From: a virus
Direction: 5' to 3' (one strand)
IMG/VR virus record: IMGVR_UViG_3300035670_011119
Location: 1 to 64,000 of that record
DNA length: 64,000 nt
Part shown: one piece after another, positions 1 through 64,000 of the stretch
Layout of the letters: every line of letters starts with the position of its first letter
How positions within the stretch are numbered: the first letter of the stretch is position 1
The notes under the pieces: model-generated
What the model saw: the letters and a program-made list of their open reading frames with translations, nothing else
The model's database searches: none
What the model was told of the DNA's origin: nothing
Program-made: the position numbers and the translations under genes

Positions 1-3000
1 AAAAACAACAAAGATCTCTTATTGATAAAAATAATGCGGCTATTAAAGCTGCAAAAGAATCTAGACTACAATCCGCAAACCAGAGTGGTCGTGGTAGCAT
101 TGGTATAGCAACCAATCCATTCAATACAAGTCAACGTCAAGATTATAGTATTTTGTATCATGAATTAACTCATCAACTTTTTAATAGTCTTAGAACTAAA
201 AACGCTCAATCGTTTGAAGCATACAAGGCAAAAGTTGCTAGTTTATTTGATGGAAATAATGATGATGTGGCCGATGCTTTTGATGCTTTGGTAGGAAATA
301 CTGGATATAATAGTGCTGATGTTGCTTATGGAAGAAGTTATAAACTTAGTGGACTAAGTAGTTTAATGATAGGCTCCGCTAAAAAAGAGTCGTTCGAAAA
401 ATATGTTAATAGTGATCCAGAATATGTTCCAGAATTAAGAAAAGCTTGGGCCGAAGCCACTTCCACCACAAATGCTAAAGCTTTCAAGCCACTGAATCCT
501 AGGGTTAATGATATTTTATTAAGAGGTAAAATAAGTCAAGATGTTATAGATAAATATGAAGATAATGGTAAAGAAGAGTTTTTAACAACACTAGTACAAA
601 AATTACCATTATTAGATGAAAATCTAAGCGGAGTTTTGGATAGTACTCTAAATGAGTTGTTGGGAGGTGCTGGAATAAGTAGACAAAAATTTGCTCTCGG
701 TGGATTAGCAGATTCTACAGAAGCTATGTCAGGATTAATGCAAGGATTATACGGAAATAGAAGCCAACAAACAGATAAAAAAGAAAAAGACTTTGGAAAA
801 ATAAGCGTTACAGAAGATGGAAACATGCTTAGTGTTGGATATCTTAAAAATGAGAGTAGATCAGGATATGTACAAGCAATGAAATATAAAGATAATCTAT
901 GGTATGTTGGATTATCAAAAGCTACTAAAGGATATGGACCAAGATTGTATGATGTGGCTATGGAGGCTGTTAGTGAAAAAGGAGGTATGCTAACTTCTGA
1001 CAGAAGCATGGTTAGCTCTGATGCTCAAAAGGTTTGGGCTTATTATTTTAAGAATAGAGGAGATGTTAAAAAAACACCATTAGAACCAGAAAATTGGACT
1101 AAAAACCAATCATTGATAGATCCGAAACTTTATGGAAGAAAAGAAACATGGCCACCACCAACAGATCCTGCTTGGATACTACAGAGTGGTTATAGTAAGA
1201 GTCCCACTTTACTTAATGATCCAGAACAAGTAAAAAGAAATAATAATAGAGCACAAAAACCCGTTGATTCTAGAAGTATGGCTCTATCATATTTTCAAAG
1301 AGCCGATGGCGGACCAATAAGCAGTTTTGCTGTGGGTGGCTTAGTACCTAAAATTCCAGAGATGGCATATTTTGACGAATTATTAGCTTATAAAAATTTA
1401 GAATTACCTTTTCCAACCCCTTTTGATAGTGTGACAAATAGATACAAGGATTTAATCAAAATCCAACATCCAGATAAAGGAGGAAATTCAGAAATATTTA
1501 AAAAGATACAACAAAGCTATATGACTTTGCTGAAGATAGAACAAATGAAGGAAGTTACTAAACTTTTAGCTAAAATTATGGATGATGGTATGGGATTAAG
1601 AACGTCTATGATCCGAGGCAAAAAAGGAACCGAACTTCAAAAATCTCACGAAGAGTGGATGGAACAATATAAAATAATGAGTCGGCCATACGAAGATTTA
1701 GCATCGAAATATTTTGGTAGTGTTGAAGGTTCTATTAAATTTGCAGAAATTCTTACTGAAAGACAAGTAGCATCCTTGACTGATAAAGACATAGCGGCAT
1801 TGAAACACCCAATATATCAGGACTATATGAAAAAGAACAATCCTGATCGTTTGGAAAACATAAATAATCAAATAAAAGAAATGGAAAAATCTAAAAGATT
1901 TCCTAAAGAGTTACCATTAAAAGCTGGTGGATATATTCGATCTTTTGCTGGAGGAGGAACTATACCAGCATTAGTAAGCAATGGTGAAGCTTATGTTCCT
2001 CCCAAACTTGCTAAACGTATTGGTTATGGAACATTAAATCGTATGAATCAAGCCGATAAAAATGGAATGGGGCGATTTAGTGATGGCGGAATTAGCGTAT
2101 TTAAGGGTCCGGGAAGTGGCACTAGTGATAGTATACCAACAAGTTTACCAGTAGGAAGTTTTATAATAAGAGAAAAGGCTACTAAAGCTTTGGGATTAAA
2201 TAAGGGTGGGAGCGTAGGCATTCAAAAATTTCAAGACGGAGGCGCCCCAACAAATAACGGAGATCTATATTTTACCACCTTGTCAGCTGCTCAAATACAA
2301 GATATAGTTGGTAAAGAATCATCTAGAACAGGAATAGATGCTGAATCTTTGGACTTATTAACAAGATATGCTCAAGATGCAGGCATGAGCATAGAAGATT
2401 TTTCTAGCGGACTAATAAGAGCTAGAGATACTGCAATTGAATCTGCTTTGGCACAAGGACAAAGTTTTAAAGAAGCAGCATTAGCTGGACAACAAGCTGC
2501 TATTGCGATGGCTAATATTCCAAACATGCAAGTTACAGGAGAGAATCCGTTAGATGTACTAAGATCATTAACGGCATCGTCCACTAGAGTACAAGCAAAT
2601 GTTGAACAGCGTAGAGAAATATTAAGTGATCCTGAAATTATTGCTGCTATTAATGAAACTAATGATCTAATGAGCAAACTAACTCCTGCTGAACAATTTT
2701 CTGTTCAAACAGGAACTGGGCCAATGACCCCAGAAATGGAAGCGGCAGCAGCATCTAGAAGAAGACAAAAAAATATTGTTGGATATAAAATAGAAGAAAG
2801 ACAAACTCAAGCCAATCAACCAGGATTTGTACCACCAACTATACAACAACCAACTAATTTAATGGATATTGATGGTATTAATAATCAATTGAAGGAAGCT
2901 CAAAATAATGCTACATTATATGCGTCATCTCTTAGAGATCAAGCTAATGCTATTCGCGCACAACAAGAAATTACCCCAGACCCAATAATCTTTGCTGCAT

Positions 3001-6000
3001 TAGAAGCTAAAGCACAAGCTCTAGAAGCAAAAGCAACAGCAGCAGACGACGCTTATAAGGATTTGGCAGATAGTACACAAGCTATTGTATTGTCGTTGAA
3101 TACAGACTATCAGATAGCTATAGATGATATGAGAACGAAAGCTAAAGATGTTGCAGACGCAACGACAAAAGTTAAGGAAGCTATGGTAACAAGAGCTAAA
3201 GAAATAGCTGCCGAAAATCCAGAATTAACAGCTGAAGAAATTGGACAAAAAATTAGCACAGAAAAAACAGGCATAGTAGCAGAAGCTAGGGCTCAACAAA
3301 CAGAAGCCGAAACAAAATTTGGTATGGCCCAAAGTAGAGTCGATACACTAGCGGGCAAAGCTGGTGCTGGAGCAGATATTTTATCTCAAGAAAAAGCTGC
3401 TGCCGACAAGGCTAGAGCAGAAGCACAAGCTAAAGCTGAAGCAGATGCTCAATTAGAAGCTCGTAAACAACAAGCGCGTGATCTTGGAGCGAAACGTGCG
3501 GCTATTGCTGTACCAGAAAAAAGAGAGTACGAAACAGAACAAGAATTTAACGATAGACGACAAAAGGCAACAGAAAGATTTACCAGACAATCAGCACAAG
3601 AATTGGGTCTTAGTAAAACTAGATTTGTTAGCTCAAGACAAAAAAAAGCTATAGAAGAAGAAGAAGCTAAAAAAACTAAAGTTGAGAGAGAAAAAACAGA
3701 TGTTGCTATTCAAAGCACAGATACTAAAGCTACGTTATTACTAGTACAAGCTATTAATGCAAATACTGTAGCACAAACTGGTTCGGCAGATTCTGTGAAA
3801 TCATTAACCGAACAAACAAATGGTCTCATTGCTACAAATGAACAACTAACTAATGCAAAAAATGCTGATATTGAACAGGCTAATGCTTCTCCTGACGATA
3901 GCGATCTATTTAAAGACACCCGCAGAGAAATTCCATTCTTAGACAAGCTTGAAACATTAGGATCAGCAGTTGGTGATTTTGCTAATAATTTTGCAGCATC
4001 TACTACTGATATTGATAGTAATATTACTAAATTTGGTAGTGTTCTTCAGGGCGGTGCTTCTAGATTAGAATCTGGTATCAAAAAACTAGCTGATGGTATC
4101 AGAAATGCTAATACGGCATTTGCAGATACTAAAATAGGAAAGTTTGCGGATTCATTTAGTCAATATGGCACAGCAATAGGTACTGGTGTAACAAGCGTAC
4201 TACAATATATGGCCGACCAATCTAATGGTTATGAAACACTAACAGGATCAATACTACAAGCAGGATCAACAATAGCTAGTACAGCAACCATATTCGGTAC
4301 TTTTGGTGCTCAATTCGGCCCACTTGGTGGATTATTAGGGGCCGTCGGTGGAGCAGCGGCGGGAGCGGTACAAAGTATAAGAGATTATGTAGAAGCTCAG
4401 TATAAAGCTGCGGCAGAATTATTAGAAATACAACGAACAGATGCTTTAGAAAAAGCATCATCAGATGTTGCTGTATTTTTAGATAATATCAATCCGTCTG
4501 CGAAAGATCTTGAAAGCGCTCTTAGTAATTTGGCTCAGGTAGTAAATATTGAAAAAGAACAAATGTCTACCAACACAGAAGCTAGTAGATATAAATCAAC
4601 TTATGGTGGATTATTTGTTGGTAAAAAAACAGAAGCTGAAATAAGAAAAGCAGATGCTGCTGCCGCTGCGGCTAATACCGGAGGAGCACAAGTATCCAAA
4701 CAATTAATATCTGGTATGGCAAATACCGGAATGAAAATGGAAGATATAGAAAAAAGTTTAGGAGCTGATGTTTTTGGTAATCTTAAATTACAAATAGCAG
4801 AAGCTGATGCTATATTTGTTAGAGAAGCAAGAGATGCCGCCGATCAACTTAAAGCTGGTAAGATTAGCGGTGAACAATACGTTACTGCTGTAGATAATGC
4901 TAAAAATGCAGCATTTGAACGAGCCACATCCGAATTACGAGTTAAAGAAGCTAATGAAGAATATAGACAAAGTGTTACGGATGTTAGAAAAAGATTAGAA
5001 AGTCAAGGAACAGGATTTCTTAAAGAATTAATAACATCTACTCCTAAACAAAGAACAGAAATGAGAAAGGACTTTGAATCTGCTGGAGGATTATTGGAAG
5101 GCGATTTTACAAAAAGTCGTGCTCAACAAGAAGAAGCCGCACAAAAAGCTTTTAGAGAAACTAGCGGTACGGTAAAAGAAAAGAGAGAAGCAGCCGACGC
5201 TGCAAGAGCTCAGGTTAGACAAAGAGTTCTTGAAAGAGGAGAACAAATTTTAAGTTTTGGAGATCAAAGCGATCCTAAGATTAGAGAGGCCAGGGCTCAA
5301 CTATATCAAAAAAGTCTTGAAGATCAAGGAATAGATCCTAATGATGGTATGGCAAAATTGGTACTTGATAGTTTAAGAGCGCCAGATCCTGAAAGAGCAG
5401 CTCAAGAAAATCTTAAAAAGGCCACAGAAGAAGCAGCAAAACAACTAGCTATTCAAACAGCGGCAACAAATGCGAATACTGACGCACTGAAAGGAGGAAA
5501 AATTACAACAGAGTATGCAACAACAGGTGGTGTTGCTGATGCCCAGACCGCTACGAATGCTGTATCTAATGAAGGAATGAGTAATTTGGGATGGAATGCA
5601 GCAAAGGTGGTTGGCGCAGGCGCTGTTACGTATGGTTTTGATAGAGCTACTGGGGGAGGAATAAGACGCAGCGTAAAGAAAGGTATTCAAAATTTTCGTA
5701 AAGATCCAAATACACCCGACACGGAATCAGTAGCGGCCGAACAACCAAAGCCTCAAAAAAGAAGTGGTAGTGAAGCTACCGATACTCCTAAACCAGCTGT
5801 CGCTACCGACCAAACACCCCGAACACCACCTCGTCGTCAACCAAATGCGCCTAAAGATAATGTTCGACAACCGCCGCGACGAGGCCAACCATCTGCTGAA
5901 GCGCCCCAACCCCAAGCAGCAGTACCAGGACGCAAAGCTAAAGTAAGCGCTAGTGCTAAAAAAGGAGTTGGCGGTTTGGTCGCGGCTGGTGTTGGTCTTT

Positions 6001-9000
6001 TTGCTATAGGTAGTAGTTATTTTGGCGGAGGCGCTCAACCAGAATCAGACTCTGGAACACAGCAACCAACAGAAGAAGACCAACCAATTATTGAAAGTTC
6101 TCCAGAAATTATTCAATTGTTATCTGCTATAGAAGCTAATACTAGAGAATGCTGCGCTGGAGGTGGGACTGGCGGAACCGCTAGTGGAGAAAGAGTAACA
6201 ACTAATACTGGTAGTATGGAAAATATTCCTACAACTAAAGAACCGGCAGTTGCTGTTGAGAAAAAAACCGATGCAATAGCTAAAGAAATAACAACTGCTG
6301 CTAGTGAACCAATAACAATGATGGAATCATTAAGTGATGAATTTGCAGCTTTTAGTAGTAGGGGCTATCAAAACGCTGAAGTAACAAATGCAAGTCTTAA
6401 TACGCTGGGATCTTTTGCTACCGATATAATGGGTACAACAGATGTTGCAAGAACTATGAGGAGTGGTGGAATAGTAGATACTACTGGTCAAAATAAATTT
6501 CTATCTAAACCAATGGGAGTGACGGGATACACCACAAGAGGAATGGGTGCTTATGGAGCAGTACAATCCGCTAGAGCTTTTGCAGAAACTGGGGCTATTG
6601 ATGATGCTTTGGGTATCGTTGCTGGGGCTGGTAATACTGCTGGTGGTAGATATGCTGGATTAGTTGGAGATACGGCTAGTGCTGCAAGAAACGCATATAG
6701 AACATTGAGTGGAAAATCTATACAAGAAGGAACATTGGCTCAAGATACGCTTGGCTTAGTTGCAGATGTAGGACAGATTGGCCTACAAGCTTCTCCAGAA
6801 ATTGCTAAATATGGACCACAAGCATTACAAACAGCTAAAAACTTTGTACCAAAATCAACACCAGCTCCGTCAACACCCGTGGCGGCCATAGACGATGCTG
6901 CAAAAGCAAAAGAAATATTCCGTTTACAAAATGCTGGTTTTACATCCGATGAGATTGCTAAGGTAGTCGGTGGCGGTATAGATGATACGGCCGCAGCAGC
7001 AGGGAAATTTGGTGGTTTATTAAGGATACCTGGTCTAGGAACAGCCGCTAGACTTGGCGGCGGAGTTCTTGGCGGTTTGGGTGTTGCTATGGGAGGAGTA
7101 AGCGGATACTCGGCGGATACCGAAGCAACAGGTAGAAATAAATACGTAAATACAGCTTTGGGTGCTTTATCTGGTACGGGAACGACAATGGGCGATGTTG
7201 GACAACAATCTACTATCGGAGGATTATTGGGGGTTGAAAAGGGCAGTGAGACTGATCAGATGATCGGTAATGCGTCTAGCCTTGCTGCGGGTACACTAGG
7301 AGTTGCTGGCGCTATTGGTGGTGCCGCAGCACTAGGTGTGGGTGCCGCAGCAGCAGCTCCTGCTCTTGCTATTGGCGCTACTGTAGCAGGAGGCGCGCTT
7401 TTAACGCAAGAATCTATAGGATTATATAACGATAGAAGTGTTCTAGCAGAAAAAGAAAAACAAACAGCAGCTATGGAAGAAGCTTCACGAAGAACTAAAT
7501 TAGTTAAAAATGACCAAGGAGAATATGTAAGACAAGCTAAGACAGCACAAGACTTTGATTTTGGATATAATTTTACTGCTGATGAAAGTAATGCAGTAAG
7601 AGCATATGCTAAAAATCAAGCAGAATCCAATAGAGCAAAAGAATTAGCTTCCAAAACAAGTCTAACTCAAGATGAAACATCTGAATTAGCAAATATTAAA
7701 AAATCTTTTGGTATGGAAGAAGGTGCATCTAATCAGGATATTTTAGCAGAAGCTCAAAGAAGATCGGACACAGCAGCTAGTGACCTAGCAGCTAAAGCTA
7801 GAACAAGAGCCACAACAACAAAAGTTGGATGGTTTGGGGATAGATATGATCAACTTGATGAGAAAAAACAAACAGAAAATATGCAAAAATATTTATCTGC
7901 TGCTAAACAGTATCAACCTGAAACATTTGTGCAACCAGAAGAAATGCCGGCTCCTCAAACCGCTGTTGCTACCAAAGAACCGACATGGTTTCAAGAAGAA
8001 CAAAAACAAATGCTAACCATTTCTGCACAAGCACCCCAAGGAACAGCTGCTGTTCAAGCTACAAGCGCAGCATTACAGCAACAACAAGCTGTTCCGGTTC
8101 CCGAAACCATAACAGGTCAGGGAGGAAAAGTAATTCCGGTTGTTGGAGATGCTGTTTCCAATGCCGCTATAACAAGAGGTAGTTCTTTTATGGCACAAGT
8201 TGAGGCTATGGACGCTGCTGCGGCAAAAAAAGAAACAGTTATAACCCCAACGATTCAAACAGAACAACAACCATCGGTATCTGTTCCAGCTCCCGAAGGC
8301 ACAGCTGCTGTTCAAGCTACAGCAGCAAGTCTAGAACAAACTACACAAGAAAAATTAAATAATGTTCCAACTTATGGTCTTAGTGAAAAAGAACAAAACC
8401 TAGTAAAAAGTCAAGATGTTTTGAAAAAAGCAAAAGAAAAAGCTTTGTCTTTGGGAACTTCAGAAGGTAATATGGAAGCAACTAGATTAGATGCAGAAAT
8501 CCAATCTAAGAGCAAAGAACTATTAGCATCACGACAAGCCGGTGCTGTTGGAACTGGCGGAGATGTTATGAAAGATGTTAATCTTTATAGACAAGCAAGA
8601 GAACAAGCCATGGCTAGCGGATTACCCACCGCAACACCACAAGGAGCAACACAACCATCTGTAGTATCAGCAAGCGCAATTGATGCTGCTATGGCAACCC
8701 AATTACAGCCCGCACCAGCAGAAACAGATAATTGGTTCAAAAATGCTCAAGCTGATTTGACTCGTATTCAAGCATCTCCTGATGCTAATATTACAGGAAA
8801 TGCTCAACCCGCTAATGGTGTAATTAATACTAGCACAACTCAGCAGCAACCAACAGCCGCAGGAATGTCTCAATTATTTGACACAGCAGCTATTGGAAAT
8901 ACTTTGCAAACTGTATTTGGTCAATTTGTTTCGGATTTACAAAATATTCAACTACCAAAAATACCGGATATGGTTACTATGGAAGGCAAACATACTGTTG

Positions 9001-9128
9001 AGGTTATTATTAATGGGGCGGATGTATTAAAATCATTAGAACCAATGCTACAAGATCTAATAAAAACGAAATTAACCGAATTTAATAATAAACTTAATAG
9101 TGCCACAGAGGGTGGATTTGGAGCATAG
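1..9128 (+). CDS. Tape-measure-like giant tail protein with metallopeptidase, GNAT-like and J-domain segments (5' end outside window)
   Basis: The frame is open from base 3, so the gene begins before the window; a TTG at 153 is only an internal codon. At least 3,041 residues are visible. Domains in order: HELTH (HExxH zinc-peptidase motif) at 159-173; an acetyltransferase-like segment at about 790-1100 with GYGP near 930; a J-domain at about 1380-1530 with HPD at 1467-1475; glycine-rich blocks typical of tape measures (FAGGG, GPGSGTSDSIP) at 1940-2250; long Ala/Glu/Lys coiled coil at about 2870-3700; hydrophobic Gly/Ala segments at about 4265-4380, 5960-6035, 7010-7115 and 7275-7405; a low-complexity Pro/Gln/Thr tail. 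Length, hydrophobic stretches, coiled coil and position before fibre and hub genes support a tape measure, which sets tail length and is ejected at infection. The enzyme-like domains are unusual cargo. Tape measure is inferred; the J-domain motif is clear. Confidence 0.8.
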   Translation, partial: KQQRSLIDKNNAAIKAAKESRLQSANQSGRGSIGIATNPFNTSQRQDYSILYHELTHQLFNSLRTKNAQSFEAYKAKVASLFDGNNDDVADAFDALVGNTGYNSADVAYGRSYKLSGLSSLMIGSAKKESFEKYVNSDPEYVPELRKAWAEATSTTNAKAFKPLNPRVNDILLRGKISQDVIDKYEDNGKEEFLTTLVQKLPLLDENLSGVLDSTLNELLGGAGISRQKFALGGLADSTEAMSGLMQGLYGNRSQQTDKKEKDFGKISVTEDGNMLSVGYLKNESRSGYVQAMKYKDNLWYVGLSKATKGYGPRLYDVAMEAVSEKGGMLTSDRSMVSSDAQKVWAYYFKNRGDVKKTPLEPENWTKNQSLIDPKLYGRKETWPPPTDPAWILQSGYSKSPTLLNDPEQVKRNNNRAQKPVDSRSMALSYFQRADGGPISSFAVGGLVPKIPEMAYFDELLAYKNLELPFPTPFDSVTNRYKDLIKIQHPDKGGNSEIFKKIQQSYMTLLKIEQMKEVTKLLAKIMDDGMGLRTSMIRGKKGTELQKSHEEWMEQYKIMSRPYEDLASKYFGSVEGSIKFAEILTERQVASLTDKDIAALKHPIYQDYMKKNNPDRLENINNQIKEMEKSKRFPKELPLKAGGYIRSFAGGGTIPALVSNGEAYVPPKLAKRIGYGTLNRMNQADKNGMGRFSDGGISVFKGPGSGTSDSIPTSLPVGSFIIREKATKALGLNKGGSVGIQKFQDGGAPTNNGDLYFTTLSAAQIQDIVGKESSRTGIDAESLDLLTRYAQDAGMSIEDFSSGLIRARDTAIESALAQGQSFKEAALAGQQAAIAMANIPNMQVTGENPLDVLRSLTASSTRVQANVEQRREILSDPEIIAAINETNDLMSKLTPAEQFSVQTGTGPMTPEMEAAAASRRRQKNIVGYKIEERQTQANQPGFVPPTIQQPTNLMDIDGINNQLKEAQNNATLYASSLRDQANAIRAQQEITPDPIIFAALEAKAQALEAKATAADDAYKDLADSTQAIVLSLNTDYQIAIDDMRTKAKDVADATTKVKEAMVTRAKEIAAENPELTAEEIGQKISTEKTGIVAEARAQQTEAETKFGMAQSRVDTLAGKAGAGADILSQEKAAADKARAEAQAKAEADAQLEARKQQARDLGAKRAAIAVPEKREYETEQEFNDRRQKATERFTRQSAQELGLSKTRFVSSRQKKAIEEEEAKKTKVEREKTDVAIQSTDTKATLLLVQAINANTVAQTGSADSVKSLTEQTNGLIATNEQLTNAKNADIEQANASPDDSDLFKDTRREIPFLDKLETLGSAVGDFANNFAASTTDIDSNITKFGSVLQGGASRLESGIKKLADGIRNANTAFADTKIGKFADSFSQYGTAIGTGVTSVLQYMADQSNGYETLTGSILQAGSTIASTATIFGTFGAQFGPLGGLLGAVGGAAAGAVQSIRDYVEAQYKAAAELLEIQRTDALEKASSDVAVFLDNINPSAKDLESALSNLAQVVNIEKEQMSTNTEASRYKSTYGGLFVGKKTEAEIRKADAAAAAANTGGAQVSKQLISGMANTGMKMEDIEKSLGADVFGNLKLQIAEADAIFVREARDAADQLKAGKISGEQYVTAVDNAKNAAFERATSELRVKEANEEYRQSVTDVRKRLESQGTGFLKELITSTPKQRTEMRKDFESAGGLLEGDFTKSRAQQEEAAQKAFRETSGTVKEKREAADAARAQVRQRVLERGEQILSFGDQSDPKIREARAQLYQKSLEDQGIDPNDGMAKLVLDSLRAPDPERAAQENLKKATEEAAKQLAIQTAATNANTDALKGGKITTEYATTGGVADAQTATNAVSNEGMSNLGWNAAKVVGAGAVTYGFDRATGGGIRRSVKKGIQNFRKDPNTPDTESVAAEQPKPQKRSGSEATDTPKPAVATDQTPRTPPRRQPNAPKDNVRQPPRRGQPSAEAPQPQAAVPGRKAKVSASAKKGVGGLVAAGVGLFAIGSSYFGGGAQPESDSGTQQPTEEDQPIIESSPEIIQLLSAIEANTRECCAGGGTGGTASGERVTTNTGSMENIPTTKEPAVAVEKKTDAIAKEITTAASEPITMMESLSDEFAAFSSRGYQNAEVTNASLNTLGSFATDIMGTTDVARTMRSGGIVDTTGQNKFLSKPMGVTGYTTRGMGAYGAVQSARAFAETGAIDDALGIVAGAGNTAGGRYAGLVGDTASAARNAYRTLSGKSIQEGTLAQDTLGLVADVGQIGLQASPEIAKYGPQALQTAKNFVPKSTPAPSTPVAAIDDAAKAKEIFRLQNAGFTSDEIAKVVGGGIDDTAAAAGKFGGLLRIPGLGTAARLGGGVLGGLGVAMGGVSGYSADTEATGRNKYVNTALGALSGTGTTMGDVGQQSTIGGLLGVEKGSETDQMIGNASSLAAGTLGVAGAIGGAAALGVGAAAAAPALAIGATVAGGALLTQESIGLYNDRSVLAEKEKQTAAMEEASRRTKLVKNDQGEYVRQAKTAQDFDFGYNFTADESNAVRAYAKNQAESNRAKELASKTSLTQDETSELANIKKSFGMEEGASNQDILAEAQRRSDTAASDLAAKARTRATTTKVGWFGDRYDQLDEKKQTENMQKYLSAAKQYQPETFVQPEEMPAPQTAVATKEPTWFQEEQKQMLTISAQAPQGTAAVQATSAALQQQQAVPVPETITGQGGKVIPVVGDAVSNAAITRGSSFMAQVEAMDAAAAKKETVITPTIQTEQQPSVSVPAPEGTAAVQATAASLEQTTQEKLNNVPTYGLSEKEQNLVKSQDVLKKAKEKALSLGTSEGNMEATRLDAEIQSKSKELLASRQAGAVGTGGDVMKDVNLYRQAREQAMASGLPTATPQGATQPSVVSASAIDAAMATQLQPAPAETDNWFKNAQADLTRIQASPDANITGNAQPANGVINTSTTQQQPTAAGMSQLFDTAAIGNTLQTVFGQFVSDLQNIQLPKIPDMVTMEGKHTVEVIINGADVLKSLEPMLQDLIKTKLTEFNNKLNSATEGGFGA

Positions 9129-9160
9129 ATATTTATTAATTAAAATAAGGAATAATTTAT

Positions 9161-12100
9161 ATGACAACATATGTTACTGATTATAGCATAAGTGGTAGCA
9201 CAATTATTGATTCTACCGGTAATTTTAATGCTCTAACTATTAATAATACTGGTATTAGTTTAAGTGGTCATATTCATACCTTTGCTGATATATCTAATTT
9301 TAGTAATGGTTTGAGCGGATTATCGAATTTGGGCAATATTCCTAGTGGAGTTTATATATATACTACAGGATTAAATCAATTCGGAACAGGAGTACTAACA
9401 TCTTTTGCACGAACACTTTTGGATGATTCTGGAGTAGCAGACGCTAGAACAACTTTAGGATTAAATGCGCTATCAACAGTTAGCGGCGTTTTGGTTCTTG
9501 GTTCGGATGTTGCTCAAGATATTATTCTTTCTAATATTCCTGGTTCTGGTACAATATTTAATAATCTGAAAAAAGATATTGATTTTTACGTCCAAGGAAC
9601 TGGTAACAATAGCGCATTTTATTATGATGCTTCATTGGGCAGATTAGGTATAAATACAACATCACCAGATACCTTATTGCATATTGTTAGTGATTGCACA
9701 TTAGACGGCTTGAAAATAGAAAGTACCACAAATTGTTCAACCGGCGTACATTTGCTGTTACAACATAATCCTGGAACATCACCAGTTACTGGTAGTTTCC
9801 CCGCTACCATATCATTGGCCGGTAGAGATGATAATGCTAATATTATTTATTATGCACAATTAAGATCAAAAGCAGTTTATACAGATGGTGATGGTGCTAA
9901 TGGTACTCAGGGCGAATTATTGGCTTATATAGATCATGATGGCACGGGCAATTTGGTGTTAAAACTAGCTAATTCTGGAACATATATCGGCCCCCATAAT
10001 ACTGTAAATGGTACGGCTAATTTTTACAACCTATTAGGTAGTGGCAATAATATTAATGGTAATAGTTTTATTGTGGTGGGTAATGCTAATACCCTGGATC
10101 CTGCAACAAATAATATAATGGTTGGTTCGTCTAATGACTCATTCGGATCGTCTAATCAAATAGTTGGTAGACTAGTAGAAGTTAATGGTACTGGCAATAT
10201 TGTTAATGGATATAATATTTATCAAAATGGAAATAGTAATTATTTATATGCTACTAATATTTTATATACTGGAAATAATAATATTATTGCTGGCAATTTA
10301 ACTAATGGTAGTGGACTAAGCAATATTTTACTTGGTAATAATATTTATAATTCTGGAAATGTTAATATATTAATTGGCTCAGGATTAAATAATATTGGCA
10401 ACTCTTTAATGGTTGTTGGCCAAAACTTGTACCTTAGAGGAAATAGTGGAGTATTATTGGGGAATAATAGTGCTGTTACTGGAAATAGTAATATTTTAAT
10501 AGGTAATAATTTAAATGTTGTATCAACAGGATTATTTATTTGTGGAGATAATATAACCGTAACAAATGTTGCTGATTCGTTAATACTAGAAAAAAATGTT
10601 AGTGTTAGTAGTTCTTCTGGTATAGTAATTGTTGGACGCGGTAATGATATTACTTCAAATAATAATACATTAGGTATTTATGGATATAAAAATACTACAC
10701 GCAATACTATAAGAAATTCTAATATATTAGGAGATTCTAATAGTCTTAGTAATGCGTCAGGATCATTGGTGCTTGGCACAATGAATATTGCTAGTGGTAC
10801 TCTTAATAATGATATTTTAATTGGTAAACAAAATTATCTTATTAATGCTAGTAATAATAATATTTTTATCGGCAATATTAATAATCAGTCTGGTTTAAGA
10901 TTAAATAGTGACGGATCGATTACAGGAACACTAAGTAATAATGGATCAAGATTTGTAAATACTGTTGCGCTCGGTAATCAGAATGTTTTTCAATCTTCTG
11001 GTAATCTACAAATTGCAATTGGTAATAAAAATGATATCGATGGTTTATATAGTATGGTAATTGGTAGTATAAATACTCTGCGTAATGGAGACTATAATAT
11101 TTTATTAGGCAAATCAAATTATGTTGGTGGGCCTAGTAATATAGTATTAGCTAATGATGGTAGAGTATTTGGGAATAATAATATTGTGTTGTCTCCTGCT
11201 GATAGTGTTAGAGTTTTTGGAGAAGATACTATTTCTGTAGGATCGAACAACGGACAACAATCTAATGGTATTGTTGTAGGATATAACAATAATTTATATG
11301 GCGATAATATTAATATTTATGGTAGTAATAATACTGCCGGAGACCAAAAGTATTTGTATACTGCTACAATAAGTAGTAATGGATTTGCTAGTTCACAAAT
11401 AAATTTTAATAGTAATATTACGAGCGATATTAAAGTTGGCGATAATATTTTAGTATATGTGTATAATCCTACTCCCACAGATATTAATGATACTTATGTA
11501 TTTGCTAGAACCGTTATTAGTAGCATTTGGGACGGCTCCACTACGCAAATAATTCTTAGTAGTAATATTACTTTACAAACCAATAATCCACAAAGTAATC
11601 CGAATAATTTTAACGATGCTTTCTCAGCAGCTGTTCCAACACTAGCATCAGGATATATAACTAAACAAAATTTAGGATCTAATAACTATATTTATGGTGA
11701 TAATAATACCATATTAGGTACTGGTAATACTGTTTTGGGTTTTGATAATAGCTTATCATCATATACTACTGGCGCAATAATATTAGGTCATGGATTATCT
11801 CATAATTATGGTAACAACTATATGGCCATTGGTCCAGCAGATGGTACCAAAATTGTTATTGGTCCAAAATTAGTACTTAACACTGGACTAGCTACCACAC
11901 AAATGTATGTTGTTAATACTAGTAATCAGTCTTATGTATATTTTAATAATACTAATAGTAGAATTGGTCTTGGCGCTAGTAATAATGCTCCAAGATCTTT
12001 ATTAGATGTTAGTGGTACTATCACAGCATCAGCACTAAGAATCGGATTGTCTGGTAATAATGGAGATCTTTTAAGTACAGATAGTGATGGTAATATATCT

Positions 12101-13855
12101 TATACTACTCCTACTAGAGTTAGTGGATACTATAATGGTTTAACATATGGTATTTCTAGTACATTAAGTAGTGGTATCGATTATCTTAGATGGAATAAGA
12201 ATACAAATACTTTGGAAATGTACAATTGGGACGATCCGGATAGTCCAAGTACTAATCCTGGCGATTGGCAACCTGGATTAATTATACGTCCTAATTCTGG
12301 TATGATTGTTAATTCTAATCATAGTTATAATGATGATGTTTTTAATTTTATAGTATATGGTAGTGGAGATTTTGAAGAGTTTCCAACGCTAATAAGTACA
12401 GATGTTGCTAAAAATATAGTATCTTTACATCATACTTATTTAGTTAGTGGTATTTTCTCTGGCGGAGTTAGAGTAACAGGATCTTTAGCTTTACCAGGAT
12501 TGAGTAGCGATGGTACAATTGTTGCTTTGGATAGTAATAAAAATATTACACACAATCAGATATCACCAAACACAATCATTTTGTCCGCATCAGATTCTAA
12601 ACCAACAGGATATAAAAATTTTCGTTGGTTTGAAGATGACAAGAGATTTTGTATGGGAAATAGTGTTCCTCATACTGATATTAGTAATAGCTTTGTAGAG
12701 AGTAATTATAATACTATTATTAGTAATGCTGTTGATGATGCTGCTGGAGCTGCTGGTAAAAACTATACAGTATTTAATAGAGATGGTATTGGAAGTTGGC
12801 CAGGTAGCGGTTTTGTGGTGCTTTATTCTGGCCAAGCTGGTAATGGACTAGGATTTAGAATAGATTATACTAATGCTAAAGTTGGTGTGAATACTAATCA
12901 TACTCATTTAACTGGTATAAATAGTTCTTTAATAGTTAATGGTGGTATTTACAGTACTGGATTAAGAATAGGTCCAACCGCCACATCTGGCTATGTATTA
13001 ATGGCTGTGGATAACAATGGTAATTTAGGATATAGACCAGTAAATTTAAATTTAACATCTAATACTATTCAATATCCATTTGTATTAGAAACATTGAATA
13101 ATATAACTAAATTAAAATTAGCTAATACTGATGAAAATAGTGTTGCTTTAGATAATGATGGACATTATAATGATTTGGGTAGAGTATTAGCTTGGAATGG
13201 AAATTCCGATAAATGGTATATGCCCAAACACTTTAAGTTGTATGAAGGCACAACATCACAAAAACATAATATTCTATTTGGTCAATATGCATCAAACTAT
13301 TATCTTACAACACAAAATTTACATGCTTTTAGTGCTGGCAGTTTTCATAGTACCGAACCAACATACGAAGGGTCAAGTCAATACTTACAGTTTTATTTAA
13401 GAGGATCAGGTAATGCTGCAAATCCATGCGATCTTACTACAGACTGGTCATACGATGATCCAGAAACTCCATCATCAACTAATGCTAATGTTATTAGAAT
13501 GCCAAGTACCGATCAAAATTACCATGCATGGATGTATGAAGCTATGATTTCAGTATTAGGTATTAATAGCACAGGAATAGATGATCCCACCTCTTATGCT
13601 GCTGGCGCTATTAAATTGGTTGGTGCTGTGCGTAGACTAGGTGGTTCAGCATCTCTTGTAAATATTGGAAATCCGCAACAAACCGTTTTCTCCGATTCTG
13701 TTCTAAATGGTATTGGCGCTAATATGGTTTTTAGTCCAGGAACCGCTGGTGCCGGAACAATGACAATTAGGTGTACCGGTGTTGCTAATTATATAACAGC
13801 TTGGAGTGCTACTGTAAAAATTAATCAATTATCTTTACCACAAGTTAAACGATAA
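9161..13855 (+). CDS. Tail fibre / adhesin with YadA-like beta-roll repeats
   Basis: This 1,564-residue protein starts at ATG 9161 behind an AAGGA at about 9147. Its N-terminus has phage-fibre signatures: GHIHTFADI near residue 36, a DSGVADARTTLGL segment, and an LGINTTSP...LLHI motif seen in many fibre and S74-type proteins. From about 10018 to 11340, and again at about 11680-11880, it is built of short repeats of the type xIxIGxxNxxxGNxN, resembling the left-handed beta-roll head of YadA-like trimeric adhesins. A second fibre motif (IGLGASNNAPRSLLDVSG) follows near 11960. I see no S74 autoprotease dyad at the C-terminus. The likely role is a trimeric receptor-binding or side fibre. It is third from the hub genes in a co-directional operon. 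Confident as a virion fibre; the receptor is unknown. Confidence 0.78.
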   Translation: MTTYVTDYSISGSTIIDSTGNFNALTINNTGISLSGHIHTFADISNFSNGLSGLSNLGNIPSGVYIYTTGLNQFGTGVLTSFARTLLDDSGVADARTTLGLNALSTVSGVLVLGSDVAQDIILSNIPGSGTIFNNLKKDIDFYVQGTGNNSAFYYDASLGRLGINTTSPDTLLHIVSDCTLDGLKIESTTNCSTGVHLLLQHNPGTSPVTGSFPATISLAGRDDNANIIYYAQLRSKAVYTDGDGANGTQGELLAYIDHDGTGNLVLKLANSGTYIGPHNTVNGTANFYNLLGSGNNINGNSFIVVGNANTLDPATNNIMVGSSNDSFGSSNQIVGRLVEVNGTGNIVNGYNIYQNGNSNYLYATNILYTGNNNIIAGNLTNGSGLSNILLGNNIYNSGNVNILIGSGLNNIGNSLMVVGQNLYLRGNSGVLLGNNSAVTGNSNILIGNNLNVVSTGLFICGDNITVTNVADSLILEKNVSVSSSSGIVIVGRGNDITSNNNTLGIYGYKNTTRNTIRNSNILGDSNSLSNASGSLVLGTMNIASGTLNNDILIGKQNYLINASNNNIFIGNINNQSGLRLNSDGSITGTLSNNGSRFVNTVALGNQNVFQSSGNLQIAIGNKNDIDGLYSMVIGSINTLRNGDYNILLGKSNYVGGPSNIVLANDGRVFGNNNIVLSPADSVRVFGEDTISVGSNNGQQSNGIVVGYNNNLYGDNINIYGSNNTAGDQKYLYTATISSNGFASSQINFNSNITSDIKVGDNILVYVYNPTPTDINDTYVFARTVISSIWDGSTTQIILSSNITLQTNNPQSNPNNFNDAFSAAVPTLASGYITKQNLGSNNYIYGDNNTILGTGNTVLGFDNSLSSYTTGAIILGHGLSHNYGNNYMAIGPADGTKIVIGPKLVLNTGLATTQMYVVNTSNQSYVYFNNTNSRIGLGASNNAPRSLLDVSGTITASALRIGLSGNNGDLLSTDSDGNISYTTPTRVSGYYNGLTYGISSTLSSGIDYLRWNKNTNTLEMYNWDDPDSPSTNPGDWQPGLIIRPNSGMIVNSNHSYNDDVFNFIVYGSGDFEEFPTLISTDVAKNIVSLHHTYLVSGIFSGGVRVTGSLALPGLSSDGTIVALDSNKNITHNQISPNTIILSASDSKPTGYKNFRWFEDDKRFCMGNSVPHTDISNSFVESNYNTIISNAVDDAAGAAGKNYTVFNRDGIGSWPGSGFVVLYSGQAGNGLGFRIDYTNAKVGVNTNHTHLTGINSSLIVNGGIYSTGLRIGPTATSGYVLMAVDNNGNLGYRPVNLNLTSNTIQYPFVLETLNNITKLKLANTDENSVALDNDGHYNDLGRVLAWNGNSDKWYMPKHFKLYEGTTSQKHNILFGQYASNYYLTTQNLHAFSAGSFHSTEPTYEGSSQYLQFYLRGSGNAANPCDLTTDWSYDDPETPSSTNANVIRMPSTDQNYHAWMYEAMISVLGINSTGIDDPTSYAAGAIKLVGAVRRLGGSASLVNIGNPQQTVFSDSVLNGIGANMVFSPGTAGAGTMTIRCTGVANYITAWSATVKINQLSLPQVKR
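10018..11340 (+). repeat. Coding tandem repeats of a beta-roll (AAT-rich)
   Basis: Within the fibre gene, short degenerate units rich in GGTAATAATAAT encode Gly-Asn-Asn turns followed by Ile/Leu/Val strands. The periodicity is at protein level, roughly 13-16 residues per turn by eye, and units are not identical at DNA level. A shorter second block lies at about 11680-11880. Confidence 0.65.
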
Positions 13856-13880
13856 TTTTATTACTTATTAAGGACATACT

Positions 13881-15944
13881 ATGGCAAAATGCGTTTGCAT
13901 AAAATATAATGGCAAATTACTAGCACCAACGCCAATGATTAGTCTGACGCGTTCTTTTCAGGATGTTGCTGGTCGTCATGTTGGATCAACACTTTCTGTA
14001 CAATTACAGGGTAAAATAGTTCGTGGAACAACTCCTGGAGCTACTCAAAGAGCTAACTATATAGCTTCGTATCCTTGTGTTGGAGTAACTCATAATGATA
14101 TTATTGGATTAGCAGGAGATGAAATTAATGGCTTATTATACGAAGAAGATAGATTAAGACAAGTATTTATAGCCACAACAGGACAATTATATACAGATTA
14201 TACTCTACAACAAAATTTAGGAGTAACTCCAGCTAATAATTTAACTCCTGATATTCAAACTAATAAATTTGAATTAAGTATTGTTAGTAATGAACCTGGC
14301 GTGACTAGTCCGGTTATTGTTATAGAAGGTTATGGTAGAGTAACAAATTATAGTAGTACTTCTGAATCATATATTAATACTATAGACTATACAGTAGATA
14401 TTGATATTGAAGAGCATAAAAGTTTATTTAATAATAATGATACTAGATATTTACTTAGCAGTTATACTGATACTCTGAATATAGAACCACTAAGCGATTT
14501 TGCGCCATTCGACGCTAATGATCCGGCATTAAATGCCTACTTTGGCGTAGCATATAATAATAGTAATAGAGATTATAAAGCTGATCAAAGTCATCCAAAA
14601 TTTAATATTTCTAGAACCATATCAGCAGTGGGCAAACATTCTAATAATCCGTATAGTAATAATAAAGTTCAAAATCAGGGCAGAACATTGGGTGTTGGAA
14701 TAGGTAGTGCTTTTAGTAATGCTAGATACTATGTGTTAGATAGACTAAAGCATTTGCCTACCGAACTCTTTATGACCAATGGTTATATTACAACAAATAG
14801 GGTTAAGGTTATAAATGCTGATGAAAGTGGCGGATCTTTTAGTATAACAGAAACTAGTTTAGCCGTTCATGCTGATTTTCATCCTCGATTTATTGATGAT
14901 TGGACAGCGGAAGTTAGTTTTGACGGATCATTTTTACAAACCATAAGAATTAATGGCACAATAAAAGGATTAGAAACTTATGGTGATAATATTAGAAATG
15001 AAAATGCTAGCATTATGGACGGTTCTCAGCCTGGATCTTGGGCTAATACACTGGGTGGAGCTAGTCCAGGAGGATTAGATGAAATTCATAGCTATGCTCG
15101 TTCATTACCAGATTTTATACGACCACAAGATCTTAGTGCTTCATATATTGGCTCGCCTACTACTAATCCGTCAAATACTACGAATGCTGTTATGAATAAT
15201 ATATCTCCAGTACCAGTTGCTAATAATCCTACAATACCTAATGCTCCCGGAGAATTTAAAATTGGTAAATATCAAAATGCTATTCAGGGTATGTTTTGGC
15301 TAAAAAATAGTGATCATCCTTATAGAAGTCCAATCTTTAGAAGAGCAGAATTATTTGCATACTCTAGTAATATAAATAATCAAATTACTAATCCCTATAA
15401 ATGGCTTAATAGCGCCCAAGCTATAAGCGAAAGAAGTAGTTTTCCACCATCAGTCGCAAATGTTCTACAATTAAATCCTATACCGATTAGTATGACAGAA
15501 AGTCATAGAAAAAGTGTTGGAGAAATTGATTATAGTTTTGAATTTAATAATAGACCACTAAATTTAATACAGGGCTCTATTAGCGAATCTCTAACAGTAA
15601 ATGATACATTTCCAACTCAACAAATAGCAGAAATCTTTGTTTTGGGTCGAAAACTTGGTCCGGTACTACAAGATTTAGGAACAGTAACATCATCATCAAG
15701 AGAAGTAACTTTAGAGGTTGTTATTCCTAGACCACGCATGATTGGCCAAAGATTAATTTTTCCAACTAATATTTTTACAGCAGCAACAGGCTTGGTTGAA
15801 CAATTAAATCCAAAGTATACTTTTGGAACACTATCGCCACCCACAAGCATTAAAAGTTATGTTAAGAACGATACTCACAACTATAATCCGCTAGAAGGAA
15901 GACTTAGTATTAGTAAATCATGGATATGGCAAAGAGCTAAATAG
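13881..15944 (+). CDS. Tail structural protein of unknown fold
   Basis: This 687-residue protein starts at ATG 13881 with AAGGA about 8 bases upstream. I do not recognise a family. The N-terminus (MISLTRSFQDVAGRHVGSTLSVQLQG) looks like the beta-sandwich start of a hub or distal-tail protein. The rest is rich in Asn, Ser, Thr and Tyr with predicted beta strands, no signal peptide and no membrane segment. The C-terminal part (VGEIDYSFEFNNRP, later FVLGRKLGPVLQDLG) contains alternating hydrophobic strands. It lies between the fibre and the hub-like gene, with only 8 bases before the next start, so it is almost certainly a virion protein of the tail tip. Nothing suggests an enzyme. Virion role is inferred from position; fold unknown. 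Confidence 0.6.
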   Translation: MAKCVCIKYNGKLLAPTPMISLTRSFQDVAGRHVGSTLSVQLQGKIVRGTTPGATQRANYIASYPCVGVTHNDIIGLAGDEINGLLYEEDRLRQVFIATTGQLYTDYTLQQNLGVTPANNLTPDIQTNKFELSIVSNEPGVTSPVIVIEGYGRVTNYSSTSESYINTIDYTVDIDIEEHKSLFNNNDTRYLLSSYTDTLNIEPLSDFAPFDANDPALNAYFGVAYNNSNRDYKADQSHPKFNISRTISAVGKHSNNPYSNNKVQNQGRTLGVGIGSAFSNARYYVLDRLKHLPTELFMTNGYITTNRVKVINADESGGSFSITETSLAVHADFHPRFIDDWTAEVSFDGSFLQTIRINGTIKGLETYGDNIRNENASIMDGSQPGSWANTLGGASPGGLDEIHSYARSLPDFIRPQDLSASYIGSPTTNPSNTTNAVMNNISPVPVANNPTIPNAPGEFKIGKYQNAIQGMFWLKNSDHPYRSPIFRRAELFAYSSNINNQITNPYKWLNSAQAISERSSFPPSVANVLQLNPIPISMTESHRKSVGEIDYSFEFNNRPLNLIQGSISESLTVNDTFPTQQIAEIFVLGRKLGPVLQDLGTVTSSSREVTLEVVIPRPRMIGQRLIFPTNIFTAATGLVEQLNPKYTFGTLSPPTSIKSYVKNDTHNYNPLEGRLSISKSWIWQRAK

Positions 15945-15952
15945 GATATTTT

Positions 15953-18900
15953 ATGAGTGATAATGTTTATAATTTTCCAGTAGAAAAAAGAGAATCCACA
16001 ATAGTACCGCCGCAGCCTTCTGTTCCATTAAATAATGGTACCACACAATTAACATCTCAGTTACCGCGAGGGACCATTACTGATGAAGCTTTATTATATA
16101 CTGATCAAGCTATTTATCAATATGGTCAACACGGACCTTTTAATCAAACATTATTTTTAGGATGTAGCGTTGTTAATTTTAATGCTAATTTAGGTTGGGG
16201 AGGAGAAGCTAGTTCACTAACAGTTAGCTTAGTAGAAGATGATACTCCTCATCCTAATAGTCCAACATGGGATCAGAATAATAATGCCGCGGTGGTGAGC
16301 AATGCTTTGGCTCGTACCCAACCATTTTACGATCTTGCTGCTAGAAGTACTTTTCGAACTGTACCACCCACAACAGATTTTTTAACAGCTGCTGGCGCCG
16401 CTCCCGGCATTCAACACATTCCAACAACTGTACCAGACTTAGCAATAAATGATCCTAATATTAGTCCTGATTTACACAGAAATATACTATTACAAGAAGA
16501 GCATAAAAAAGAACATAATGATATTACAAATGCTAGACTAAGTGTTGCAACACCGAACAGAGCCGACTTTGGTAAAGTATATTATGATCTTCAGCCAACT
16601 GGCGATATTATTAAAAGATACTGGACCGGCAGAGATCCAGGATTTGTTGGTGAAAGCTATGATATATTAGGTGTTGCTGTAAGATTTATTTTTAATGATT
16701 TTGAATTTGCCGGCATTGTAACATCATGGAAAAATAATGGTGGATCAGGAGGTAAAAATTTATATACTGTAGAAATTAAGAGTTTTGCTACACTATTAAA
16801 AAATACCCAATTAATTATTGATTATTATCCAGGAACCATTTTTTCACAAGCAGATAGTATTCCTGGTCCTTTTACTCTATTAGATAAATTTGGTTTTCCT
16901 TGTAGTTTCATAGGAGATAGAGTTGGTCCGGCCCAGGGTGTCGAAGCCTTAGAATCAGAATACACAGATGATCATTTTCAGGGCAAAATTGCTGAAGGCG
17001 GCTTGCCAAATGTATTTAATATTTATGGATATTTACAAGCTGTTCGTGGTTGGGGCAAGAGCGATATTAGTGAAAATGGCACACTAGTTAAAGATGTATT
17101 GTTAGGTATAGAAAACTTAGTCAATAAATCAGAACCACCATCGAATAATATTGTTGATAAGCCATTAATAATAGATGCTAGATTTAGTCCATATGGTAGA
17201 ATTGTTGGCAAAGCGCCGGCACTAATTAAACAAGATGGTATTTATAAGGATATTCCATCTGCTACAATTAGATTTTTAAAAGACAAATACGAGATTGTGG
17301 ACCCATTAACTCACGCATTTAAAGGTCTAAAAGAAAGAGATATCGCTCAAGCACAACTACAATCTGGTAGCGTAACAGTTGCGGAACAGTTTTTACAGGA
17401 TCCTCAGTATGCTGAGAATAGATTTAATAGTACCGGCGGCACAATGACCCTATCTAAAATGGGCATCATACCAACATCCAATCATGTGGATACTATACAT
17501 AGACAATACTATACTTTAGATTTATCAGCACTACCATCTGTTCCTGATGACTATACTATTAATGGTCCTATTATTAGTGTTATAGATTTAATACAAAATG
17601 TTTGTGATGCAAATAATTTTGATTATTTTATTGATTTTGATCCTCAAACCAGAAATACTATTAAAGTTAGAACAATTTCTCGACAAAAACAGCCACCAAA
17701 TAATTATATTGCAGAACTAATTAAAAATACAGAAAATAATAACATACTAACTAGTTATGACTATGGTATAGAATTTAATGACGAAGCTACTCTTAGATCA
17801 ATGTATATTGGAGCCAAGCAAAAAAGATTATTACAACTAAATTCAAACTTCTTGTCTCGTAAAAATAATAGTTTATTATTTGATCCTAAGGTTGGAGATA
17901 TTTTCTTTCATACGGTTGATGATGTTAGAAATACACTAAGATCTCCGGATCATATATTATATAGAAATCCAGCATATTCTTATTATAATGAATTTAATAA
18001 TATACCACCCACTCTTGGTAGTGGCACAGGATGTTTTGTGTCTACAACTCTGGGTACAACTTATTCATATTCTGATTCAACAACCGCATGGAATTGGGGC
18101 ACTAATGTTGGCAGAGGAAATTATGGTCATGAAATAAAGTATGTTAATAATTCACAAGATCTTAATATCAAAAATAGTAGTGAGGATGTTTTTAAAGATT
18201 TAGCACGATCTTTATTTCAGGTTACTGGGTCAGAGCCGATAATAGTGGGCTCAGAATCCGAAGAGAATATAGGAAATCGTCCTATTCTAACTAATTATGC
18301 ACTATGGGATGATTTTATTTGTCCATATTTTGGTCTAGATATCGACGGAACTGCTAGAAAAGTATATTTTGATAATACGATGCAGCAAATTCAAGTTTTA
18401 TGTAGTGTTGGAGATATACAAAATATTCTGGGTTTTGCTATAACTCAAGCGCTAAACTTGAATACTGTTACTACTAAACAAGAGGATGATGCTAGACTAC
18501 CATCGGATCCATTAGTTAGTGGTACTGATCCTAGTACTTTTACTGGAAACGATCCTCGAAGAACAAATAGAGAAATTCTTACTAATTTACAACAAGGTGA
18601 AACTGTTGCTACTTTTCATACCAAATGGAATGTTAGAGATAGATCATATTATGATGTTAGTAGTAAGTTTTTAATTTTAGAAAATGAAATTAGAGCCGCT
18701 ATGGCAGGATTTGAATCTTGGGTATATTATACCTTTAATAAAAACTTTACTACAGATTTGGGAGTAATGTTAAGATACACAATGGTTAGTCCAACAGGAT
18801 TAATAGTTAGGGAGAGTACTGTACAAGAGAATCCGCCCATTTCTAGTATAACAAACAAAGGCGAACCTGTTGTTAGCATGGTATTTCATGGTCCTGATCC

Positions 18901-21900
18901 GCATTTAATAGGAGACAACGCTGGTGATAGTCCAAATAGTAGTGCGTCGTTGATGAACGATAGAGTAAGTGATATGTTACAAAAAGTACATTCTTATGTT
19001 AAGAATATTGGAGACACTTATTATGGTAAACAATTTATGGTTAAAATACCAGGATTAAGTATTTCTAGAGACAGACCATCTACAAGTAATAAACAATTCG
19101 ACGCTATTTATAGGGGAGTAACTGCAAATGTAGAAGAATTTCGTGGAGTAGGAACATTATATAGTAACTATAAACCAGCAACAGATGGAGCCTGGGAAGA
19201 GCCCGGAAATATTATTGATAATACTATACTAATAGGTTCTGTTACAGGAGATTTTTTTACAAATGAGGATGGTAGATTCGGAGCAATATTGGGTTACAAG
19301 GCTAGTTATGAATTTTTAAATGATACTATTCCCGACGAAACAATATATAATGCTACAAAGCCGGATAATTCTCAATCGTCTCCGCCGCCAATATCGCAAA
19401 GATCAGTAGTATTAGATAAAAATAATAAGGTTACTAACTATACATCATTTTCTAGTGGAAATATTCCAGAAGGTGTCAGATTTAGTAAAGTAGAAGATAT
19501 AAAGAACGCCATAAACTCAACTTTATCAGCTTCCGACCAAAACGAACAATCTCCATCAGCAAATCCTCCATCTATGGCTATTATATTGGCTCAATCGTCC
19601 CAGCCAGCTACTGGTATTGATGTTATACCAAATGAATGGTATCCATCATTAATTACCTCACTATCTAATAGTGAATTTTTATATTATCCATATAATTTTG
19701 GAGACTCTTATCCAAGCGTATCACAATTGGCAGATGTTACATTTGCAAATATTAATCATATGCAGAAAACTGCTTATGGTTATACCGTACCAGCATCAAA
19801 CACTACACTACATGAACATTTACAGTATAAATTGTATGCAAAAGCATCAATAGAAGATAATTTTATTTTTATCAGAACTGATGAGTGGTTATATAATTCA
19901 TCTAGCACAAATAACAATCCAAACTATAGAGAACCAAGAGCAATTGTGACTCTCTCATCTCCTGTAGAATGTAATCCTGTACACATAGCTAGCAAATATG
20001 TGCATCATTGTTTAATGTTAGATAGTACTCTTTTTAAGGTTAGAGCAGCACAGGTTTCTATACCGATTGAAGTAGCGTCTCCATCCAGAATAACGGGTAC
20101 TCTTGTTGGCGGACTATTGCCATATAATGGTGGTTTTTCTAAAGCTGGTGATATTATTACTAATGCAACAGATCATTTTTTGGATGCGTTAAATGCTGTT
20201 GATAAAGATGCTAATAAAGCAGTTACTATGCCAATAGCTCCCAAGGCTGCTATGCCAGGTTTTGCTGCTGTGCCACTAGAAAGCCAAGCGGCTGTTTATG
20301 GGCCATGGATCAATTATCCTTGGATGGTACGAAAAGATATTTTTACTCATCCTGACATATCAGAAAATCCTAATTATATTAAAGATGCTATAGAAAATCT
20401 TATTGGTGGACTAAAAGTTCAGGTAGTAGAAGAACTATGTCCTTGGAAATATGGTAGTGTTAAAAATCTTGATATGGAAGCAATAGCTAGAGTAGAAAAT
20501 GATTCTAATTATCAGATAACACAAGAATATGGTAATGTTAGCATACCAGGATCTCCAATATATAAACTGGGAGATTTTTTGGATAGAGTTTCAGAAAGAA
20601 CTAGTGGGCCAATTATTAATTCTATAAGATCAAATATTGGTGATGGTGGAGTAAGTACAGAATATAGTTTAAGAACATTTACCAGAAAATTTGGATTATT
20701 TAATAAGGAAAATGCCAGTAGAGCTGCTCAAGTAGGAGCAGAAAGAATATCTAGAAGACGAGCAATAGCATTACAAGCAGCAGAGGTAACTAATAGAAGA
20801 GCTGCTGGATTAAGATCTCAAAATTTAAATGATGCTCCAACAAGAGATTATAATAATCCCCCATTACCAGAGTCCTGGAGAAGCTCTAGCGAATTATTGG
20901 TTGGGCATAACGACATTAATGTTAGAATGCCATTAAATTTGAGAAATTCTCCTGATCAAGGTGTTCTTGCTATGAGTGGTATGTTAAATTATGATGCTAG
21001 ATGGGGTTTTACTCCAACAACTACTGGCGCATATAATATTATAGATTATCCTAAAATATTTAGCAATACACAAATCTTAGACAATAGAGAAGCATTAAAC
21101 CAATTAGAAAGTTCTTATGAGAATACTTCTTTTATGAGTTTAGATGGCTTATTATCTCCAATTTCATTTTATCCCACAGAAAATTTTAGAACGTATCATA
21201 TAAGTAAATATCCTAGAAAATCTTGTAGATATTGTTTTGGTAAAGGTAAATTAAAATATAATTTTGGCATGGCGGGATTATATAATACTATTACCGGATT
21301 AAATGCGGGAGGTTTATCTGGAGTTACTCCAGCACAATCACAAGCGTCTAGTGAAAGTAGTATAGATTGTCCATTTTGCGAAGCAGAAGAAGGTAAAATT
21401 GCTAGATTGCTAACCGGAACAAAAAGAGGACGAGTTACTCCACCATTTATAATGACAACTGGTCTAGATCCATCCGGCGGAGTTGCTGGGTCTAATGTAC
21501 ATAGAACATTAGGAACTGTTATTAATTATTCTACTTTAAATCCAGTAGTTTTAACATATGGTGAATTTAGTAATTTTCAAAATAGGCAGAGTGATGACAA
21601 TACAGCCAATAGTATAAGAATGGTTGGCTTGAGTACTGTGCCTCCAAATAAGGCTTCTGATAGTTTAAATCAAATGTATGCTAGTGATAATCGTTTATAT
21701 AAGTCTCATCTAGATTATGATCAATTATATTTAGATAAAATTAAAGAACTACACGCTATACCACCAAATAAAAGATCATCAAATATTAATAAGCTTATTC
21801 AAAAATTACCAGAGAATATAACCCCATTTTCTAATAATGCTAGGTTTTTTGGTTTGCGCGGCCCTATTATGGTTCATGGTTGGGGATACGATACCGAAGG

Positions 21901-22702
21901 ATATCCTGTACCAAATGCTTCCGGAGAGATACAAACCATTAATGGTAGAGCGGTTAGAGCAACAGGACAGACAAATCAAAACTATGTGGTTCCTGTTTAT
22001 AAAAATCAAATTTTTGTTAGAACAGACGAAGAGTCTGGTAATGAAAATAATCCTAATAATGTTTTAAATACTAATAATAAAGTTATTGTTAATAATCCCA
22101 CCGGAGAAGGATATGGATATTATACTGATCCGTATAGAGAAAGGACATTTGCTAAAGGATGGGCTCAAATGCCATCAACATGGCCTGTTGGTCCCATAGA
22201 TTTAAGATGGGATAGTTCCGCTAAAGTTTGGACTTTTGCTAGTGAATATAAAAATGTTTATATTTTATTAGAAGAAGATCTTACTACTAAAAATACTGTG
22301 GCCAGAGGAGAAATTATAGACAATGCTCAGGATATTGATAATAAAATACTAGCATTAAATTTTAGAAAAGCTGTGTTTGTTAAAGATAATATGGGAATTT
22401 ATGCTGCTCCAAAATCATCTATTATATATTGTGCTTACGATGAAGATGGTGGTTTTTATGAACCAGTATCTCAAAATTCTTTTGTCTCATCAGGTAATAT
22501 CATTAGTTCTAATACTGCAAATATGTATAAGCTATTTTATAGAAAGCGTCAATCTTTAGGTAATAATTTAGGATTAGCTAATGAACCAAATCAATATATT
22601 ACTAAATTTAGTAATCCATTAGGATTTAGGGCCGATCCTGGAAATATGGGATTATTTGCTTTTACTAAAGATGGATGGATATTACAATCTAATGGGAGAT
22701 AA
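15953..22702 (+). CDS. Giant baseplate/tail-hub-like protein with a DnaJ-like zinc knuckle
   Basis: This 2,249-residue protein starts at ATG 15953. The N-terminal 300 residues (TLFLGCSVVNFNANLGWGGE; later AVRFIFNDFEFAGIVTSWK) resemble hub domains of the gp27/T4-hub type: beta-rich, with a 'value-axis-response' strand pattern. The middle is a mosaic of beta-rich segments. Near the C-terminus, residues 1758-1765 read CRYCFGKG, a CxxCxGxG unit of the DnaJ zinc-finger type, and a second CxxC lies at 1806-1809 (CPFC), so a single zinc site is plausible. Residues about 1530-1600 include an arginine-rich helix (SRRRAIALQAAEVTNRRAAG). The size suggests fusion of several tail-tip modules. Hub role is an inference from fold-like features and gene order; the zinc knuckle is seen directly. 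Confidence 0.6.
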   Translation: MSDNVYNFPVEKRESTIVPPQPSVPLNNGTTQLTSQLPRGTITDEALLYTDQAIYQYGQHGPFNQTLFLGCSVVNFNANLGWGGEASSLTVSLVEDDTPHPNSPTWDQNNNAAVVSNALARTQPFYDLAARSTFRTVPPTTDFLTAAGAAPGIQHIPTTVPDLAINDPNISPDLHRNILLQEEHKKEHNDITNARLSVATPNRADFGKVYYDLQPTGDIIKRYWTGRDPGFVGESYDILGVAVRFIFNDFEFAGIVTSWKNNGGSGGKNLYTVEIKSFATLLKNTQLIIDYYPGTIFSQADSIPGPFTLLDKFGFPCSFIGDRVGPAQGVEALESEYTDDHFQGKIAEGGLPNVFNIYGYLQAVRGWGKSDISENGTLVKDVLLGIENLVNKSEPPSNNIVDKPLIIDARFSPYGRIVGKAPALIKQDGIYKDIPSATIRFLKDKYEIVDPLTHAFKGLKERDIAQAQLQSGSVTVAEQFLQDPQYAENRFNSTGGTMTLSKMGIIPTSNHVDTIHRQYYTLDLSALPSVPDDYTINGPIISVIDLIQNVCDANNFDYFIDFDPQTRNTIKVRTISRQKQPPNNYIAELIKNTENNNILTSYDYGIEFNDEATLRSMYIGAKQKRLLQLNSNFLSRKNNSLLFDPKVGDIFFHTVDDVRNTLRSPDHILYRNPAYSYYNEFNNIPPTLGSGTGCFVSTTLGTTYSYSDSTTAWNWGTNVGRGNYGHEIKYVNNSQDLNIKNSSEDVFKDLARSLFQVTGSEPIIVGSESEENIGNRPILTNYALWDDFICPYFGLDIDGTARKVYFDNTMQQIQVLCSVGDIQNILGFAITQALNLNTVTTKQEDDARLPSDPLVSGTDPSTFTGNDPRRTNREILTNLQQGETVATFHTKWNVRDRSYYDVSSKFLILENEIRAAMAGFESWVYYTFNKNFTTDLGVMLRYTMVSPTGLIVRESTVQENPPISSITNKGEPVVSMVFHGPDPHLIGDNAGDSPNSSASLMNDRVSDMLQKVHSYVKNIGDTYYGKQFMVKIPGLSISRDRPSTSNKQFDAIYRGVTANVEEFRGVGTLYSNYKPATDGAWEEPGNIIDNTILIGSVTGDFFTNEDGRFGAILGYKASYEFLNDTIPDETIYNATKPDNSQSSPPPISQRSVVLDKNNKVTNYTSFSSGNIPEGVRFSKVEDIKNAINSTLSASDQNEQSPSANPPSMAIILAQSSQPATGIDVIPNEWYPSLITSLSNSEFLYYPYNFGDSYPSVSQLADVTFANINHMQKTAYGYTVPASNTTLHEHLQYKLYAKASIEDNFIFIRTDEWLYNSSSTNNNPNYREPRAIVTLSSPVECNPVHIASKYVHHCLMLDSTLFKVRAAQVSIPIEVASPSRITGTLVGGLLPYNGGFSKAGDIITNATDHFLDALNAVDKDANKAVTMPIAPKAAMPGFAAVPLESQAAVYGPWINYPWMVRKDIFTHPDISENPNYIKDAIENLIGGLKVQVVEELCPWKYGSVKNLDMEAIARVENDSNYQITQEYGNVSIPGSPIYKLGDFLDRVSERTSGPIINSIRSNIGDGGVSTEYSLRTFTRKFGLFNKENASRAAQVGAERISRRRAIALQAAEVTNRRAAGLRSQNLNDAPTRDYNNPPLPESWRSSSELLVGHNDINVRMPLNLRNSPDQGVLAMSGMLNYDARWGFTPTTTGAYNIIDYPKIFSNTQILDNREALNQLESSYENTSFMSLDGLLSPISFYPTENFRTYHISKYPRKSCRYCFGKGKLKYNFGMAGLYNTITGLNAGGLSGVTPAQSQASSESSIDCPFCEAEEGKIARLLTGTKRGRVTPPFIMTTGLDPSGGVAGSNVHRTLGTVINYSTLNPVVLTYGEFSNFQNRQSDDNTANSIRMVGLSTVPPNKASDSLNQMYASDNRLYKSHLDYDQLYLDKIKELHAIPPNKRSSNINKLIQKLPENITPFSNNARFFGLRGPIMVHGWGYDTEGYPVPNASGEIQTINGRAVRATGQTNQNYVVPVYKNQIFVRTDEESGNENNPNNVLNTNNKVIVNNPTGEGYGYYTDPYRERTFAKGWAQMPSTWPVGPIDLRWDSSAKVWTFASEYKNVYILLEEDLTTKNTVARGEIIDNAQDIDNKILALNFRKAVFVKDNMGIYAAPKSSIIYCAYDEDGGFYEPVSQNSFVSSGNIISSNTANMYKLFYRKRQSLGNNLGLANEPNQYITKFSNPLGFRADPGNMGLFAFTKDGWILQSNGR

Positions 22703-22704
22703 TA

Positions 22705-25700
22705 ATGTCAAATTTAGACTGTAATATATTTCAGGCATCCTTTGTCCAAAAAGCTCCGGAAATTGACAAATGGAATCTACAGTTAGGCTGGCTAAAATCT
22801 TTAATTCCAGCTTTCAATAATAAAACTAGTGGAGTTTGGCAGCCAATCGTAATATCTAGGAGTAATAGTAATTCTATAGAATATGGTAAATTATTAAGTA
22901 ATCCATATAATACTGAAGATCAACGAATGGTTCCGTGCAATTGTAGTACCGGCACCGCCGTTGTAGCAAGGAATGTTCAGCAAAAAATTGCTTTATTCGG
23001 AACCTATTTGGGTAACGAACCAGAAGATGGTATTTTTTGTAATTATTGCGAAAGCATTCGTGTAGAAGATCCAAAATATAATAATTGTATTGTGTATGTT
23101 GATTATATTCCCAGAGAGCCAGGCATAGCTCGTAAAAGACTAACATGGCCAATAGATGAGGAAGCGGCCGAATCCGACGGCGATCCTACGATTTTTCAAC
23201 CTAGTTGTTGTAAAGGAGGCTGTGATACCAGAGCGCTAACAGATGATCTAACTCCAAAAATTCCTTATCTATATACTAATTATCATTATAATTTTAGAGA
23301 TTTTAAGCATCATAAACAATTTCCAGCTATTATTAATCCTGGTCTTGGATATGAAAAATTTGGTACATATAATGGTAAATATGATGATATTACTGTAAAT
23401 AATATGAATTTACATATAGACTGGGTTTTGGAGCCTAGAATAGGAGAAATACAACCACCTCAAAACCATGCGAATACTCATCATGATAACATGTATTCTC
23501 ATAAAAAATCTTATAAAAACTATCTAATGCAGAATAAAACATGTGGTAATTTCATTTTAACAAAAGTTAATACGTCCGATCCTGGCTCAATATCAGAATT
23601 ACAATCACAAAAAATGCCTAAAATTAGTGGTATCCATTTGGGCTCTGGCATTTCCGCTCATCCGTCTATGCCGATAACAAAATTGATACCAGCGGTAGAT
23701 AAATTTACAATACCGTATGGTATCAGAGATTCTACTCACTGGAATATTTTCTTAAAAGAACCATTTGATAAAGAGGGTGGTTTATGGAAATGGAATATTA
23801 GTTCCGGAATTATAGGTTGGTATAGATATTATGACAAAGACCGAACAAATGATACCAGACCTATTCCTCAAATAGATCTATATATTAGTGACGGAGATGT
23901 GTTCTTTGCTACTAATGATGGACCAGAACCACTCGCCATGCCGGGATCGGATAGTAATTGTTCGCCAAAGTCATGTCCATCCGGTTTAAAACTAACTAAT
24001 TATACTAATTTAAGCGCATCTGGTATGACTGTTGTGCCTAGTGGATCAGAGTTTATATATATATCACAAAATTTATATGCTCAAACATATAAATATATGA
24101 ATAAAATTATGAATATATATAAAAAACAATCCTCGTCTTTAATATATAAAGATATATTATATTCTGCTGCTATTTTATCAACAGGCCCTGTGTTTGATGA
24201 TATTACAGTAGATTTATATACTACTGGTAATTATTCTCAAGAAGCAAGAGAAGAATTTGTTAATCTTATAAATACAAGACCTGAAAATACAGGCACAATA
24301 ACACTACAACAAGTTAACTCCTACTATTCCAGTGATCAGCCAAGAGATATCTATGGTAGAAATGCTGATTTGGTAATGAAACTTACTAATAAGCCTATGC
24401 CATCATATAATGATTTAAATATTATACAAACTACAGGCGATCTAGTAAATACCTTAATTCATAAGTATGGAGGATATTTATGGTTAAATAAAGATTCAAC
24501 AGGTAGCGTATCGATTAATAAAAAAGTTTATCCGAATCTTGCAATGGATATTAATTTTGAACCAGTTATCAAACATAGTGATACATTTAATGCTGCTGCA
24601 CCACGTAACAGGCTAGATTGTTCATCCACTATTAGAGGAACTACTAAAGTATTTTCTTATGATCAAAAATTTAATATTAGCAATGCTACGATAAGTAGTC
24701 GTATTTTAGATCAGGGATTAGTTTATAATGCACTATGCGATACTGGGACGGGAAGACCAGTATCCACAATTACTGATGTTGCTAATACCATGAGCGTTTT
24801 TGCTAATGATCAAAGAATACACACCCAAGCTATGTGGGAGTCTCAAACAAGATTTGAAGATATTTATTCCAGATTCCCTTCTGTATCATCTACTTTGGAT
24901 CCAACATTTCAAAATTTACAATTTGCCCAAGATTCGTGGGATGATGCTAATGTATACTTTTTGGCTCCAGATAGGCAATATAGACATAAAAGAACCTACA
25001 ATGCTATCATAGGACATCCGGCCATAGATCTTGTAGCATTTCATAGAGATGGTGGGTTTTACTACGACAGCTCGGCCCTTAATAAATATCCTGGTACTGG
25101 TACTGTTGCTTTTATTAAAAATTTTCGCATAAATAATAGAAAAACATCACCATTTGTGGAATTTAAAACATATGATGTTGGATTAAAATTTTATGATATA
25201 GATATATATAAACTTAGAGATCCAGATAATTTATCTTGTAGCACTATGCCATTAGATCAGTCTTGTAAGTGCTGGGATTTGGATATAGTACAAAGCTATC
25301 CATATAAATGTAATAATAATGGTCCTGTTGTTTTAGAAACACCAGACTTATACACTCCTTACTTATCAACAGCTTCCAATCCTATAAAAGCATATGGAGG
25401 ATTTCCAGCTGAAAAGGTTCAAGATCTTTTGGGAGATTTTAGATTTCCAAATCATCCTGGTATTGGTTCTAATTTAAATTTTACTAATAAAGTTCTTGAT
25501 CCTGTGAATAGTTTTGGTTGTAAATATACTGCTGGTATCACACTATATACTCTTACAAATACCACATGGGAAGTTAGATTGCCCGATTGGGATTTAAATG
25601 ATGCTGATGTATGGGTTTATGCTTCTGATGGAGATATTTTTAGTAATAGAAATGCTACATTATTAATTATTAATGGAATAGAAGTTCATCCTAATACTCA

Positions 25701-28700
25701 GGTTAATCTTGGTAAAATTAGTAGAGACTTAACTATTGTAGCTAGAAATATTTTTCTAGATGCTATTTTTAGAGATAATCATCCTTCTTTATATAGTCCT
25801 AATATTTTTCCATGCTCTCGCGAAAGAGGATCAGTATCCAGTATTTTAGGTCAAGTTAGATTAACTACCGTTATATTTGGTAGAGTTCCATCACAATCTA
25901 AAGTAGTCTTCTCTTTGCCCTCTATATCTAAAATGACCAGTATAAGTGCCGCTAAGTTTGATCCAAATAGTGGAATCATAGGAGGTGAACAAGGATCTAC
26001 TCTGGAACTTAAAAATAATGGAATGTTTACTTTTGGATATGACGATAGGACATTTAATGGATCTGTTGACTATAATACTTCCCATAAAACTTATTCCGGA
26101 GTAATATCTTTAAATGAAGCATTTAGACTACAAACATTATTAGAATTATTAGATAATACTAAAAAATTAAGATTATATGTTAAATTAAATAATAGTTGGT
26201 ATGAATATCAAGATCATAGAACATTTGGTTATTATAACAAAAATATTGATGAACAGTATATAGGCTGGCCATCTATATTTTCCGAAAATCATCTGACAAA
26301 TGTTGAGCAGTCTATTGGTCCTTTTATACCAGCAATTCCAAAAGTTCCTCTGGAAATGGTATATGTGTTTAACGATCTTGGTGCTCAGTCAGCAAGTATA
26401 CCTAAAGATTACTATCCATATTTATCGTTTGCTTTTTTTAGAAATACACAAGATAAGAAAACTATCTATATACCAGGATCAAGAGCCTATTTTGCATTAC
26501 TAGATAATGATAGTAAAGATACTATAAATAATGAAGATTTTATAGACTATACACACGAATCTTATTCTAGTTATATTGCACATTCGTTAAAAGTTTCTAT
26601 ACCAATAGAGATTAAACAAGATAATAATTCTCCCTTACAACCCAATAATATTATAGAAAAAAGTATAGTTGTTAATCCTAAACTATTTGTTAGTGGACAA
26701 ATTAATCTTCCATTAATAAATAATGTATATAATAATATTTATACAAAGTTAAAATTGTCTACTGATTTACCGGGTAGTGTCATCAATGGCTCTTTTTCTG
26801 TCACTGGGGTTAATAGTGATCAACAATTATATAGTTTGACTTCTTTTGCATCTGTTCCTGTTATAAATGCGCAAGATACCAATATTATTAGTTTATTCGG
26901 TAATACTGGCTCTATAGATATTAGCGCATTGTCTAAGTTTTCTTCTTTGTGGTCAGATAAGTATTATTTATCAAATATAGATATACTAAATAGTCCATTT
27001 ATAAGTAATGCTATTAATCAAGCATATGCTCCATATATATATGATAATCTTTTATCTCATTTAATAGCAAATAATTTGGTAAAATCACAATATAGAATTA
27101 GTAACAGTGGAACGAGCGTACCATCTGGCACAATGATGTGGCGCGTTCAAGCTCAAGGAAACAACAGTCCTTCACCAGCTGCAACAAAAATAATTTCGAC
27201 TACTGGAACCGGACTATCCTACTATATTCATAGACCATTTAGTCTTAATGATAATTTTAATTTTGATCACATAGCTAGAGTTAATGATAAATATGATGGT
27301 TCGGCATCAAAATATAATCTATATAAAAATCAAAATGGACTTATAGATATAAATTTAGTTTCGCCATTAGTTAGTAACGAGGAAGAAGAAGAAGAACCAG
27401 ATACTTTTATCGATGCTTTAACACTATATAATAGTACAAGTAATATTAGATACCCTTTTGGTATTTTACAAATTAGCGGTCTTCATAAGCCAACATATTT
27501 TACTCCTCCAACAGGAGTCGTTTTTGATAAAGTTCCTTTCTTTTTGGATTTGAATCCTAAGTTTTTCTTAAAGCCAGTACCGGTACCAGCTGATGATAAT
27601 ATTTCTATTTATAGTAATAATTTTGCAATAAATGATCCTTATGATGTTTATGCTGGAATCAGAATAGAGTCCAGCATAGATCCTAATGCGGATATATCAG
27701 AATGTACAAATATTATTACTCCAAATATTGGAGTGCCGCCAATATTAGATGGTGGTGGTCCTTTTGATTGGTCAAAATTTAGTAGAGCTATAACTTATGG
27801 TAATCCTTATACAACTTATGATATTATTTGCGATATTGATAAAGGAGAACCTTGTTACAAACCTCCGCTTGGCAGCGCGGGATTGAAAACCACATCAATA
27901 GGTAAATTTAATATCATTTCTAAATACTATAATTATAGCTATAAATATAAAAATATAAGCGAATTACCAAATGAAAATATAGAAATAGCATTTGGAATCG
28001 ATGCTGGAATATATACTAGTATAGGATCTAATAAAAGCATACCTCAGGTTGTAAGAGCCAAGTTTGAAACCTATTCGCCATTATTTCCTGATATTAATTT
28101 ATTGGGGAATACTTCTTGTATTGCTGGTCAGTCGTTTGTTCCGTTAGAAAGAAATTTACGATCTTGGGACAGTACGTTTCAATCTGAAATATCAAGTCAT
28201 TTAATTGATAATCTTACTATAGATACTTGGGCAAATGAACTAATATTTAGAACACTATATGGATCAAAAGAAGATGTTGGATTTAATGATATTTCTAAAA
28301 AATCATCTCAGAATCTTATTAGTAGAACTAGTATTTTAGATAATCTTATAAATAATGCTGATAGTAGTTTACAATATTTATATGATAGTATTCCTATGGA
28401 TTATGATACTGCATCTACAGCAGAAAATATTACAATCAATGGAGCTATTAGTATTTATGGTAAGGGTACTGTTGGAGATAACATCCAGTTCTATTATAAT
28501 GATGAATTATTTAATATAAGAATAACAGAAGATGACCAGGCCGTATATGCAGAATGTAGAGAGTTGGAAGCTAAGGGGATGCTATTTGAAAAATTTAGTA
28601 GAAGCGTTTCATATTTTCTAAGAGAGGCTGGCTCTAATGCTAGCAGTATTATAGGAGACGGAACTTCTGAAAATGTTGTGGGAACCTGTAGAAGTGCGGG

Positions 28701-30756
28701 AAGTACTAGCGTTGGTGTTCAGTGTGCTTGTGGAGGAGAAAATACTTTTACTCAGCTTCTTGGACCAACATGTAATCCTGGTGCTTTATTTGTGGAGTGT
28801 CCTATAAACTGTTTAGATGTTTCTAATGATTTTTATCCACCTCCAATAGCTGGTGGATTGCCATCTTTTTCTACAGAGCCGTGTACGGCATTTCCTATTA
28901 AAGATAAAAATTCTAATGAACATAGCGGACCAGTAGATAATGGATGGACAAGATATGGTATTAGTAATGGTTTTAATAATCCTGTCGGTGGAGAAAGTGT
29001 AGGGCTTGAGTGTGGCGCATGGGATGCTAGTTTTGGTAGAGGAACTTCCTGTTGCGGAGATGCTGATACTGGACGAGCAGTTATTAGTTATAGTATAACA
29101 AATTGTCATTATACATTCACTATGATAGGCCGAGTATTAAATGGCATAATAGGAGGTGCGACTCTTAATTTTACAAATTCTCCGGTTGGAGGATGTTATA
29201 TTCCACAATATGATAATGTAGTAATACCGTTTAATCCTGGGATTAGTGCTCCAGCACTATGCGATTGTAATCGTCCGGATTCGGAGCCATGCTCTCTTGG
29301 AATGAGACAAGTTGATTGCGAAGCATACTCTACACAATGTGCTATTGTAGGGCCAGAAAACCCAGATCTTTATGCAGCATGTGCATTTGCTGCATATGAT
29401 CCATGCTGCAAACAATGGTGCGGCGGGGCTACTTTTCCACAAAGACAATGTTTGTGTCTCTATCAAAATGAAGAAAAACAAACAGAATATTTTACATTTA
29501 CAACCACAAGCAATCCCGGAGTTACATACGAAGTTGTAGAAACAACTAATACTGGACCTTCTGATAGCGGATACACTGCTGATTGTAATAAAATGATAGC
29601 TACTATTGTTTATGATAATGAAATACTAAGAATTAATGTTGGTGCTAAAATTGTTAGAAATAATGTCATTTTAACTAATGGTGGTAACTGTGGAGCGAGA
29701 CCCATCTCTTCTTGCCCTAAAATTAAGATAGTTTTGCCAGATGATACATATGGAGCATATCAAAACACAGATTCGTCGTGTGAAAAATGTTCTAAAAAAA
29801 GAAATATTATTGAAATTACAGAATCTCCTTCTTTTGAAACAACAACAGAAACTAAATATTGCATATTAGGTATATTTTCTTGGGTATCTCCAGTACAAAA
29901 TGATATCACTTCTGGATTTTCTTGTGGAGAATTCGGATTGGCAAGTATTTGGGTATCTACTAGTGAATTTACTCCAGAATTTATGGCCAGGTCTAGCCAA
30001 CCACACTATATAAGTAGTAGAATAAGAGAATGTGGTAAGCCCTTAGATAATTATCAGCTAGGAGGAACGTCTTATTCTGCATGGAGTTATTTTTTACCAT
30101 CAGCAGCTGTTGCTAGAAACTCTTTAGAAACTCCGGAAGGATCGGCTTGTGCAATAAATCCAGCATTATCTGATGTTAAGCTGGTGAGTGTGGATCCGGT
30201 TATGAGTAATGGTGAGTCAGCATCTGCTGCTATAGAAGCATGGAAAGCTAATATGGCAGAAGCATTCGCAACACAACATTTCTGTTTTAATAGCGATAAC
30301 TTTAATGAAGATGATTTAATAGAAGGACCAATTCCTGGTTCTTGCTCTCTTAATTTTGCTGGAGGTAGTTGGCCAGCATATGCTGTGAGAACTAGCAGAA
30401 CCTATAAACAGGAAGGTAATAATAATGCATCCTGGGAATATGATTCCGAGGCTAGACAAACTAGTGCAAATTTTCAGGTAGCTTATGTTTCATATTCATA
30501 TAAAAGGCCAGTTAGTGTACAAGATAAATTTATAGAAGTATATTCTCCAGAGATTACTGTTGGAGAGTGCAATACTTTTTTTGGAGCTACTCCAAAAAAT
30601 GCGTTATGTGCATCAACAGCATATAATATTAAAGAAATATTTAAGAGCACAGAAACTATTGATAGTAATTGCCCAACCGATCCTCAGTGCTATGATAGTA
30701 CTAGAGGATGCGCTCCAAGGAACTATTGTTGTGGGACACCATACGCAAGAGGTTAG
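22705..30756 (+). CDS. Giant tail-tip protein with cysteine-rich C-terminal region
   Basis: This 2,683-residue protein starts at ATG 22705, two bases after the previous stop, with GGGAG upstream. No family is recognised. The N-terminal 250 residues include paired cysteines (CNCSTG, FCNYC, SCCKGGC). The central 1,500 residues look beta-rich with many aromatic residues. A short acidic run of six Glu lies near 27380. From about residue 1995 to the end I count about 41 cysteines in some 690 residues, including several CC and CxC pairs; the last residues contain CAPRNYCC. Such density suggests disulfide- or metal-stabilised modules exposed outside the cell, unusual for phage tails. The position at the end of the tail operon suggests a tip or receptor-binding protein. 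Function beyond virion structure is not supported. Confidence 0.55.
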   Translation: MSNLDCNIFQASFVQKAPEIDKWNLQLGWLKSLIPAFNNKTSGVWQPIVISRSNSNSIEYGKLLSNPYNTEDQRMVPCNCSTGTAVVARNVQQKIALFGTYLGNEPEDGIFCNYCESIRVEDPKYNNCIVYVDYIPREPGIARKRLTWPIDEEAAESDGDPTIFQPSCCKGGCDTRALTDDLTPKIPYLYTNYHYNFRDFKHHKQFPAIINPGLGYEKFGTYNGKYDDITVNNMNLHIDWVLEPRIGEIQPPQNHANTHHDNMYSHKKSYKNYLMQNKTCGNFILTKVNTSDPGSISELQSQKMPKISGIHLGSGISAHPSMPITKLIPAVDKFTIPYGIRDSTHWNIFLKEPFDKEGGLWKWNISSGIIGWYRYYDKDRTNDTRPIPQIDLYISDGDVFFATNDGPEPLAMPGSDSNCSPKSCPSGLKLTNYTNLSASGMTVVPSGSEFIYISQNLYAQTYKYMNKIMNIYKKQSSSLIYKDILYSAAILSTGPVFDDITVDLYTTGNYSQEAREEFVNLINTRPENTGTITLQQVNSYYSSDQPRDIYGRNADLVMKLTNKPMPSYNDLNIIQTTGDLVNTLIHKYGGYLWLNKDSTGSVSINKKVYPNLAMDINFEPVIKHSDTFNAAAPRNRLDCSSTIRGTTKVFSYDQKFNISNATISSRILDQGLVYNALCDTGTGRPVSTITDVANTMSVFANDQRIHTQAMWESQTRFEDIYSRFPSVSSTLDPTFQNLQFAQDSWDDANVYFLAPDRQYRHKRTYNAIIGHPAIDLVAFHRDGGFYYDSSALNKYPGTGTVAFIKNFRINNRKTSPFVEFKTYDVGLKFYDIDIYKLRDPDNLSCSTMPLDQSCKCWDLDIVQSYPYKCNNNGPVVLETPDLYTPYLSTASNPIKAYGGFPAEKVQDLLGDFRFPNHPGIGSNLNFTNKVLDPVNSFGCKYTAGITLYTLTNTTWEVRLPDWDLNDADVWVYASDGDIFSNRNATLLIINGIEVHPNTQVNLGKISRDLTIVARNIFLDAIFRDNHPSLYSPNIFPCSRERGSVSSILGQVRLTTVIFGRVPSQSKVVFSLPSISKMTSISAAKFDPNSGIIGGEQGSTLELKNNGMFTFGYDDRTFNGSVDYNTSHKTYSGVISLNEAFRLQTLLELLDNTKKLRLYVKLNNSWYEYQDHRTFGYYNKNIDEQYIGWPSIFSENHLTNVEQSIGPFIPAIPKVPLEMVYVFNDLGAQSASIPKDYYPYLSFAFFRNTQDKKTIYIPGSRAYFALLDNDSKDTINNEDFIDYTHESYSSYIAHSLKVSIPIEIKQDNNSPLQPNNIIEKSIVVNPKLFVSGQINLPLINNVYNNIYTKLKLSTDLPGSVINGSFSVTGVNSDQQLYSLTSFASVPVINAQDTNIISLFGNTGSIDISALSKFSSLWSDKYYLSNIDILNSPFISNAINQAYAPYIYDNLLSHLIANNLVKSQYRISNSGTSVPSGTMMWRVQAQGNNSPSPAATKIISTTGTGLSYYIHRPFSLNDNFNFDHIARVNDKYDGSASKYNLYKNQNGLIDINLVSPLVSNEEEEEEPDTFIDALTLYNSTSNIRYPFGILQISGLHKPTYFTPPTGVVFDKVPFFLDLNPKFFLKPVPVPADDNISIYSNNFAINDPYDVYAGIRIESSIDPNADISECTNIITPNIGVPPILDGGGPFDWSKFSRAITYGNPYTTYDIICDIDKGEPCYKPPLGSAGLKTTSIGKFNIISKYYNYSYKYKNISELPNENIEIAFGIDAGIYTSIGSNKSIPQVVRAKFETYSPLFPDINLLGNTSCIAGQSFVPLERNLRSWDSTFQSEISSHLIDNLTIDTWANELIFRTLYGSKEDVGFNDISKKSSQNLISRTSILDNLINNADSSLQYLYDSIPMDYDTASTAENITINGAISIYGKGTVGDNIQFYYNDELFNIRITEDDQAVYAECRELEAKGMLFEKFSRSVSYFLREAGSNASSIIGDGTSENVVGTCRSAGSTSVGVQCACGGENTFTQLLGPTCNPGALFVECPINCLDVSNDFYPPPIAGGLPSFSTEPCTAFPIKDKNSNEHSGPVDNGWTRYGISNGFNNPVGGESVGLECGAWDASFGRGTSCCGDADTGRAVISYSITNCHYTFTMIGRVLNGIIGGATLNFTNSPVGGCYIPQYDNVVIPFNPGISAPALCDCNRPDSEPCSLGMRQVDCEAYSTQCAIVGPENPDLYAACAFAAYDPCCKQWCGGATFPQRQCLCLYQNEEKQTEYFTFTTTSNPGVTYEVVETTNTGPSDSGYTADCNKMIATIVYDNEILRINVGAKIVRNNVILTNGGNCGARPISSCPKIKIVLPDDTYGAYQNTDSSCEKCSKKRNIIEITESPSFETTTETKYCILGIFSWVSPVQNDITSGFSCGEFGLASIWVSTSEFTPEFMARSSQPHYISSRIRECGKPLDNYQLGGTSYSAWSYFLPSAAVARNSLETPEGSACAINPALSDVKLVSVDPVMSNGESASAAIEAWKANMAEAFATQHFCFNSDNFNEDDLIEGPIPGSCSLNFAGGSWPAYAVRTSRTYKQEGNNNASWEYDSEARQTSANFQVAYVSYSYKRPVSVQDKFIEVYSPEITVGECNTFFGATPKNALCASTAYNIKEIFKSTETIDSNCPTDPQCYDSTRGCAPRNYCCGTPYARG

Positions 30757-30758
30757 TT

Positions 30759-31226
30759 ATGAACATGTTTTGTGAGTTTCAAGATACTAATTTAACCTAT
30801 AATAATAAAAAAATATATCAATGTAAATATTGTAATATAAAATTAACTCTAGATAATATTGATACTAGAGTTTTATGTTTTAAAAAACAAGAAGCTTTAT
30901 CAGATTTTGTTAATCCGCATCTATCAAAACCAATAGATAATATAGATAGTATTGAAAGTGTTTTAGAAATAGCTAGACAACAAGCTTATGACAAAGCTAA
31001 TATAGACAACTCTATATTTGCTAATTCTGGACAACCACAGCAAGATAATCTGTGTTCAAAAGAACAAATAGAATATAGAATGTCTATATGTAACAGTTGC
31101 GAATACTTTAAAGAAAACTCTTGCTTACTGTGCGGCTGCACAGTAGTAAGAGAAAGAAACTACAACAATAAGTTGGCCCAAAAGAATCAACATTGTCCAA
31201 TTATGAAATGGAAAGAAATTAAATAG
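30759..31226 (+). CDS. Small cysteine-rich zinc-binding-like protein
   Basis: The best start is ATG 30759, preceded by AAGAGG and only 2 bases after the preceding stop; the reading frame stays open upstream into the previous gene but that start would lack spacing. The 155-residue product has an N-terminal CxxC (CKYC) and a C-terminal module with CNSCEYF, CLLCGC and CP before a tryptophan. That C-terminal pattern occurs in small phage proteins of unknown function and probably binds zinc. It is the last right-pointing gene and abuts the convergent left-pointing operon with a 5-base gap. Role unknown. Confidence 0.65.
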   Translation: MNMFCEFQDTNLTYNNKKIYQCKYCNIKLTLDNIDTRVLCFKKQEALSDFVNPHLSKPIDNIDSIESVLEIARQQAYDKANIDNSIFANSGQPQQDNLCSKEQIEYRMSICNSCEYFKENSCLLCGCTVVRERNYNNKLAQKNQHCPIMKWKEIK

Positions 31227-31231
31227 TACTT

Positions 31232-31558
31232 TTACTGTTTATCCTTGCCAGTCCATTTATGCCAACCCTTATTGGGTAGATAAGCATTGTTATCATCTTT
31301 TCGTTTGGGAAATAGTGTGCCGCCCTTTTTATGTTGACCAAAAGATAATATGGCGCCACAGTCACCGCACCTTAGTTCAAAATAGTCATTGTCCTCAACC
31401 GTACGCACAATAAATCGTATATTCTTTTTATTGCACAACTGACAGGATTCTTCTCCAAATATTTCTTGTAGAGTAGCCAATTCTTTAAACATTTCCTTTT
31501 GGCCATTAGCTTCTACTTCAAATTCTAACCTATCATTAACGCGATAATTAGCTTTCAT
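31232..31558 (-). CDS. Zinc-ribbon protein of unknown function
   Basis: This 108-residue protein starts at 31558 with AGGTGA upstream. A four-cysteine zinc ribbon is formed by CQLC near residue 39 and CGDC near residue 65, with a well-ordered beta-rich region between them (RFIVRTVEDNDYFELR). The sequence after the ribbon (ILSFGQHKKGGTLFPKRK) is basic, and the end (YLPNKGWHKW) is aromatic. I recall similar small proteins near single-strand annealing proteins in phages, but no function I can name. It lies 7 bases downstream of the annealing-protein-like gene, suggesting a role with DNA. Last gene of the left-pointing operon. Confidence 0.65.
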   Translation of the reverse strand: MKANYRVNDRLEFEVEANGQKEMFKELATLQEIFGEESCQLCNKKNIRFIVRTVEDNDYFELRCGDCGAILSFGQHKKGGTLFPKRKDDNNAYLPNKGWHKWTGKDKQ

Positions 31559-31565
31559 ACTTCAC

Positions 31566-32249
31566 CTATTTCCAATTTTGATCGTATGTTTTAATACTAT
31601 CCGGAATACTATCAACACTTTGTTGTAGTTTAGATAGCTCCCTTATAATAGACACAGCATTATCATGAGTCAAGTTTTTAATATTATCTATAGATAGAGA
31701 CATTGAGTCTATTAATTTAGCCACATTAACATTAAGTCTTTTAGCAATAACATCTATAAAACTAATTTGATTAGAAGTGATTTTACCAACACTGTCCGCG
31801 GTAACATCATCTTCAACATTTGTGGCCAATTCTTCTGCTGCCACCACTTTGCGTAGTCTTAGTCCTCTTCTTAGGGCTCGACCTTCTGCTCTAGTTTCTG
31901 CAACCGCAACCGGATGATTACGATATACCTTGTCACAGTTTCCCCAATAAACGTCGGCGGCGCCGCTTACGGACCTAAATTTAGTGTCGGCATCCTTCTT
32001 GTCTATATTTTTTAATGCATAGCTTATAGAGTGTACCACGGTTGCTCTTTTTTCATTTGATGGATCAGGAGATTGTACCACTGTGGTATCTGTTGAAGTA
32101 ATAACACAATCTAGCGCTATTTCGAATATTCTTCTTAAACCATCTGTTGTGGGATTCCCGCTTATTTTTTCATCATCTGTTAACAATCCAAGCACATAAT
32201 CATTCCATTCTAAACTATTAATGCTTGGCTTTTCTGTTGACTCGCTCAT
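31566..32249 (-). CDS. Possible Rad52/ERF-like single-strand annealing protein
   Basis: This 227-residue protein starts at ATG 32249 behind AGGAGA. The N-terminal 130 residues contain PTTDGLRRIFEIAL, a beta segment (KRATVVHSISYAL), then VAVAETRAEGRALRRGLRLR, a helix that resembles the AETxAxGRAL helix of ERF/Rad52-type annealing proteins. The C-terminal third (about 150-227) has helix-forming repeats ending in a Lys-rich tail that could contact SSB or other partners. In this genome RecA is also present, so it would give a second, RecA-independent recombination route. The call rests on one motif and genomic context; the alternative is an unrelated DNA-binding protein. Confidence 0.42.
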   Translation of the reverse strand: MSESTEKPSINSLEWNDYVLGLLTDDEKISGNPTTDGLRRIFEIALDCVITSTDTTVVQSPDPSNEKRATVVHSISYALKNIDKKDADTKFRSVSGAADVYWGNCDKVYRNHPVAVAETRAEGRALRRGLRLRKVVAAEELATNVEDDVTADSVGKITSNQISFIDVIAKRLNVNVAKLIDSMSLSIDNIKNLTHDNAVSIIRELSKLQQSVDSIPDSIKTYDQNWK

Positions 32250-33052
32250 TAATTATCTCCTATTTTAATTTCTCTATGTCCTGGTTGTGGAAAGTCTTTT
32301 TGTACTTTTTGTAATATCTCTACCAATTTAGTATAGATTAACGACGCTCTGGCTCTAGAAAAATCCATCGTTTGTTTAATTCTGATTAATACTAATCCTT
32401 TTCCTAGAATCAATCCTGTTTTTTTATTATCATATCTAATATTCTTTTTTAGGGTATCTTTTCCCCATACCTCTTTAAAATGAGATGGCCCATCCACCTC
32501 TATGGCTACATTTATACTAGGTAGAAAAAGGTCTATTTGCAACTTTGTGTTTGATAGTATTTGTTCTTTGTGAAAATCTACTTTATAGCCACCAGATATC
32601 AGATTATACAATAAGTATTTTTCTAATTTAGATCCGGTTTTACTACTTTGTCTAACAGCCTGATTAGCTGCTTTTAATATAAAATCTTTTTTATTATCAG
32701 ACAAACTATTCCAATTTTTTCTGGCCTTATCTTGTCTTTTTTGTTTTTCTTTTGATGACAACTCATCCCAATTTTCCATAACAGCTTGTCCTATTTTTGC
32801 CTTAGTTTCATCATCCCTTTTGGTCCCTTTGGTAGGATGCTTGTGTCTACCAGATTTTAAAGCTGTTTTTTGAGCTACGCTTTTATCTCTCAAATTTATT
32901 CCATATTTAACAGCATCTCGTCTAATTTTATTAGCATATGTTGATAGTTTTTGTGCAATTATAGCTAGGCTTTCTTTGTTATCGACATATAACTTATTTA
33001 TTATACTCTTTTTTTCCGTTTCTGATAAACTATCATAATTTTTGTATAACAT
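32249..33052 (-). CDS. Homing-endonuclease-like protein (helix-turn-helix plus PD-(D/E)XK/Vsr-type nuclease)
   Basis: The 267-residue product has three parts. Residues about 1-60 look like a helix-turn-helix (SLAIIAQKLSTYANKIRRDAV). A middle basic stretch (GRHKHPTKGTKRDDETKAKI) resembles NUMOD-type DNA-binding modules of homing endonucleases. The C-terminal half is nuclease-like: IDLFLPSINVAIEVDGPSHF supplies the Asp and Glu/Asp of a PD-(D/E)XK or Vsr/EDxHD core, followed by a Lys-rich segment. It overlaps its neighbours by 20 bases upstream and 1 base downstream. A free-standing homing endonuclease inserted in the operon fits; no intron or intein is visible beside it. Could instead be a repair nuclease. 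Confidence 0.6.
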   Translation of the reverse strand: MLYKNYDSLSETEKKSIINKLYVDNKESLAIIAQKLSTYANKIRRDAVKYGINLRDKSVAQKTALKSGRHKHPTKGTKRDDETKAKIGQAVMENWDELSSKEKQKRQDKARKNWNSLSDNKKDFILKAANQAVRQSSKTGSKLEKYLLYNLISGGYKVDFHKEQILSNTKLQIDLFLPSINVAIEVDGPSHFKEVWGKDTLKKNIRYDNKKTGLILGKGLVLIRIKQTMDFSRARASLIYTKLVEILQKVQKDFPQPGHREIKIGDN

Positions 33053-33494
33053 TTTTACAACCTTCTAAACTAAAACCGTCTACCATATTTGAGATAGGTT
33101 CTTTAAAGCACATCTTATATAGATCATAGTTTTTTTGGTCTAATGTTACAATATGCACATTTGACTCTAATAGATTTTGCCATAGTGTTGTTGGAGTATG
33201 TTTATTTTGCCAAATAATATCACTGGCTATAAATACTTTATGTGATGGTCCTGGAAATTGACTAATTACAGACAAAGAATCAGGATCAAAACAAAATAAA
33301 ATTCCATAAAAATATCTAGCATTAACAGATGGTAACAAGCAAAACTTGCGATTGTTATCTGTTTGTTGATATATTGTATTAAACATAATAGTATTATCTG
33401 CTTGATCCGTTAAACCATTAAGCACTTGAGTGATAGTCAAGTGTTGAGGAATATTAGAAATATGTGGACAATAAAAGCCTATTTGTTGGATCAT
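33033..33494 (-). CDS. Hypothetical protein
   Basis: I chose ATG 33494 because it forms an ATGA overlap with the stop of the upstream gene; the frame is open further upstream but only inside that gene. The product has 153 residues, starting MIQQIGFYCPHI. It is mildly aromatic, with two apparent alpha/beta repeats (DSLSVISQFPGPSHKVFIASD; SNVHIVTLDQKNYDLYK), without recognisable motifs. Coupled to the neighbouring unknown gene and the glycosyltransferase genes, it may belong to the same glycan pathway. No function assigned. Confidence 0.6.
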   Translation of the reverse strand: MIQQIGFYCPHISNIPQHLTITQVLNGLTDQADNTIMFNTIYQQTDNNRKFCLLPSVNARYFYGILFCFDPDSLSVISQFPGPSHKVFIASDIIWQNKHTPTTLWQNLLESNVHIVTLDQKNYDLYKMCFKEPISNMVDGFSLEGCKNVIQKL

Positions 33495-34270
33495 TGCAAA
33501 TATCCTATTATATTTTGAATAAAATTTGTTACAGGAGTAATGTCTTTCTCGTATGGTTTGGGCGTTGTGTCTATCCAATCTACTATTTTTTGATATGCTG
33601 GCGTCCCGCACACCATAATTTCTGCATCATACGATCCTGATAGATCCAAAACGCCATTACACTCATTTAATAGCTTGCTCATATCTTCATCGAAAGCCAA
33701 GCCTACATTTTGATCATATTCAATTTCTGGATTATTAACCATAATAATATTATGTTTTGTATTTGGATACAAGTATTGTTTTACTAAGTCTACACATGCT
33801 GGATCTTTATCTAGAATACATAGTATCTTGTCGTTGCGTGTTTTATTTTCATTCCTAAATATTAAATCATTATATAGTCTATTGTATCCGATTAACTTGG
33901 AGGCTGCTACGCCACTACTAACTAGTGTCGCATATATTTCTGCTGGAACAATATATTTAGCTCCCAAAGCCTGTTTATTAAATAAATCTTGTATAATACT
34001 CACATATTTTTGATATAAAGATGGATTATCATCTATAGTAATAATACTAGTTATATTTATTGATGGGTCATTAACAAACTGATGTATTTCTTGGGTATAT
34101 TCCTCCATTTGAAATACGATAGCTTGTGGCTTTATACTAAGCGCAGTATCATACAGATTATTATGAATATTTAATAGTCTAATATTAGGAAATAATGATA
34201 AAAATCCTCTGGTTATGGCGCTATGTGTTTTGGAATAAGAGTTTTTATGAATTAAAATGGAATTATTCAT
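33491..34270 (-). CDS. Hypothetical protein, possible glycosyltransferase-like fold
   Basis: The 259-residue product starts at ATG 34270, overlapping the upstream gene by 8 bases. It has Rossmann-like alternation: SIKPQAIVFQMEEY, SIITIDDNPS, KILCILDKDPACVDLVKQYL, GVLDLSGSYDAEIMVCGTPAYQ. The last segment resembles the C-terminal half of GT-B glycosyltransferases, but I see no E-x7-E motif. Codirectional with six glycan-related genes upstream. An inactive or distant glycosyltransferase is possible; the assignment is weak. Confidence 0.55.
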   Translation of the reverse strand: MNNSILIHKNSYSKTHSAITRGFLSLFPNIRLLNIHNNLYDTALSIKPQAIVFQMEEYTQEIHQFVNDPSINITSIITIDDNPSLYQKYVSIIQDLFNKQALGAKYIVPAEIYATLVSSGVAASKLIGYNRLYNDLIFRNENKTRNDKILCILDKDPACVDLVKQYLYPNTKHNIIMVNNPEIEYDQNVGLAFDEDMSKLLNECNGVLDLSGSYDAEIMVCGTPAYQKIVDWIDTTPKPYEKDITPVTNFIQNIIGYLQ

Positions 34271-34955
34271 TACAAACCTTGTGTGTTTTTAAGGTATTAT
34301 TATTAACATAAGTATATTGTTTATTTTTAATCGGCATATGCGTAAATACAACTCCATGATCTTTAAGATAATTAATAATTTCTAATAAAAATAATGGATC
34401 TGTAAACTTTATTCGATTAAAATGCTTTAATAGTCTTATAGTTTCATTATTTATATAGCACATACCATTCCAATAATAGTCTGAACTATTATAGGATAAA
34501 TACTCTACATTATCATCTATAACATTGCATGTAATATCTGTATTGGTAATATCTTTTGATGTTGTAAATATATAGTTTTTATGAGGATTCAATTTCAAAG
34601 GTTCGGTAATAATAAAACTAATATCTGATATCAAAAATATTCCATTATAATTGACTGGGCTATATTTAAGTAATATGTCTTTGATAATTCTACCATGATT
34701 GGTGTTTTTATAATCTAGCACAACGCTATAATTCAGATTATTATTTGGCTTCAAACACTTTAACACCTTATCTGATTCAAAACCAACAACCACATGATTA
34801 TATACATTACCGAAGAGTTTTTCAGTATAGTTGATACTATGATTAATTAGATAATTTTTTTCCTTTTTGATCGGTACTGTGACCGATGATTTTGGACCAA
34901 TATATTTCATATTTTTAGTAGGTTGATAACAAAAATAAATAGTATATATTGACAT
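34263..34955 (-). CDS. Possible GT-A / nucleotidyltransferase-like protein
   Basis: The 230-residue product has a strand-helix pattern: MSIYTIYFCYQPTKN, NYSVVLDYKNTNHGRIIKDILLKY, NGIFLISDISFII, and later YYWNGMCYINNETIRLLKHF. The order of a GRIIKDIL-type helix, an ILISDISF strand and a GMCYINNE segment is like sugar nucleotidyltransferases and GT-A enzymes, where a DxD or GD pair binds the metal; here the pair is SD rather than GD. It may therefore be inactive or divergent. It overlaps the next gene by 8 bases within the glycosyltransferase operon. Function is inferred from context and weak fold resemblance. Confidence 0.45.
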   Translation of the reverse strand: MSIYTIYFCYQPTKNMKYIGPKSSVTVPIKKEKNYLINHSINYTEKLFGNVYNHVVVGFESDKVLKCLKPNNNLNYSVVLDYKNTNHGRIIKDILLKYSPVNYNGIFLISDISFIITEPLKLNPHKNYIFTTSKDITNTDITCNVIDDNVEYLSYNSSDYYWNGMCYINNETIRLLKHFNRIKFTDPLFLLEIINYLKDHGVVFTHMPIKNKQYTYVNNNTLKTHKVCNE

Positions 34956-34971
34956 ATATTATCCTAATCTA

Positions 34972-35382
34972 CTATTGAATAGCTTTACGGAGATGTAATA
35001 TTAATTTATAATTATGAGAATATCTGTGTTCAACATAATACTGAGGAAAATTTCCAATTAATTCCATAATATCAAATTCATACTGAACAGAAACAATATC
35101 TTGTAATAATTCAGAGACTGTTTTTGATGAGACCGATCCATTGGACATGTCTTTACCAAGAGACATAGTATCTAATACTTCAATAATTAATAATCCAGTA
35201 TATTTAATTTTACTAAGAATATTAGATAGCAATGATCCTCTGTCAGCATGAGATATACTGTCTAATTGCTTAAATAGGATTTCTGATACGGAGCCGTTAA
35301 CCAAATTATTTATTTGATCTATTGCAATATTATTATATCCCTGAATAGTATCTTTTTCAGATAAACATATATTAATTTTCAT
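34972..35382 (-). CDS. Truncated class-I methyltransferase-like protein
   Basis: This 136-residue protein overlaps the upstream gene by 4 bases (ATGA). It holds the second half of a class-I SAM methyltransferase fold: HADRGSLLSNILSKIKYTGLLIIEVLDTM matches the helix and strand after motif II, and the end (YSHNYKLILHLRKA) matches the terminal antiparallel strands. The SAM-binding Gly-rich loop (GxGxG) and its following acidic residue are missing, and there is no upstream in-frame coding that could supply them. It is probably a degenerate enzyme or a binding partner of another protein rather than an active methyltransferase. Confidence 0.5.
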   Translation of the reverse strand: MKINICLSEKDTIQGYNNIAIDQINNLVNGSVSEILFKQLDSISHADRGSLLSNILSKIKYTGLLIIEVLDTMSLGKDMSNGSVSSKTVSELLQDIVSVQYEFDIMELIGNFPQYYVEHRYSHNYKLILHLRKAIQ

Positions 35383-36287
35383 ATTATGAAAGCCTTAGAA
35401 AGAGAATTGTTTAATATTGTATTTATTTCTTTGCTAGTTTCTTCGAAGCTACCGACGATTTCATGATCGATTGGCACATCAGAATAAACAGGATTAGTAC
35501 GCAATAGTTCTGCTAAATTACCAATAGAATTAATAATATACAAATTGGGTATGTTTTGATACTGACTCAAAGAATTATTCGTATCAATAATAACGGCAAC
35601 ACATCCGCAAGCAATGGCCCATAGGGCATTTACTATAGATGCTGGATCTAGTTCGATGACTATCTTATAATTATTTAATATATTGCAAGCGTCTTTAGTT
35701 GTTGATGGAATCTTACTAAGATTTATAGTCTTAATTCCTATTGTATTTTCCAAATAATTATCATCTATTTTTTTATTATAGCAAAATAGAGCTATTTCTT
35801 TTCTATTCCCTATATCGTTATTTATTTGTAATGTTGGTGGTATCCCATATTTGATTTGTTTACTTACGATTTTATTACAGTTAAATTTGGACATGGCGCT
35901 TGGAAAATATAATAAAGTATCATTTGGTCTAATAGTATTATTACAGATTAAAAATACATCTTCTTTTTTAAGATCTAAAATTCTACTATCGTGTGATACG
36001 AAGATAGAATTAAGATGCATTGCTGTAGCACTATTATTTTTTATGCTTAGTAGGGGATTATTAGTTAAAAATATAGAGTATGATTTTAAGCATAAAGACT
36101 GTTCATCTAGTCCGATGATAGGAGAATCTTCATTAAAAAATTCTTTAGTATTTGGATCTATAGTATACAGCGATAATCCGAGATCCATCATCATCACATC
36201 AAACAAACTAAAGTGTGGTTGATATAAAATATTGTCGTGATTCTGAATAGATTGCAGAATATTACTTAATTGGAATCCTGGATACAT
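35379..36287 (-). CDS. GT-B-like glycosyltransferase-related protein
   Basis: The 302-residue product has a C-terminal half like GT-B enzymes: NNYKIVIELDPASIVNALWAIACGCVAVIID corresponds to the nucleotide-sugar-binding region, including the 'A-x-ACGC' turn, although the classic E-x7-E is not intact (E is followed by DPASIVNALWA). N-terminal half is less recognisable, with LFDVMMMDLGLSLYT. It overlaps the GT4 gene upstream by 22 bases and the next gene by 4. A transferase of unknown specificity, or a non-catalytic partner of the two larger transferases, is likely. Confidence 0.5.
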   Translation of the reverse strand: MYPGFQLSNILQSIQNHDNILYQPHFSLFDVMMMDLGLSLYTIDPNTKEFFNEDSPIIGLDEQSLCLKSYSIFLTNNPLLSIKNNSATAMHLNSIFVSHDSRILDLKKEDVFLICNNTIRPNDTLLYFPSAMSKFNCNKIVSKQIKYGIPPTLQINNDIGNRKEIALFCYNKKIDDNYLENTIGIKTINLSKIPSTTKDACNILNNYKIVIELDPASIVNALWAIACGCVAVIIDTNNSLSQYQNIPNLYIINSIGNLAELLRTNPVYSDVPIDHEIVGSFEETSKEINTILNNSLSKAFII

Positions 36288-37390
36288 AATTTTTTGCCTA
36301 TTGTAGAATAACTAAATGATTCTTTTTGTGATATACCTAGATTTGATTTTTCATCCCAAGCTTTTTTATCTTTCTTGTAAAGACCGTATGCCTTTTGCAT
36401 TTGTTTGATAAGATCGTATATATCTATTTTATACCAATGCTGGTTAGCATTATAATAGTCTGTGTTTCCGGCTATCGGATGATGAGGCATAATAACCGGA
36501 GTTTTATGACTATTGACTAAAAATCCATTATCATTATTTATGAAGTCTTTCATGCCAGAATTTTTGTTCACAATCGGATTTTTTCCTAGACACAAAGCCT
36601 CTGCTGCTGGACGACAAAACGCCTCTCCATATGAAGGCATAACAAAACAATCACAGCTAGAATGAATTCTTAAAATATCGTCATAAGATATTCTTTGTGT
36701 CATCCAAACTTCATTTTTAAATGGTTTGTTTAGATGTAGAGATTGTTTTATTTCGTTAGCAAAAGTAGTAAGCTCTTTTATATCTCCATTAGTTTTTATT
36801 ACCAAGGATACAGGATCGCCTAGATCAAAAGCTAGATTAAATGCTATTATAAGATCTTGTAAATTTTTTCTAAAATTATTCTCACATATTGTATAAAACC
36901 TAAAATGATTTGCGATAGCGGGATTGAGTATAGCCCTAGGATATATCTTGAGTATATCTATATCTAAAGCTTCACTAATAGCCCTTATAGTTTTTGTACA
37001 TCCACTAGACTGTAAAGATTCTTTTTCTAGACTTGACGGTACCCAAATCTCATCCATTCTGTTAATATTTGATATAACCTTAGTTTTACTAAAATTATTT
37101 ATTTCTAATGTAAATAAACCAATATTTTTACCATATCTACTATCATAGTAGAAATATTCTGGTAAAGTATTTTGTATTACATAATGATATTTATCAGCTT
37201 TATTATTTTCATATGATATAATTTGTTCATCATTAAAAGATGCATCAGTATTACCAGGAGCCAAATATATTGGGCGTGTGGTTAAATTAATATTAGGCAA
37301 TGAAGATATTGCTCGTATATAGTCTCTAGCGGCTAATCCCCAGCCGTCGTGCTGTCTATATGGTCCAACAAATAATATATTTGTACTCAT
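36266..37390 (-). CDS. Glycosyltransferase, family 4-like (GT-B)
   Basis: This 374-residue protein has the features of retaining GT-B enzymes. The N-terminus (NILFVGPYRQHDGWGLAARDYIRAI) is a Rossmann strand and Gly-rich turn. A middle 'bridge' reads IWVPSSLEKES. The C-terminal half has the diagnostic SCDCFVMPSYGEAFCRPAAEALCLG with EAFCRPAAE as E-x7-E, the nucleotide-sugar contact. The last segment is helical and charged. It sits between two other transferase genes with 4- and 22-base overlaps. It should transfer a sugar from a nucleotide donor in the cytoplasm; acceptor and sugar cannot be read from the sequence. Confidence 0.8.
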   Translation of the reverse strand: MSTNILFVGPYRQHDGWGLAARDYIRAISSLPNINLTTRPIYLAPGNTDASFNDEQIISYENNKADKYHYVIQNTLPEYFYYDSRYGKNIGLFTLEINNFSKTKVISNINRMDEIWVPSSLEKESLQSSGCTKTIRAISEALDIDILKIYPRAILNPAIANHFRFYTICENNFRKNLQDLIIAFNLAFDLGDPVSLVIKTNGDIKELTTFANEIKQSLHLNKPFKNEVWMTQRISYDDILRIHSSCDCFVMPSYGEAFCRPAAEALCLGKNPIVNKNSGMKDFINNDNGFLVNSHKTPVIMPHHPIAGNTDYYNANQHWYKIDIYDLIKQMQKAYGLYKKDKKAWDEKSNLGISQKESFSYSTIGKKLCIQDSN

Positions 37391-39060
37391 GATACTGATC
37401 CTAAATTAGCTTTAAGATGAGCATATTTAATATAATCTTCACTACTTAATTTATCTTTATTCACAATGGCTTGTTGAGCAAAATTATGATTAGATATAAT
37501 GGTTTGGATAGTGTCTATTACATTTTGTCTGGTAAACGGTTGAATTTGCATTCCGTTTTGTGTATATCCATACTCTAGATCTCTAATCATCTGTAAAGGA
37601 ATAATACTATGAATGATGGGATGGTTTGGTAAAAATTGTTTCATAATATTATATACAAAATTATAATTAGTCATTCCTTTTGTAATCTCCATTATGTCGG
37701 GAGGTAATGGCTGAAAAGGATTCATAGGTTGGTCCCATTGACCTTGTAATCCAACAAGTTTAACATTATCAAAATATTTTTCCCACTTTTTTGCTATGTC
37801 ATCCCAATTATAATATAGTTCTGTTAATTTTCTAGTTTCCTGTCTTTTTTGTAGTCTTAATATTGGTGGTAGCTTATAAAGATTTTCTACTATTTCTATA
37901 AAATGATTATTATCAGGATAAACTCTAATAGCTTGTGTTTCTAGTTCCTTAAAGGCTCTTTGTACTCTAACTGGATATCCATTTAGTTTATGAACCACAT
38001 CGTTCATAGCACTATAATCAACAGAGGCCAGAGGTATACCACATGCCCCAGCTTCAACTTGAGGCATACCAAAACCTTCGCATATAGCATACTGTACATA
38101 AAGATCGAATGTATTTATAATATGTGCTAGCCTATGTGAATCTATACCATTATTAACACTAGGTAATTGCATAGACTTTTGTCCACACCTAGGACATCCA
38201 GCAACAACATGACTAAATAGCATAGAGCATATGTGTCCACAATGACGACACGCATATGTAAAAAATACCTTGTTAGATATATTATATTCTTTTAGTAATT
38301 GCGGAATATCCCAGCCAGCATCAGGGTAGCTAGTATGAATATATAAATATGTTTTTTTATACAGCTCGGGATTCTTTTCTTGTAGAAGCTTTAGAGCATC
38401 AAAAAGATCAGGAATTAATTTTCTCTTTTGGTTCCTAACAACGGTGCCAATAATAAAACTGTCTTCTGGAAGACCGAGGGCTATCCTAATATCTCTTTGC
38501 TCATTAATCATTGGATGAAAACATGCGAGATCAACACCAGGAGATGCTGTATCTATATAATTAGCATGATTATTACTTTGCTGTAACAATACATCTCTAC
38601 CAAAATCAGAATATGTAAATAAAGCATCTGCTGATATATAAGTGTCTATCCAGGTTTCTTGTTGTGGCGACGAGTCTATTGTTGGCATTACAACCCAATG
38701 ATAGTATGGTCGTAATGGAGAGTATTGTTGATATGAATTCATCCAATAGTCGCGTATATCAAATACTATATCTGGTTTAAAGTCTAGTAATACTCTATCA
38801 AATCTCCATTTTCCAAATTGATTTTCTGTACTATTATTATATTCTCTGGCTCTTGGATCATTGTCTGCTGGGGCATTTGCATACAACATCCAAGGAATAT
38901 TAATATCTCTTGGATCATTAACCTTAGCATAAGAAGCAAACTCTGCTACTTCATATTTATTAGTAGCATATAGTCTCTTTAATAACTCTCTACTATAGCC
39001 AGAAAATCCAGAGCTAAGATAACTAGCTTCTGAGCACATTAGTAATCTTAATTTTTTCAT
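37387..39060 (-). CDS. Glycosyltransferase, family 4-like, with inserted zinc ribbon
   Basis: I prefer ATG 39060, with AGGAT upstream, over a GTG 30 bases earlier that lies inside the terminator hairpin. The 557-residue protein is a GT-B enzyme: LLMCSEASYLSSGFSGYSRELL at the start, NQKRKLIPDLFDALKLL in the second Rossmann half, and CEGFGMPQVEAGACGIPL with E-x7-E. Between these, residues 271-274 (CRHC) and 289-292 (CPRC) form a zinc-ribbon-like hairpin, unusual in GT4 enzymes and possibly for acceptor or DNA/protein contact. About 100 extra residues follow the GT domain. It is first in the glycosyltransferase operon and downstream of the ssb terminator, so its expression needs read-through or an unseen promoter. 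Confidence 0.8.
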   Translation of the reverse strand: MKKLRLLMCSEASYLSSGFSGYSRELLKRLYATNKYEVAEFASYAKVNDPRDINIPWMLYANAPADNDPRAREYNNSTENQFGKWRFDRVLLDFKPDIVFDIRDYWMNSYQQYSPLRPYYHWVVMPTIDSSPQQETWIDTYISADALFTYSDFGRDVLLQQSNNHANYIDTASPGVDLACFHPMINEQRDIRIALGLPEDSFIIGTVVRNQKRKLIPDLFDALKLLQEKNPELYKKTYLYIHTSYPDAGWDIPQLLKEYNISNKVFFTYACRHCGHICSMLFSHVVAGCPRCGQKSMQLPSVNNGIDSHRLAHIINTFDLYVQYAICEGFGMPQVEAGACGIPLASVDYSAMNDVVHKLNGYPVRVQRAFKELETQAIRVYPDNNHFIEIVENLYKLPPILRLQKRQETRKLTELYYNWDDIAKKWEKYFDNVKLVGLQGQWDQPMNPFQPLPPDIMEITKGMTNYNFVYNIMKQFLPNHPIIHSIIPLQMIRDLEYGYTQNGMQIQPFTRQNVIDTIQTIISNHNFAQQAIVNKDKLSSEDYIKYAHLKANLGSVS

Positions 39061-39080
39061 TTTTAATCCTAGAACTACCC

Positions 39081-39113
39081 AAAAAGACACAAGCCCATAT
39101 GGGCTTGTGTCTT
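39081..39113 (-). terminator. Rho-independent terminator after ssb
   Basis: Bases 39084-39113 are a perfect 30-base palindrome (15-base arms, GC-rich core centred on CCCATATGGG). On the minus strand it is followed by a T run (39085-39081). It begins 14 bases after the ssb stop and ends before the next gene's start at 39060. Confidence 0.85.
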
Positions 39114-39126
39114 CTCGGATAATAAA

Positions 39127-39501
39127 TCAGAAAGCTACAGATTCTTCCTTATTGGCATCCTTATCCTTTTTTGATAAGCGAGTAATCTTGGAAAAATTAT
39201 TAACTCTAACCTTTAGGGTGCTATGCTTAACACCATCTTTTTCCCATGTATCGTTTCTAAGAGAACCTTCAACCATCACAGGATCTCCCTTTCTAAACGA
39301 TTCTCCTATTACCTCGGCCCCGCTATCCCAAGCTTCGCAATTAACAAATGTTGTAATCTTATCTCGATCACCATTAGCCTTAGTATACTCTCTAGAAACA
39401 GCAACTGTAAAATTAACAACAGCAGTTTCTTTACCGCCTGAATTAATATGCCTAAGTTCTGGATCGCGAGCTAGATTACCCTTGAGTAAAGTGATATTCA
39501 T
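39127..39501 (-). CDS. ssb: Single-stranded DNA-binding protein
   Basis: This 124-residue protein has the bacterial SSB OB-fold from its first residues: MNITLLKGNLARDPELR, then GKETAVVNFTVAVSREY, FVNCEAWDSGAEVI and GDPVMVEGSLRNDTWEKDG. It would bind single-stranded DNA at the replication fork and recruit repair partners. The C-terminal tail (KDKDANKEESVAF) is short and only weakly acidic but ends in Phe, like the protein-recruiting DDIPF tip of bacterial SSB. It has its own near-consensus promoter upstream and a strong terminator downstream, so it is an independent, probably highly expressed unit. Start ATG 39501; AGGAG lies 13 bases upstream, a long spacing. Confidence 0.93.
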   Translation of the reverse strand: MNITLLKGNLARDPELRHINSGGKETAVVNFTVAVSREYTKANGDRDKITTFVNCEAWDSGAEVIGESFRKGDPVMVEGSLRNDTWEKDGVKHSTLKVRVNNFSKITRLSKKDKDANKEESVAF

Positions 39502-39546
39502 AATTTTTTATGTTCTCCTCGGAAAAAAGTAAACTCAATACAATGT

Positions 39547-39574
39547 ATTATACGTCCAGGCTTTGTTTTGTCAA
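39547..39574 (-). promoter_or_regulatory. Sigma70 consensus promoter for ssb
   Basis: On the minus strand TTGACA (39574-39569) and TATAAT (39552-39547) are separated by 16 bases; both hexamers are exact. The stop codon TGA of the upstream polymerase gene lies inside the -35 hexamer. The leader to the ssb start is about 40 bases. Host RNA polymerase should read it early. Confidence 0.85.
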
Positions 39575-41178
39575 GTGGTAGGTAAAAAGATCTTTTCTAC
39601 TATGATTCCATCTTTAGTATTAGACTTTTTCCCTTTGATAATAATAATATTGCCTTCGAATAAAACGTGTCGAAATTGTTTGTATTGTTCAGCAAAACAA
39701 ACCACAGAATCTAAACAGCCCGTATTATCTACTACAGATAGAAATGCCATATCTTGACCTTTGCTTTTGCCACTTTTAGTCTTTACTACATGTATTCTAT
39801 CAATTTCAGCCGCTAATAGTATATTAGTAATACCGATATTATTTTTTATATCTCTGCAAGTAGCATTTGTCATAGTAATATCATACATATCAATTTTTGA
39901 ACATGTAATTGGACAACCTAGCAATTCATTTTCCGTATCAGAAATCCATTCGGCACTATCTTCTAAACTAAATGGAGGATGTAGCATTGTGTACATTATT
40001 TCTTTGATAGTTGAATTTCTATTTTTAGTAATTTTACTATTATTTAGTAGATTTTCTAACGCTTTGTATAAATCTTGATTAATATTTTGTCTAAGTAATT
40101 CTAATTCTCTTTTAGTTAGTTGACTAACTGTAGACAAATCGAATAACATAGTATTTCTTGATCTGCCAAAAATATCTAACGCTCCAGAACCTATTAGAGC
40201 CTTAGCGGCGATACTATTAATTTTTAGTAATACATCTATCAAAAAAGCATACCATCCATTCTTATTATATTCTATTGTTACAGATGATACTATCTTGATT
40301 AGTTTATCAAAAACAGATTTACCAACGCCCTTAATATCTGTTAATCCAAAATATATAGTATTATTATCTAAACAAAAGAATTCATTTAGCAGTCTAATGT
40401 CTGGTGGCTTAACAGAAATATCCATTTCGTTTGCATTTTGAATTAACTCTTTTATTTCTTGCTGAGGATCAATTTTATCTTTAGCAAATCTAAGATATGA
40501 AGCAAAAAAGATTTTAGGAAAATGGGCTTTTGTATATGCTGATAAATATGCATTAATAGCATAAGATACGCTATGACTCTTATTAAACGAATATCTTTGA
40601 CTTTTTTCGATCCAACTAAAAATTTCTTCTGCTTGATCCTCATTAAGAATTTTTGTAGTCTTAGATCCTTCTAAAAATTTTAATTTAACCTTTGCCATTT
40701 CTTCCGGTTTTTTCTTGCCAATTGCTTTTCTTAACAAGTCAGCTTCTTGTAGATTAAATCCTGCTATAACCCTAGTAATGTCCATAGCCTGTTCTTGATA
40801 AACCATCTCCCCATATGTTGGTTTTAATATAGGCTCTAAAGCAGTATGAAAATAGTCAACAGCTTCCTGACCATTTTTTTTGTCTATGTAGTGATTACTA
40901 ACGCTTTTACCATCCCTCATAGCCTCTAGACATCCTGGCCTAACTATACTAATTAGAGCAGATAATTGCTCTATATTTTCTGGTTTAAGTTTTTTAGCCA
41001 TAGTACGTCCGAGTCTGCTTTCCAACTGAAAACAGCCCTTAGTATTTCCGGACGAAATAAGATCCCAGGTTTTGTCACAATCAAGAGATATATGCTCGAT
41101 AGTAGCATCAAAACCAATAGAATTATTATCAGAATCGATAGGAAATTTACATCCACAATCAAATGTAAAATATTTCAT
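39571..41178 (-). CDS. dnaE: DNA polymerase III alpha subunit, C-terminal part (split DnaE)
   Basis: This 535-residue protein carries the second half of a bacterial C-family polymerase. It starts MKYFTFDCGCKFPI, then the fingers (LISSGNTKGCFQLES; LSALISIVRPGCLEAMRDGKSV; PTYGEMVYQEQAMDI; RKAIGKKKPEEMAK; SQRYSFNKSHSVSYA), which in DnaE bind incoming nucleotides and the clamp region. Near 40300 there is a helix-hairpin-helix (IYFGLTDIKGVGKSVFDKLI) and the C-terminus is an OB fold (VVKTKSGKSKGQDMAFLSVVDNTGCLD). All catalytic Asp residues are in the separate upstream part. Together the two halves total about 1,168 residues, near full-length DnaE. Overlaps the exonuclease gene by 4 bases. Confidence 0.92.
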   Translation of the reverse strand: MKYFTFDCGCKFPIDSDNNSIGFDATIEHISLDCDKTWDLISSGNTKGCFQLESRLGRTMAKKLKPENIEQLSALISIVRPGCLEAMRDGKSVSNHYIDKKNGQEAVDYFHTALEPILKPTYGEMVYQEQAMDITRVIAGFNLQEADLLRKAIGKKKPEEMAKVKLKFLEGSKTTKILNEDQAEEIFSWIEKSQRYSFNKSHSVSYAINAYLSAYTKAHFPKIFFASYLRFAKDKIDPQQEIKELIQNANEMDISVKPPDIRLLNEFFCLDNNTIYFGLTDIKGVGKSVFDKLIKIVSSVTIEYNKNGWYAFLIDVLLKINSIAAKALIGSGALDIFGRSRNTMLFDLSTVSQLTKRELELLRQNINQDLYKALENLLNNSKITKNRNSTIKEIMYTMLHPPFSLEDSAEWISDTENELLGCPITCSKIDMYDITMTNATCRDIKNNIGITNILLAAEIDRIHVVKTKSGKSKGQDMAFLSVVDNTGCLDSVVCFAEQYKQFRHVLFEGNIIIIKGKKSNTKDGIIVEKIFLPTT

Positions 41179-41876
41179 ACTGTAGTTTTACCAAAAGAGT
41201 CCTTAAAAAGAATTTTACGAGATAATTTACGATGTAATTTCATAAATCTGATTAAAATTTCTGCACTATCTTTAACATCTTTAATCGCATCATGTGCGCC
41301 GTCTTTAGAAATACCCAAATATTCTCTTAAAGAATCTAATGAATAGCTGGATAGGTCTTGATTATTCTCGAACCATAAAAATACAATATTCATTATATCC
41401 AGAACATCTCGCATATAAAAGATATTGCTACGATTTTCTTTATTTAGATTATTATATTTTTTACTTAATCTATCTACTATGATCAAATCAAATCTATGAA
41501 TATTATAGCCAGCAGCAATAGGAGCAGTAAATTGGCTCTTTTTACTTCCTGATCTACAGTGATACTTCGATAAATATTCGGTAAATAAATTCCAAGATTG
41601 TTTTTGCGATGGATACTCCTTCCATTCTGCCAAAACTTGTTCTTTGGAAGAACCTTTAACTTTAGCATGAAAATCTAATATATCACCTTCGTATATATGG
41701 TTAGGATTGTTTTCTAATACTTCTGGTTTAAAATTTATATTAAATTCAGAATCAGGAATAATAGATAATTGTAATGGATCAACCATAACCGCAGCTATTT
41801 GTACAGGACTGCAAGATAGAGGGTCCGACCCATCTGTTTCAAAATCAAATACACAAATTTTGTTATAATTAATCAT
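41175..41876 (-). CDS. DnaQ-like 3'-5' proofreading exonuclease (DEDDh)
   Basis: The 233-residue protein has the motifs of DEDDh exonucleases: Asp11 and Glu13 in FDFETDG, IHRFDLIIVDRL in the middle (motif II), and His195/Asp200 in AHDAIKDVKDSAE (motif III). It would remove mismatched 3' ends behind the polymerase. It lies between the two halves of the DnaE gene, overlapping the downstream half by 4 bases and the small upstream gene by 8, which strongly suggests it works as proofreading subunit of that polymerase. Substrate specificity is inferred from context. Confidence 0.88.
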   Translation of the reverse strand: MINYNKICVFDFETDGSDPLSCSPVQIAAVMVDPLQLSIIPDSEFNINFKPEVLENNPNHIYEGDILDFHAKVKGSSKEQVLAEWKEYPSQKQSWNLFTEYLSKYHCRSGSKKSQFTAPIAAGYNIHRFDLIIVDRLSKKYNNLNKENRSNIFYMRDVLDIMNIVFLWFENNQDLSSYSLDSLREYLGISKDGAHDAIKDVKDSAEILIRFMKLHRKLSRKILFKDSFGKTTV

Positions 41877-42054
41877 TAACTTCTACTTGTTGTACGGGAG
41901 TGATAAACTGTTTAACTTCTGGATGATTTACTTGCGCAGCATTAAGTGCGGTGCAACAACTAACCCTAATAGTTTCTATCTTAGTATAATCTATGCCCTG
42001 AAACTTAAAAGTACTACCCACAGCTAACTCATGAAACGGTACAAGTTTTGACAT
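41869..42054 (-). CDS. Small protein of unknown function between dnaE halves
   Basis: I chose ATG 42054, which has GGAGA at a good spacing, over an ATG 12 bases upstream deeper inside the polymerase gene. The 61-residue product (MSKLVPFHELAVGSTFKFQG) matches a common pattern of tiny phage and plasmid proteins of the form F-x-L-x-VG-x-x-F with a later NA motif (TALNAAQV). No function is known to me. It overlaps the stop of the polymerase N-terminal gene by 26 bases and the exonuclease start by 8, so it is translationally coupled to the replisome genes. Confidence 0.6.
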   Translation of the reverse strand: MSKLVPFHELAVGSTFKFQGIDYTKIETIRVSCCTALNAAQVNHPEVKQFITPVQQVEVND

Positions 42055-43930
42055 TATATTCTCCATTTTTTAAAAGATCTCTTATTGTCATAATTTTATC
42101 TAACATTGCTATGCCTAAAATATCAAATTTAATCACGCCGATACTTTCTAAATCTTGCATCTCCATACCAGCAATAAGTTGCTCATTTTTTGCATCATAG
42201 ACCATCGGACATATTTCTGCTAAAGGTTGTTCAGCAATAACTACGCCAGCAGCGTGTTTGGACTGATTTGACTTGGTCCCTTCTAATCTAATAGCTTGCT
42301 CAAACCTTTTGGCAAGTGGCCCCTTTAATTCTTGAGTATCGCTATCCAAATAACACCAGTCTCTTAATTTATCTGGATTATTTTCTAGAGCCCATTGTAT
42401 TATGGAAGCTTCTCCATATTCTTCTTTCATTTCTTGAAGTTCATCTGCTATTTTTGCCTCATCAGGAATATTTTTGGTAATTTTATTCATTTCATCAAAT
42501 GATATATTGCCGTATACTCTTAGTACATCTTTTAATGCGCCACGACCCTTCATTGTATTAAACGTTATCATTTGAGATACTTTATTGGTTCCATATTTTT
42601 CTTTAATATAGTTGATAATATTTTCTCTTTTATTAATAGGAACATCTACATCTATATCTGGCATAGATACTCTATCTTTAGTATTTCGACCAGCATTATA
42701 AAATCTATCAAAGATGAGGTTGTATTTTATTGGATCAATTGAAGTAATACCTATTAGATAAGATACTAGACAACCAGCAGCACTTCCTCTACCGGGACCG
42801 GGTAGCCAATTATTAGATCTTACATAGTTCACAATATCTTGCACAATCAAAAAATAACTAGACAGATTAGCTCCTTGTAGAACATCTAACTCATATTTAA
42901 TCCTATCTACATATTCTTGTTGATTTTCTTTCGATATTGTATTTGCTATTTTGTCTCTCCAGCCATCTCTACATAATTGTCGTAAATATTCTGCGTCGTC
43001 GTACCCTGCTGGGCATTTAAAATTTGGTAGCATGGGCTTGTGTGTGATATCATAACTTTCACATAAAGAATCAACATATCTTGTATTTTCTATCTCTTCT
43101 TCTGTATGTAGAGATCTAATTTCTTCTTGCGAAAGAATATGAAAATTATCAGATGTAAAAAAACAAGATAGTCCAACATCTTCATTGTTATTTAGTTTAT
43201 TTTGTATGCTTTGAAAAGTAGTTTTTAAATTATTACATAATAATACCCTTTGATCAACAGCATCTTCTTTAGTACAATAATGAGCATCTGGTGTGCATAT
43301 AACTTTTGTATTGCTTAATTGTCCAAGTGTTCTAATTTTTTCGGTTAAAATATCCTGAATAGGAGTATTAATACGATCCATTAATTGCGCTTCTAAAAAT
43401 AAATTATCTCCAAATACTTCTTTTAGTTCAGATATATGATTTAGACCCATATTTTGCCAATTATCAACTATATCGTCATTCACCATAATTTTATCCGCAA
43501 GTGTTGATCCAAGATGACCGCAAATACCTATCATGTGTGGGCCACAGATCTCTTTGAGTGTATTTATATCGAGCCTGGGCTTGCGATAAAAAAAATCTGG
43601 TCTGTTGGCGCAAGAAACTAAACGAATAAGATTTTTCCATCCTTCCAAATTTTTTGCTAAAACTATGAAATGCGATAGTTTTCCGTTTTCTTTAGACTGA
43701 TCTCTTGGGTCATTATTACAGATATATAATTCGCACCCTAAAATAGGTTTAATATTTTTATTCTTCATGGCTGTAAAAAACTGCACAGCACCGGCTATAT
43801 TTCCATGGTCGGTTAGTGCGCAGGATTCTGCGCCTATATCATGGCACCTTTGTGCCATTTGTTCTGGTTTGCTAAGACCGTCCAATAAAGAAAAATGACT
43901 ATGGGTATGAAGAGGTATATAATTATTCAT
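42029..43930 (-). CDS. dnaE: DNA polymerase III alpha subunit, N-terminal part with intact PHP domain (split DnaE)
   Basis: The 633-residue protein begins with a PHP domain whose metal motifs look intact: LHTHSHFSLLDG, ALTDHGNI, GCELYI, and PDAHYC near residue 215. An intact PHP can hydrolyse phosphates, unlike the degenerate E. coli one. The palm follows: LPGPGRGSAAGCLVSYLIG, then SMPDIDVDVP with two catalytic Asp, and VIKFDILGIAMLDK with the third. Translation stops at about 25 residues beyond that third Asp, so the protein holds all catalytic residues but lacks the fingers. It starts with ATGA overlap to the upstream nuclease gene. No intein-like sequence is seen at the break. Confidence 0.93.
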   Translation of the reverse strand: MNNYIPLHTHSHFSLLDGLSKPEQMAQRCHDIGAESCALTDHGNIAGAVQFFTAMKNKNIKPILGCELYICNNDPRDQSKENGKLSHFIVLAKNLEGWKNLIRLVSCANRPDFFYRKPRLDINTLKEICGPHMIGICGHLGSTLADKIMVNDDIVDNWQNMGLNHISELKEVFGDNLFLEAQLMDRINTPIQDILTEKIRTLGQLSNTKVICTPDAHYCTKEDAVDQRVLLCNNLKTTFQSIQNKLNNNEDVGLSCFFTSDNFHILSQEEIRSLHTEEEIENTRYVDSLCESYDITHKPMLPNFKCPAGYDDAEYLRQLCRDGWRDKIANTISKENQQEYVDRIKYELDVLQGANLSSYFLIVQDIVNYVRSNNWLPGPGRGSAAGCLVSYLIGITSIDPIKYNLIFDRFYNAGRNTKDRVSMPDIDVDVPINKRENIINYIKEKYGTNKVSQMITFNTMKGRGALKDVLRVYGNISFDEMNKITKNIPDEAKIADELQEMKEEYGEASIIQWALENNPDKLRDWCYLDSDTQELKGPLAKRFEQAIRLEGTKSNQSKHAAGVVIAEQPLAEICPMVYDAKNEQLIAGMEMQDLESIGVIKFDILGIAMLDKIMTIRDLLKNGEYNVKTCTVS

Positions 43931-44970
43931 TCTACGCTACCTGGGGCTTTGTACTTTCCAACAGTATAACCGGGCATTGTGTATTGGTCAACTACTTCTT
44001 TCATGCCCTTGAGTTCAATATCGTGTTTCACTTGTTCGCATTTTGTCATATGATTATTAATAGGTGTTAATTGATTATCTCTATATTCTAGTATTGGTAA
44101 TACATGACTATTTTCAAATGTGGTTTTACCAAAATGACATAACTTATTGCAGATCCAGCTTTTATTTAGTTTGGGTTTTTTGGTCTTTTTAATATATTCA
44201 AATTTATCTCTTAGCATTTGTTCGGTCTTGCTTAAATCAGACTCGTTAAAACAGACAGAAAATGGACCACCATCATTAATAAAATAAATAGTAACTATTA
44301 TGTTTTTAACATTTGGGTATATTTTTTTAATAGCATAATGATAAATACTTAATTGGGGATCTGTTTCTAGTTTTTCTTGTGTTTTTTCTGCTCCGGTAGC
44401 CCAATCTAATCTTCTGCCGGTTTTCCAGTCTATCAACTCATAAGTATCATCATCTATTTTGGTAATTAGATCGATAGTTCCCTTAATTGCTAAATTACCC
44501 TCTAAAACTCCTTCGTTTGTTTCGTATTTATAGTATGACCATGGTTGTTCGATAGTAATATCGAATCTTTGTTCTGGACATACTATTGTTCGGTTTCTAG
44601 GATCGAACATTCCATTATGATAATTAATTGCTTTATAAACCCAACTATAACAATCTTTATAGTCTTTTTTCTCCCATTCGTGATGAGAAAACTGTTTGGT
44701 ATAATATTGATATACCTGTTCTATAATATGATCTAGATTATATTTATGGGTGTCTATTTTTCCTATGGTATCATCATCGACTATTTTTTTATTATCTTGT
44801 AATCCTTGTTTAATAACGGCTAATATCTCAAGTACTTTATGTACAATCGTACCTTTATCGGCTTTTTTATTGGATGGACCTCTCCATCCTAGCACATATT
44901 CAAAAAAATATTGTTGTTCACACATATTATGTGCATTGTAAGAAGAACTACGAAAATATGTAATTATCAT
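43927..44970 (-). CDS. RecB/Cas4-like PD-(D/E)XK nuclease with likely Fe-S cluster
   Basis: This 347-residue protein has the RecB-family nuclease motifs: ADKGTIVHKVLE at residue about 35, then IKGTIDLI and YELIDWKTGR (Asp, Glu/Asp, Lys core), and TDPQLSIYHYAIKK. One cysteine near residue 17 (CEQQYFF), two at about 278-282 (CNKLC) and one near 320 (KCEQ) are spaced like the four-Cys Fe-S cluster of Cas4/AddB nucleases. Such enzymes resect DNA ends for recombination. It overlaps dNMP kinase upstream and polymerase downstream by ATGA junctions, so it belongs to the replication operon. No CRISPR array is in view, so Cas4-type adaptation is not implied. Confidence 0.82.
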   Translation of the reverse strand: MIITYFRSSSYNAHNMCEQQYFFEYVLGWRGPSNKKADKGTIVHKVLEILAVIKQGLQDNKKIVDDDTIGKIDTHKYNLDHIIEQVYQYYTKQFSHHEWEKKDYKDCYSWVYKAINYHNGMFDPRNRTIVCPEQRFDITIEQPWSYYKYETNEGVLEGNLAIKGTIDLITKIDDDTYELIDWKTGRRLDWATGAEKTQEKLETDPQLSIYHYAIKKIYPNVKNIIVTIYFINDGGPFSVCFNESDLSKTEQMLRDKFEYIKKTKKPKLNKSWICNKLCHFGKTTFENSHVLPILEYRDNQLTPINNHMTKCEQVKHDIELKGMKEVVDQYTMPGYTVGKYKAPGSVE

Positions 44971-45569
44971 AAAGCCTCAGAGTATGGTAAAATATTAAAT
45001 TGTAGCACTAGTCTTTTGAGATACTCAAACTGTTCTCTAACTGTCATATTGTCGTTGTTTATAATGGCACTAAAGTTTTTCCAGTTATAGTTAGCTTTAT
45101 CTAAACAAGATTCGCTAGTGTGTTCTGAATTAAATGGATTTCTACTTAATCTAAATACTAATCCATTATTATTTTTAATAGCTTCTATTTCATTAGGAAA
45201 TCTACAATCTGACACTATGACCATTTGATGATTATTCTTTTTAATTCTATTTATAAGAGCATTTACCCAAACATTATTATTTAATTTTCTAAATAGGTCG
45301 GTACCTATTAGTTGCATCAGATCTCTTGCTGTTAATTGTTTATTGTCCCAGTATGCATCTATGAGTTCGTTTTTACTATCGTCACTACCATAACATTGTT
45401 CGTAAGTTAATCCAAACATATTCATACAAATATCTTCTTTTAGAGGATCTGCAAAATTATATATAGGAACATCGCTGTATCCATTGGATAATAATAGTTG
45501 TTGCAAAAAATCTGAGCATACTGTTTTGCCAGATTGTTTTCTGCCGGAAAAAGCAATAATATTTACCAT
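44967..45569 (-). CDS. Deoxynucleoside monophosphate kinase
   Basis: This 200-residue P-loop kinase has GRKQSGKT at residues 9-16 (Walker A) directly after a hydrophobic first strand. The pattern MQLIGTDLFRKLNNNVWVNAL is typical of phage dNMP kinases (T4 gp1-type), and MVIVSDCRFPNEIEAIK follows as the later strand and helix. It phosphorylates dNMPs to dNDPs, feeding dNTP synthesis with the ribonucleotide reductase and dCMP deaminase in the same strand. It overlaps the primase gene by 7 bases and the nuclease gene by 4. Exact dNMP preference is unknown. Confidence 0.85.
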   Translation of the reverse strand: MVNIIAFSGRKQSGKTVCSDFLQQLLLSNGYSDVPIYNFADPLKEDICMNMFGLTYEQCYGSDDSKNELIDAYWDNKQLTARDLMQLIGTDLFRKLNNNVWVNALINRIKKNNHQMVIVSDCRFPNEIEAIKNNNGLVFRLSRNPFNSEHTSESCLDKANYNWKNFSAIINNDNMTVREQFEYLKRLVLQFNILPYSEAL

Positions 45570-46726
45570 TTAATTTGCTCCAGATAATTTTTAATTTCTA
45601 TTGTAATTTCGTCGGATGTCATTTCGCCAATATCATTTTTTGATATTTTAGGTATTAATATATTATATGTTTTTGAACATTTGTTTTGTATTTGTTCAGC
45701 AGCTTTTTTACCAGCATCGTCATTATCTGTTAAGATAATAATATTCATTGCTCCAGAAGAGTCTAGTATTAGTTTTTGTCTATCACTAAGAGAACATCCA
45801 AAAAGACCAACACTATTGTGTATTCCATTTTCTTCTAATTTCCATACGTTGCCGGGGCTTTCAACAAGTATCACGCTTCCTGTTTCTAAAATGTGTTCTT
45901 TAGCAAACCAAAAATTATACAAATAATTTTGAGATTTAAATCCATTACTATGTTTCCATTTAGAATATTTCCAAGAATCTTGCTGTGATGGACAAGATGT
46001 TTCAGGATTATGAAAACTGCCACACCCATTGCATTTATTAAATATGGATCTACCAGTACATCCGACTACAAATCTGTGATTATCATCATAAATTGGTGCC
46101 ACAACTCTATTGTACATTTCTTTACCAGCAGTAGAACATAGTCCAACATCATACTTTTCTAGTATTTCGTTAGTATATCCTCTATCTATATAATATTTAG
46201 CAGGGATAGATAGGGCGGATCTAACGTATTGCCTGTTTACCTTGGTGCTATCAAATGTAGTTAATGGTTTAATTTTTTCTACTATTTGGGTAAATTTATT
46301 TTTTTCTTGGGTTTTCTTTGAGACTTTAAAATCTTTCACATCTTTATTTAAAAACTCTAGTGCAAATTCTACTGCTTGATTAAAAGGATATATCTTATCT
46401 CCATCTTGTTTCCATTCATATTTTTCTACAGACAACAAGCCCCTAATAAAACCAATAATGGATGGTTGAAATATCTTCTCGCATTGATGAGTTCTACAGG
46501 CCCAATTTCCTCTGTAATGATCTCCCAAGTGATAAATGTTTAATGCAGACTGGTTATCTCCGCCATGTATTGGACATGACATTGTAAACATTTTGTGATT
46601 TTCTTTGTAGTCTAATTGAAATAAATCAAATAGAGTCTCAATATTATCACATAAATTATCACAAACTAATTTCAGTTCAGACTGACTATAGGAACGGGAT
46701 TTGCTCATCGTTTTCGTCTGTTTCAT
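45563..46726 (-). CDS. dnaG: DnaG-type primase
   Basis: The 387-residue protein starts at ATG 46726 or ATG 46708 (both weak ribosome sites); it overlaps the helicase 3' end by about 41 bases. Near the start, CPIHGGDNQSAL and CRTHQC give a CHC2-like zinc finger that recognises template DNA. The RNA polymerase part includes GRSIF, and the Toprim domain near the C-terminus has VILVESPGNVWKL (metal Glu) and IILTDNDDAGKKAAEQI (DxD). It makes primers for the split DnaE polymerase. Compared with cellular DnaG (about 580 residues) it lacks the C-terminal helicase-binding domain. Confidence 0.9.
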   Translation of the reverse strand: MKQTKTMSKSRSYSQSELKLVCDNLCDNIETLFDLFQLDYKENHKMFTMSCPIHGGDNQSALNIYHLGDHYRGNWACRTHQCEKIFQPSIIGFIRGLLSVEKYEWKQDGDKIYPFNQAVEFALEFLNKDVKDFKVSKKTQEKNKFTQIVEKIKPLTTFDSTKVNRQYVRSALSIPAKYYIDRGYTNEILEKYDVGLCSTAGKEMYNRVVAPIYDDNHRFVVGCTGRSIFNKCNGCGSFHNPETSCPSQQDSWKYSKWKHSNGFKSQNYLYNFWFAKEHILETGSVILVESPGNVWKLEENGIHNSVGLFGCSLSDRQKLILDSSGAMNIIILTDNDDAGKKAAEQIQNKCSKTYNILIPKISKNDIGEMTSDEITIEIKNYLEQIKW

Positions 46727-48149
46727 CTGTTATAAAGCCTTCTGATTTTGCATTGGAATTATGACTTATTTCTAATTTGGTTTTACCTTCTGTAATTTTA
46801 GCGCACCAACCCTTCATGTGACAATTAATATAGTCATTATCGTCTAATCCCCCACCATGACGACTGATAATAGGTACTAATTTTCTATTGCCATTATTTG
46901 GACCATCTTCTGCAATTTCTTCATCTGATTTTCGTTTGAAAATAGTAAAGTTACTACACAGCCATATAATTCTATCCGAACCGCTAGCCGTGTCCGTACT
47001 TTCTTTGGTTATCCCATCCCTATTGAGCTGTACAAAAGCTACTATTGGTATTCCAAATTTGGTAGCAAAATTATGTAATTGTGTCATCATAAATCCTAAT
47101 AATTGATATTCTTTAAGATCTTGACTCATACCCTGAGTATCCATCAATTTTAGGTAGTCGTAAAATACAACACACTCTTTAGCTGTGCCATCATCATTAA
47201 GTCCAACATGCTTGAGAATCCAGCGTCTCATTATGGATAACTGTTCGTCAAATGGCTTACCAGCAATAGACTTATAATAGATAGGAATATTTGATAATTC
47301 TTGGGTAGCTTTTTCTATTTTTTGTTTTGCGGCCGATGACTGTGCAAACTTTCCTGTTTCTATATCTCTTAATTCTGTTTCCGTCATCATTCCCAGCAAT
47401 CTATGTACATGGTCTTCTTTTGTCATCTCGGTATCAAGATTAAGTACTGGAATATTAAGATTTCTGGCAATGTGAAAACCCATATTATCTACTAATAATG
47501 TTTTTCCAGTTTTGGGCCTTGCAGCAATTACATTAACAGTACTTTTTCGTAGTCCTCCTCCTATGGCCTGATCATATATTGGAAATCCAGTTGGAATACC
47601 AACTTGATCCACAGGATTAGAAGACAAATATTCTATATATTCAACAATACCCTTACCCATCAGTATAGGACTGTTGTCATTATCTGTTAATGAATTTGTA
47701 AAACCTAAAATGGATTCTTCTGCTATTCCTACAATATGGCCAACAGATTCACTACCATTAATGTCTAAAATCTTTTCTTGTACAACCTCTAATTCTTTAT
47801 GCAAAGATCTAGCAATTTCTAGCTTTTTGATTTTTGCAGCAAATTTTCTAATATTATCTTTTCCGACAGGAAAATCAACAATCGCCCTAAGATGTTGTGC
47901 TTCATCTTTTGAAGATATTAAATGAGAAACTCCTATTTCGCTAGCAGCAGAATATATTGATGGTATATCAATGTTTAGAGTAGCATCTTTATCATAAAGA
48001 TGCTTGATACATTTATATATTAGACTATTACTATCTATAGTGAAACATTTCTCATCTATAAGATCAGCAATATCTAGATAAACCTCTTCACCAAATCTAC
48101 ATATTCCAGCTAAAACGGCTCTCTCAGCCGCTGTATCACTTAATATCAT
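46686..48149 (-). CDS. dnaB: Replicative DNA helicase, DnaB-type
   Basis: This 487-residue protein has the DnaB layout: an N-terminal helical domain (ERAVLAGICRFGEEVYLDIAD...), a linker, and a RecA-like core with Walker A ARPKTGKT at residues 210-217. The following strand (LNIPVLNLDTEMT) and motif SGSDRIIWLCSN near residue 400 match the family. It unwinds DNA as a hexamer at the fork, working with primase and polymerase. The C-terminus (DENDEQIPFL) is acidic and ends in a phenylalanine-leucine tip. Start at ATG 48149, three bases downstream of an unknown gene. Confidence 0.93.
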   Translation of the reverse strand: MILSDTAAERAVLAGICRFGEEVYLDIADLIDEKCFTIDSNSLIYKCIKHLYDKDATLNIDIPSIYSAASEIGVSHLISSKDEAQHLRAIVDFPVGKDNIRKFAAKIKKLEIARSLHKELEVVQEKILDINGSESVGHIVGIAEESILGFTNSLTDNDNSPILMGKGIVEYIEYLSSNPVDQVGIPTGFPIYDQAIGGGLRKSTVNVIAARPKTGKTLLVDNMGFHIARNLNIPVLNLDTEMTKEDHVHRLLGMMTETELRDIETGKFAQSSAAKQKIEKATQELSNIPIYYKSIAGKPFDEQLSIMRRWILKHVGLNDDGTAKECVVFYDYLKLMDTQGMSQDLKEYQLLGFMMTQLHNFATKFGIPIVAFVQLNRDGITKESTDTASGSDRIIWLCSNFTIFKRKSDEEIAEDGPNNGNRKLVPIISRHGGGLDDNDYINCHMKGWCAKITEGKTKLEISHNSNAKSEGFITDETDENDEQIPFL

Positions 48150-48151
48150 AA

Positions 48152-48649
48152 TTAATTTCTAATACTAATTTTGGACTTATAAACCATTGTTAAGATATCT
48201 GCTAAATTTTTTATATTTCCAGACAAATATGATAGTCTATCGGATCTCTGTTTGGCGTACTTCTTTATTTTATTGAGCGCGGACGCCTTGTCATTGTGTT
48301 TGATCGCTTGCAAGGATTTTTCCAAAAAACCATATCCTTTGTAGTTATTGATATCGTCAGCTATCACTTCTTTGATTGTTTCTTCAGCCCAATTATATCT
48401 AGCTATTTCTCTATTGGATGTGCGCTGAATATGTAAAGCTAATTGACTAAGTCTATAAGATATTTGTAAACAATCTTCTGGTGATAGTTTTTCTATATGA
48501 TCTCTATTCATAGAAAAGTACAAACTAACTTCAGATTCTGGAATAAGTGTATTTTCATATTTTGGTAGACCAGTACTAGTTTCGTATTCATCTAGTATTC
48601 TATCCCATTCTTCTAGTTGGTCTTTTGCTGTCTTAATCTGTTCAGCCAT
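48152..48649 (-). CDS. Hypothetical helical protein, possible recombination mediator
   Basis: The 165-residue product appears all-helical (RLSQLALHIQRTSNREIARYNWAEE; DKASALNKIKKYAKQRSDRLSYLSGNIKNLADIL). It has no metal or catalytic motif. It is in the position between RecA and the helicase where phages such as T4 put recombination mediators or helicase loaders, but I do not see UvsY or DnaC signatures. It could alternatively be a structural scaffold for the replisome. It overlaps the upstream Vsr-like gene by 37 bases. Function is only inferred from neighbourhood. Confidence 0.55.
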   Translation of the reverse strand: MAEQIKTAKDQLEEWDRILDEYETSTGLPKYENTLIPESEVSLYFSMNRDHIEKLSPEDCLQISYRLSQLALHIQRTSNREIARYNWAEETIKEVIADDINNYKGYGFLEKSLQAIKHNDKASALNKIKKYAKQRSDRLSYLSGNIKNLADILTMVYKSKISIRN

Positions 48650-49026
48650 TGTTCATAACTTTCATTAAAGGGAAGTTCTATAAAACCTATACCATTCAGA
48701 TTGCACCATTCTTTTTTTAGCTTATCTCGTTTTTGATGACGTAAAAAGCCTAGTGCATTACCATGATAGTGAGCAATAAATTTATAATGTTGTTCGCCAT
48801 GGGTTTCTATGCATAGTCTTTTTAATGGAATATAAAAATCTAAATATAGAGTATCATTCCTAGTAATTTTAATCGGCACTTCTTCTAAAATTTGTAACGT
48901 AGGAAATATTTCTGTAATCATTTCCCTAGCCTTCATGTGAAGACCAGATTTTTTTATATTTGGATTAGCTTGATATCCAACTAATTGCCAATTATAGATA
49001 TTTCCATCTAGATCATGCACTTCCAT
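48613..49026 (-). CDS. Vsr-like / PD-(D/E)XK endonuclease
   Basis: I chose ATG 49026 over the non-ATG extension upstream, which starts inside RecA. The product (137 residues) has ITRNDTLYLDFYIPLKRLCIETHGEQHY, giving a D...E-x-H pattern of Vsr/PD-(D/E)XK nucleases, then HQKRDKLKKEWCNLNGIGFIELPFNE. The N-terminal segment (NIYNWQLVGYQANPN) could bind DNA. It overlaps recA by 14 bases and the next gene by 37. It may be a repair nuclease or a free-standing homing endonuclease; the HxE of the core is unlike homing nucleases of the GIY-YIG or HNH type. Confidence 0.6.
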   Translation of the reverse strand: MEVHDLDGNIYNWQLVGYQANPNIKKSGLHMKAREMITEIFPTLQILEEVPIKITRNDTLYLDFYIPLKRLCIETHGEQHYKFIAHYHGNALGFLRHQKRDKLKKEWCNLNGIGFIELPFNESYEQWLNRLRQQKTN

Positions 49027-50044
49027 TATTAATACCAACAGTATTTTTTACAGCCTGATATAGTTCTTCGTATCGTGTAGGATTGTCTATTAAGAACTGT
49101 CTTACTTTTTCAGAACCTTGAAATTTAAGTTTTTCATCGGTAATAAAATCTAACGTATACCAAGCTCCTCCTTTATTAATTAGTCCCATATCTGTAGCTA
49201 TCATAACTAATTCTGTAAATTTATCGATACCTTGTCCATATCTTAAATATGATGTGATTGTTCCGCCGGGCGGTCCAAGAGCAGAACATAAAACTTGCCA
49301 TTCTACTTCTTGACCTATTTGAGCACCATCTGTGCCTAAAACCCATGGTTTATGAAATTTTGCCTTTAATTTTACATCTGTTTGATATGCAATAGCTTGT
49401 CCGCTTTTTTCTTTCCATTCAACATTGCCATATCCTGGATTACCCATAAGATGTGTAATACCAATTACTATATTCTTATTTACTGGTATAACATTTGCAA
49501 CCTTACGACAAAATTTAGCTAATAGTTTTGCTCCATCTGCTCTTTGCATTTTATCCATATCACTTGTAATCTCGGCCTCGGTACATAATGCAGAATAGGA
49601 GTCTATGATTATGATTGATCCTGGTTCTTCATTGATAAGTTTTTCTGCAATTTGTAAATATTCTTCAGCATGTAAAATCTTTCCTTGCTGAGAACCTATT
49701 ACATCAAATCTATCTAGATCTAATTCTTTTATACCTTCTAAGTCTCTCTTTTTTAGTCTACCTTCTATGTTAAGGTAGTACACATGTCTTGGGCTTTTCA
49801 GATCTCCACGATATGCTTCCTTTTGGGCTGTTGCAGCAAAATCAAGAGATGTGGTGGTTTTGCCACATTTTGGCTGACCAGTAAAAATAACGAAACTACC
49901 TTCTGGTATACCTCCTTGAAGCACAAGATCCAATGCTGGACTAACCGGTATAATTATAGATTTTCTGTCTACTATGGAATTACCAGACAGAATGATATCC
50001 GTACCAAAGTTTTTCTTTACGTCTTCTTTAACTGTCATTGTCAA
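49013..50044 (-). CDS. recA: RecA/UvsX-type recombinase
   Basis: This 343-residue protein has the RecA core: VSPALDLVLQGGIPEGSFVIFTG, Walker A GQPKCGKTT at residues 56-64, YYLNIEG (Glu of Walker-B-like catalysis region) and IIIIDSYSAL with catalytic Asp. It lacks the N-terminal helix extension of E. coli RecA. It performs strand exchange in recombination-dependent replication and repair, working with the SSB and nuclease genes in the same operon. Start ATG 50044 overlaps the upstream gene by 17 bases. Confidence 0.92.
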   Translation of the reverse strand: MTMTVKEDVKKNFGTDIILSGNSIVDRKSIIIPVSPALDLVLQGGIPEGSFVIFTGQPKCGKTTTSLDFAATAQKEAYRGDLKSPRHVYYLNIEGRLKKRDLEGIKELDLDRFDVIGSQQGKILHAEEYLQIAEKLINEEPGSIIIIDSYSALCTEAEITSDMDKMQRADGAKLLAKFCRKVANVIPVNKNIVIGITHLMGNPGYGNVEWKEKSGQAIAYQTDVKLKAKFHKPWVLGTDGAQIGQEVEWQVLCSALGPPGGTITSYLRYGQGIDKFTELVMIATDMGLINKGGAWYTLDFITDEKLKFQGSEKVRQFLIDNPTRYEELYQAVKNTVGINNGSA

Positions 50045-50447
50045 TTTCCTTTAGTTTTGATAAGATATTTTTTTGTGGTTGTGGTGCTTTGCGATGATCT
50101 ATTATTTCTTTTCGATTAAACTTTTGTTTCAATGTTTTATTGCTTGTTTCTAGTATTTTTTGTTTATCTACTATAATAGGTTTGAGAAATGGAGCCCTTA
50201 GAGAATATATATTCTTAGCTTTGGGATCATTTAAAGCTTTGATAATAGCTAGTGGTTCGTATTCTTTTACTAATTTATTTGCTGTGGCTATTTGATCTCT
50301 AAAAAATTTACTCCATTTAGGAGATGTCCAAAATCTATAGTGTAAATCTAATTTATCTTTTTGGGCTTTTTTTTCGCATATCATTTCCGTAATAAACTGA
50401 GCCGGAGTAACAGTTTTATTATTGGAATATTTCGAAATAAACTGCAT
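50028..50447 (-). CDS. Hypothetical protein conserved near phage recA genes
   Basis: The 139-residue product has a basic, helical character: TPAQFITEMICEKKAQKDKLDLHYRFWTSPKW, then FFRDQIATANKLVKEYEPLAIIKALNDPKAKNIYSLRAP. I recall this arrangement in other phage and metagenomic proteins of unknown function. It ends with a Lys-rich, coiled-coil-like tail. It overlaps recA by 17 bases, so it may assist recombination or helicase loading; no motif proves this. Confidence 0.6.
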   Translation of the reverse strand: MQFISKYSNNKTVTPAQFITEMICEKKAQKDKLDLHYRFWTSPKWSKFFRDQIATANKLVKEYEPLAIIKALNDPKAKNIYSLRAPFLKPIIVDKQKILETSNKTLKQKFNRKEIIDHRKAPQPQKNILSKLKEIDNDS

Positions 50448-50788
50448 TATATTTTTTCGATATACTCTAGTACAGAATTAACTTTTTCTACAGGATCTTC
50501 GCCTATCATTACTTTTTTTAAGAAGGACTTATTATAATGATTAATTAGCTCAATCCTTTGTCCTATCTGATTATCTCTAAATATTTTTATTCCAAGCATA
50601 ATCTCTATATCATATGGATATTTGATTTCTTTTTCCGTTGTTACATCTGTTTGTTGATTATTTTGTTCATCTTTGATTAGAGATAATCTATCATTCATTG
50701 ATTTAAATAAATCTATAAAATTAGCATATTCTTCAACAGTTAATAACTGTTTTGCCATTATATCTAATCTATCTATAATATCATGCAT
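50447..50788 (-). CDS. Hypothetical protein
   Basis: The 113-residue product is mostly helical (MAKQLLTVEEYANFIDLFKSMNDRLSLI) with a polar centre and no cysteines or catalytic motifs. It is sandwiched between an HNH nuclease and an unknown gene with 1- and 8-base overlaps. Nothing in its sequence gives a function. Confidence 0.55.
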   Translation of the reverse strand: MHDIIDRLDIMAKQLLTVEEYANFIDLFKSMNDRLSLIKDEQNNQQTDVTTEKEIKYPYDIEIMLGIKIFRDNQIGQRIELINHYNKSFLKKVMIGEDPVEKVNSVLEYIEKI

Positions 50789-51365
50789 TATGATACTCTA
50801 ATAAATAATTTTTCCAAGCACTCGGTATATCTACACCTATAGTAGATAGTTGCGCGCTCACTGGCAAGTATCTAAAATCATACTTTGGCTGATAAGGAAA
50901 AGATAATAGCTCCATATTAGCCTGCTCTGGTGTTTTATTTTTCTTCTTTCTGTTGCACAAAGTACAAGCCGTTATGATATTTGACCAACTTGTAGCTTTA
51001 TGCTTATCGTGTATAAATTTACTTTTTGGTATTACATGATCGTATGTTAATTGATTATATGGAAAACTTTCTCCACAATATTGACATGTATAATTATCTC
51101 TAATAAAAAGATTTTTTCTAGAAAATTTTAAAGACCTATCGTATAGATTAAAATATTTTACAGTTTTAGCTACAGATGGAACAGGATAGGTTTTATTAGT
51201 TCCTTGTATATATTTATCACTATAATAGTCTATAATTTGGATAGCGTAATTGTGATTCTCATTATATCTTAATGACCATACAATTGCCTTTTGCCAACTG
51301 ATAATTTTTAATGGGCAATAGTTGGCATTTAGTAATAAACATTTACTATTTTCTGCCTTGTTCAT
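50781..51365 (-). CDS. HNH endonuclease
   Basis: The 194-residue protein has a clear HNH motif with zinc cysteines: RDNYTCQYCGESF near residue 90, LTYDHVIPKSK with the catalytic His, and NIITACTLCNRKKKNKTPEQA. The N-terminal 85 residues are of unknown fold (LLLNANYCPLKIISWQKAI), a pattern seen in the HNH proteins found in many bacteria and phages. It may be a homing, packaging-linked or defensive nuclease; no adjacent terminase is in view. It overlaps phoH by 20 bases. Confidence 0.82.
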   Translation of the reverse strand: MNKAENSKCLLLNANYCPLKIISWQKAIVWSLRYNENHNYAIQIIDYYSDKYIQGTNKTYPVPSVAKTVKYFNLYDRSLKFSRKNLFIRDNYTCQYCGESFPYNQLTYDHVIPKSKFIHDKHKATSWSNIITACTLCNRKKKNKTPEQANMELLSFPYQPKYDFRYLPVSAQLSTIGVDIPSAWKNYLLEYHNA

Positions 51366-52086
51366 AATTGTCTAATTTAGCTAAAATTTTTGCTATGATA
51401 GGATTACGAATAATGTCATGATCGGTTAGTGTTGAGATGCCAATTCCTTCTACATCAGATAAATTTTTAATCATCTCATAAAAACCGCCCTGTAAATGTC
51501 TAGCCAAGTCTGATTGGGAAACATCTCCAGTTAATACCATTCTACTGTTTTGACCAATTCTTGTCAACAACATTTTTAATTGTTCGTATGACGCATTTTG
51601 ACACTCGTCCGCTACAATAAAACAATCATGAAAATTTCGACCTCTCATAAATCCTAGTGGTACAATTTCAATTTTATTATTGAGCTTAAGAGTTGCATTT
51701 AATGCTGGACCGATAAAATAATTTATTTCATCTTCTATGGGCAATAGATAAGGAAATAACTTTTCTTCATATTTACCTGGAAGATATCCTATTTTTTCTC
51801 CAGCTTCAACAACAGGTCTGGTTATAATAATTTTTTTAATCTTTTCGTCTAATAAATATTCTAAGGCTAATCCAACAGCACAATGAGTTTTACCACTACC
51901 AGCGCTGCCTTGACAAAAGGTAATGGTGTTCTCAATTATAGAACGTATATATTCTTTTTGATTATCTGTTCTAGGTTTTAACCTATTGCGATAAACTATT
52001 CTATTTTCATTATTAAGGGTAACATTTGTAAGATCGATAAGTTTGTCTTTTTTGTTATTAACGTTAGCATTTTTTTTCTTTCTCAA
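51346..52086 (-). CDS. phoH: PhoH-like ATPase
   Basis: The best start is TTG 52086: no in-frame ATG or GTG lies upstream before the stop near 52129, and AAAGGG precedes it with 7-base spacing. The 246-residue protein has Walker A GSAGSGKT at residues 60-67, the IIITRPVVEAGEKIGYLPG signature and VADECQNASYEQLKMLLTRIG with Walker B. PhoH proteins are P-loop ATPases, possibly RNA/nucleic acid motors, common in phages; the role in infection is not established. A 57-base gap separates it from the MazG-like gene. Confidence 0.9.
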   Translation of the reverse strand: MRKKKNANVNNKKDKLIDLTNVTLNNENRIVYRNRLKPRTDNQKEYIRSIIENTITFCQGSAGSGKTHCAVGLALEYLLDEKIKKIIITRPVVEAGEKIGYLPGKYEEKLFPYLLPIEDEINYFIGPALNATLKLNNKIEIVPLGFMRGRNFHDCFIVADECQNASYEQLKMLLTRIGQNSRMVLTGDVSQSDLARHLQGGFYEMIKNLSDVEGIGISTLTDHDIIRNPIIAKILAKLDNYEQGRK

Positions 52087-52143
52087 AGATGTACCCTTTA
52101 ATATGTAGGTAAATAATATATTCGTATATTAATATACACCATA

Positions 52144-52506
52144 CTATATAAATGATTTAAGATTGGGTGGCTGCCAATTTTGTGGTTTGAGCACTTTACC
52201 ATCTTCTCTTTTTTTTACTTTGCCTGTAGCGCTATCTACTTTAGCAAAATTAGTCTTCATTACTTCATCCCATGCTCCTTGAGCATTTGCCCCCATACTA
52301 TTAATAGCCCCTGCCGTAACAACTATAATGTCTATTAAAGCATCTAATATTTCAACGCGATCATTAGCATCAAAAGCTTCTTGTAGTTCTGACACCTCTT
52401 CCTTAATCAAGGTATGATACATATTTAATTGAGGTATGTTCCATTCGCATACACTCTGATCGCAAGCTATCATAAATTTTGTTTGATCTTCGAATACATT
52501 TCCCAT
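52144..52506 (-). CDS. MazG-like nucleotide pyrophosphohydrolase
   Basis: Start ATG 52506 has AGAGG at ideal spacing, better than an ATG 27 bases upstream within nrdA. The 120-residue product matches the phosphoribosyl-ATP/MazG helical fold: LIKEEVSELQEAF (E-E-x-x-E metal helix) and EILDALIDIIVVTAGAINSMG (E-x-x-D). It ends with a Lys/Asp stretch and GKVLKPQNWQPP. It would hydrolyse an NTP or dNTP to monophosphate, trimming pools or modified nucleotides. It overlaps neither neighbour but follows nrdA tightly. Confidence 0.8.
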   Translation of the reverse strand: MGNVFEDQTKFMIACDQSVCEWNIPQLNMYHTLIKEEVSELQEAFDANDRVEILDALIDIIVVTAGAINSMGANAQGAWDEVMKTNFAKVDSATGKVKKREDGKVLKPQNWQPPNLKSFI

Positions 52507-52522
52507 TTCTAATCCTCTTGTA

Positions 52523-54175
52523 TTAAGACTCACAACTAGAACATGATAAAATATTACGAGCTAATTCTTGTGCAGGATTAGCACTTCTTTGATAATAAAA
52601 GGTTTTGACTCCTAATTGCCATCCTTCTATAAGAAGGTCGCTAACTTGCTTAGGAGGAATATCTGGACCTATCATTATATTTAATGACTGAGATTGATCA
52701 ATATATTTTTGTCTTTGAGACGCTTGTATAATTATTTCTTTTTGACTAATCTCACCAAATGTTTTAAATACCTCTTTTTCATTATCGGTTAAAAACTTTA
52801 AGTGTTGCACGGAGCCGCCTTTTACTAATATGCTTTTCCAAGTAGATTCATCATTTTTTTCATACTTTTTAAGTATATCTTTTAGATAAGGATTTTTGTA
52901 TGTAAATTTACCTTTTGCTAAATTCTTAACAAAGTAATTACTATTTAATGGTTCTATACTAGGACTAACTTGTCCCAATATAAAACTACTACTTGTTGTT
53001 GGTGCTATAGCAAGAGTTGTCACATTTCTACGACCATATCCTTCTAATATTGGTGCTTCACCAAATTTATCTGCTAATTCTTTAGTTGCCTTATCAGATC
53101 TGTCTCTTATAGTTTGCCACATATTACTATTAATAAGCTTAGCCTGCATACTTTCAAAGCTTACCATTTTACTTTGTAAATAAGAGTGCCATCCTAATAC
53201 GCCCATACCTAATGCTCTTTGATTTAAAGCAAAATTTCTGGCACTTTTCATAAATCTAGTATTTTGTGTTTTATTAACAAATTCTTCGTTAACACTATCT
53301 AAAAAGTATATTAATGTTTCAATAGCATCTGTTTTTACAATATCATCCCAATGCAAAAGATTCAAAGAACTTAATACGCATACAAAACTATTATTCTCAT
53401 CCGAACTCAATGCTATTTCACTGCATAAATTACTAGAGTTGATTTTTAGTTGTTTATCTTTATAGACCTGTGGAGCATTGTTATTAACAGTATCGCTAAA
53501 GAAAATATAAGGATAGCCACTTTCGAATCTTTTTTGTATTATCTTTGCCCAAATTTTTCTTTTATTTTTATCGCCATTAATCATACTATTCATCCAGTCG
53601 TCAGTAATGGTAACACCAATACTCATATTTTGAATAGGATGTCCTTCATTTCGTATTTGTAAAAATTCTTCTATATCAGGATGTTCAACAGGTAAATAAG
53701 CAGCAAAAGATCCTCTACGAGCAGATCCTTGACTAATAACATCAGCTACTTTATCAAATAGTTCCATAAAATGAACAGGACCACTACTTTCTCCACCAAC
53801 ACTTATAGATGATCCTCTGCTTCTTAAATCTCCAAAATAACCACTTGTTCCTCCGCCCAATTTACTCATCATTCCAACTTCCGCCACTTTGTATAAAATA
53901 CTATCCATTCTATCGCTAATATGACTATTAAAACAACTTACTGGTAATCCTCGTGAGTTACCATAGTTTGTCCAAACTGGGGTGGATAACGAATAAAATC
54001 CTAGACTCATATAGTGTTCAAATTTTTCTGCAAAGCCGGGAATATTTAATAGTTTCTCGGCGTGTTGAGAAATATCTCTAATTCTATCTTCTGGACTTTG
54101 GTCTTTTTGTAAATAGCCTCTTTCCAGAAAAATACGACTATGAGAATTAAGCCAATAGTAAGACTTGTTGTTCAT
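52523..54175 (-). CDS. nrdA: Ribonucleotide reductase large subunit, compact class I NrdA
   Basis: The 550-residue protein has the key residues: Cys81 (LPVSCFNS), NxCxE as Asn249-Cys251-Glu253, Cys266 (SFVCVLSSLN), the Tyr pair 527-528 in VKTFYYQR for radical transfer, and a CxxC at 545-548 for re-reduction. It turns ribonucleoside diphosphates into deoxy forms, with NrdB. It lacks the about 100-residue N-terminal ATP cone and other parts, so allosteric activity control is probably lost, as in many phage enzymes. Start ATG 54175 with AGGA at 6-base spacing. Confidence 0.95.
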   Translation of the reverse strand: MNNKSYYWLNSHSRIFLERGYLQKDQSPEDRIRDISQHAEKLLNIPGFAEKFEHYMSLGFYSLSTPVWTNYGNSRGLPVSCFNSHISDRMDSILYKVAEVGMMSKLGGGTSGYFGDLRSRGSSISVGGESSGPVHFMELFDKVADVISQGSARRGSFAAYLPVEHPDIEEFLQIRNEGHPIQNMSIGVTITDDWMNSMINGDKNKRKIWAKIIQKRFESGYPYIFFSDTVNNNAPQVYKDKQLKINSSNLCSEIALSSDENNSFVCVLSSLNLLHWDDIVKTDAIETLIYFLDSVNEEFVNKTQNTRFMKSARNFALNQRALGMGVLGWHSYLQSKMVSFESMQAKLINSNMWQTIRDRSDKATKELADKFGEAPILEGYGRRNVTTLAIAPTTSSSFILGQVSPSIEPLNSNYFVKNLAKGKFTYKNPYLKDILKKYEKNDESTWKSILVKGGSVQHLKFLTDNEKEVFKTFGEISQKEIIIQASQRQKYIDQSQSLNIMIGPDIPPKQVSDLLIEGWQLGVKTFYYQRSANPAQELARNILSCSSCES

Positions 54176-54204
54176 TTAAAATCCTGTTGTAGAGCTTGAT
54201 AAAA

Positions 54205-55176
54205 TTAAAATAGCGCTTCTATGTCGAACGATAGAGCCTTTTTGGAGTACTCAACAGGACGAGAATGAAAGAAGTCGGTCATATTATTGCCCAATATCTG
54301 TTCGTCGAACCATGAGGTTTTCTTCAATAGTTCGTTATCTATATCAAATATTGGATCGTAACCAATTTCTTGCAAGGATTCGTTTAGCCTATTTTTAATA
54401 AACTCTTTTAAGATCTGTGAATCTAGATTGGCCTCTTTATATCCGTTAACTATCCAGTCTATAATTTCGCATTCGTATTTCACAGCTTCTTGGGACTCAT
54501 ATATAATTTTTTCTTCTAGTTCTTTATCGAATAGTTCAGGATATTCCTGTTTAATAGTATTGATTATTTTGATACCAATCATAGCGTGAAGATTTTCTTC
54601 TCTGCTAGTATATTCTACTTGCTTGTTGGTGTCTTTGAGAAGATTAAGGAATCTACCAAAATAACTGATGGTATAAAACTGAGAAAATAAAGCTATATTC
54701 TCAACAAATAATGTAAATAAAATTAAAGAATATATAAATTGTTTTTTATTATCGTTATGAAATTTATGTAGATGTTTGCGTAGATAATTGACTCGTCCCT
54801 TTATAATATCTAGTTCTAATATTTTTTCGAAATTATCATCTATACCAAGAACCTCTAAGAGTCTTTCATAAGCATCTCCATGAATAACTTCAACATGAGC
54901 CATTGTATAACCCAAATCGTTAAGCGATGGATGTGGAAGATTATCTCCTAGTTTAGCCCAAAATTTCTTAACACTAATTTCTAATTGACCAATTGTGGAT
55001 AATGCTCTAATAATAATTTGTTTTTGTTGTTCTGTTAAATTTACTCTAAAATCTTGAACATCACTACTAAAAGTAAATTCTCTATGAGTCCAAAAACCAT
55101 TATGCATAGCTTCTATAAAATCTTGTGTCCATGAATAGTGGTCAGGTTTTCTAGAAATTTGTTCATCAAAAATCAT
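54205..55176 (-). CDS. nrdB: Ribonucleotide reductase small subunit NrdB
   Basis: The 323-residue R2 protein has metal ligands Glu66, Glu96, His99, Glu159, Glu194 and His197, and a tyrosine at 103 in the radical position (EVIHGDAY). The first ligand is Glu where classical R2 has Asp84; Glu there is known in class Ic and in some other R2 subgroups, so the metal and radical type cannot be assumed. It makes the radical that starts NrdA. Start ATG 55176 follows GGAG. A 145-base control region lies upstream, and nrdA follows after 29 bases. Confidence 0.95.
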   Translation of the reverse strand: MIFDEQISRKPDHYSWTQDFIEAMHNGFWTHREFTFSSDVQDFRVNLTEQQKQIIIRALSTIGQLEISVKKFWAKLGDNLPHPSLNDLGYTMAHVEVIHGDAYERLLEVLGIDDNFEKILELDIIKGRVNYLRKHLHKFHNDNKKQFIYSLILFTLFVENIALFSQFYTISYFGRFLNLLKDTNKQVEYTSREENLHAMIGIKIINTIKQEYPELFDKELEEKIIYESQEAVKYECEIIDWIVNGYKEANLDSQILKEFIKNRLNESLQEIGYDPIFDIDNELLKKTSWFDEQILGNNMTDFFHSRPVEYSKKALSFDIEALF

Positions 55177-55321
55177 AATAGACTCCGTTATTTTTTGTTT
55201 AAGATAGCAAGTAGGCCCAATATTATAACACAGACAAGTTCATTACCTATAGGATTAAAGGTTGGTCTAAAAAAATAGTTTAAATAGTAATTACCTATCA
55301 TTATATAAAAAAGGATACTTG
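55177..55321 (-). promoter_or_regulatory. Putative nrdB control region with two -10 elements and a repeat
   Basis: The minus strand holds an extended -10 TGTTATAAT (55230-55222) and a second TATAAT (55305-55300); neither has a convincing -35 at 16-18 bases. A 9-base direct repeat (ATTACCTAT) occurs at 55242-55250 and 55290-55298. Position upstream of nrdB suggests transcription start and possible regulator binding. Confidence 0.4.
55242..55298. repeat. 9-base direct repeat upstream of nrdB
   Basis: ATTACCTAT is present at 55242-55250 and 55290-55298, 48 bases apart between first bases. It overlaps no coding sequence. Possible operator; short enough that chance in AT-rich DNA is not excluded. 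Confidence 0.3.
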
Positions 55322-55792
55322 TCATAGTACACCAATACTATGTCTCAGCCACTCAAGATTTGGATCAACATAAACTATATTGATCTTACTCATTGATACG
55401 AAAGTATCAAATATTTTTTGAGCTTTTTCATCAAACAAAACAGTACCGTGACTTTGTTTCATATATACCGTACCTATTCCTTCTTGCCACAATGCCATAA
55501 TACAATCGTTGCAGCATTGTCCAGTAACATATGCTATGCCATCATCTGGCCTAACAACACAATTAGCCAAAGCATTTCGTTCGGCATGAATCATCCAAGG
55601 ATATTTTTCTGGTCTTGTGGTTGGTAATTTTGTATCATCTAGTCCACGAGCAAAATCATTATAACCAACACCCAAAACTCTATGTTTTTGGTCTGTAATT
55701 ATACATCCATGTTGGGTTTGCTCGTCATGACTTTTTTTGGCCACGATATGAGCCAAACCAATATAGTAAGAAGTCCAGTCTTTTGGTCTCAT
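55322..55792 (-). CDS. dCMP deaminase
   Basis: The 156-residue enzyme has the zinc deaminase motif HAERNAL (catalytic Glu, zinc His) near residue 69 and CCNDC about 25 residues later. The N-terminal part (DEQTQHGCIITD) matches the family fold. It converts dCMP to dUMP, feeding thymidylate synthesis; it is in line with nrdB and nrdA. The start ATG 55792 has no Shine-Dalgarno sequence and lies only 5 bases from a promoter -10 element, suggesting a leaderless message. No other Met lies near the N-terminus. Confidence 0.88.
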   Translation of the reverse strand: MRPKDWTSYYIGLAHIVAKKSHDEQTQHGCIITDQKHRVLGVGYNDFARGLDDTKLPTTRPEKYPWMIHAERNALANCVVRPDDGIAYVTGQCCNDCIMALWQEGIGTVYMKQSHGTVLFDEKAQKIFDTFVSMSKINIVYVDPNLEWLRHSIGVL

Positions 55793-55797
55793 GATCT

Positions 55798-55825
55798 ATG
55801 ATATGAACTTTTGATCTCTTGTCAA
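55798..55825 (-). promoter_or_regulatory. Promoter immediately upstream of dCMP deaminase
   Basis: On the minus strand TTGACA (55825-55820) and TATCAT (55803-55798) are separated by 16 bases. The -10 ends 5 bases before the deaminase ATG, so the start of transcription would fall at or next to the initiation codon. The -35 directly follows the stop of the upstream glycosyltransferase. Confidence 0.65.
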
Positions 55826-57139
55826 CTACTCAAAAACAAATGCTTTGGAATTCAAAAGAAGATCATTGTTTTTTATTTTGGTGTATTGCTGTGCTAAGTT
55901 AGTTTTATTTTTGATTTCTATTTGAAACACATCGACATTATACAGCCCTGGGTTGTGTTTGTCAATCCAGTCATATATATTTTGTATAAATGCTGCTCTT
56001 TCTTTACCAAATCCATAAGCTAAATCCGAATATTTGGTTGTAATAATTATATCATGCTGTGAAATTTTATCTGATAGGTATTCAATATGATTGTCTAGTT
56101 CTGTCATATTAAATAGATGACGCACAGACTTCCAATGTTCGTCGCTATAATTCCATCGCAAATTAGCATAATATTCTGTATCAAATACTACTCTGCGCTT
56201 TAGCTCGTTTGCAATAAGAGAGTTATTTAAATACAAAACCTTACAATAGGTTTCCAAAAATTGCAACAATCCAAAGTCTACAAATTGATCAATATCAATA
56301 TATATGCCAAGATCAAATATTGGTTTGGCCTTATGGCCAAAAAATCCCCATTTTCTAATAAATTTTTTAAGTTCTTGATGATCAGCGATTTGTTGTAGAA
56401 GATTTTTTTGCTCTACTGTTCTATCGGATTCTGGTTTGAACCAGTTTTTGCCACGAGAAGAAACACAAGTAAAATGATAAACACTAGCATCCCATGTTTG
56501 TACCATATTTAAGCCAGCAAGACCCATTCTAATTATCATATCAGAATCTTCTCTAGAACATCTGAAATGAGTATCAAATCCACCAAGTTTCTCAAACCAT
56601 GTTTCTTTGTATACTACGAATGGTGCAAAATGTCCTTCCATGTTTGGTTTATTTTCTTTTTGTAATTCTAAAGTAAATTCTTGAAACTTTTCGTATTGAA
56701 AACTTTCTGGTGTCACACCAAAATCTTTTATGATTTTTTCTGGCGAAGCAGGGTGAAGTGGCGGTTCTATCCGAGAACAAGTTAAAACCATATCTTTATT
56801 AATCATATTTTTCAATATATGTTTATCAAAATTTTTACCTACTACCATATCAGATTGTAAATAACATACAATATGTTTTGTGGCAGCATCGAACATTAAG
56901 GAAACATTGCGTTGACTACCAATAGGCATAGACGTATTGTTTCTATATATTTTTATATTTGATAACGATTGTTTAATTTCTAATAAGTCTTCATATGTAT
57001 TTTGATTATCGCTATCAATAAATACTAATATTTCATGATTTTCAATTTTTGTGTTTTCTATTAGAGAACGAATCAATAATTTAGTATATTCTTTTTCATT
57101 TTTAGCAGATGCTATACAGAAACTGATACTATTGTCCAT
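55826..57139 (-). CDS. Glycosyltransferase family 2-like
   Basis: The 437-residue protein starts at ATG 57139 with AGGA upstream. It has the GT-A features: SFCIASAKNEKEYTKLLIRSLI at the start, IDSDNQNTYEDLLEI, the metal-binding SDMVVGKNF, and GGFDTHFRCSREDSDMIIRM with an ED acceptor-activating pair. The C-terminal 180 residues are an extension of unknown fold. It is the last gene of the sugar-synthesis operon and overlaps the epimerase gene by 11 bases, so it is a candidate for transferring the operon's product to an acceptor. Confidence 0.78.
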   Translation of the reverse strand: MDNSISFCIASAKNEKEYTKLLIRSLIENTKIENHEILVFIDSDNQNTYEDLLEIKQSLSNIKIYRNNTSMPIGSQRNVSLMFDAATKHIVCYLQSDMVVGKNFDKHILKNMINKDMVLTCSRIEPPLHPASPEKIIKDFGVTPESFQYEKFQEFTLELQKENKPNMEGHFAPFVVYKETWFEKLGGFDTHFRCSREDSDMIIRMGLAGLNMVQTWDASVYHFTCVSSRGKNWFKPESDRTVEQKNLLQQIADHQELKKFIRKWGFFGHKAKPIFDLGIYIDIDQFVDFGLLQFLETYCKVLYLNNSLIANELKRRVVFDTEYYANLRWNYSDEHWKSVRHLFNMTELDNHIEYLSDKISQHDIIITTKYSDLAYGFGKERAAFIQNIYDWIDKHNPGLYNVDVFQIEIKNKTNLAQQYTKIKNNDLLLNSKAFVFE

Positions 57140-58001
57140 TTTTAGATTCCTTTTGATTTTTATGCTCTTTATAAATTAATTTAATAGCGTTTTCTAAACC
57201 TATATATTTTATGTGTGTTTCAACGTATTGGCCTGTATAGTCCTTGTTAGATAAGCCGATATTATTGGTGTTGTTCTCATAAATAATTTCTACTTTATGA
57301 TCATCTAAATTATTAATTATATTAGCTATTTCAGACAAATATACTTTATCTTTATAACAACAATCAAATCTTTTTGGTATATTCTGTGTTTGTATAAAAA
57401 AGTGTATAACTTGAGCCAAGTCTCCTACATAGAAAAAGTCCATTTTACGATCAGAATGAATGACCATATTTTCATAATTTAAATATTTAGTAATATTATT
57501 TCTTATCATTCTATCTGGTTGTTCATCATAACCAAAACAATTATAAATTCTAAAATTACACAATTTTGGTTCATCAGCAGTTATTTTATCTATTACGTTT
57601 TTACACAAACCATAAGGATCAATTGGATACCTATTAATAGATTTAGAGTTAATATTATATCTTCTGTCTAGTTCTGCTCCGGAACCGAAAGATATGATGC
57701 ACTGAAAATAATCTTGATAACTTAAAAGATTATATAGCATTAATAAATTATTATATACTATAATTGGATCATCTGGTTTATTTCTTCGTCCACCCTCAAT
57801 AGCGGTATGTATTAAGAGATCGAATGATTTGTTGTGTTTTTGAAAAAATGTTTTAACTTGTTCACTATCTAATAAATTAGCATCTTGTCTAGTTAATGTT
57901 GTTATATGATATAAGTATTGATTATCTTTTTTCATATTACCCAAATAAGTTTTTAGATTACGACCCAAAAATCCATTTGATCCAGTAATTAATATATTCA
58001 T
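57129..58001 (-). CDS. NAD-dependent sugar epimerase/dehydratase (SDR extended)
   Basis: Start ATG 58001 has GAGG 8 bases upstream and is preferred over the frame's farther non-ATG extension. The 290-residue protein has GSNGFLGRN (NAD-binding Gly motif) at the N-terminus, the catalytic YGLCK (YxxxK) near residue 155 and a preceding Ser in SFGSGAEL. MDFFYVGDLAQVIHFF is typical of the NDP-sugar epimerase/reductase C-terminal domain. It works on a nucleotide sugar; exact substrate unknown. It overlaps the remnant frame before it by ATGA. Confidence 0.82.
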   Translation of the reverse strand: MNILITGSNGFLGRNLKTYLGNMKKDNQYLYHITTLTRQDANLLDSEQVKTFFQKHNKSFDLLIHTAIEGGRRNKPDDPIIVYNNLLMLYNLLSYQDYFQCIISFGSGAELDRRYNINSKSINRYPIDPYGLCKNVIDKITADEPKLCNFRIYNCFGYDEQPDRMIRNNITKYLNYENMVIHSDRKMDFFYVGDLAQVIHFFIQTQNIPKRFDCCYKDKVYLSEIANIINNLDDHKVEIIYENNTNNIGLSNKDYTGQYVETHIKYIGLENAIKLIYKEHKNQKESKNGQ

Positions 58002-58153
58002 ATTATAGCCTCTTCTATCATAGAACATATATTATTCATAGAAAAATCATTAGACCATAGCATTTTTGCAGTTTTTTCATGATATCCCCAAACTTTACTT
58101 TCTATATTTTGTGGGTCACTCAAAGCTTCGAAAGCAATGTTTGGATTTGTGGT
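57998..58153 (-). pseudogene. Gene remnant between sugar kinase and epimerase
   Basis: Between the kinase stop and the epimerase ATG, a 51-codon frame runs from a stop at 58156-58154 to TGA at 58000-57998, with no plausible start. It reads TTNPNIAFEALSDPQN and later EKTAKMLWSNDFSMNN, resembling the C-terminal helices of a glycosyltransferase. An ATG at 58163 opens only 15 codons in a different frame. This looks like the decayed end of a deleted or frameshifted gene. Confidence 0.4.
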
Positions 58154-58164
58154 TTAATTCCATA

Positions 58165-59172
58165 TTATTTTGCAGCATGATTATTTTCTCTATTTGCATG
58201 TTTTTTTATTCTTTTTGCTATACCAATAAATGTTTCGTCTATAGATTCAGACATGTGTGATATATTAGCATTTTTATATTTGTGTTGCATGTATTTAATA
58301 ATTATAGGAATCTTTCGTGGAATTCCACCAGTGAGCACAATCGTTTTATCATATGGAGTAAACAAAAATTCATCATATTGATCAATATAACATCTAATAA
58401 TAGAAGCTGTAAAATTTTTGACATTAAAAGAATTTTCATATATATTATTAATATTTCCACCACTAATTGTAAACTTATGTGCCTGATGAAATATATTTAA
58501 GTTTATATTAATATTGCTATCTAGTATATCTTGTAGAGATATTTGTTTTGTTAGTTTAAATAAGTCGGAACCAAGTTCAAGAAAAAAGTTTTGAAAAACA
58601 TTTAGTGCTCTGCCACTAGGTATATAGCTGTATCTATTATATTCTCTTCCATTTTGTATTTGTATAACTTGTGATCCTGTACCAAGATTAACAATTGATC
58701 CATAGTCTGGTATCATAGACCTAGCCGCTTCTATAACACAATTTGTGTCACCAAAAGAACTATAAACTGGTTTATTATTTATAAATCCAAGAACTGAACA
58801 ATCTTCTATAAATTTATATTTTGATGATGTTCTATAATGATCAGAATGCATATGAAAAGTTGGTAAACCATAAAACAAACCGCTAATCATACAACAATCT
58901 TTAATGTTTTTATCATATATTTTATTGCTTTGCCAAGAATGATAATAGTCATTTATATAATATCCGCCCAGAATTGAACAAATATAAATATTATCAATTT
59001 TATTATCATATATAGATACAATACTAGTAAGAATATTGATTAGATCTTTTTTATGTATAGATTTAGAACACAAAAATGGAGATTCTCTTATGGAATAATC
59101 AAAAAAATTTATACCATCATACAAAACACTTTTTATATTTGATGCACCGAAATCAATTAGTAAAGATTTCAT
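58165..59172 (-). CDS. FGGY/ASKHA-type sugar kinase-like protein
   Basis: This 335-residue protein has the ASKHA phosphate-1 motif SLLIDFGASNIKSVLYD at the start and, in the centre, YSSFGDTNCVIEAARS and GSIVNLGTGSQV, which resemble sedoheptulokinase and related FGGY kinases. The second nucleotide motif, TIVLTGGIPR, lies near residue 280. It would phosphorylate a sugar or cyclitol before or within the pathway. It overlaps the cyclase by 20 bases. The family's typical length is about 450-500, so it is short, and substrate identity is uncertain. Confidence 0.6.
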   Translation of the reverse strand: MKSLLIDFGASNIKSVLYDGINFFDYSIRESPFLCSKSIHKKDLINILTSIVSIYDNKIDNIYICSILGGYYINDYYHSWQSNKIYDKNIKDCCMISGLFYGLPTFHMHSDHYRTSSKYKFIEDCSVLGFINNKPVYSSFGDTNCVIEAARSMIPDYGSIVNLGTGSQVIQIQNGREYNRYSYIPSGRALNVFQNFFLELGSDLFKLTKQISLQDILDSNININLNIFHQAHKFTISGGNINNIYENSFNVKNFTASIIRCYIDQYDEFLFTPYDKTIVLTGGIPRKIPIIIKYMQHKYKNANISHMSESIDETFIGIAKRIKKHANRENNHAAK

Positions 59173-60175
59173 TTAATTTATATGCTAGTTGTTGATCGAG
59201 TGTTGAATCAATAAAATTTGTTATGCCTATTTCTGAAGGCACAACCAATGTAATTTTATTTAGTTTAGTTTTTTTATCTTGCTTAAGCAGCTCAATTATA
59301 GTAGAGGTTTTTAGATTTTTAATTTTATCTAAAGAGGTATATTCTGATATGATTTTACTAATATTATTATTGTTAGTGAACAGCCTATTTATTATCTCAA
59401 TACCTAATAAAACAGCCTCTCCATGAGGTATTGTATAATTTGTTGCGGCTTCTATTGCGTGACCAAATGAATGTCCATAGTTTAGTGCTTTGCGTATATT
59501 TATTTCGAATTCATCATATTCTATAATAGATTTCTTGATAGCTAACCCATGAAAAATTCTTTCTTGCATAGAATATTGATTTATTTTTTCTATGTATGAT
59601 ATACCACCTAAAATAAAAAATTTAATAATTTCTCCCATTCCATTAATAATATCTTGAGAATTAAGAGTTTTTAAAAACTTAGGATCAATTATAACTAAAG
59701 ATGGTGCAGAAAAAAGCGCTAGTTGATTTTTGATACTATGAAAATTTAATGCTGTTTTACCTCCAATACAACTATCGCATTGAGACAATAGCGTTGTTGG
59801 AATATAAACCCAATTGATTCCTCTTTTGTAGATCGAGCCAACAAAAGCGCCTATGTCTTGTGTAATTCCTCCACCAATAACAAATAATCTATGTCCTTTA
59901 TTAAACCCTTTATCACAAAGCCATTGACAAACCTTCAAAACCGTCTCTATGTTTTTATTTGATTCTATAGGATTTATAATAAATGTATTCTTATGATTTA
60001 TATCATACAGTTTTTGTACATTATTATCTATTAATAGAAAATCATTTGTATCAAAACTATTATTAAAAGAATCAAATATAACACTATAATTTTTTGGATG
60101 TGAAATAATTTCTAAATTATTTGTAAAATTATGTAAGGGCTGCAAAGATACATTATCAATAATAAATTTATTCAT
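59153..60175 (-). CDS. Dehydroquinate-synthase-like sugar-phosphate cyclase
   Basis: The 340-residue protein keeps the whole family core: VIGGGITQDIGAFVGS (NAD loop), WVYIPTTLLSQCDSCIGGKTA (substrate and metal side), MGEIIKFF (metal Glu), NYGHSFGHAIEA (metal His) and HGEAVLLG (metal His). Dehydroquinate synthase, 2-epi-5-epi-valiolone synthase, 2-deoxy-scyllo-inosose synthase and amino-DHQ synthases all share this pattern, converting a sugar phosphate into a carbocycle. No other shikimate gene is near; the neighbouring sugar kinase suggests a heptose or hexose phosphate substrate. Specificity cannot be read here. Confidence 0.78.
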   Translation of the reverse strand: MNKFIIDNVSLQPLHNFTNNLEIISHPKNYSVIFDSFNNSFDTNDFLLIDNNVQKLYDINHKNTFIINPIESNKNIETVLKVCQWLCDKGFNKGHRLFVIGGGITQDIGAFVGSIYKRGINWVYIPTTLLSQCDSCIGGKTALNFHSIKNQLALFSAPSLVIIDPKFLKTLNSQDIINGMGEIIKFFILGGISYIEKINQYSMQERIFHGLAIKKSIIEYDEFEINIRKALNYGHSFGHAIEAATNYTIPHGEAVLLGIEIINRLFTNNNNISKIISEYTSLDKIKNLKTSTIIELLKQDKKTKLNKITLVVPSEIGITNFIDSTLDQQLAYKLNEIFTN

Positions 60176-60176
60176 T

Positions 60177-60806
60177 TTAAATTCCTAGTAGACTATATCC
60201 ACCATCAATAATAATATTTTGTCCAGTTATACTTTTGTTTTGTTTGAGAAAAAAAACACAAATATCAGCTATATCTTGAGGTATTGTTATGCCAAGAGGT
60301 ATTTTTTCTTGTAGTTCATTAATTCTATTTTGTGTATTATTTTTTATTGTCATTGGCGTTAGAACAAAACCAGGAGAAATCATATTAACTTTAATTTTAT
60401 TTGATGCCATTTCTAATGCTAGTGTTTTAATAGCGCCGAGCATGGCATGTTTAGACATGGTATATGCTAGTCTACCTATTTTTGTAGATGTCGAATATAG
60501 TGATCCTATAGCTAAGATATTTGCTCCTTGATTGAAGCTTAGAGATTTGCATAAAGATACAAAACCAAAACAATTTATTTGCATTGTTTCTTTGATATTT
60601 TCTATACTTAAATTATTATATTCACAAGGATTATTAATTCCAGCACAATATATTAGTCCATTAATATTATTAGCATTAAAACAAATATCAGATTTAAGAT
60701 CGTGGATTTGTCTATTTAAAGATATTATGTCGAACCCAGCCGCAATACAAGAGGATTGTATACTTGATCCTATACCACCAGATGAGCCAGTAATAATTAT
60801 AGACAT
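60177..60806 (-). CDS. Short-chain dehydrogenase/reductase
   Basis: The 209-residue classical SDR has TGSSGGIG (TGxxxGxG) near residue 7, the NAG-like YCAGINNP, catalytic Ser in LAIGSLYS, YTMSK (YxxxK) near residue 125, and the SPGFVLTPM signature with C-terminal IDGGYS. It is FabG-like and reduces or oxidises a carbonyl with NAD(P)H. It starts by TAATG overlap with the upstream ThDP gene and its 3' end carries the AGGA ribosome site for the cyclase. Substrate inferred to be a pathway intermediate. Confidence 0.85.
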   Translation of the reverse strand: MSIIITGSSGGIGSSIQSSCIAAGFDIISLNRQIHDLKSDICFNANNINGLIYCAGINNPCEYNNLSIENIKETMQINCFGFVSLCKSLSFNQGANILAIGSLYSTSTKIGRLAYTMSKHAMLGAIKTLALEMASNKIKVNMISPGFVLTPMTIKNNTQNRINELQEKIPLGITIPQDIADICVFFLKQNKSITGQNIIIDGGYSLLGI

Positions 60807-62554
60807 TAAAAACTTTCAGAAATGAACATATCTGTCAAAGATCCAGGTATAATTTTGCCATCCTTGTCGATACCACGATGCGTTACTTTTGGTTCGTGTC
60901 TTTCTTTTGGGTGTGTGAACACCTCGATCACACACGGTTTATTATATTGTTTGGCTGCGGTTAGGCAATCAACAATTTCACTATTATCTGATATTGAGTA
61001 ATATTTGATATCAAAAGCATTAGCAATAGATTTTATATTAGGTATTGACACGCCATTTTCTGGACCACTCGCAAATTCTTGTCCTTTAAAAAAAGATTCC
61101 TGTGTTAGTTTTATAGATAGATATCCCTGATTATTTATTATTATTATCGCTATTGGTAGTTCATGATGCTTTATGGTTTGTAATTCTTGAAGATTCATCA
61201 TAATACTACCATCACCTTCTATGCATATGGTTTTGCTTTTATTTTTTGCTATACAAGCACCTATGCTCGATGGTAATCCGTATCCCATGCTTGCGCATCC
61301 GACATTTGTAAAAAGTTTTTGATTAGTATGTAGTCTATAGGACTGTAGTGTAATAACATGTGCGCTACCATTACTAGTAACTATTGTTTCAGTATCCCAT
61401 ATCTCTTTTGCTAGATGTATTAAATAGTAAAAACTAGCATAGTTTTGTATATTTTTATGTTTAATGTGATAATATTCTTGTTGTTTTCTAATATTATTTA
61501 TCTGAGATAGCCATTCGATATTTGTTTTTATCTTTCTAGAATCATTAGAAATCGAGTCGAAAAACACATTAAGATCAGACACTATTGCTAAATCTATATC
61601 AAATGGATGTTTTTTGATTTCGTTATGATCTATATCCACCATAATTTTTTTAGAATTTGGCGAGAATTCTTTTGTATTATATCCGGTCATTTTTACAGGA
61701 ATTCTTGTTCCTAAACAAATTAACAGATCGGACTGTTGTACAATTTGATTGGATGTTAATTGTCCTAGAATACCTATTCTACCCATATAATGTTTATAAT
61801 TATTATCAATACAATCTATACCAGAGTGTGGGCCTGTTACTATTGGTAAATTATATTTATTTAGAAATTCTAATAGTTTTGTAGAAGTATTTGATAAACA
61901 AATACCATTACCTGTTATCACTAATGGTTTTTCGGCATTGCTTAATAATGTTAGGAATTGTTCTATATCAGAAATAGTGATGGATTTTTGTATGTATTCC
62001 TCTGTATATCTTTTACATTTGTCACAATCTATTATGGCTCCTTGTATATCTAATGGAATATCTATCCATACTGGTCCGGGTCTACCAGACATGCTAATTG
62101 TATATGCTTTTTCTAATTCATAATATATGTCGTATGGATCTAAAATTATTGTTGAATATTTTGTAATTGGTTTTACTAGATTTACAATATCAAATTCTTG
62201 ATCTCCTATTTGTCTACAACCAGTATTTTTAGATAGTTGCGATCTAGGAACTTGTCCAGAAATAAATAATCCAGGAATACTATCTGTCCACATACCCATA
62301 AGACCAGTTATGGTATTTGTACCTCCAGGACCTGTGGTGACTATGTTGGCACAAAGCTTGTTTGACTGTCTGTAATATCCTTCAGCAGCCATTGCTATTG
62401 ACTGTTCGTGATGAAAACAATATGTATTTAATTTATCTGAATGCGTTCTTAGGCTATCTACAAGATGTATACAGCCACCACCAGATATAGTAAATGCATC
62501 AGTAATATTTTTTTCTATTAAAAATTCTATAACGATATCAGATATTTTTTTCAT
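60806..62554 (-). CDS. Thiamine-diphosphate-dependent enzyme, acetolactate-synthase-like
   Basis: This 582-residue protein has the three-domain ThDP layout. HHEQSIAMAAEGYYR supplies the catalytic Glu that activates thiamine, TTGPGGTNTITGLMG follows, and GDGSIMMN...IIINNQGY is the ThDP and magnesium motif. The C-terminal GSLTDMF segment resembles ThDP enzymes found in surface-glycan clusters rather than housekeeping acetolactate synthases. Such enzymes cleave or join two-carbon or aldehyde units. In the operon it may extend or shorten a keto sugar next to the NeuB-like synthase. It overlaps both neighbours (ATGA upstream, TAATG downstream). Confidence 0.78.
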   Translation of the reverse strand: MKKISDIVIEFLIEKNITDAFTISGGGCIHLVDSLRTHSDKLNTYCFHHEQSIAMAAEGYYRQSNKLCANIVTTGPGGTNTITGLMGMWTDSIPGLFISGQVPRSQLSKNTGCRQIGDQEFDIVNLVKPITKYSTIILDPYDIYYELEKAYTISMSGRPGPVWIDIPLDIQGAIIDCDKCKRYTEEYIQKSITISDIEQFLTLLSNAEKPLVITGNGICLSNTSTKLLEFLNKYNLPIVTGPHSGIDCIDNNYKHYMGRIGILGQLTSNQIVQQSDLLICLGTRIPVKMTGYNTKEFSPNSKKIMVDIDHNEIKKHPFDIDLAIVSDLNVFFDSISNDSRKIKTNIEWLSQINNIRKQQEYYHIKHKNIQNYASFYYLIHLAKEIWDTETIVTSNGSAHVITLQSYRLHTNQKLFTNVGCASMGYGLPSSIGACIAKNKSKTICIEGDGSIMMNLQELQTIKHHELPIAIIIINNQGYLSIKLTQESFFKGQEFASGPENGVSIPNIKSIANAFDIKYYSISDNSEIVDCLTAAKQYNKPCVIEVFTHPKERHEPKVTHRGIDKDGKIIPGSLTDMFISESF

Positions 62555-63624
62555 TGAATATCATTAACAGTGAGAGGTTGATCTTTTTTAAGGTCTCGTT
62601 TAGCGATACTATTGGTTTCTATAAAAGTTCTAGAAGATAGTTGATTAATTTCTGGCTGAAAAGGGATCGCACAATATAGATCAGATAGAGTGATACTATC
62701 TCCGGCACGAATATTTTTATTCAAATAAAGACCTCTATGTAATGATGTTAGATAATTCGTTTCTTTGTCGTCTATATTGCGTCTTTGTGATGAACTGACA
62801 CCACACATTTCTATTGCTTTACGATAAGCACAAAACCATTTATCTATTTGCTCGGGCAATGAGCAGTATTTACTAACTTCTTTTTGTTCATCATTTGGTC
62901 CATATGGTATATCTATATGTCTTTCCCATGTCCTAGCTCCTTTAGCATATGAAATCAGCATAGAAGAATACCAATCGCCATATTCATGAGTAGATAAGCC
63001 TATAATATGGTTAGGATATCTTTGTTTTAAATAATCGATTTGATGTAATTCTAGCTCATGATCTTCGCTTGGATATTTAGAAATACAGTGATTAATTGCT
63101 AAAGAAATATTTCTTTTTTCAAAGAATGTCACAACATCATCTATTTGTTTTTCGTTTGCTCCACCAGTTGATATTATAACGGGTTTTTTGGTTGATGCAA
63201 TTTTATTAAGTAAAACCCAGTCATTTATATCTGAACTAGCAACCTTTATTAAAGGTAAATCCATATCAACGCACCAATCGACAGAAGTCTCATCAAATGG
63301 CGTAGCCATTGGTAAACAATTTCTGTGTTTAATAAATTTTACTAATTCGTAAAATTTTTCATATGATAATTTAGTTCTGTTTGTTTTTTGAATGTATCTA
63401 GTTCTTTTGGAAAGATCAATAAGATTATTATCAATACCTTCCATAATAAAATTTTTATGTATAAACGTATCAATATCTCTAAACTGTAGTTTTATAGCTG
63501 CTTTAATATTATGTTTTCTAACAATGGCAGAGAATTGCTTAACTATATTTTTACCTCTTTCTAAGGAGCCCCAATGATTGTTTGCTAGCTCAAGCACGAA
63601 AAGATCATTAAATATATTATTCAT
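62551..63624 (-). CDS. NeuB-family sialic/nonulosonic acid synthase-like
   Basis: The 357-residue protein has the NeuB order: LELANNHWGS at the N-terminus, MATPFDETSVDW, IKVASSDINDW (metal/PEP pocket), ISTGGAN, NHCISKYPSED, IGLSTHEYGD, and ERHI for catalysis. The last 70 residues (AGDSITLSDLYC; KDQPLTVNDI) form an antifreeze/SAF-like cap domain. It condenses phosphoenolpyruvate with an amino-sugar aldehyde, giving a nonulosonic acid (sialic, legionaminic or pseudaminic type). HWGS instead of the usual HNGS and ERHI instead of EKHF leave the substrate open. ATGA junctions link it to the HAD gene and the ThDP gene. Confidence 0.82.
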   Translation of the reverse strand: MNNIFNDLFVLELANNHWGSLERGKNIVKQFSAIVRKHNIKAAIKLQFRDIDTFIHKNFIMEGIDNNLIDLSKRTRYIQKTNRTKLSYEKFYELVKFIKHRNCLPMATPFDETSVDWCVDMDLPLIKVASSDINDWVLLNKIASTKKPVIISTGGANEKQIDDVVTFFEKRNISLAINHCISKYPSEDHELELHQIDYLKQRYPNHIIGLSTHEYGDWYSSMLISYAKGARTWERHIDIPYGPNDEQKEVSKYCSLPEQIDKWFCAYRKAIEMCGVSSSQRRNIDDKETNYLTSLHRGLYLNKNIRAGDSITLSDLYCAIPFQPEINQLSSRTFIETNSIAKRDLKKDQPLTVNDIQ

Positions 63625-63920
63625 ATATGTTTCCAGTCTTTGGTATTAATATTTTTATCATCTATAAATAGATCATAATACGGCTTACCAAATTTAATTT
63701 GATGGTATTTAACACCCCATTTAGCAAATTGTTCTTTAGTAACTTCTGACCAATCTATACCACTCTTTGTTCCTCTTGCTGTCCAATATACAATAGTATG
63801 TCCGTCTTCATACAGAGCGTTGGCTTTTTTGATATTATCAACTATTGGTATACTATCATTATAGTCTGGCTTGTTAGGACTATAACAAATAGTATCATCT
63901 ATATCTATATATATTACCAT
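63621..63920 (-). CDS. Small HAD-family phosphatase (capsule-type)
   Basis: The 99-residue protein has the HAD nucleophile motif DIDDTI (DxDxT) at residues 5-10, a threonine/arginine motif VYWTARGTKSG and the acidic motif IDDKN near the C-terminus. Length matches the short capsule-biosynthesis phosphatases found next to sugar genes. It would remove a phosphate from an acylated sugar phosphate before or after the NeuB step. It overlaps the upstream epimerase by 7 bases and the NeuB gene by 4. Confidence 0.8.
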   Translation of the reverse strand: MVIYIDIDDTICYSPNKPDYNDSIPIVDNIKKANALYEDGHTIVYWTARGTKSGIDWSEVTKEQFAKWGVKYHQIKFGKPYYDLFIDDKNINTKDWKHI

Positions 63921-64000
63921 ATAAATTTATCTTTATAATAATTAACTATGTTAGACAATTCTAGATCAAAGTTTTTAGTTGGGGACCAACCCAAAGCTCT
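63914..64000 (-). CDS. NAD-dependent sugar epimerase/dehydratase, C-terminal end (cut by window)
   Basis: Only the last 28 residues and the stop are in view. They read ALGWSPTKNFDLELSN then IVNYYKDKF, matching the C-terminal pattern of NDP-sugar epimerases/dehydratases (GW-x-P then a helix). Its stop overlaps the HAD phosphatase start by 7 bases, so it is part of the same operon, upstream of the window end. Confidence 0.6.
   Translation of the reverse strand, partial: RALGWSPTKNFDLELSNIVNYYKDKFIW

Follow-up and report, generated by a model that had tools for sequence, protein, structure and literature searches.

The virus record IMGVR_UViG_3300035670_011119 carries a real, intact and widely conserved phage operon. 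It represents a version of the YerE-type pathways to branched sugars, to which a carbocycle cassette has been added. Its product is most likely a C-branched 3,6-dideoxysugar of the yersiniose/erwiniose type, the branch of which is probably turned into a carbocycle by a kinase, an AroB-like cyclase and an SDR. We give this reading as a whole, in which a phage encodes the route to a C-branched dideoxysugar whose branch is carbocyclic, about an even chance of being correct.

The window, that is, the whole stretch of DNA analysed, is the first 64,000 nucleotides of the 75,597-bp record, and the DNA beyond the window edge was also read. According to the ORF calls, the window encodes nine predicted enzymes, all intact and closely packed on the minus strand, which are given here together with RfbH from beyond the edge:

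55826..57139, minus strand: GT2-type glycosyltransferase (PF00535, E 5e-9)
57129..58028, minus strand: EPI2, NAD-dependent epimerase/reductase (PF01370, 73 bits), adjoining the module in related phages
58165..59172, minus strand: KIN, shortened FGGY-type sugar kinase (structural model and alignment)
59153..60175, minus strand: AROB, dehydroquinate-synthase-like cyclase near TIGR04425 (profile scores, residues and tree)
60177..60806, minus strand: SDR (PF13561, 114 bits), directly before AROB
60806..62554, minus strand: THDP, predicted YerE-like ThDP carboligase (JanthE 8rph, 349 bits; co-inheritance)
62551..63624, minus strand: NEUB, NeuB-type synthase of the 3g8r subgroup (PF03102, 138 bits; alignment)
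63621..63920, minus strand: small HAD-type phosphatase (weak NCBIfam matches to the BT0820 and EcbF-BcbF families)
63914..64000, minus strand: 3' end of the RmlB-like 4,6-dehydratase, whole gene 63914-64873 (TIGR01181, 287 bits; PDB 2hun, 230 bits)
66673-68046 of the record: RfbH (441 bits against a cut-off of 423)

A sequence-only reading of this stretch had described a left-pointing, overlap-linked series of nine genes. The series is present and intact, and its order recurs in viral contigs; most neighbouring ORFs do overlap, by 1-20 bases, but a 1-base gap separates the AroB-like gene from the SDR and a 136-base gap the kinase from the epimerase. The gene families named in that reading were confirmed by Pfam and NCBIfam, except that the window kinase lacks a Pfam match at E values of up to 0.1, and the supposed epimerase at the window edge, an epimerase-type gene indeed, is specifically a dTDP-glucose 4,6-dehydratase homologue. 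Beyond the edge the operon extends to ~69,617, so that its start lies ~5.6 kb past the window, and continues through the RmlB-like 4,6-dehydratase with two GT11-like genes, RfbH, an Fcl-like epimerase gene and a GT2 gene, the two GT11-like genes and the GT2 gene being three further glycosyltransferases. Next to its far end lie a dCMP deaminase and then a ribonucleotide reductase; the phage's reductase resembles reductases from phages of several groups. Chance grouping of the operon genes is excluded because the same order is found in many independent viral contigs.

Away from the operon, the window holds two more GT-B glycosyltransferase ORFs (Glycos_transf_1) at 36266-39090 and a split DNA polymerase, whose ORFs at 42029-43930 and 39571-41178 match successive parts of a single PHROG family and flank an RNase_T exonuclease ORF (41175-41876). 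In a related phage (L003, 14648-16684), the Walker A motif of the RecA/UvsX-like gene is interrupted by an intein-like insertion of ~330 residues, whose final HN precedes TTTS; the copy in the window (49013-50044) is without this insertion.

THDP is closer to the YerE-like enzyme JanthE (8rph, 348.7 bits) than to the best acetolactate synthase (251.6 bits), and its identification as an acetolactate synthase was therefore rejected. YerE adds decarboxylated pyruvate to CDP-3,6-dideoxy-4-keto-D-glucose, while ErwE prefers longer, 4-hydroxylated 2-oxo acids (PMC12247030). The gene context of such an enzyme is also present, with RmlB-like and RfbH genes in the same operon and recurrently in related loci, and these two genes beyond the window edge point to a YerE-like branching reaction. 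RfbH scores above its curated equivalog cut-off, is closest to the Yersinia 3-dehydrase (3bcx, 310 bits) and keeps both the PAHH motif, with His in place of the PLP-binding Lys, and CxC...C; in fact, His replaces the PLP lysine in the DegT proteins of nearly all module loci that we read. The ThDP family is broader than the cyclase or NeuB sets, with 106 matches in uncultivated viral contigs (the best 80 of 106 were kept), and it matches a PHROG with no assigned function. In one phage (L017/L175/L266) the ThDP frame is broken into a 183-residue piece and the remainder, owing to a sequencing error or as a pseudogene, and another contig (L287) has two ThDP genes, one on either side of NeuB.

We compared 30 dereplicated phages with a window-type NeuB. 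The SDR-AROB-KIN set behaves in an all-or-none manner, following ThDP in 18 and being wholly absent from 12, and in one phage (L272) the SDR sits elsewhere in the module. Its place in the cassette-less phages is usually taken by methyltransferase-like genes, recognised by eye from sequence motifs; the best that Pfam offered was a weak FtsJ match, for a related gene at another place in the module. When cassette presence was mapped onto gene trees, a single change sufficed on the ThDP tree (support 100), as against seven on the NEUB, ten on the RMLB and nine on the EPI2 tree, the RMLB and EPI2 counts being no better than those of shuffled labels. Pairs of phages that differ in the cassette illustrate this: identity between L249 and L298 is 88% for NeuB, 86% for the dehydratase and 83% for the epimerase but only 53% for ThDP, and between L257 and L262 it is 82, 92 and 86% for the same three proteins but 52% for ThDP. 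Across all cross-label pairs ThDP identity is 48-55%, and in all same-label pairs it is at least 56%. The ThDP tree and the pairwise identities thus indicate that THDP, SDR, AROB and KIN move as one block within a constant frame running from RmlB and NeuB to the epimerase, EPI2 being part of that frame. The flanking glycosyltransferases and DegT genes vary among loci, as they would in a loose collection of surface-sugar genes acquired separately and yielding no joint product; but the gene order is fixed and the cassette all-or-none across these 30 diverged phages, and the same gene associations are found in many bacterial phyla, so that we hold such a collection to be very improbable.

Scans of uncultivated viral contigs retrieved 71 with the cyclase and 60 with the window-type NeuB. 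No genuine relatives of the module are found among 50,697 named phage records: the ThDP and AROB matches there are weak (<~36% identity) and were rejected as relatives, several of them coming from records that bear bacterial names and label the gene simply as acetolactate synthase or 3-dehydroquinate synthase; for NeuB there are three distant matches only. The impression of the sequence-only reading that this combination is unfamiliar in phages therefore holds for the named records but not for uncultivated viral contigs, where it is common. In bacteria, a scan with the phage cyclases yielded 80 loci, spread over many phyla and 33-44% identical, and for the bacterial module we found no product described. 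The bacterial SDR-cyclase loci are of three kinds that hardly mix. Class A (44 loci) carries Gfo/Idh, SIS isomerase, 2-hydroxyacid dehydrogenase and CMP-sugar synthetase genes and has neither ThDP, NeuB nor kinase; class B (8 loci) combines ThDP with NeuB, and in 7 of the 8 with the kinase; class C (9 loci) combines ThDP with an HpcH/HpaI-type aldolase and never has NeuB or the kinase. The same three classes recur in viral contigs (24 A, 19 B and 20 C), with 6 further contigs having NeuB without the kinase; one of the six, L189, in truth belongs to class A. The viral class A clusters (L195-L238), with SIS isomerase and CMP-sugar synthetase, apparently represent another undescribed sugar pathway.

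The ThDP enzymes also differ between these sets at one pocket residue, V121 in JanthE (PMC12188165) and D118 in the cassette ThDP. It is Asp in 21/21 cassette-bearing and Gln in 13/13 cassette-less ThDPs; most bacterial class B and C enzymes have Asp there, and those of phage class C mostly Ile.

Like the sialic and pseudaminic acid synthases, the phage NEUB has the NeuB family domain, but it groups with 3g8r (194 bits, against at most 76 bits for the best of those synthases), and it falls below the equivalog cut-offs of both PseI (132 versus 340 bits) and NeuB (121 versus 400 bits). NeuB, with or without the kinase, and the HpcH-type aldolase are mutually exclusive, occurring together in 1 of ~68 bacterial and viral ThDP-cyclase loci (Fisher p 4e-11, loci being counted as unrelated and kinship ignored). 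The sole viral contig with NeuB, kinase and aldolase, L185, also has its SDR displaced from the cyclase, as has L272. A phosphorylated 2-keto-3-deoxy acid would be reached either by NeuB followed by the kinase, or by the aldolase with a possibly already phosphorylated aldehyde, and our pathway model builds on this. With the NeuB profile rather than the cyclase as the query, 990 genomes from three phyla gave 15 further genomes, 10 with ThDP and 7 with a DegT/RfbH-like gene nearby; one of them, a spirochaete, holds the full class B set. The typical bacterial gene order in this survey is RfbF-(dehydratase)-RfbH-NeuB-ThDP, and these clusters independently tie the NeuB product to a ThDP reaction on a 3,6-dideoxy-4-keto sugar. 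In both proteins examined (L324, 8705-10282; L326, 7758-9341), which adjoin RfbH and a ThDP gene, NeuB is fused to a cupin resembling D-lyxose isomerase, which suggests a plain aldose as the acceptor of NeuB.

The kinase was assigned from its AlphaFold model (pLDDT 89.9), which has the FGGY fold with a Z of 24 to glycerol kinase and xylulokinase (for glycerol kinase, Z 24.0 over 318 aligned residues, rmsd 3.4); its sequence profile found no solved relative. The DFGAS, GDT, GTGSQ and GGIP motifs are kept in the alignment, and longer bacterial relatives match PF00370. The window kinase is ~80-100 residues shorter than those relatives, the window type measuring ~305-335 residues and full-length forms of ~390-425 residues being found in phages of other cyclase lineages (L285, L283, L289 and L296). 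The kinase occurs almost only alongside the cyclase.

The best NCBIfam match of the cyclase is TIGR04425, described as an AroB-related putative sugar phosphate phospholyase (cyclizing), with which it shares an SDR gene directly before it, almost always so in phages and bacteria, and a surface-sugar neighbourhood. It scores 291 bits against a curated cut-off of 400, however; other phage cyclases that we tested reach 289-377 bits, whereas class A members reach 431 and 455, and it is these true members that lie with SIS, Gfo/Idh and CMP-sugar synthetase genes and not with NeuB, ThDP and kinase. A literature search on the TIGR04425 description gave no match. The cyclase shares its fold family with 3-dehydroquinate synthase (DHQS, AroB), and all 17 of the zinc-, NAD- and substrate-binding positions examined are as in three DHQS sequences. 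It nevertheless falls below the AroB cut-off (242 versus 305 bits) and is tied to sugar genes, and we rejected an ordinary shikimate gene. In the cyclase tree it belongs to an eight-member phage-only clade, separate from AroB and within class B, and the phage cyclases overall have three separate origins. In bacterial class A cyclases, the DHQS K197 position is often His. The sequence-only reading had named two findings that would speak against it, a recent transfer from a host capsule locus and broken active sites, and neither was found: we rejected recent uptake, the bacterial cyclases being at most ~44% identical and the window AROB lying in its phage-only clade, and no active site looks broken. 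Its general proposal of an unusual phage sugar pathway with a probable carbocycle-forming step is upheld by the kept catalytic residues and the many phage relatives.

All the DHQS positions examined are conserved across the phage cyclases and those of bacterial classes B and C. They include K214 and R228, the pair that in DHQS binds the substrate carboxylate (residue names follow Aspergillus DHQS numbering). This is the weak point of a branched-ring pathway, as a branched sugar would be without a carboxylate, and it favours cyclisation of the free acid. NeuB, kinase and cyclase might then mimic the first shikimate steps, the phosphorylated 2-keto-3-deoxy acid being cyclised directly to a quinate-like carbocyclic acid that the SDR modifies, while ThDP, in a reaction of its own, uses pyruvate or another keto acid to branch the 4-keto sugar and both products enter one glycan. 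The occurrence of SDR-AROB without ThDP in class A, there with CMP-sugar synthetase, also accords with two such branches. However, phages and bacteria alike have NEUB and ThDP as a pair where the cyclase is missing, and the cyclase is inherited with ThDP and not with NEUB, which is unexpected for separate branches; we regard this reading as unlikely, if a serious one.

A different use of the kinase and cyclase, close to the scheme of the sequence-only reading, would be on a ketose such as sedoheptulose, giving a cyclitol ketone that ThDP acylates, with NeuB and the 4-keto enzymes serving another sugar. Three points would suit it: ketoses and polyols are substrates of FGGY kinases, the Gfo/Idh protein of class A is similar to inositol dehydrogenase, and ThDP is co-inherited with the cyclase. 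The cyclase, however, retains the DHQS residues, and loci that combine ThDP, RfbH and the 4,6-dehydratase but have no cyclase are common, leaving this scheme rather improbable. The order of events in the sequence-only reading, with kinase and cyclase acting first and NeuB adding pyruvate last, is not supported: NeuB and ThDP occur without the cyclase in 12/30 phages and in the bacterial RfbF-RfbH-NeuB-ThDP clusters, which places NeuB in the core and makes the cyclase cassette an optional add-on.

We thus favour the C-branched dideoxysugar with a carbocyclic branch on the basis of the JanthE-like ThDP, RfbH above its cut-off, the NeuB/aldolase exclusivity, the NeuB-ThDP-RfbH linkage in bacteria, the kinase accompanying the cyclase, the all-or-none cassette, ThDP co-inheritance and the kept cyclase residues. 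Such a pathway explains why kinase and cyclase come together, and why ThDP tracks the cassette and NeuB does not. Against it stand the five phage contigs that have NEUB and AROB without the kinase and an operon without a nucleotidyltransferase of the phage's own, and ThDP co-inheritance could reflect hitch-hiking on one recombination block.

From the enzyme families, their linkage and the exchange of the cassette we infer the product, the order of steps, the attachment site and each chemical step, above all the placing of the kinase-cyclase-SDR step. The RmlB-like 4,6-dehydratase and the RfbH-type 3-dehydratase would convert a host nucleotide-glucose into a 4-keto-3,6-dideoxy sugar nucleotide, while the NeuB-like synthase would join PEP and an aldose to a 2-keto-3-deoxy sugar acid. 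The YerE-like ThDP enzyme would decarboxylate this acid and attach what is left of it, an acyl chain, at the C4 ketone; the resulting branched sugar would bear a tertiary alcohol, and the reaction would be analogous to those of YerE and ErwE (PMC12247030). The FGGY kinase would then phosphorylate the chain end, the AroB-like cyclase would carry out oxidation, phosphate elimination and ring closure by internal aldol addition onto the keto group of the chain, and the SDR would adjust the oxidation state. The second epimerase/reductase and the glycosyltransferases would finish the sugar and attach it, the host surface or the virion being the most likely site. In related phages, the THDP-SDR-AROB-KIN cassette is swapped for another ThDP enzyme, usually with methyltransferase-like genes, so that the open-chain branch may be left as it is or methylated in cassette-less phages and phosphorylated and cyclised in cassette-bearing ones. 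A six-membered ring would need a seven-carbon acid, predicting a tetrose acceptor, a demand that also speaks against the pathway. Aurantose of Spirochaeta aurantia is a 14-carbon branched sugar and would fit a C6 sugar plus a decarboxylated C9 acid. The glycosyltransferases of the operon suggest use of the sugar on host-surface polysaccharide or virion glycans, two of the targets proposed by the sequence-only reading; the third, phage DNA, is unsupported, as no base-hydroxymethylating gene was recognised among the phage proteins searched.

With the YerE, ErwE and JanthE pathways to yersiniose A and erwiniose of bacterial LPS (PMC12247030), the operon shares a YerE-like ThDP enzyme, an RfbH-type 3-dehydratase, a 4,6-dehydratase and an SDR-type reductase/epimerase. 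It differs in that the donor acid apparently comes from a dedicated NeuB (or aldolase), in the added kinase-cyclase-SDR cassette, in its dTDP-type dehydratase and in being phage-borne. The bradyrhizose operon of photosynthetic Bradyrhizobium comprises 11 genes, including a dTDP-glucose 4,6-dehydratase (PMC4743980). Phage serotype-conversion and LPS modules likewise probably alter host-surface or virion glycans, but they consist of a few transferases or acetylases, whereas here a de novo pathway to an unusual sugar would carry a swappable ring-forming cassette.

Yersiniose-type branched sugars are already known in bacterial LPS; a NeuB-made donor and a branch ring-closed by an AroB-like enzyme would, if true, be new sugar chemistry. 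The question is directly testable, since near-identical phages with and without the cassette pinpoint the genes that differ. Functional context is gained for TIGR04425, which has no known product, for the 3g8r-type NeuB, which comes without a stated role, and for a ThDP family widespread in uncultivated phages. Altogether, the linked swapping of the ring-making genes and the branch-attaching enzyme suggests that phages alter a surface with a type of sugar not yet described. Tentatively, phages and some bacteria may make an undescribed class of monosaccharides, deoxysugars with a C-branch closed into a ring by a DHQS-like enzyme, and the exchange of the cassette together with ThDP may switch between sugar types much like serotypes.
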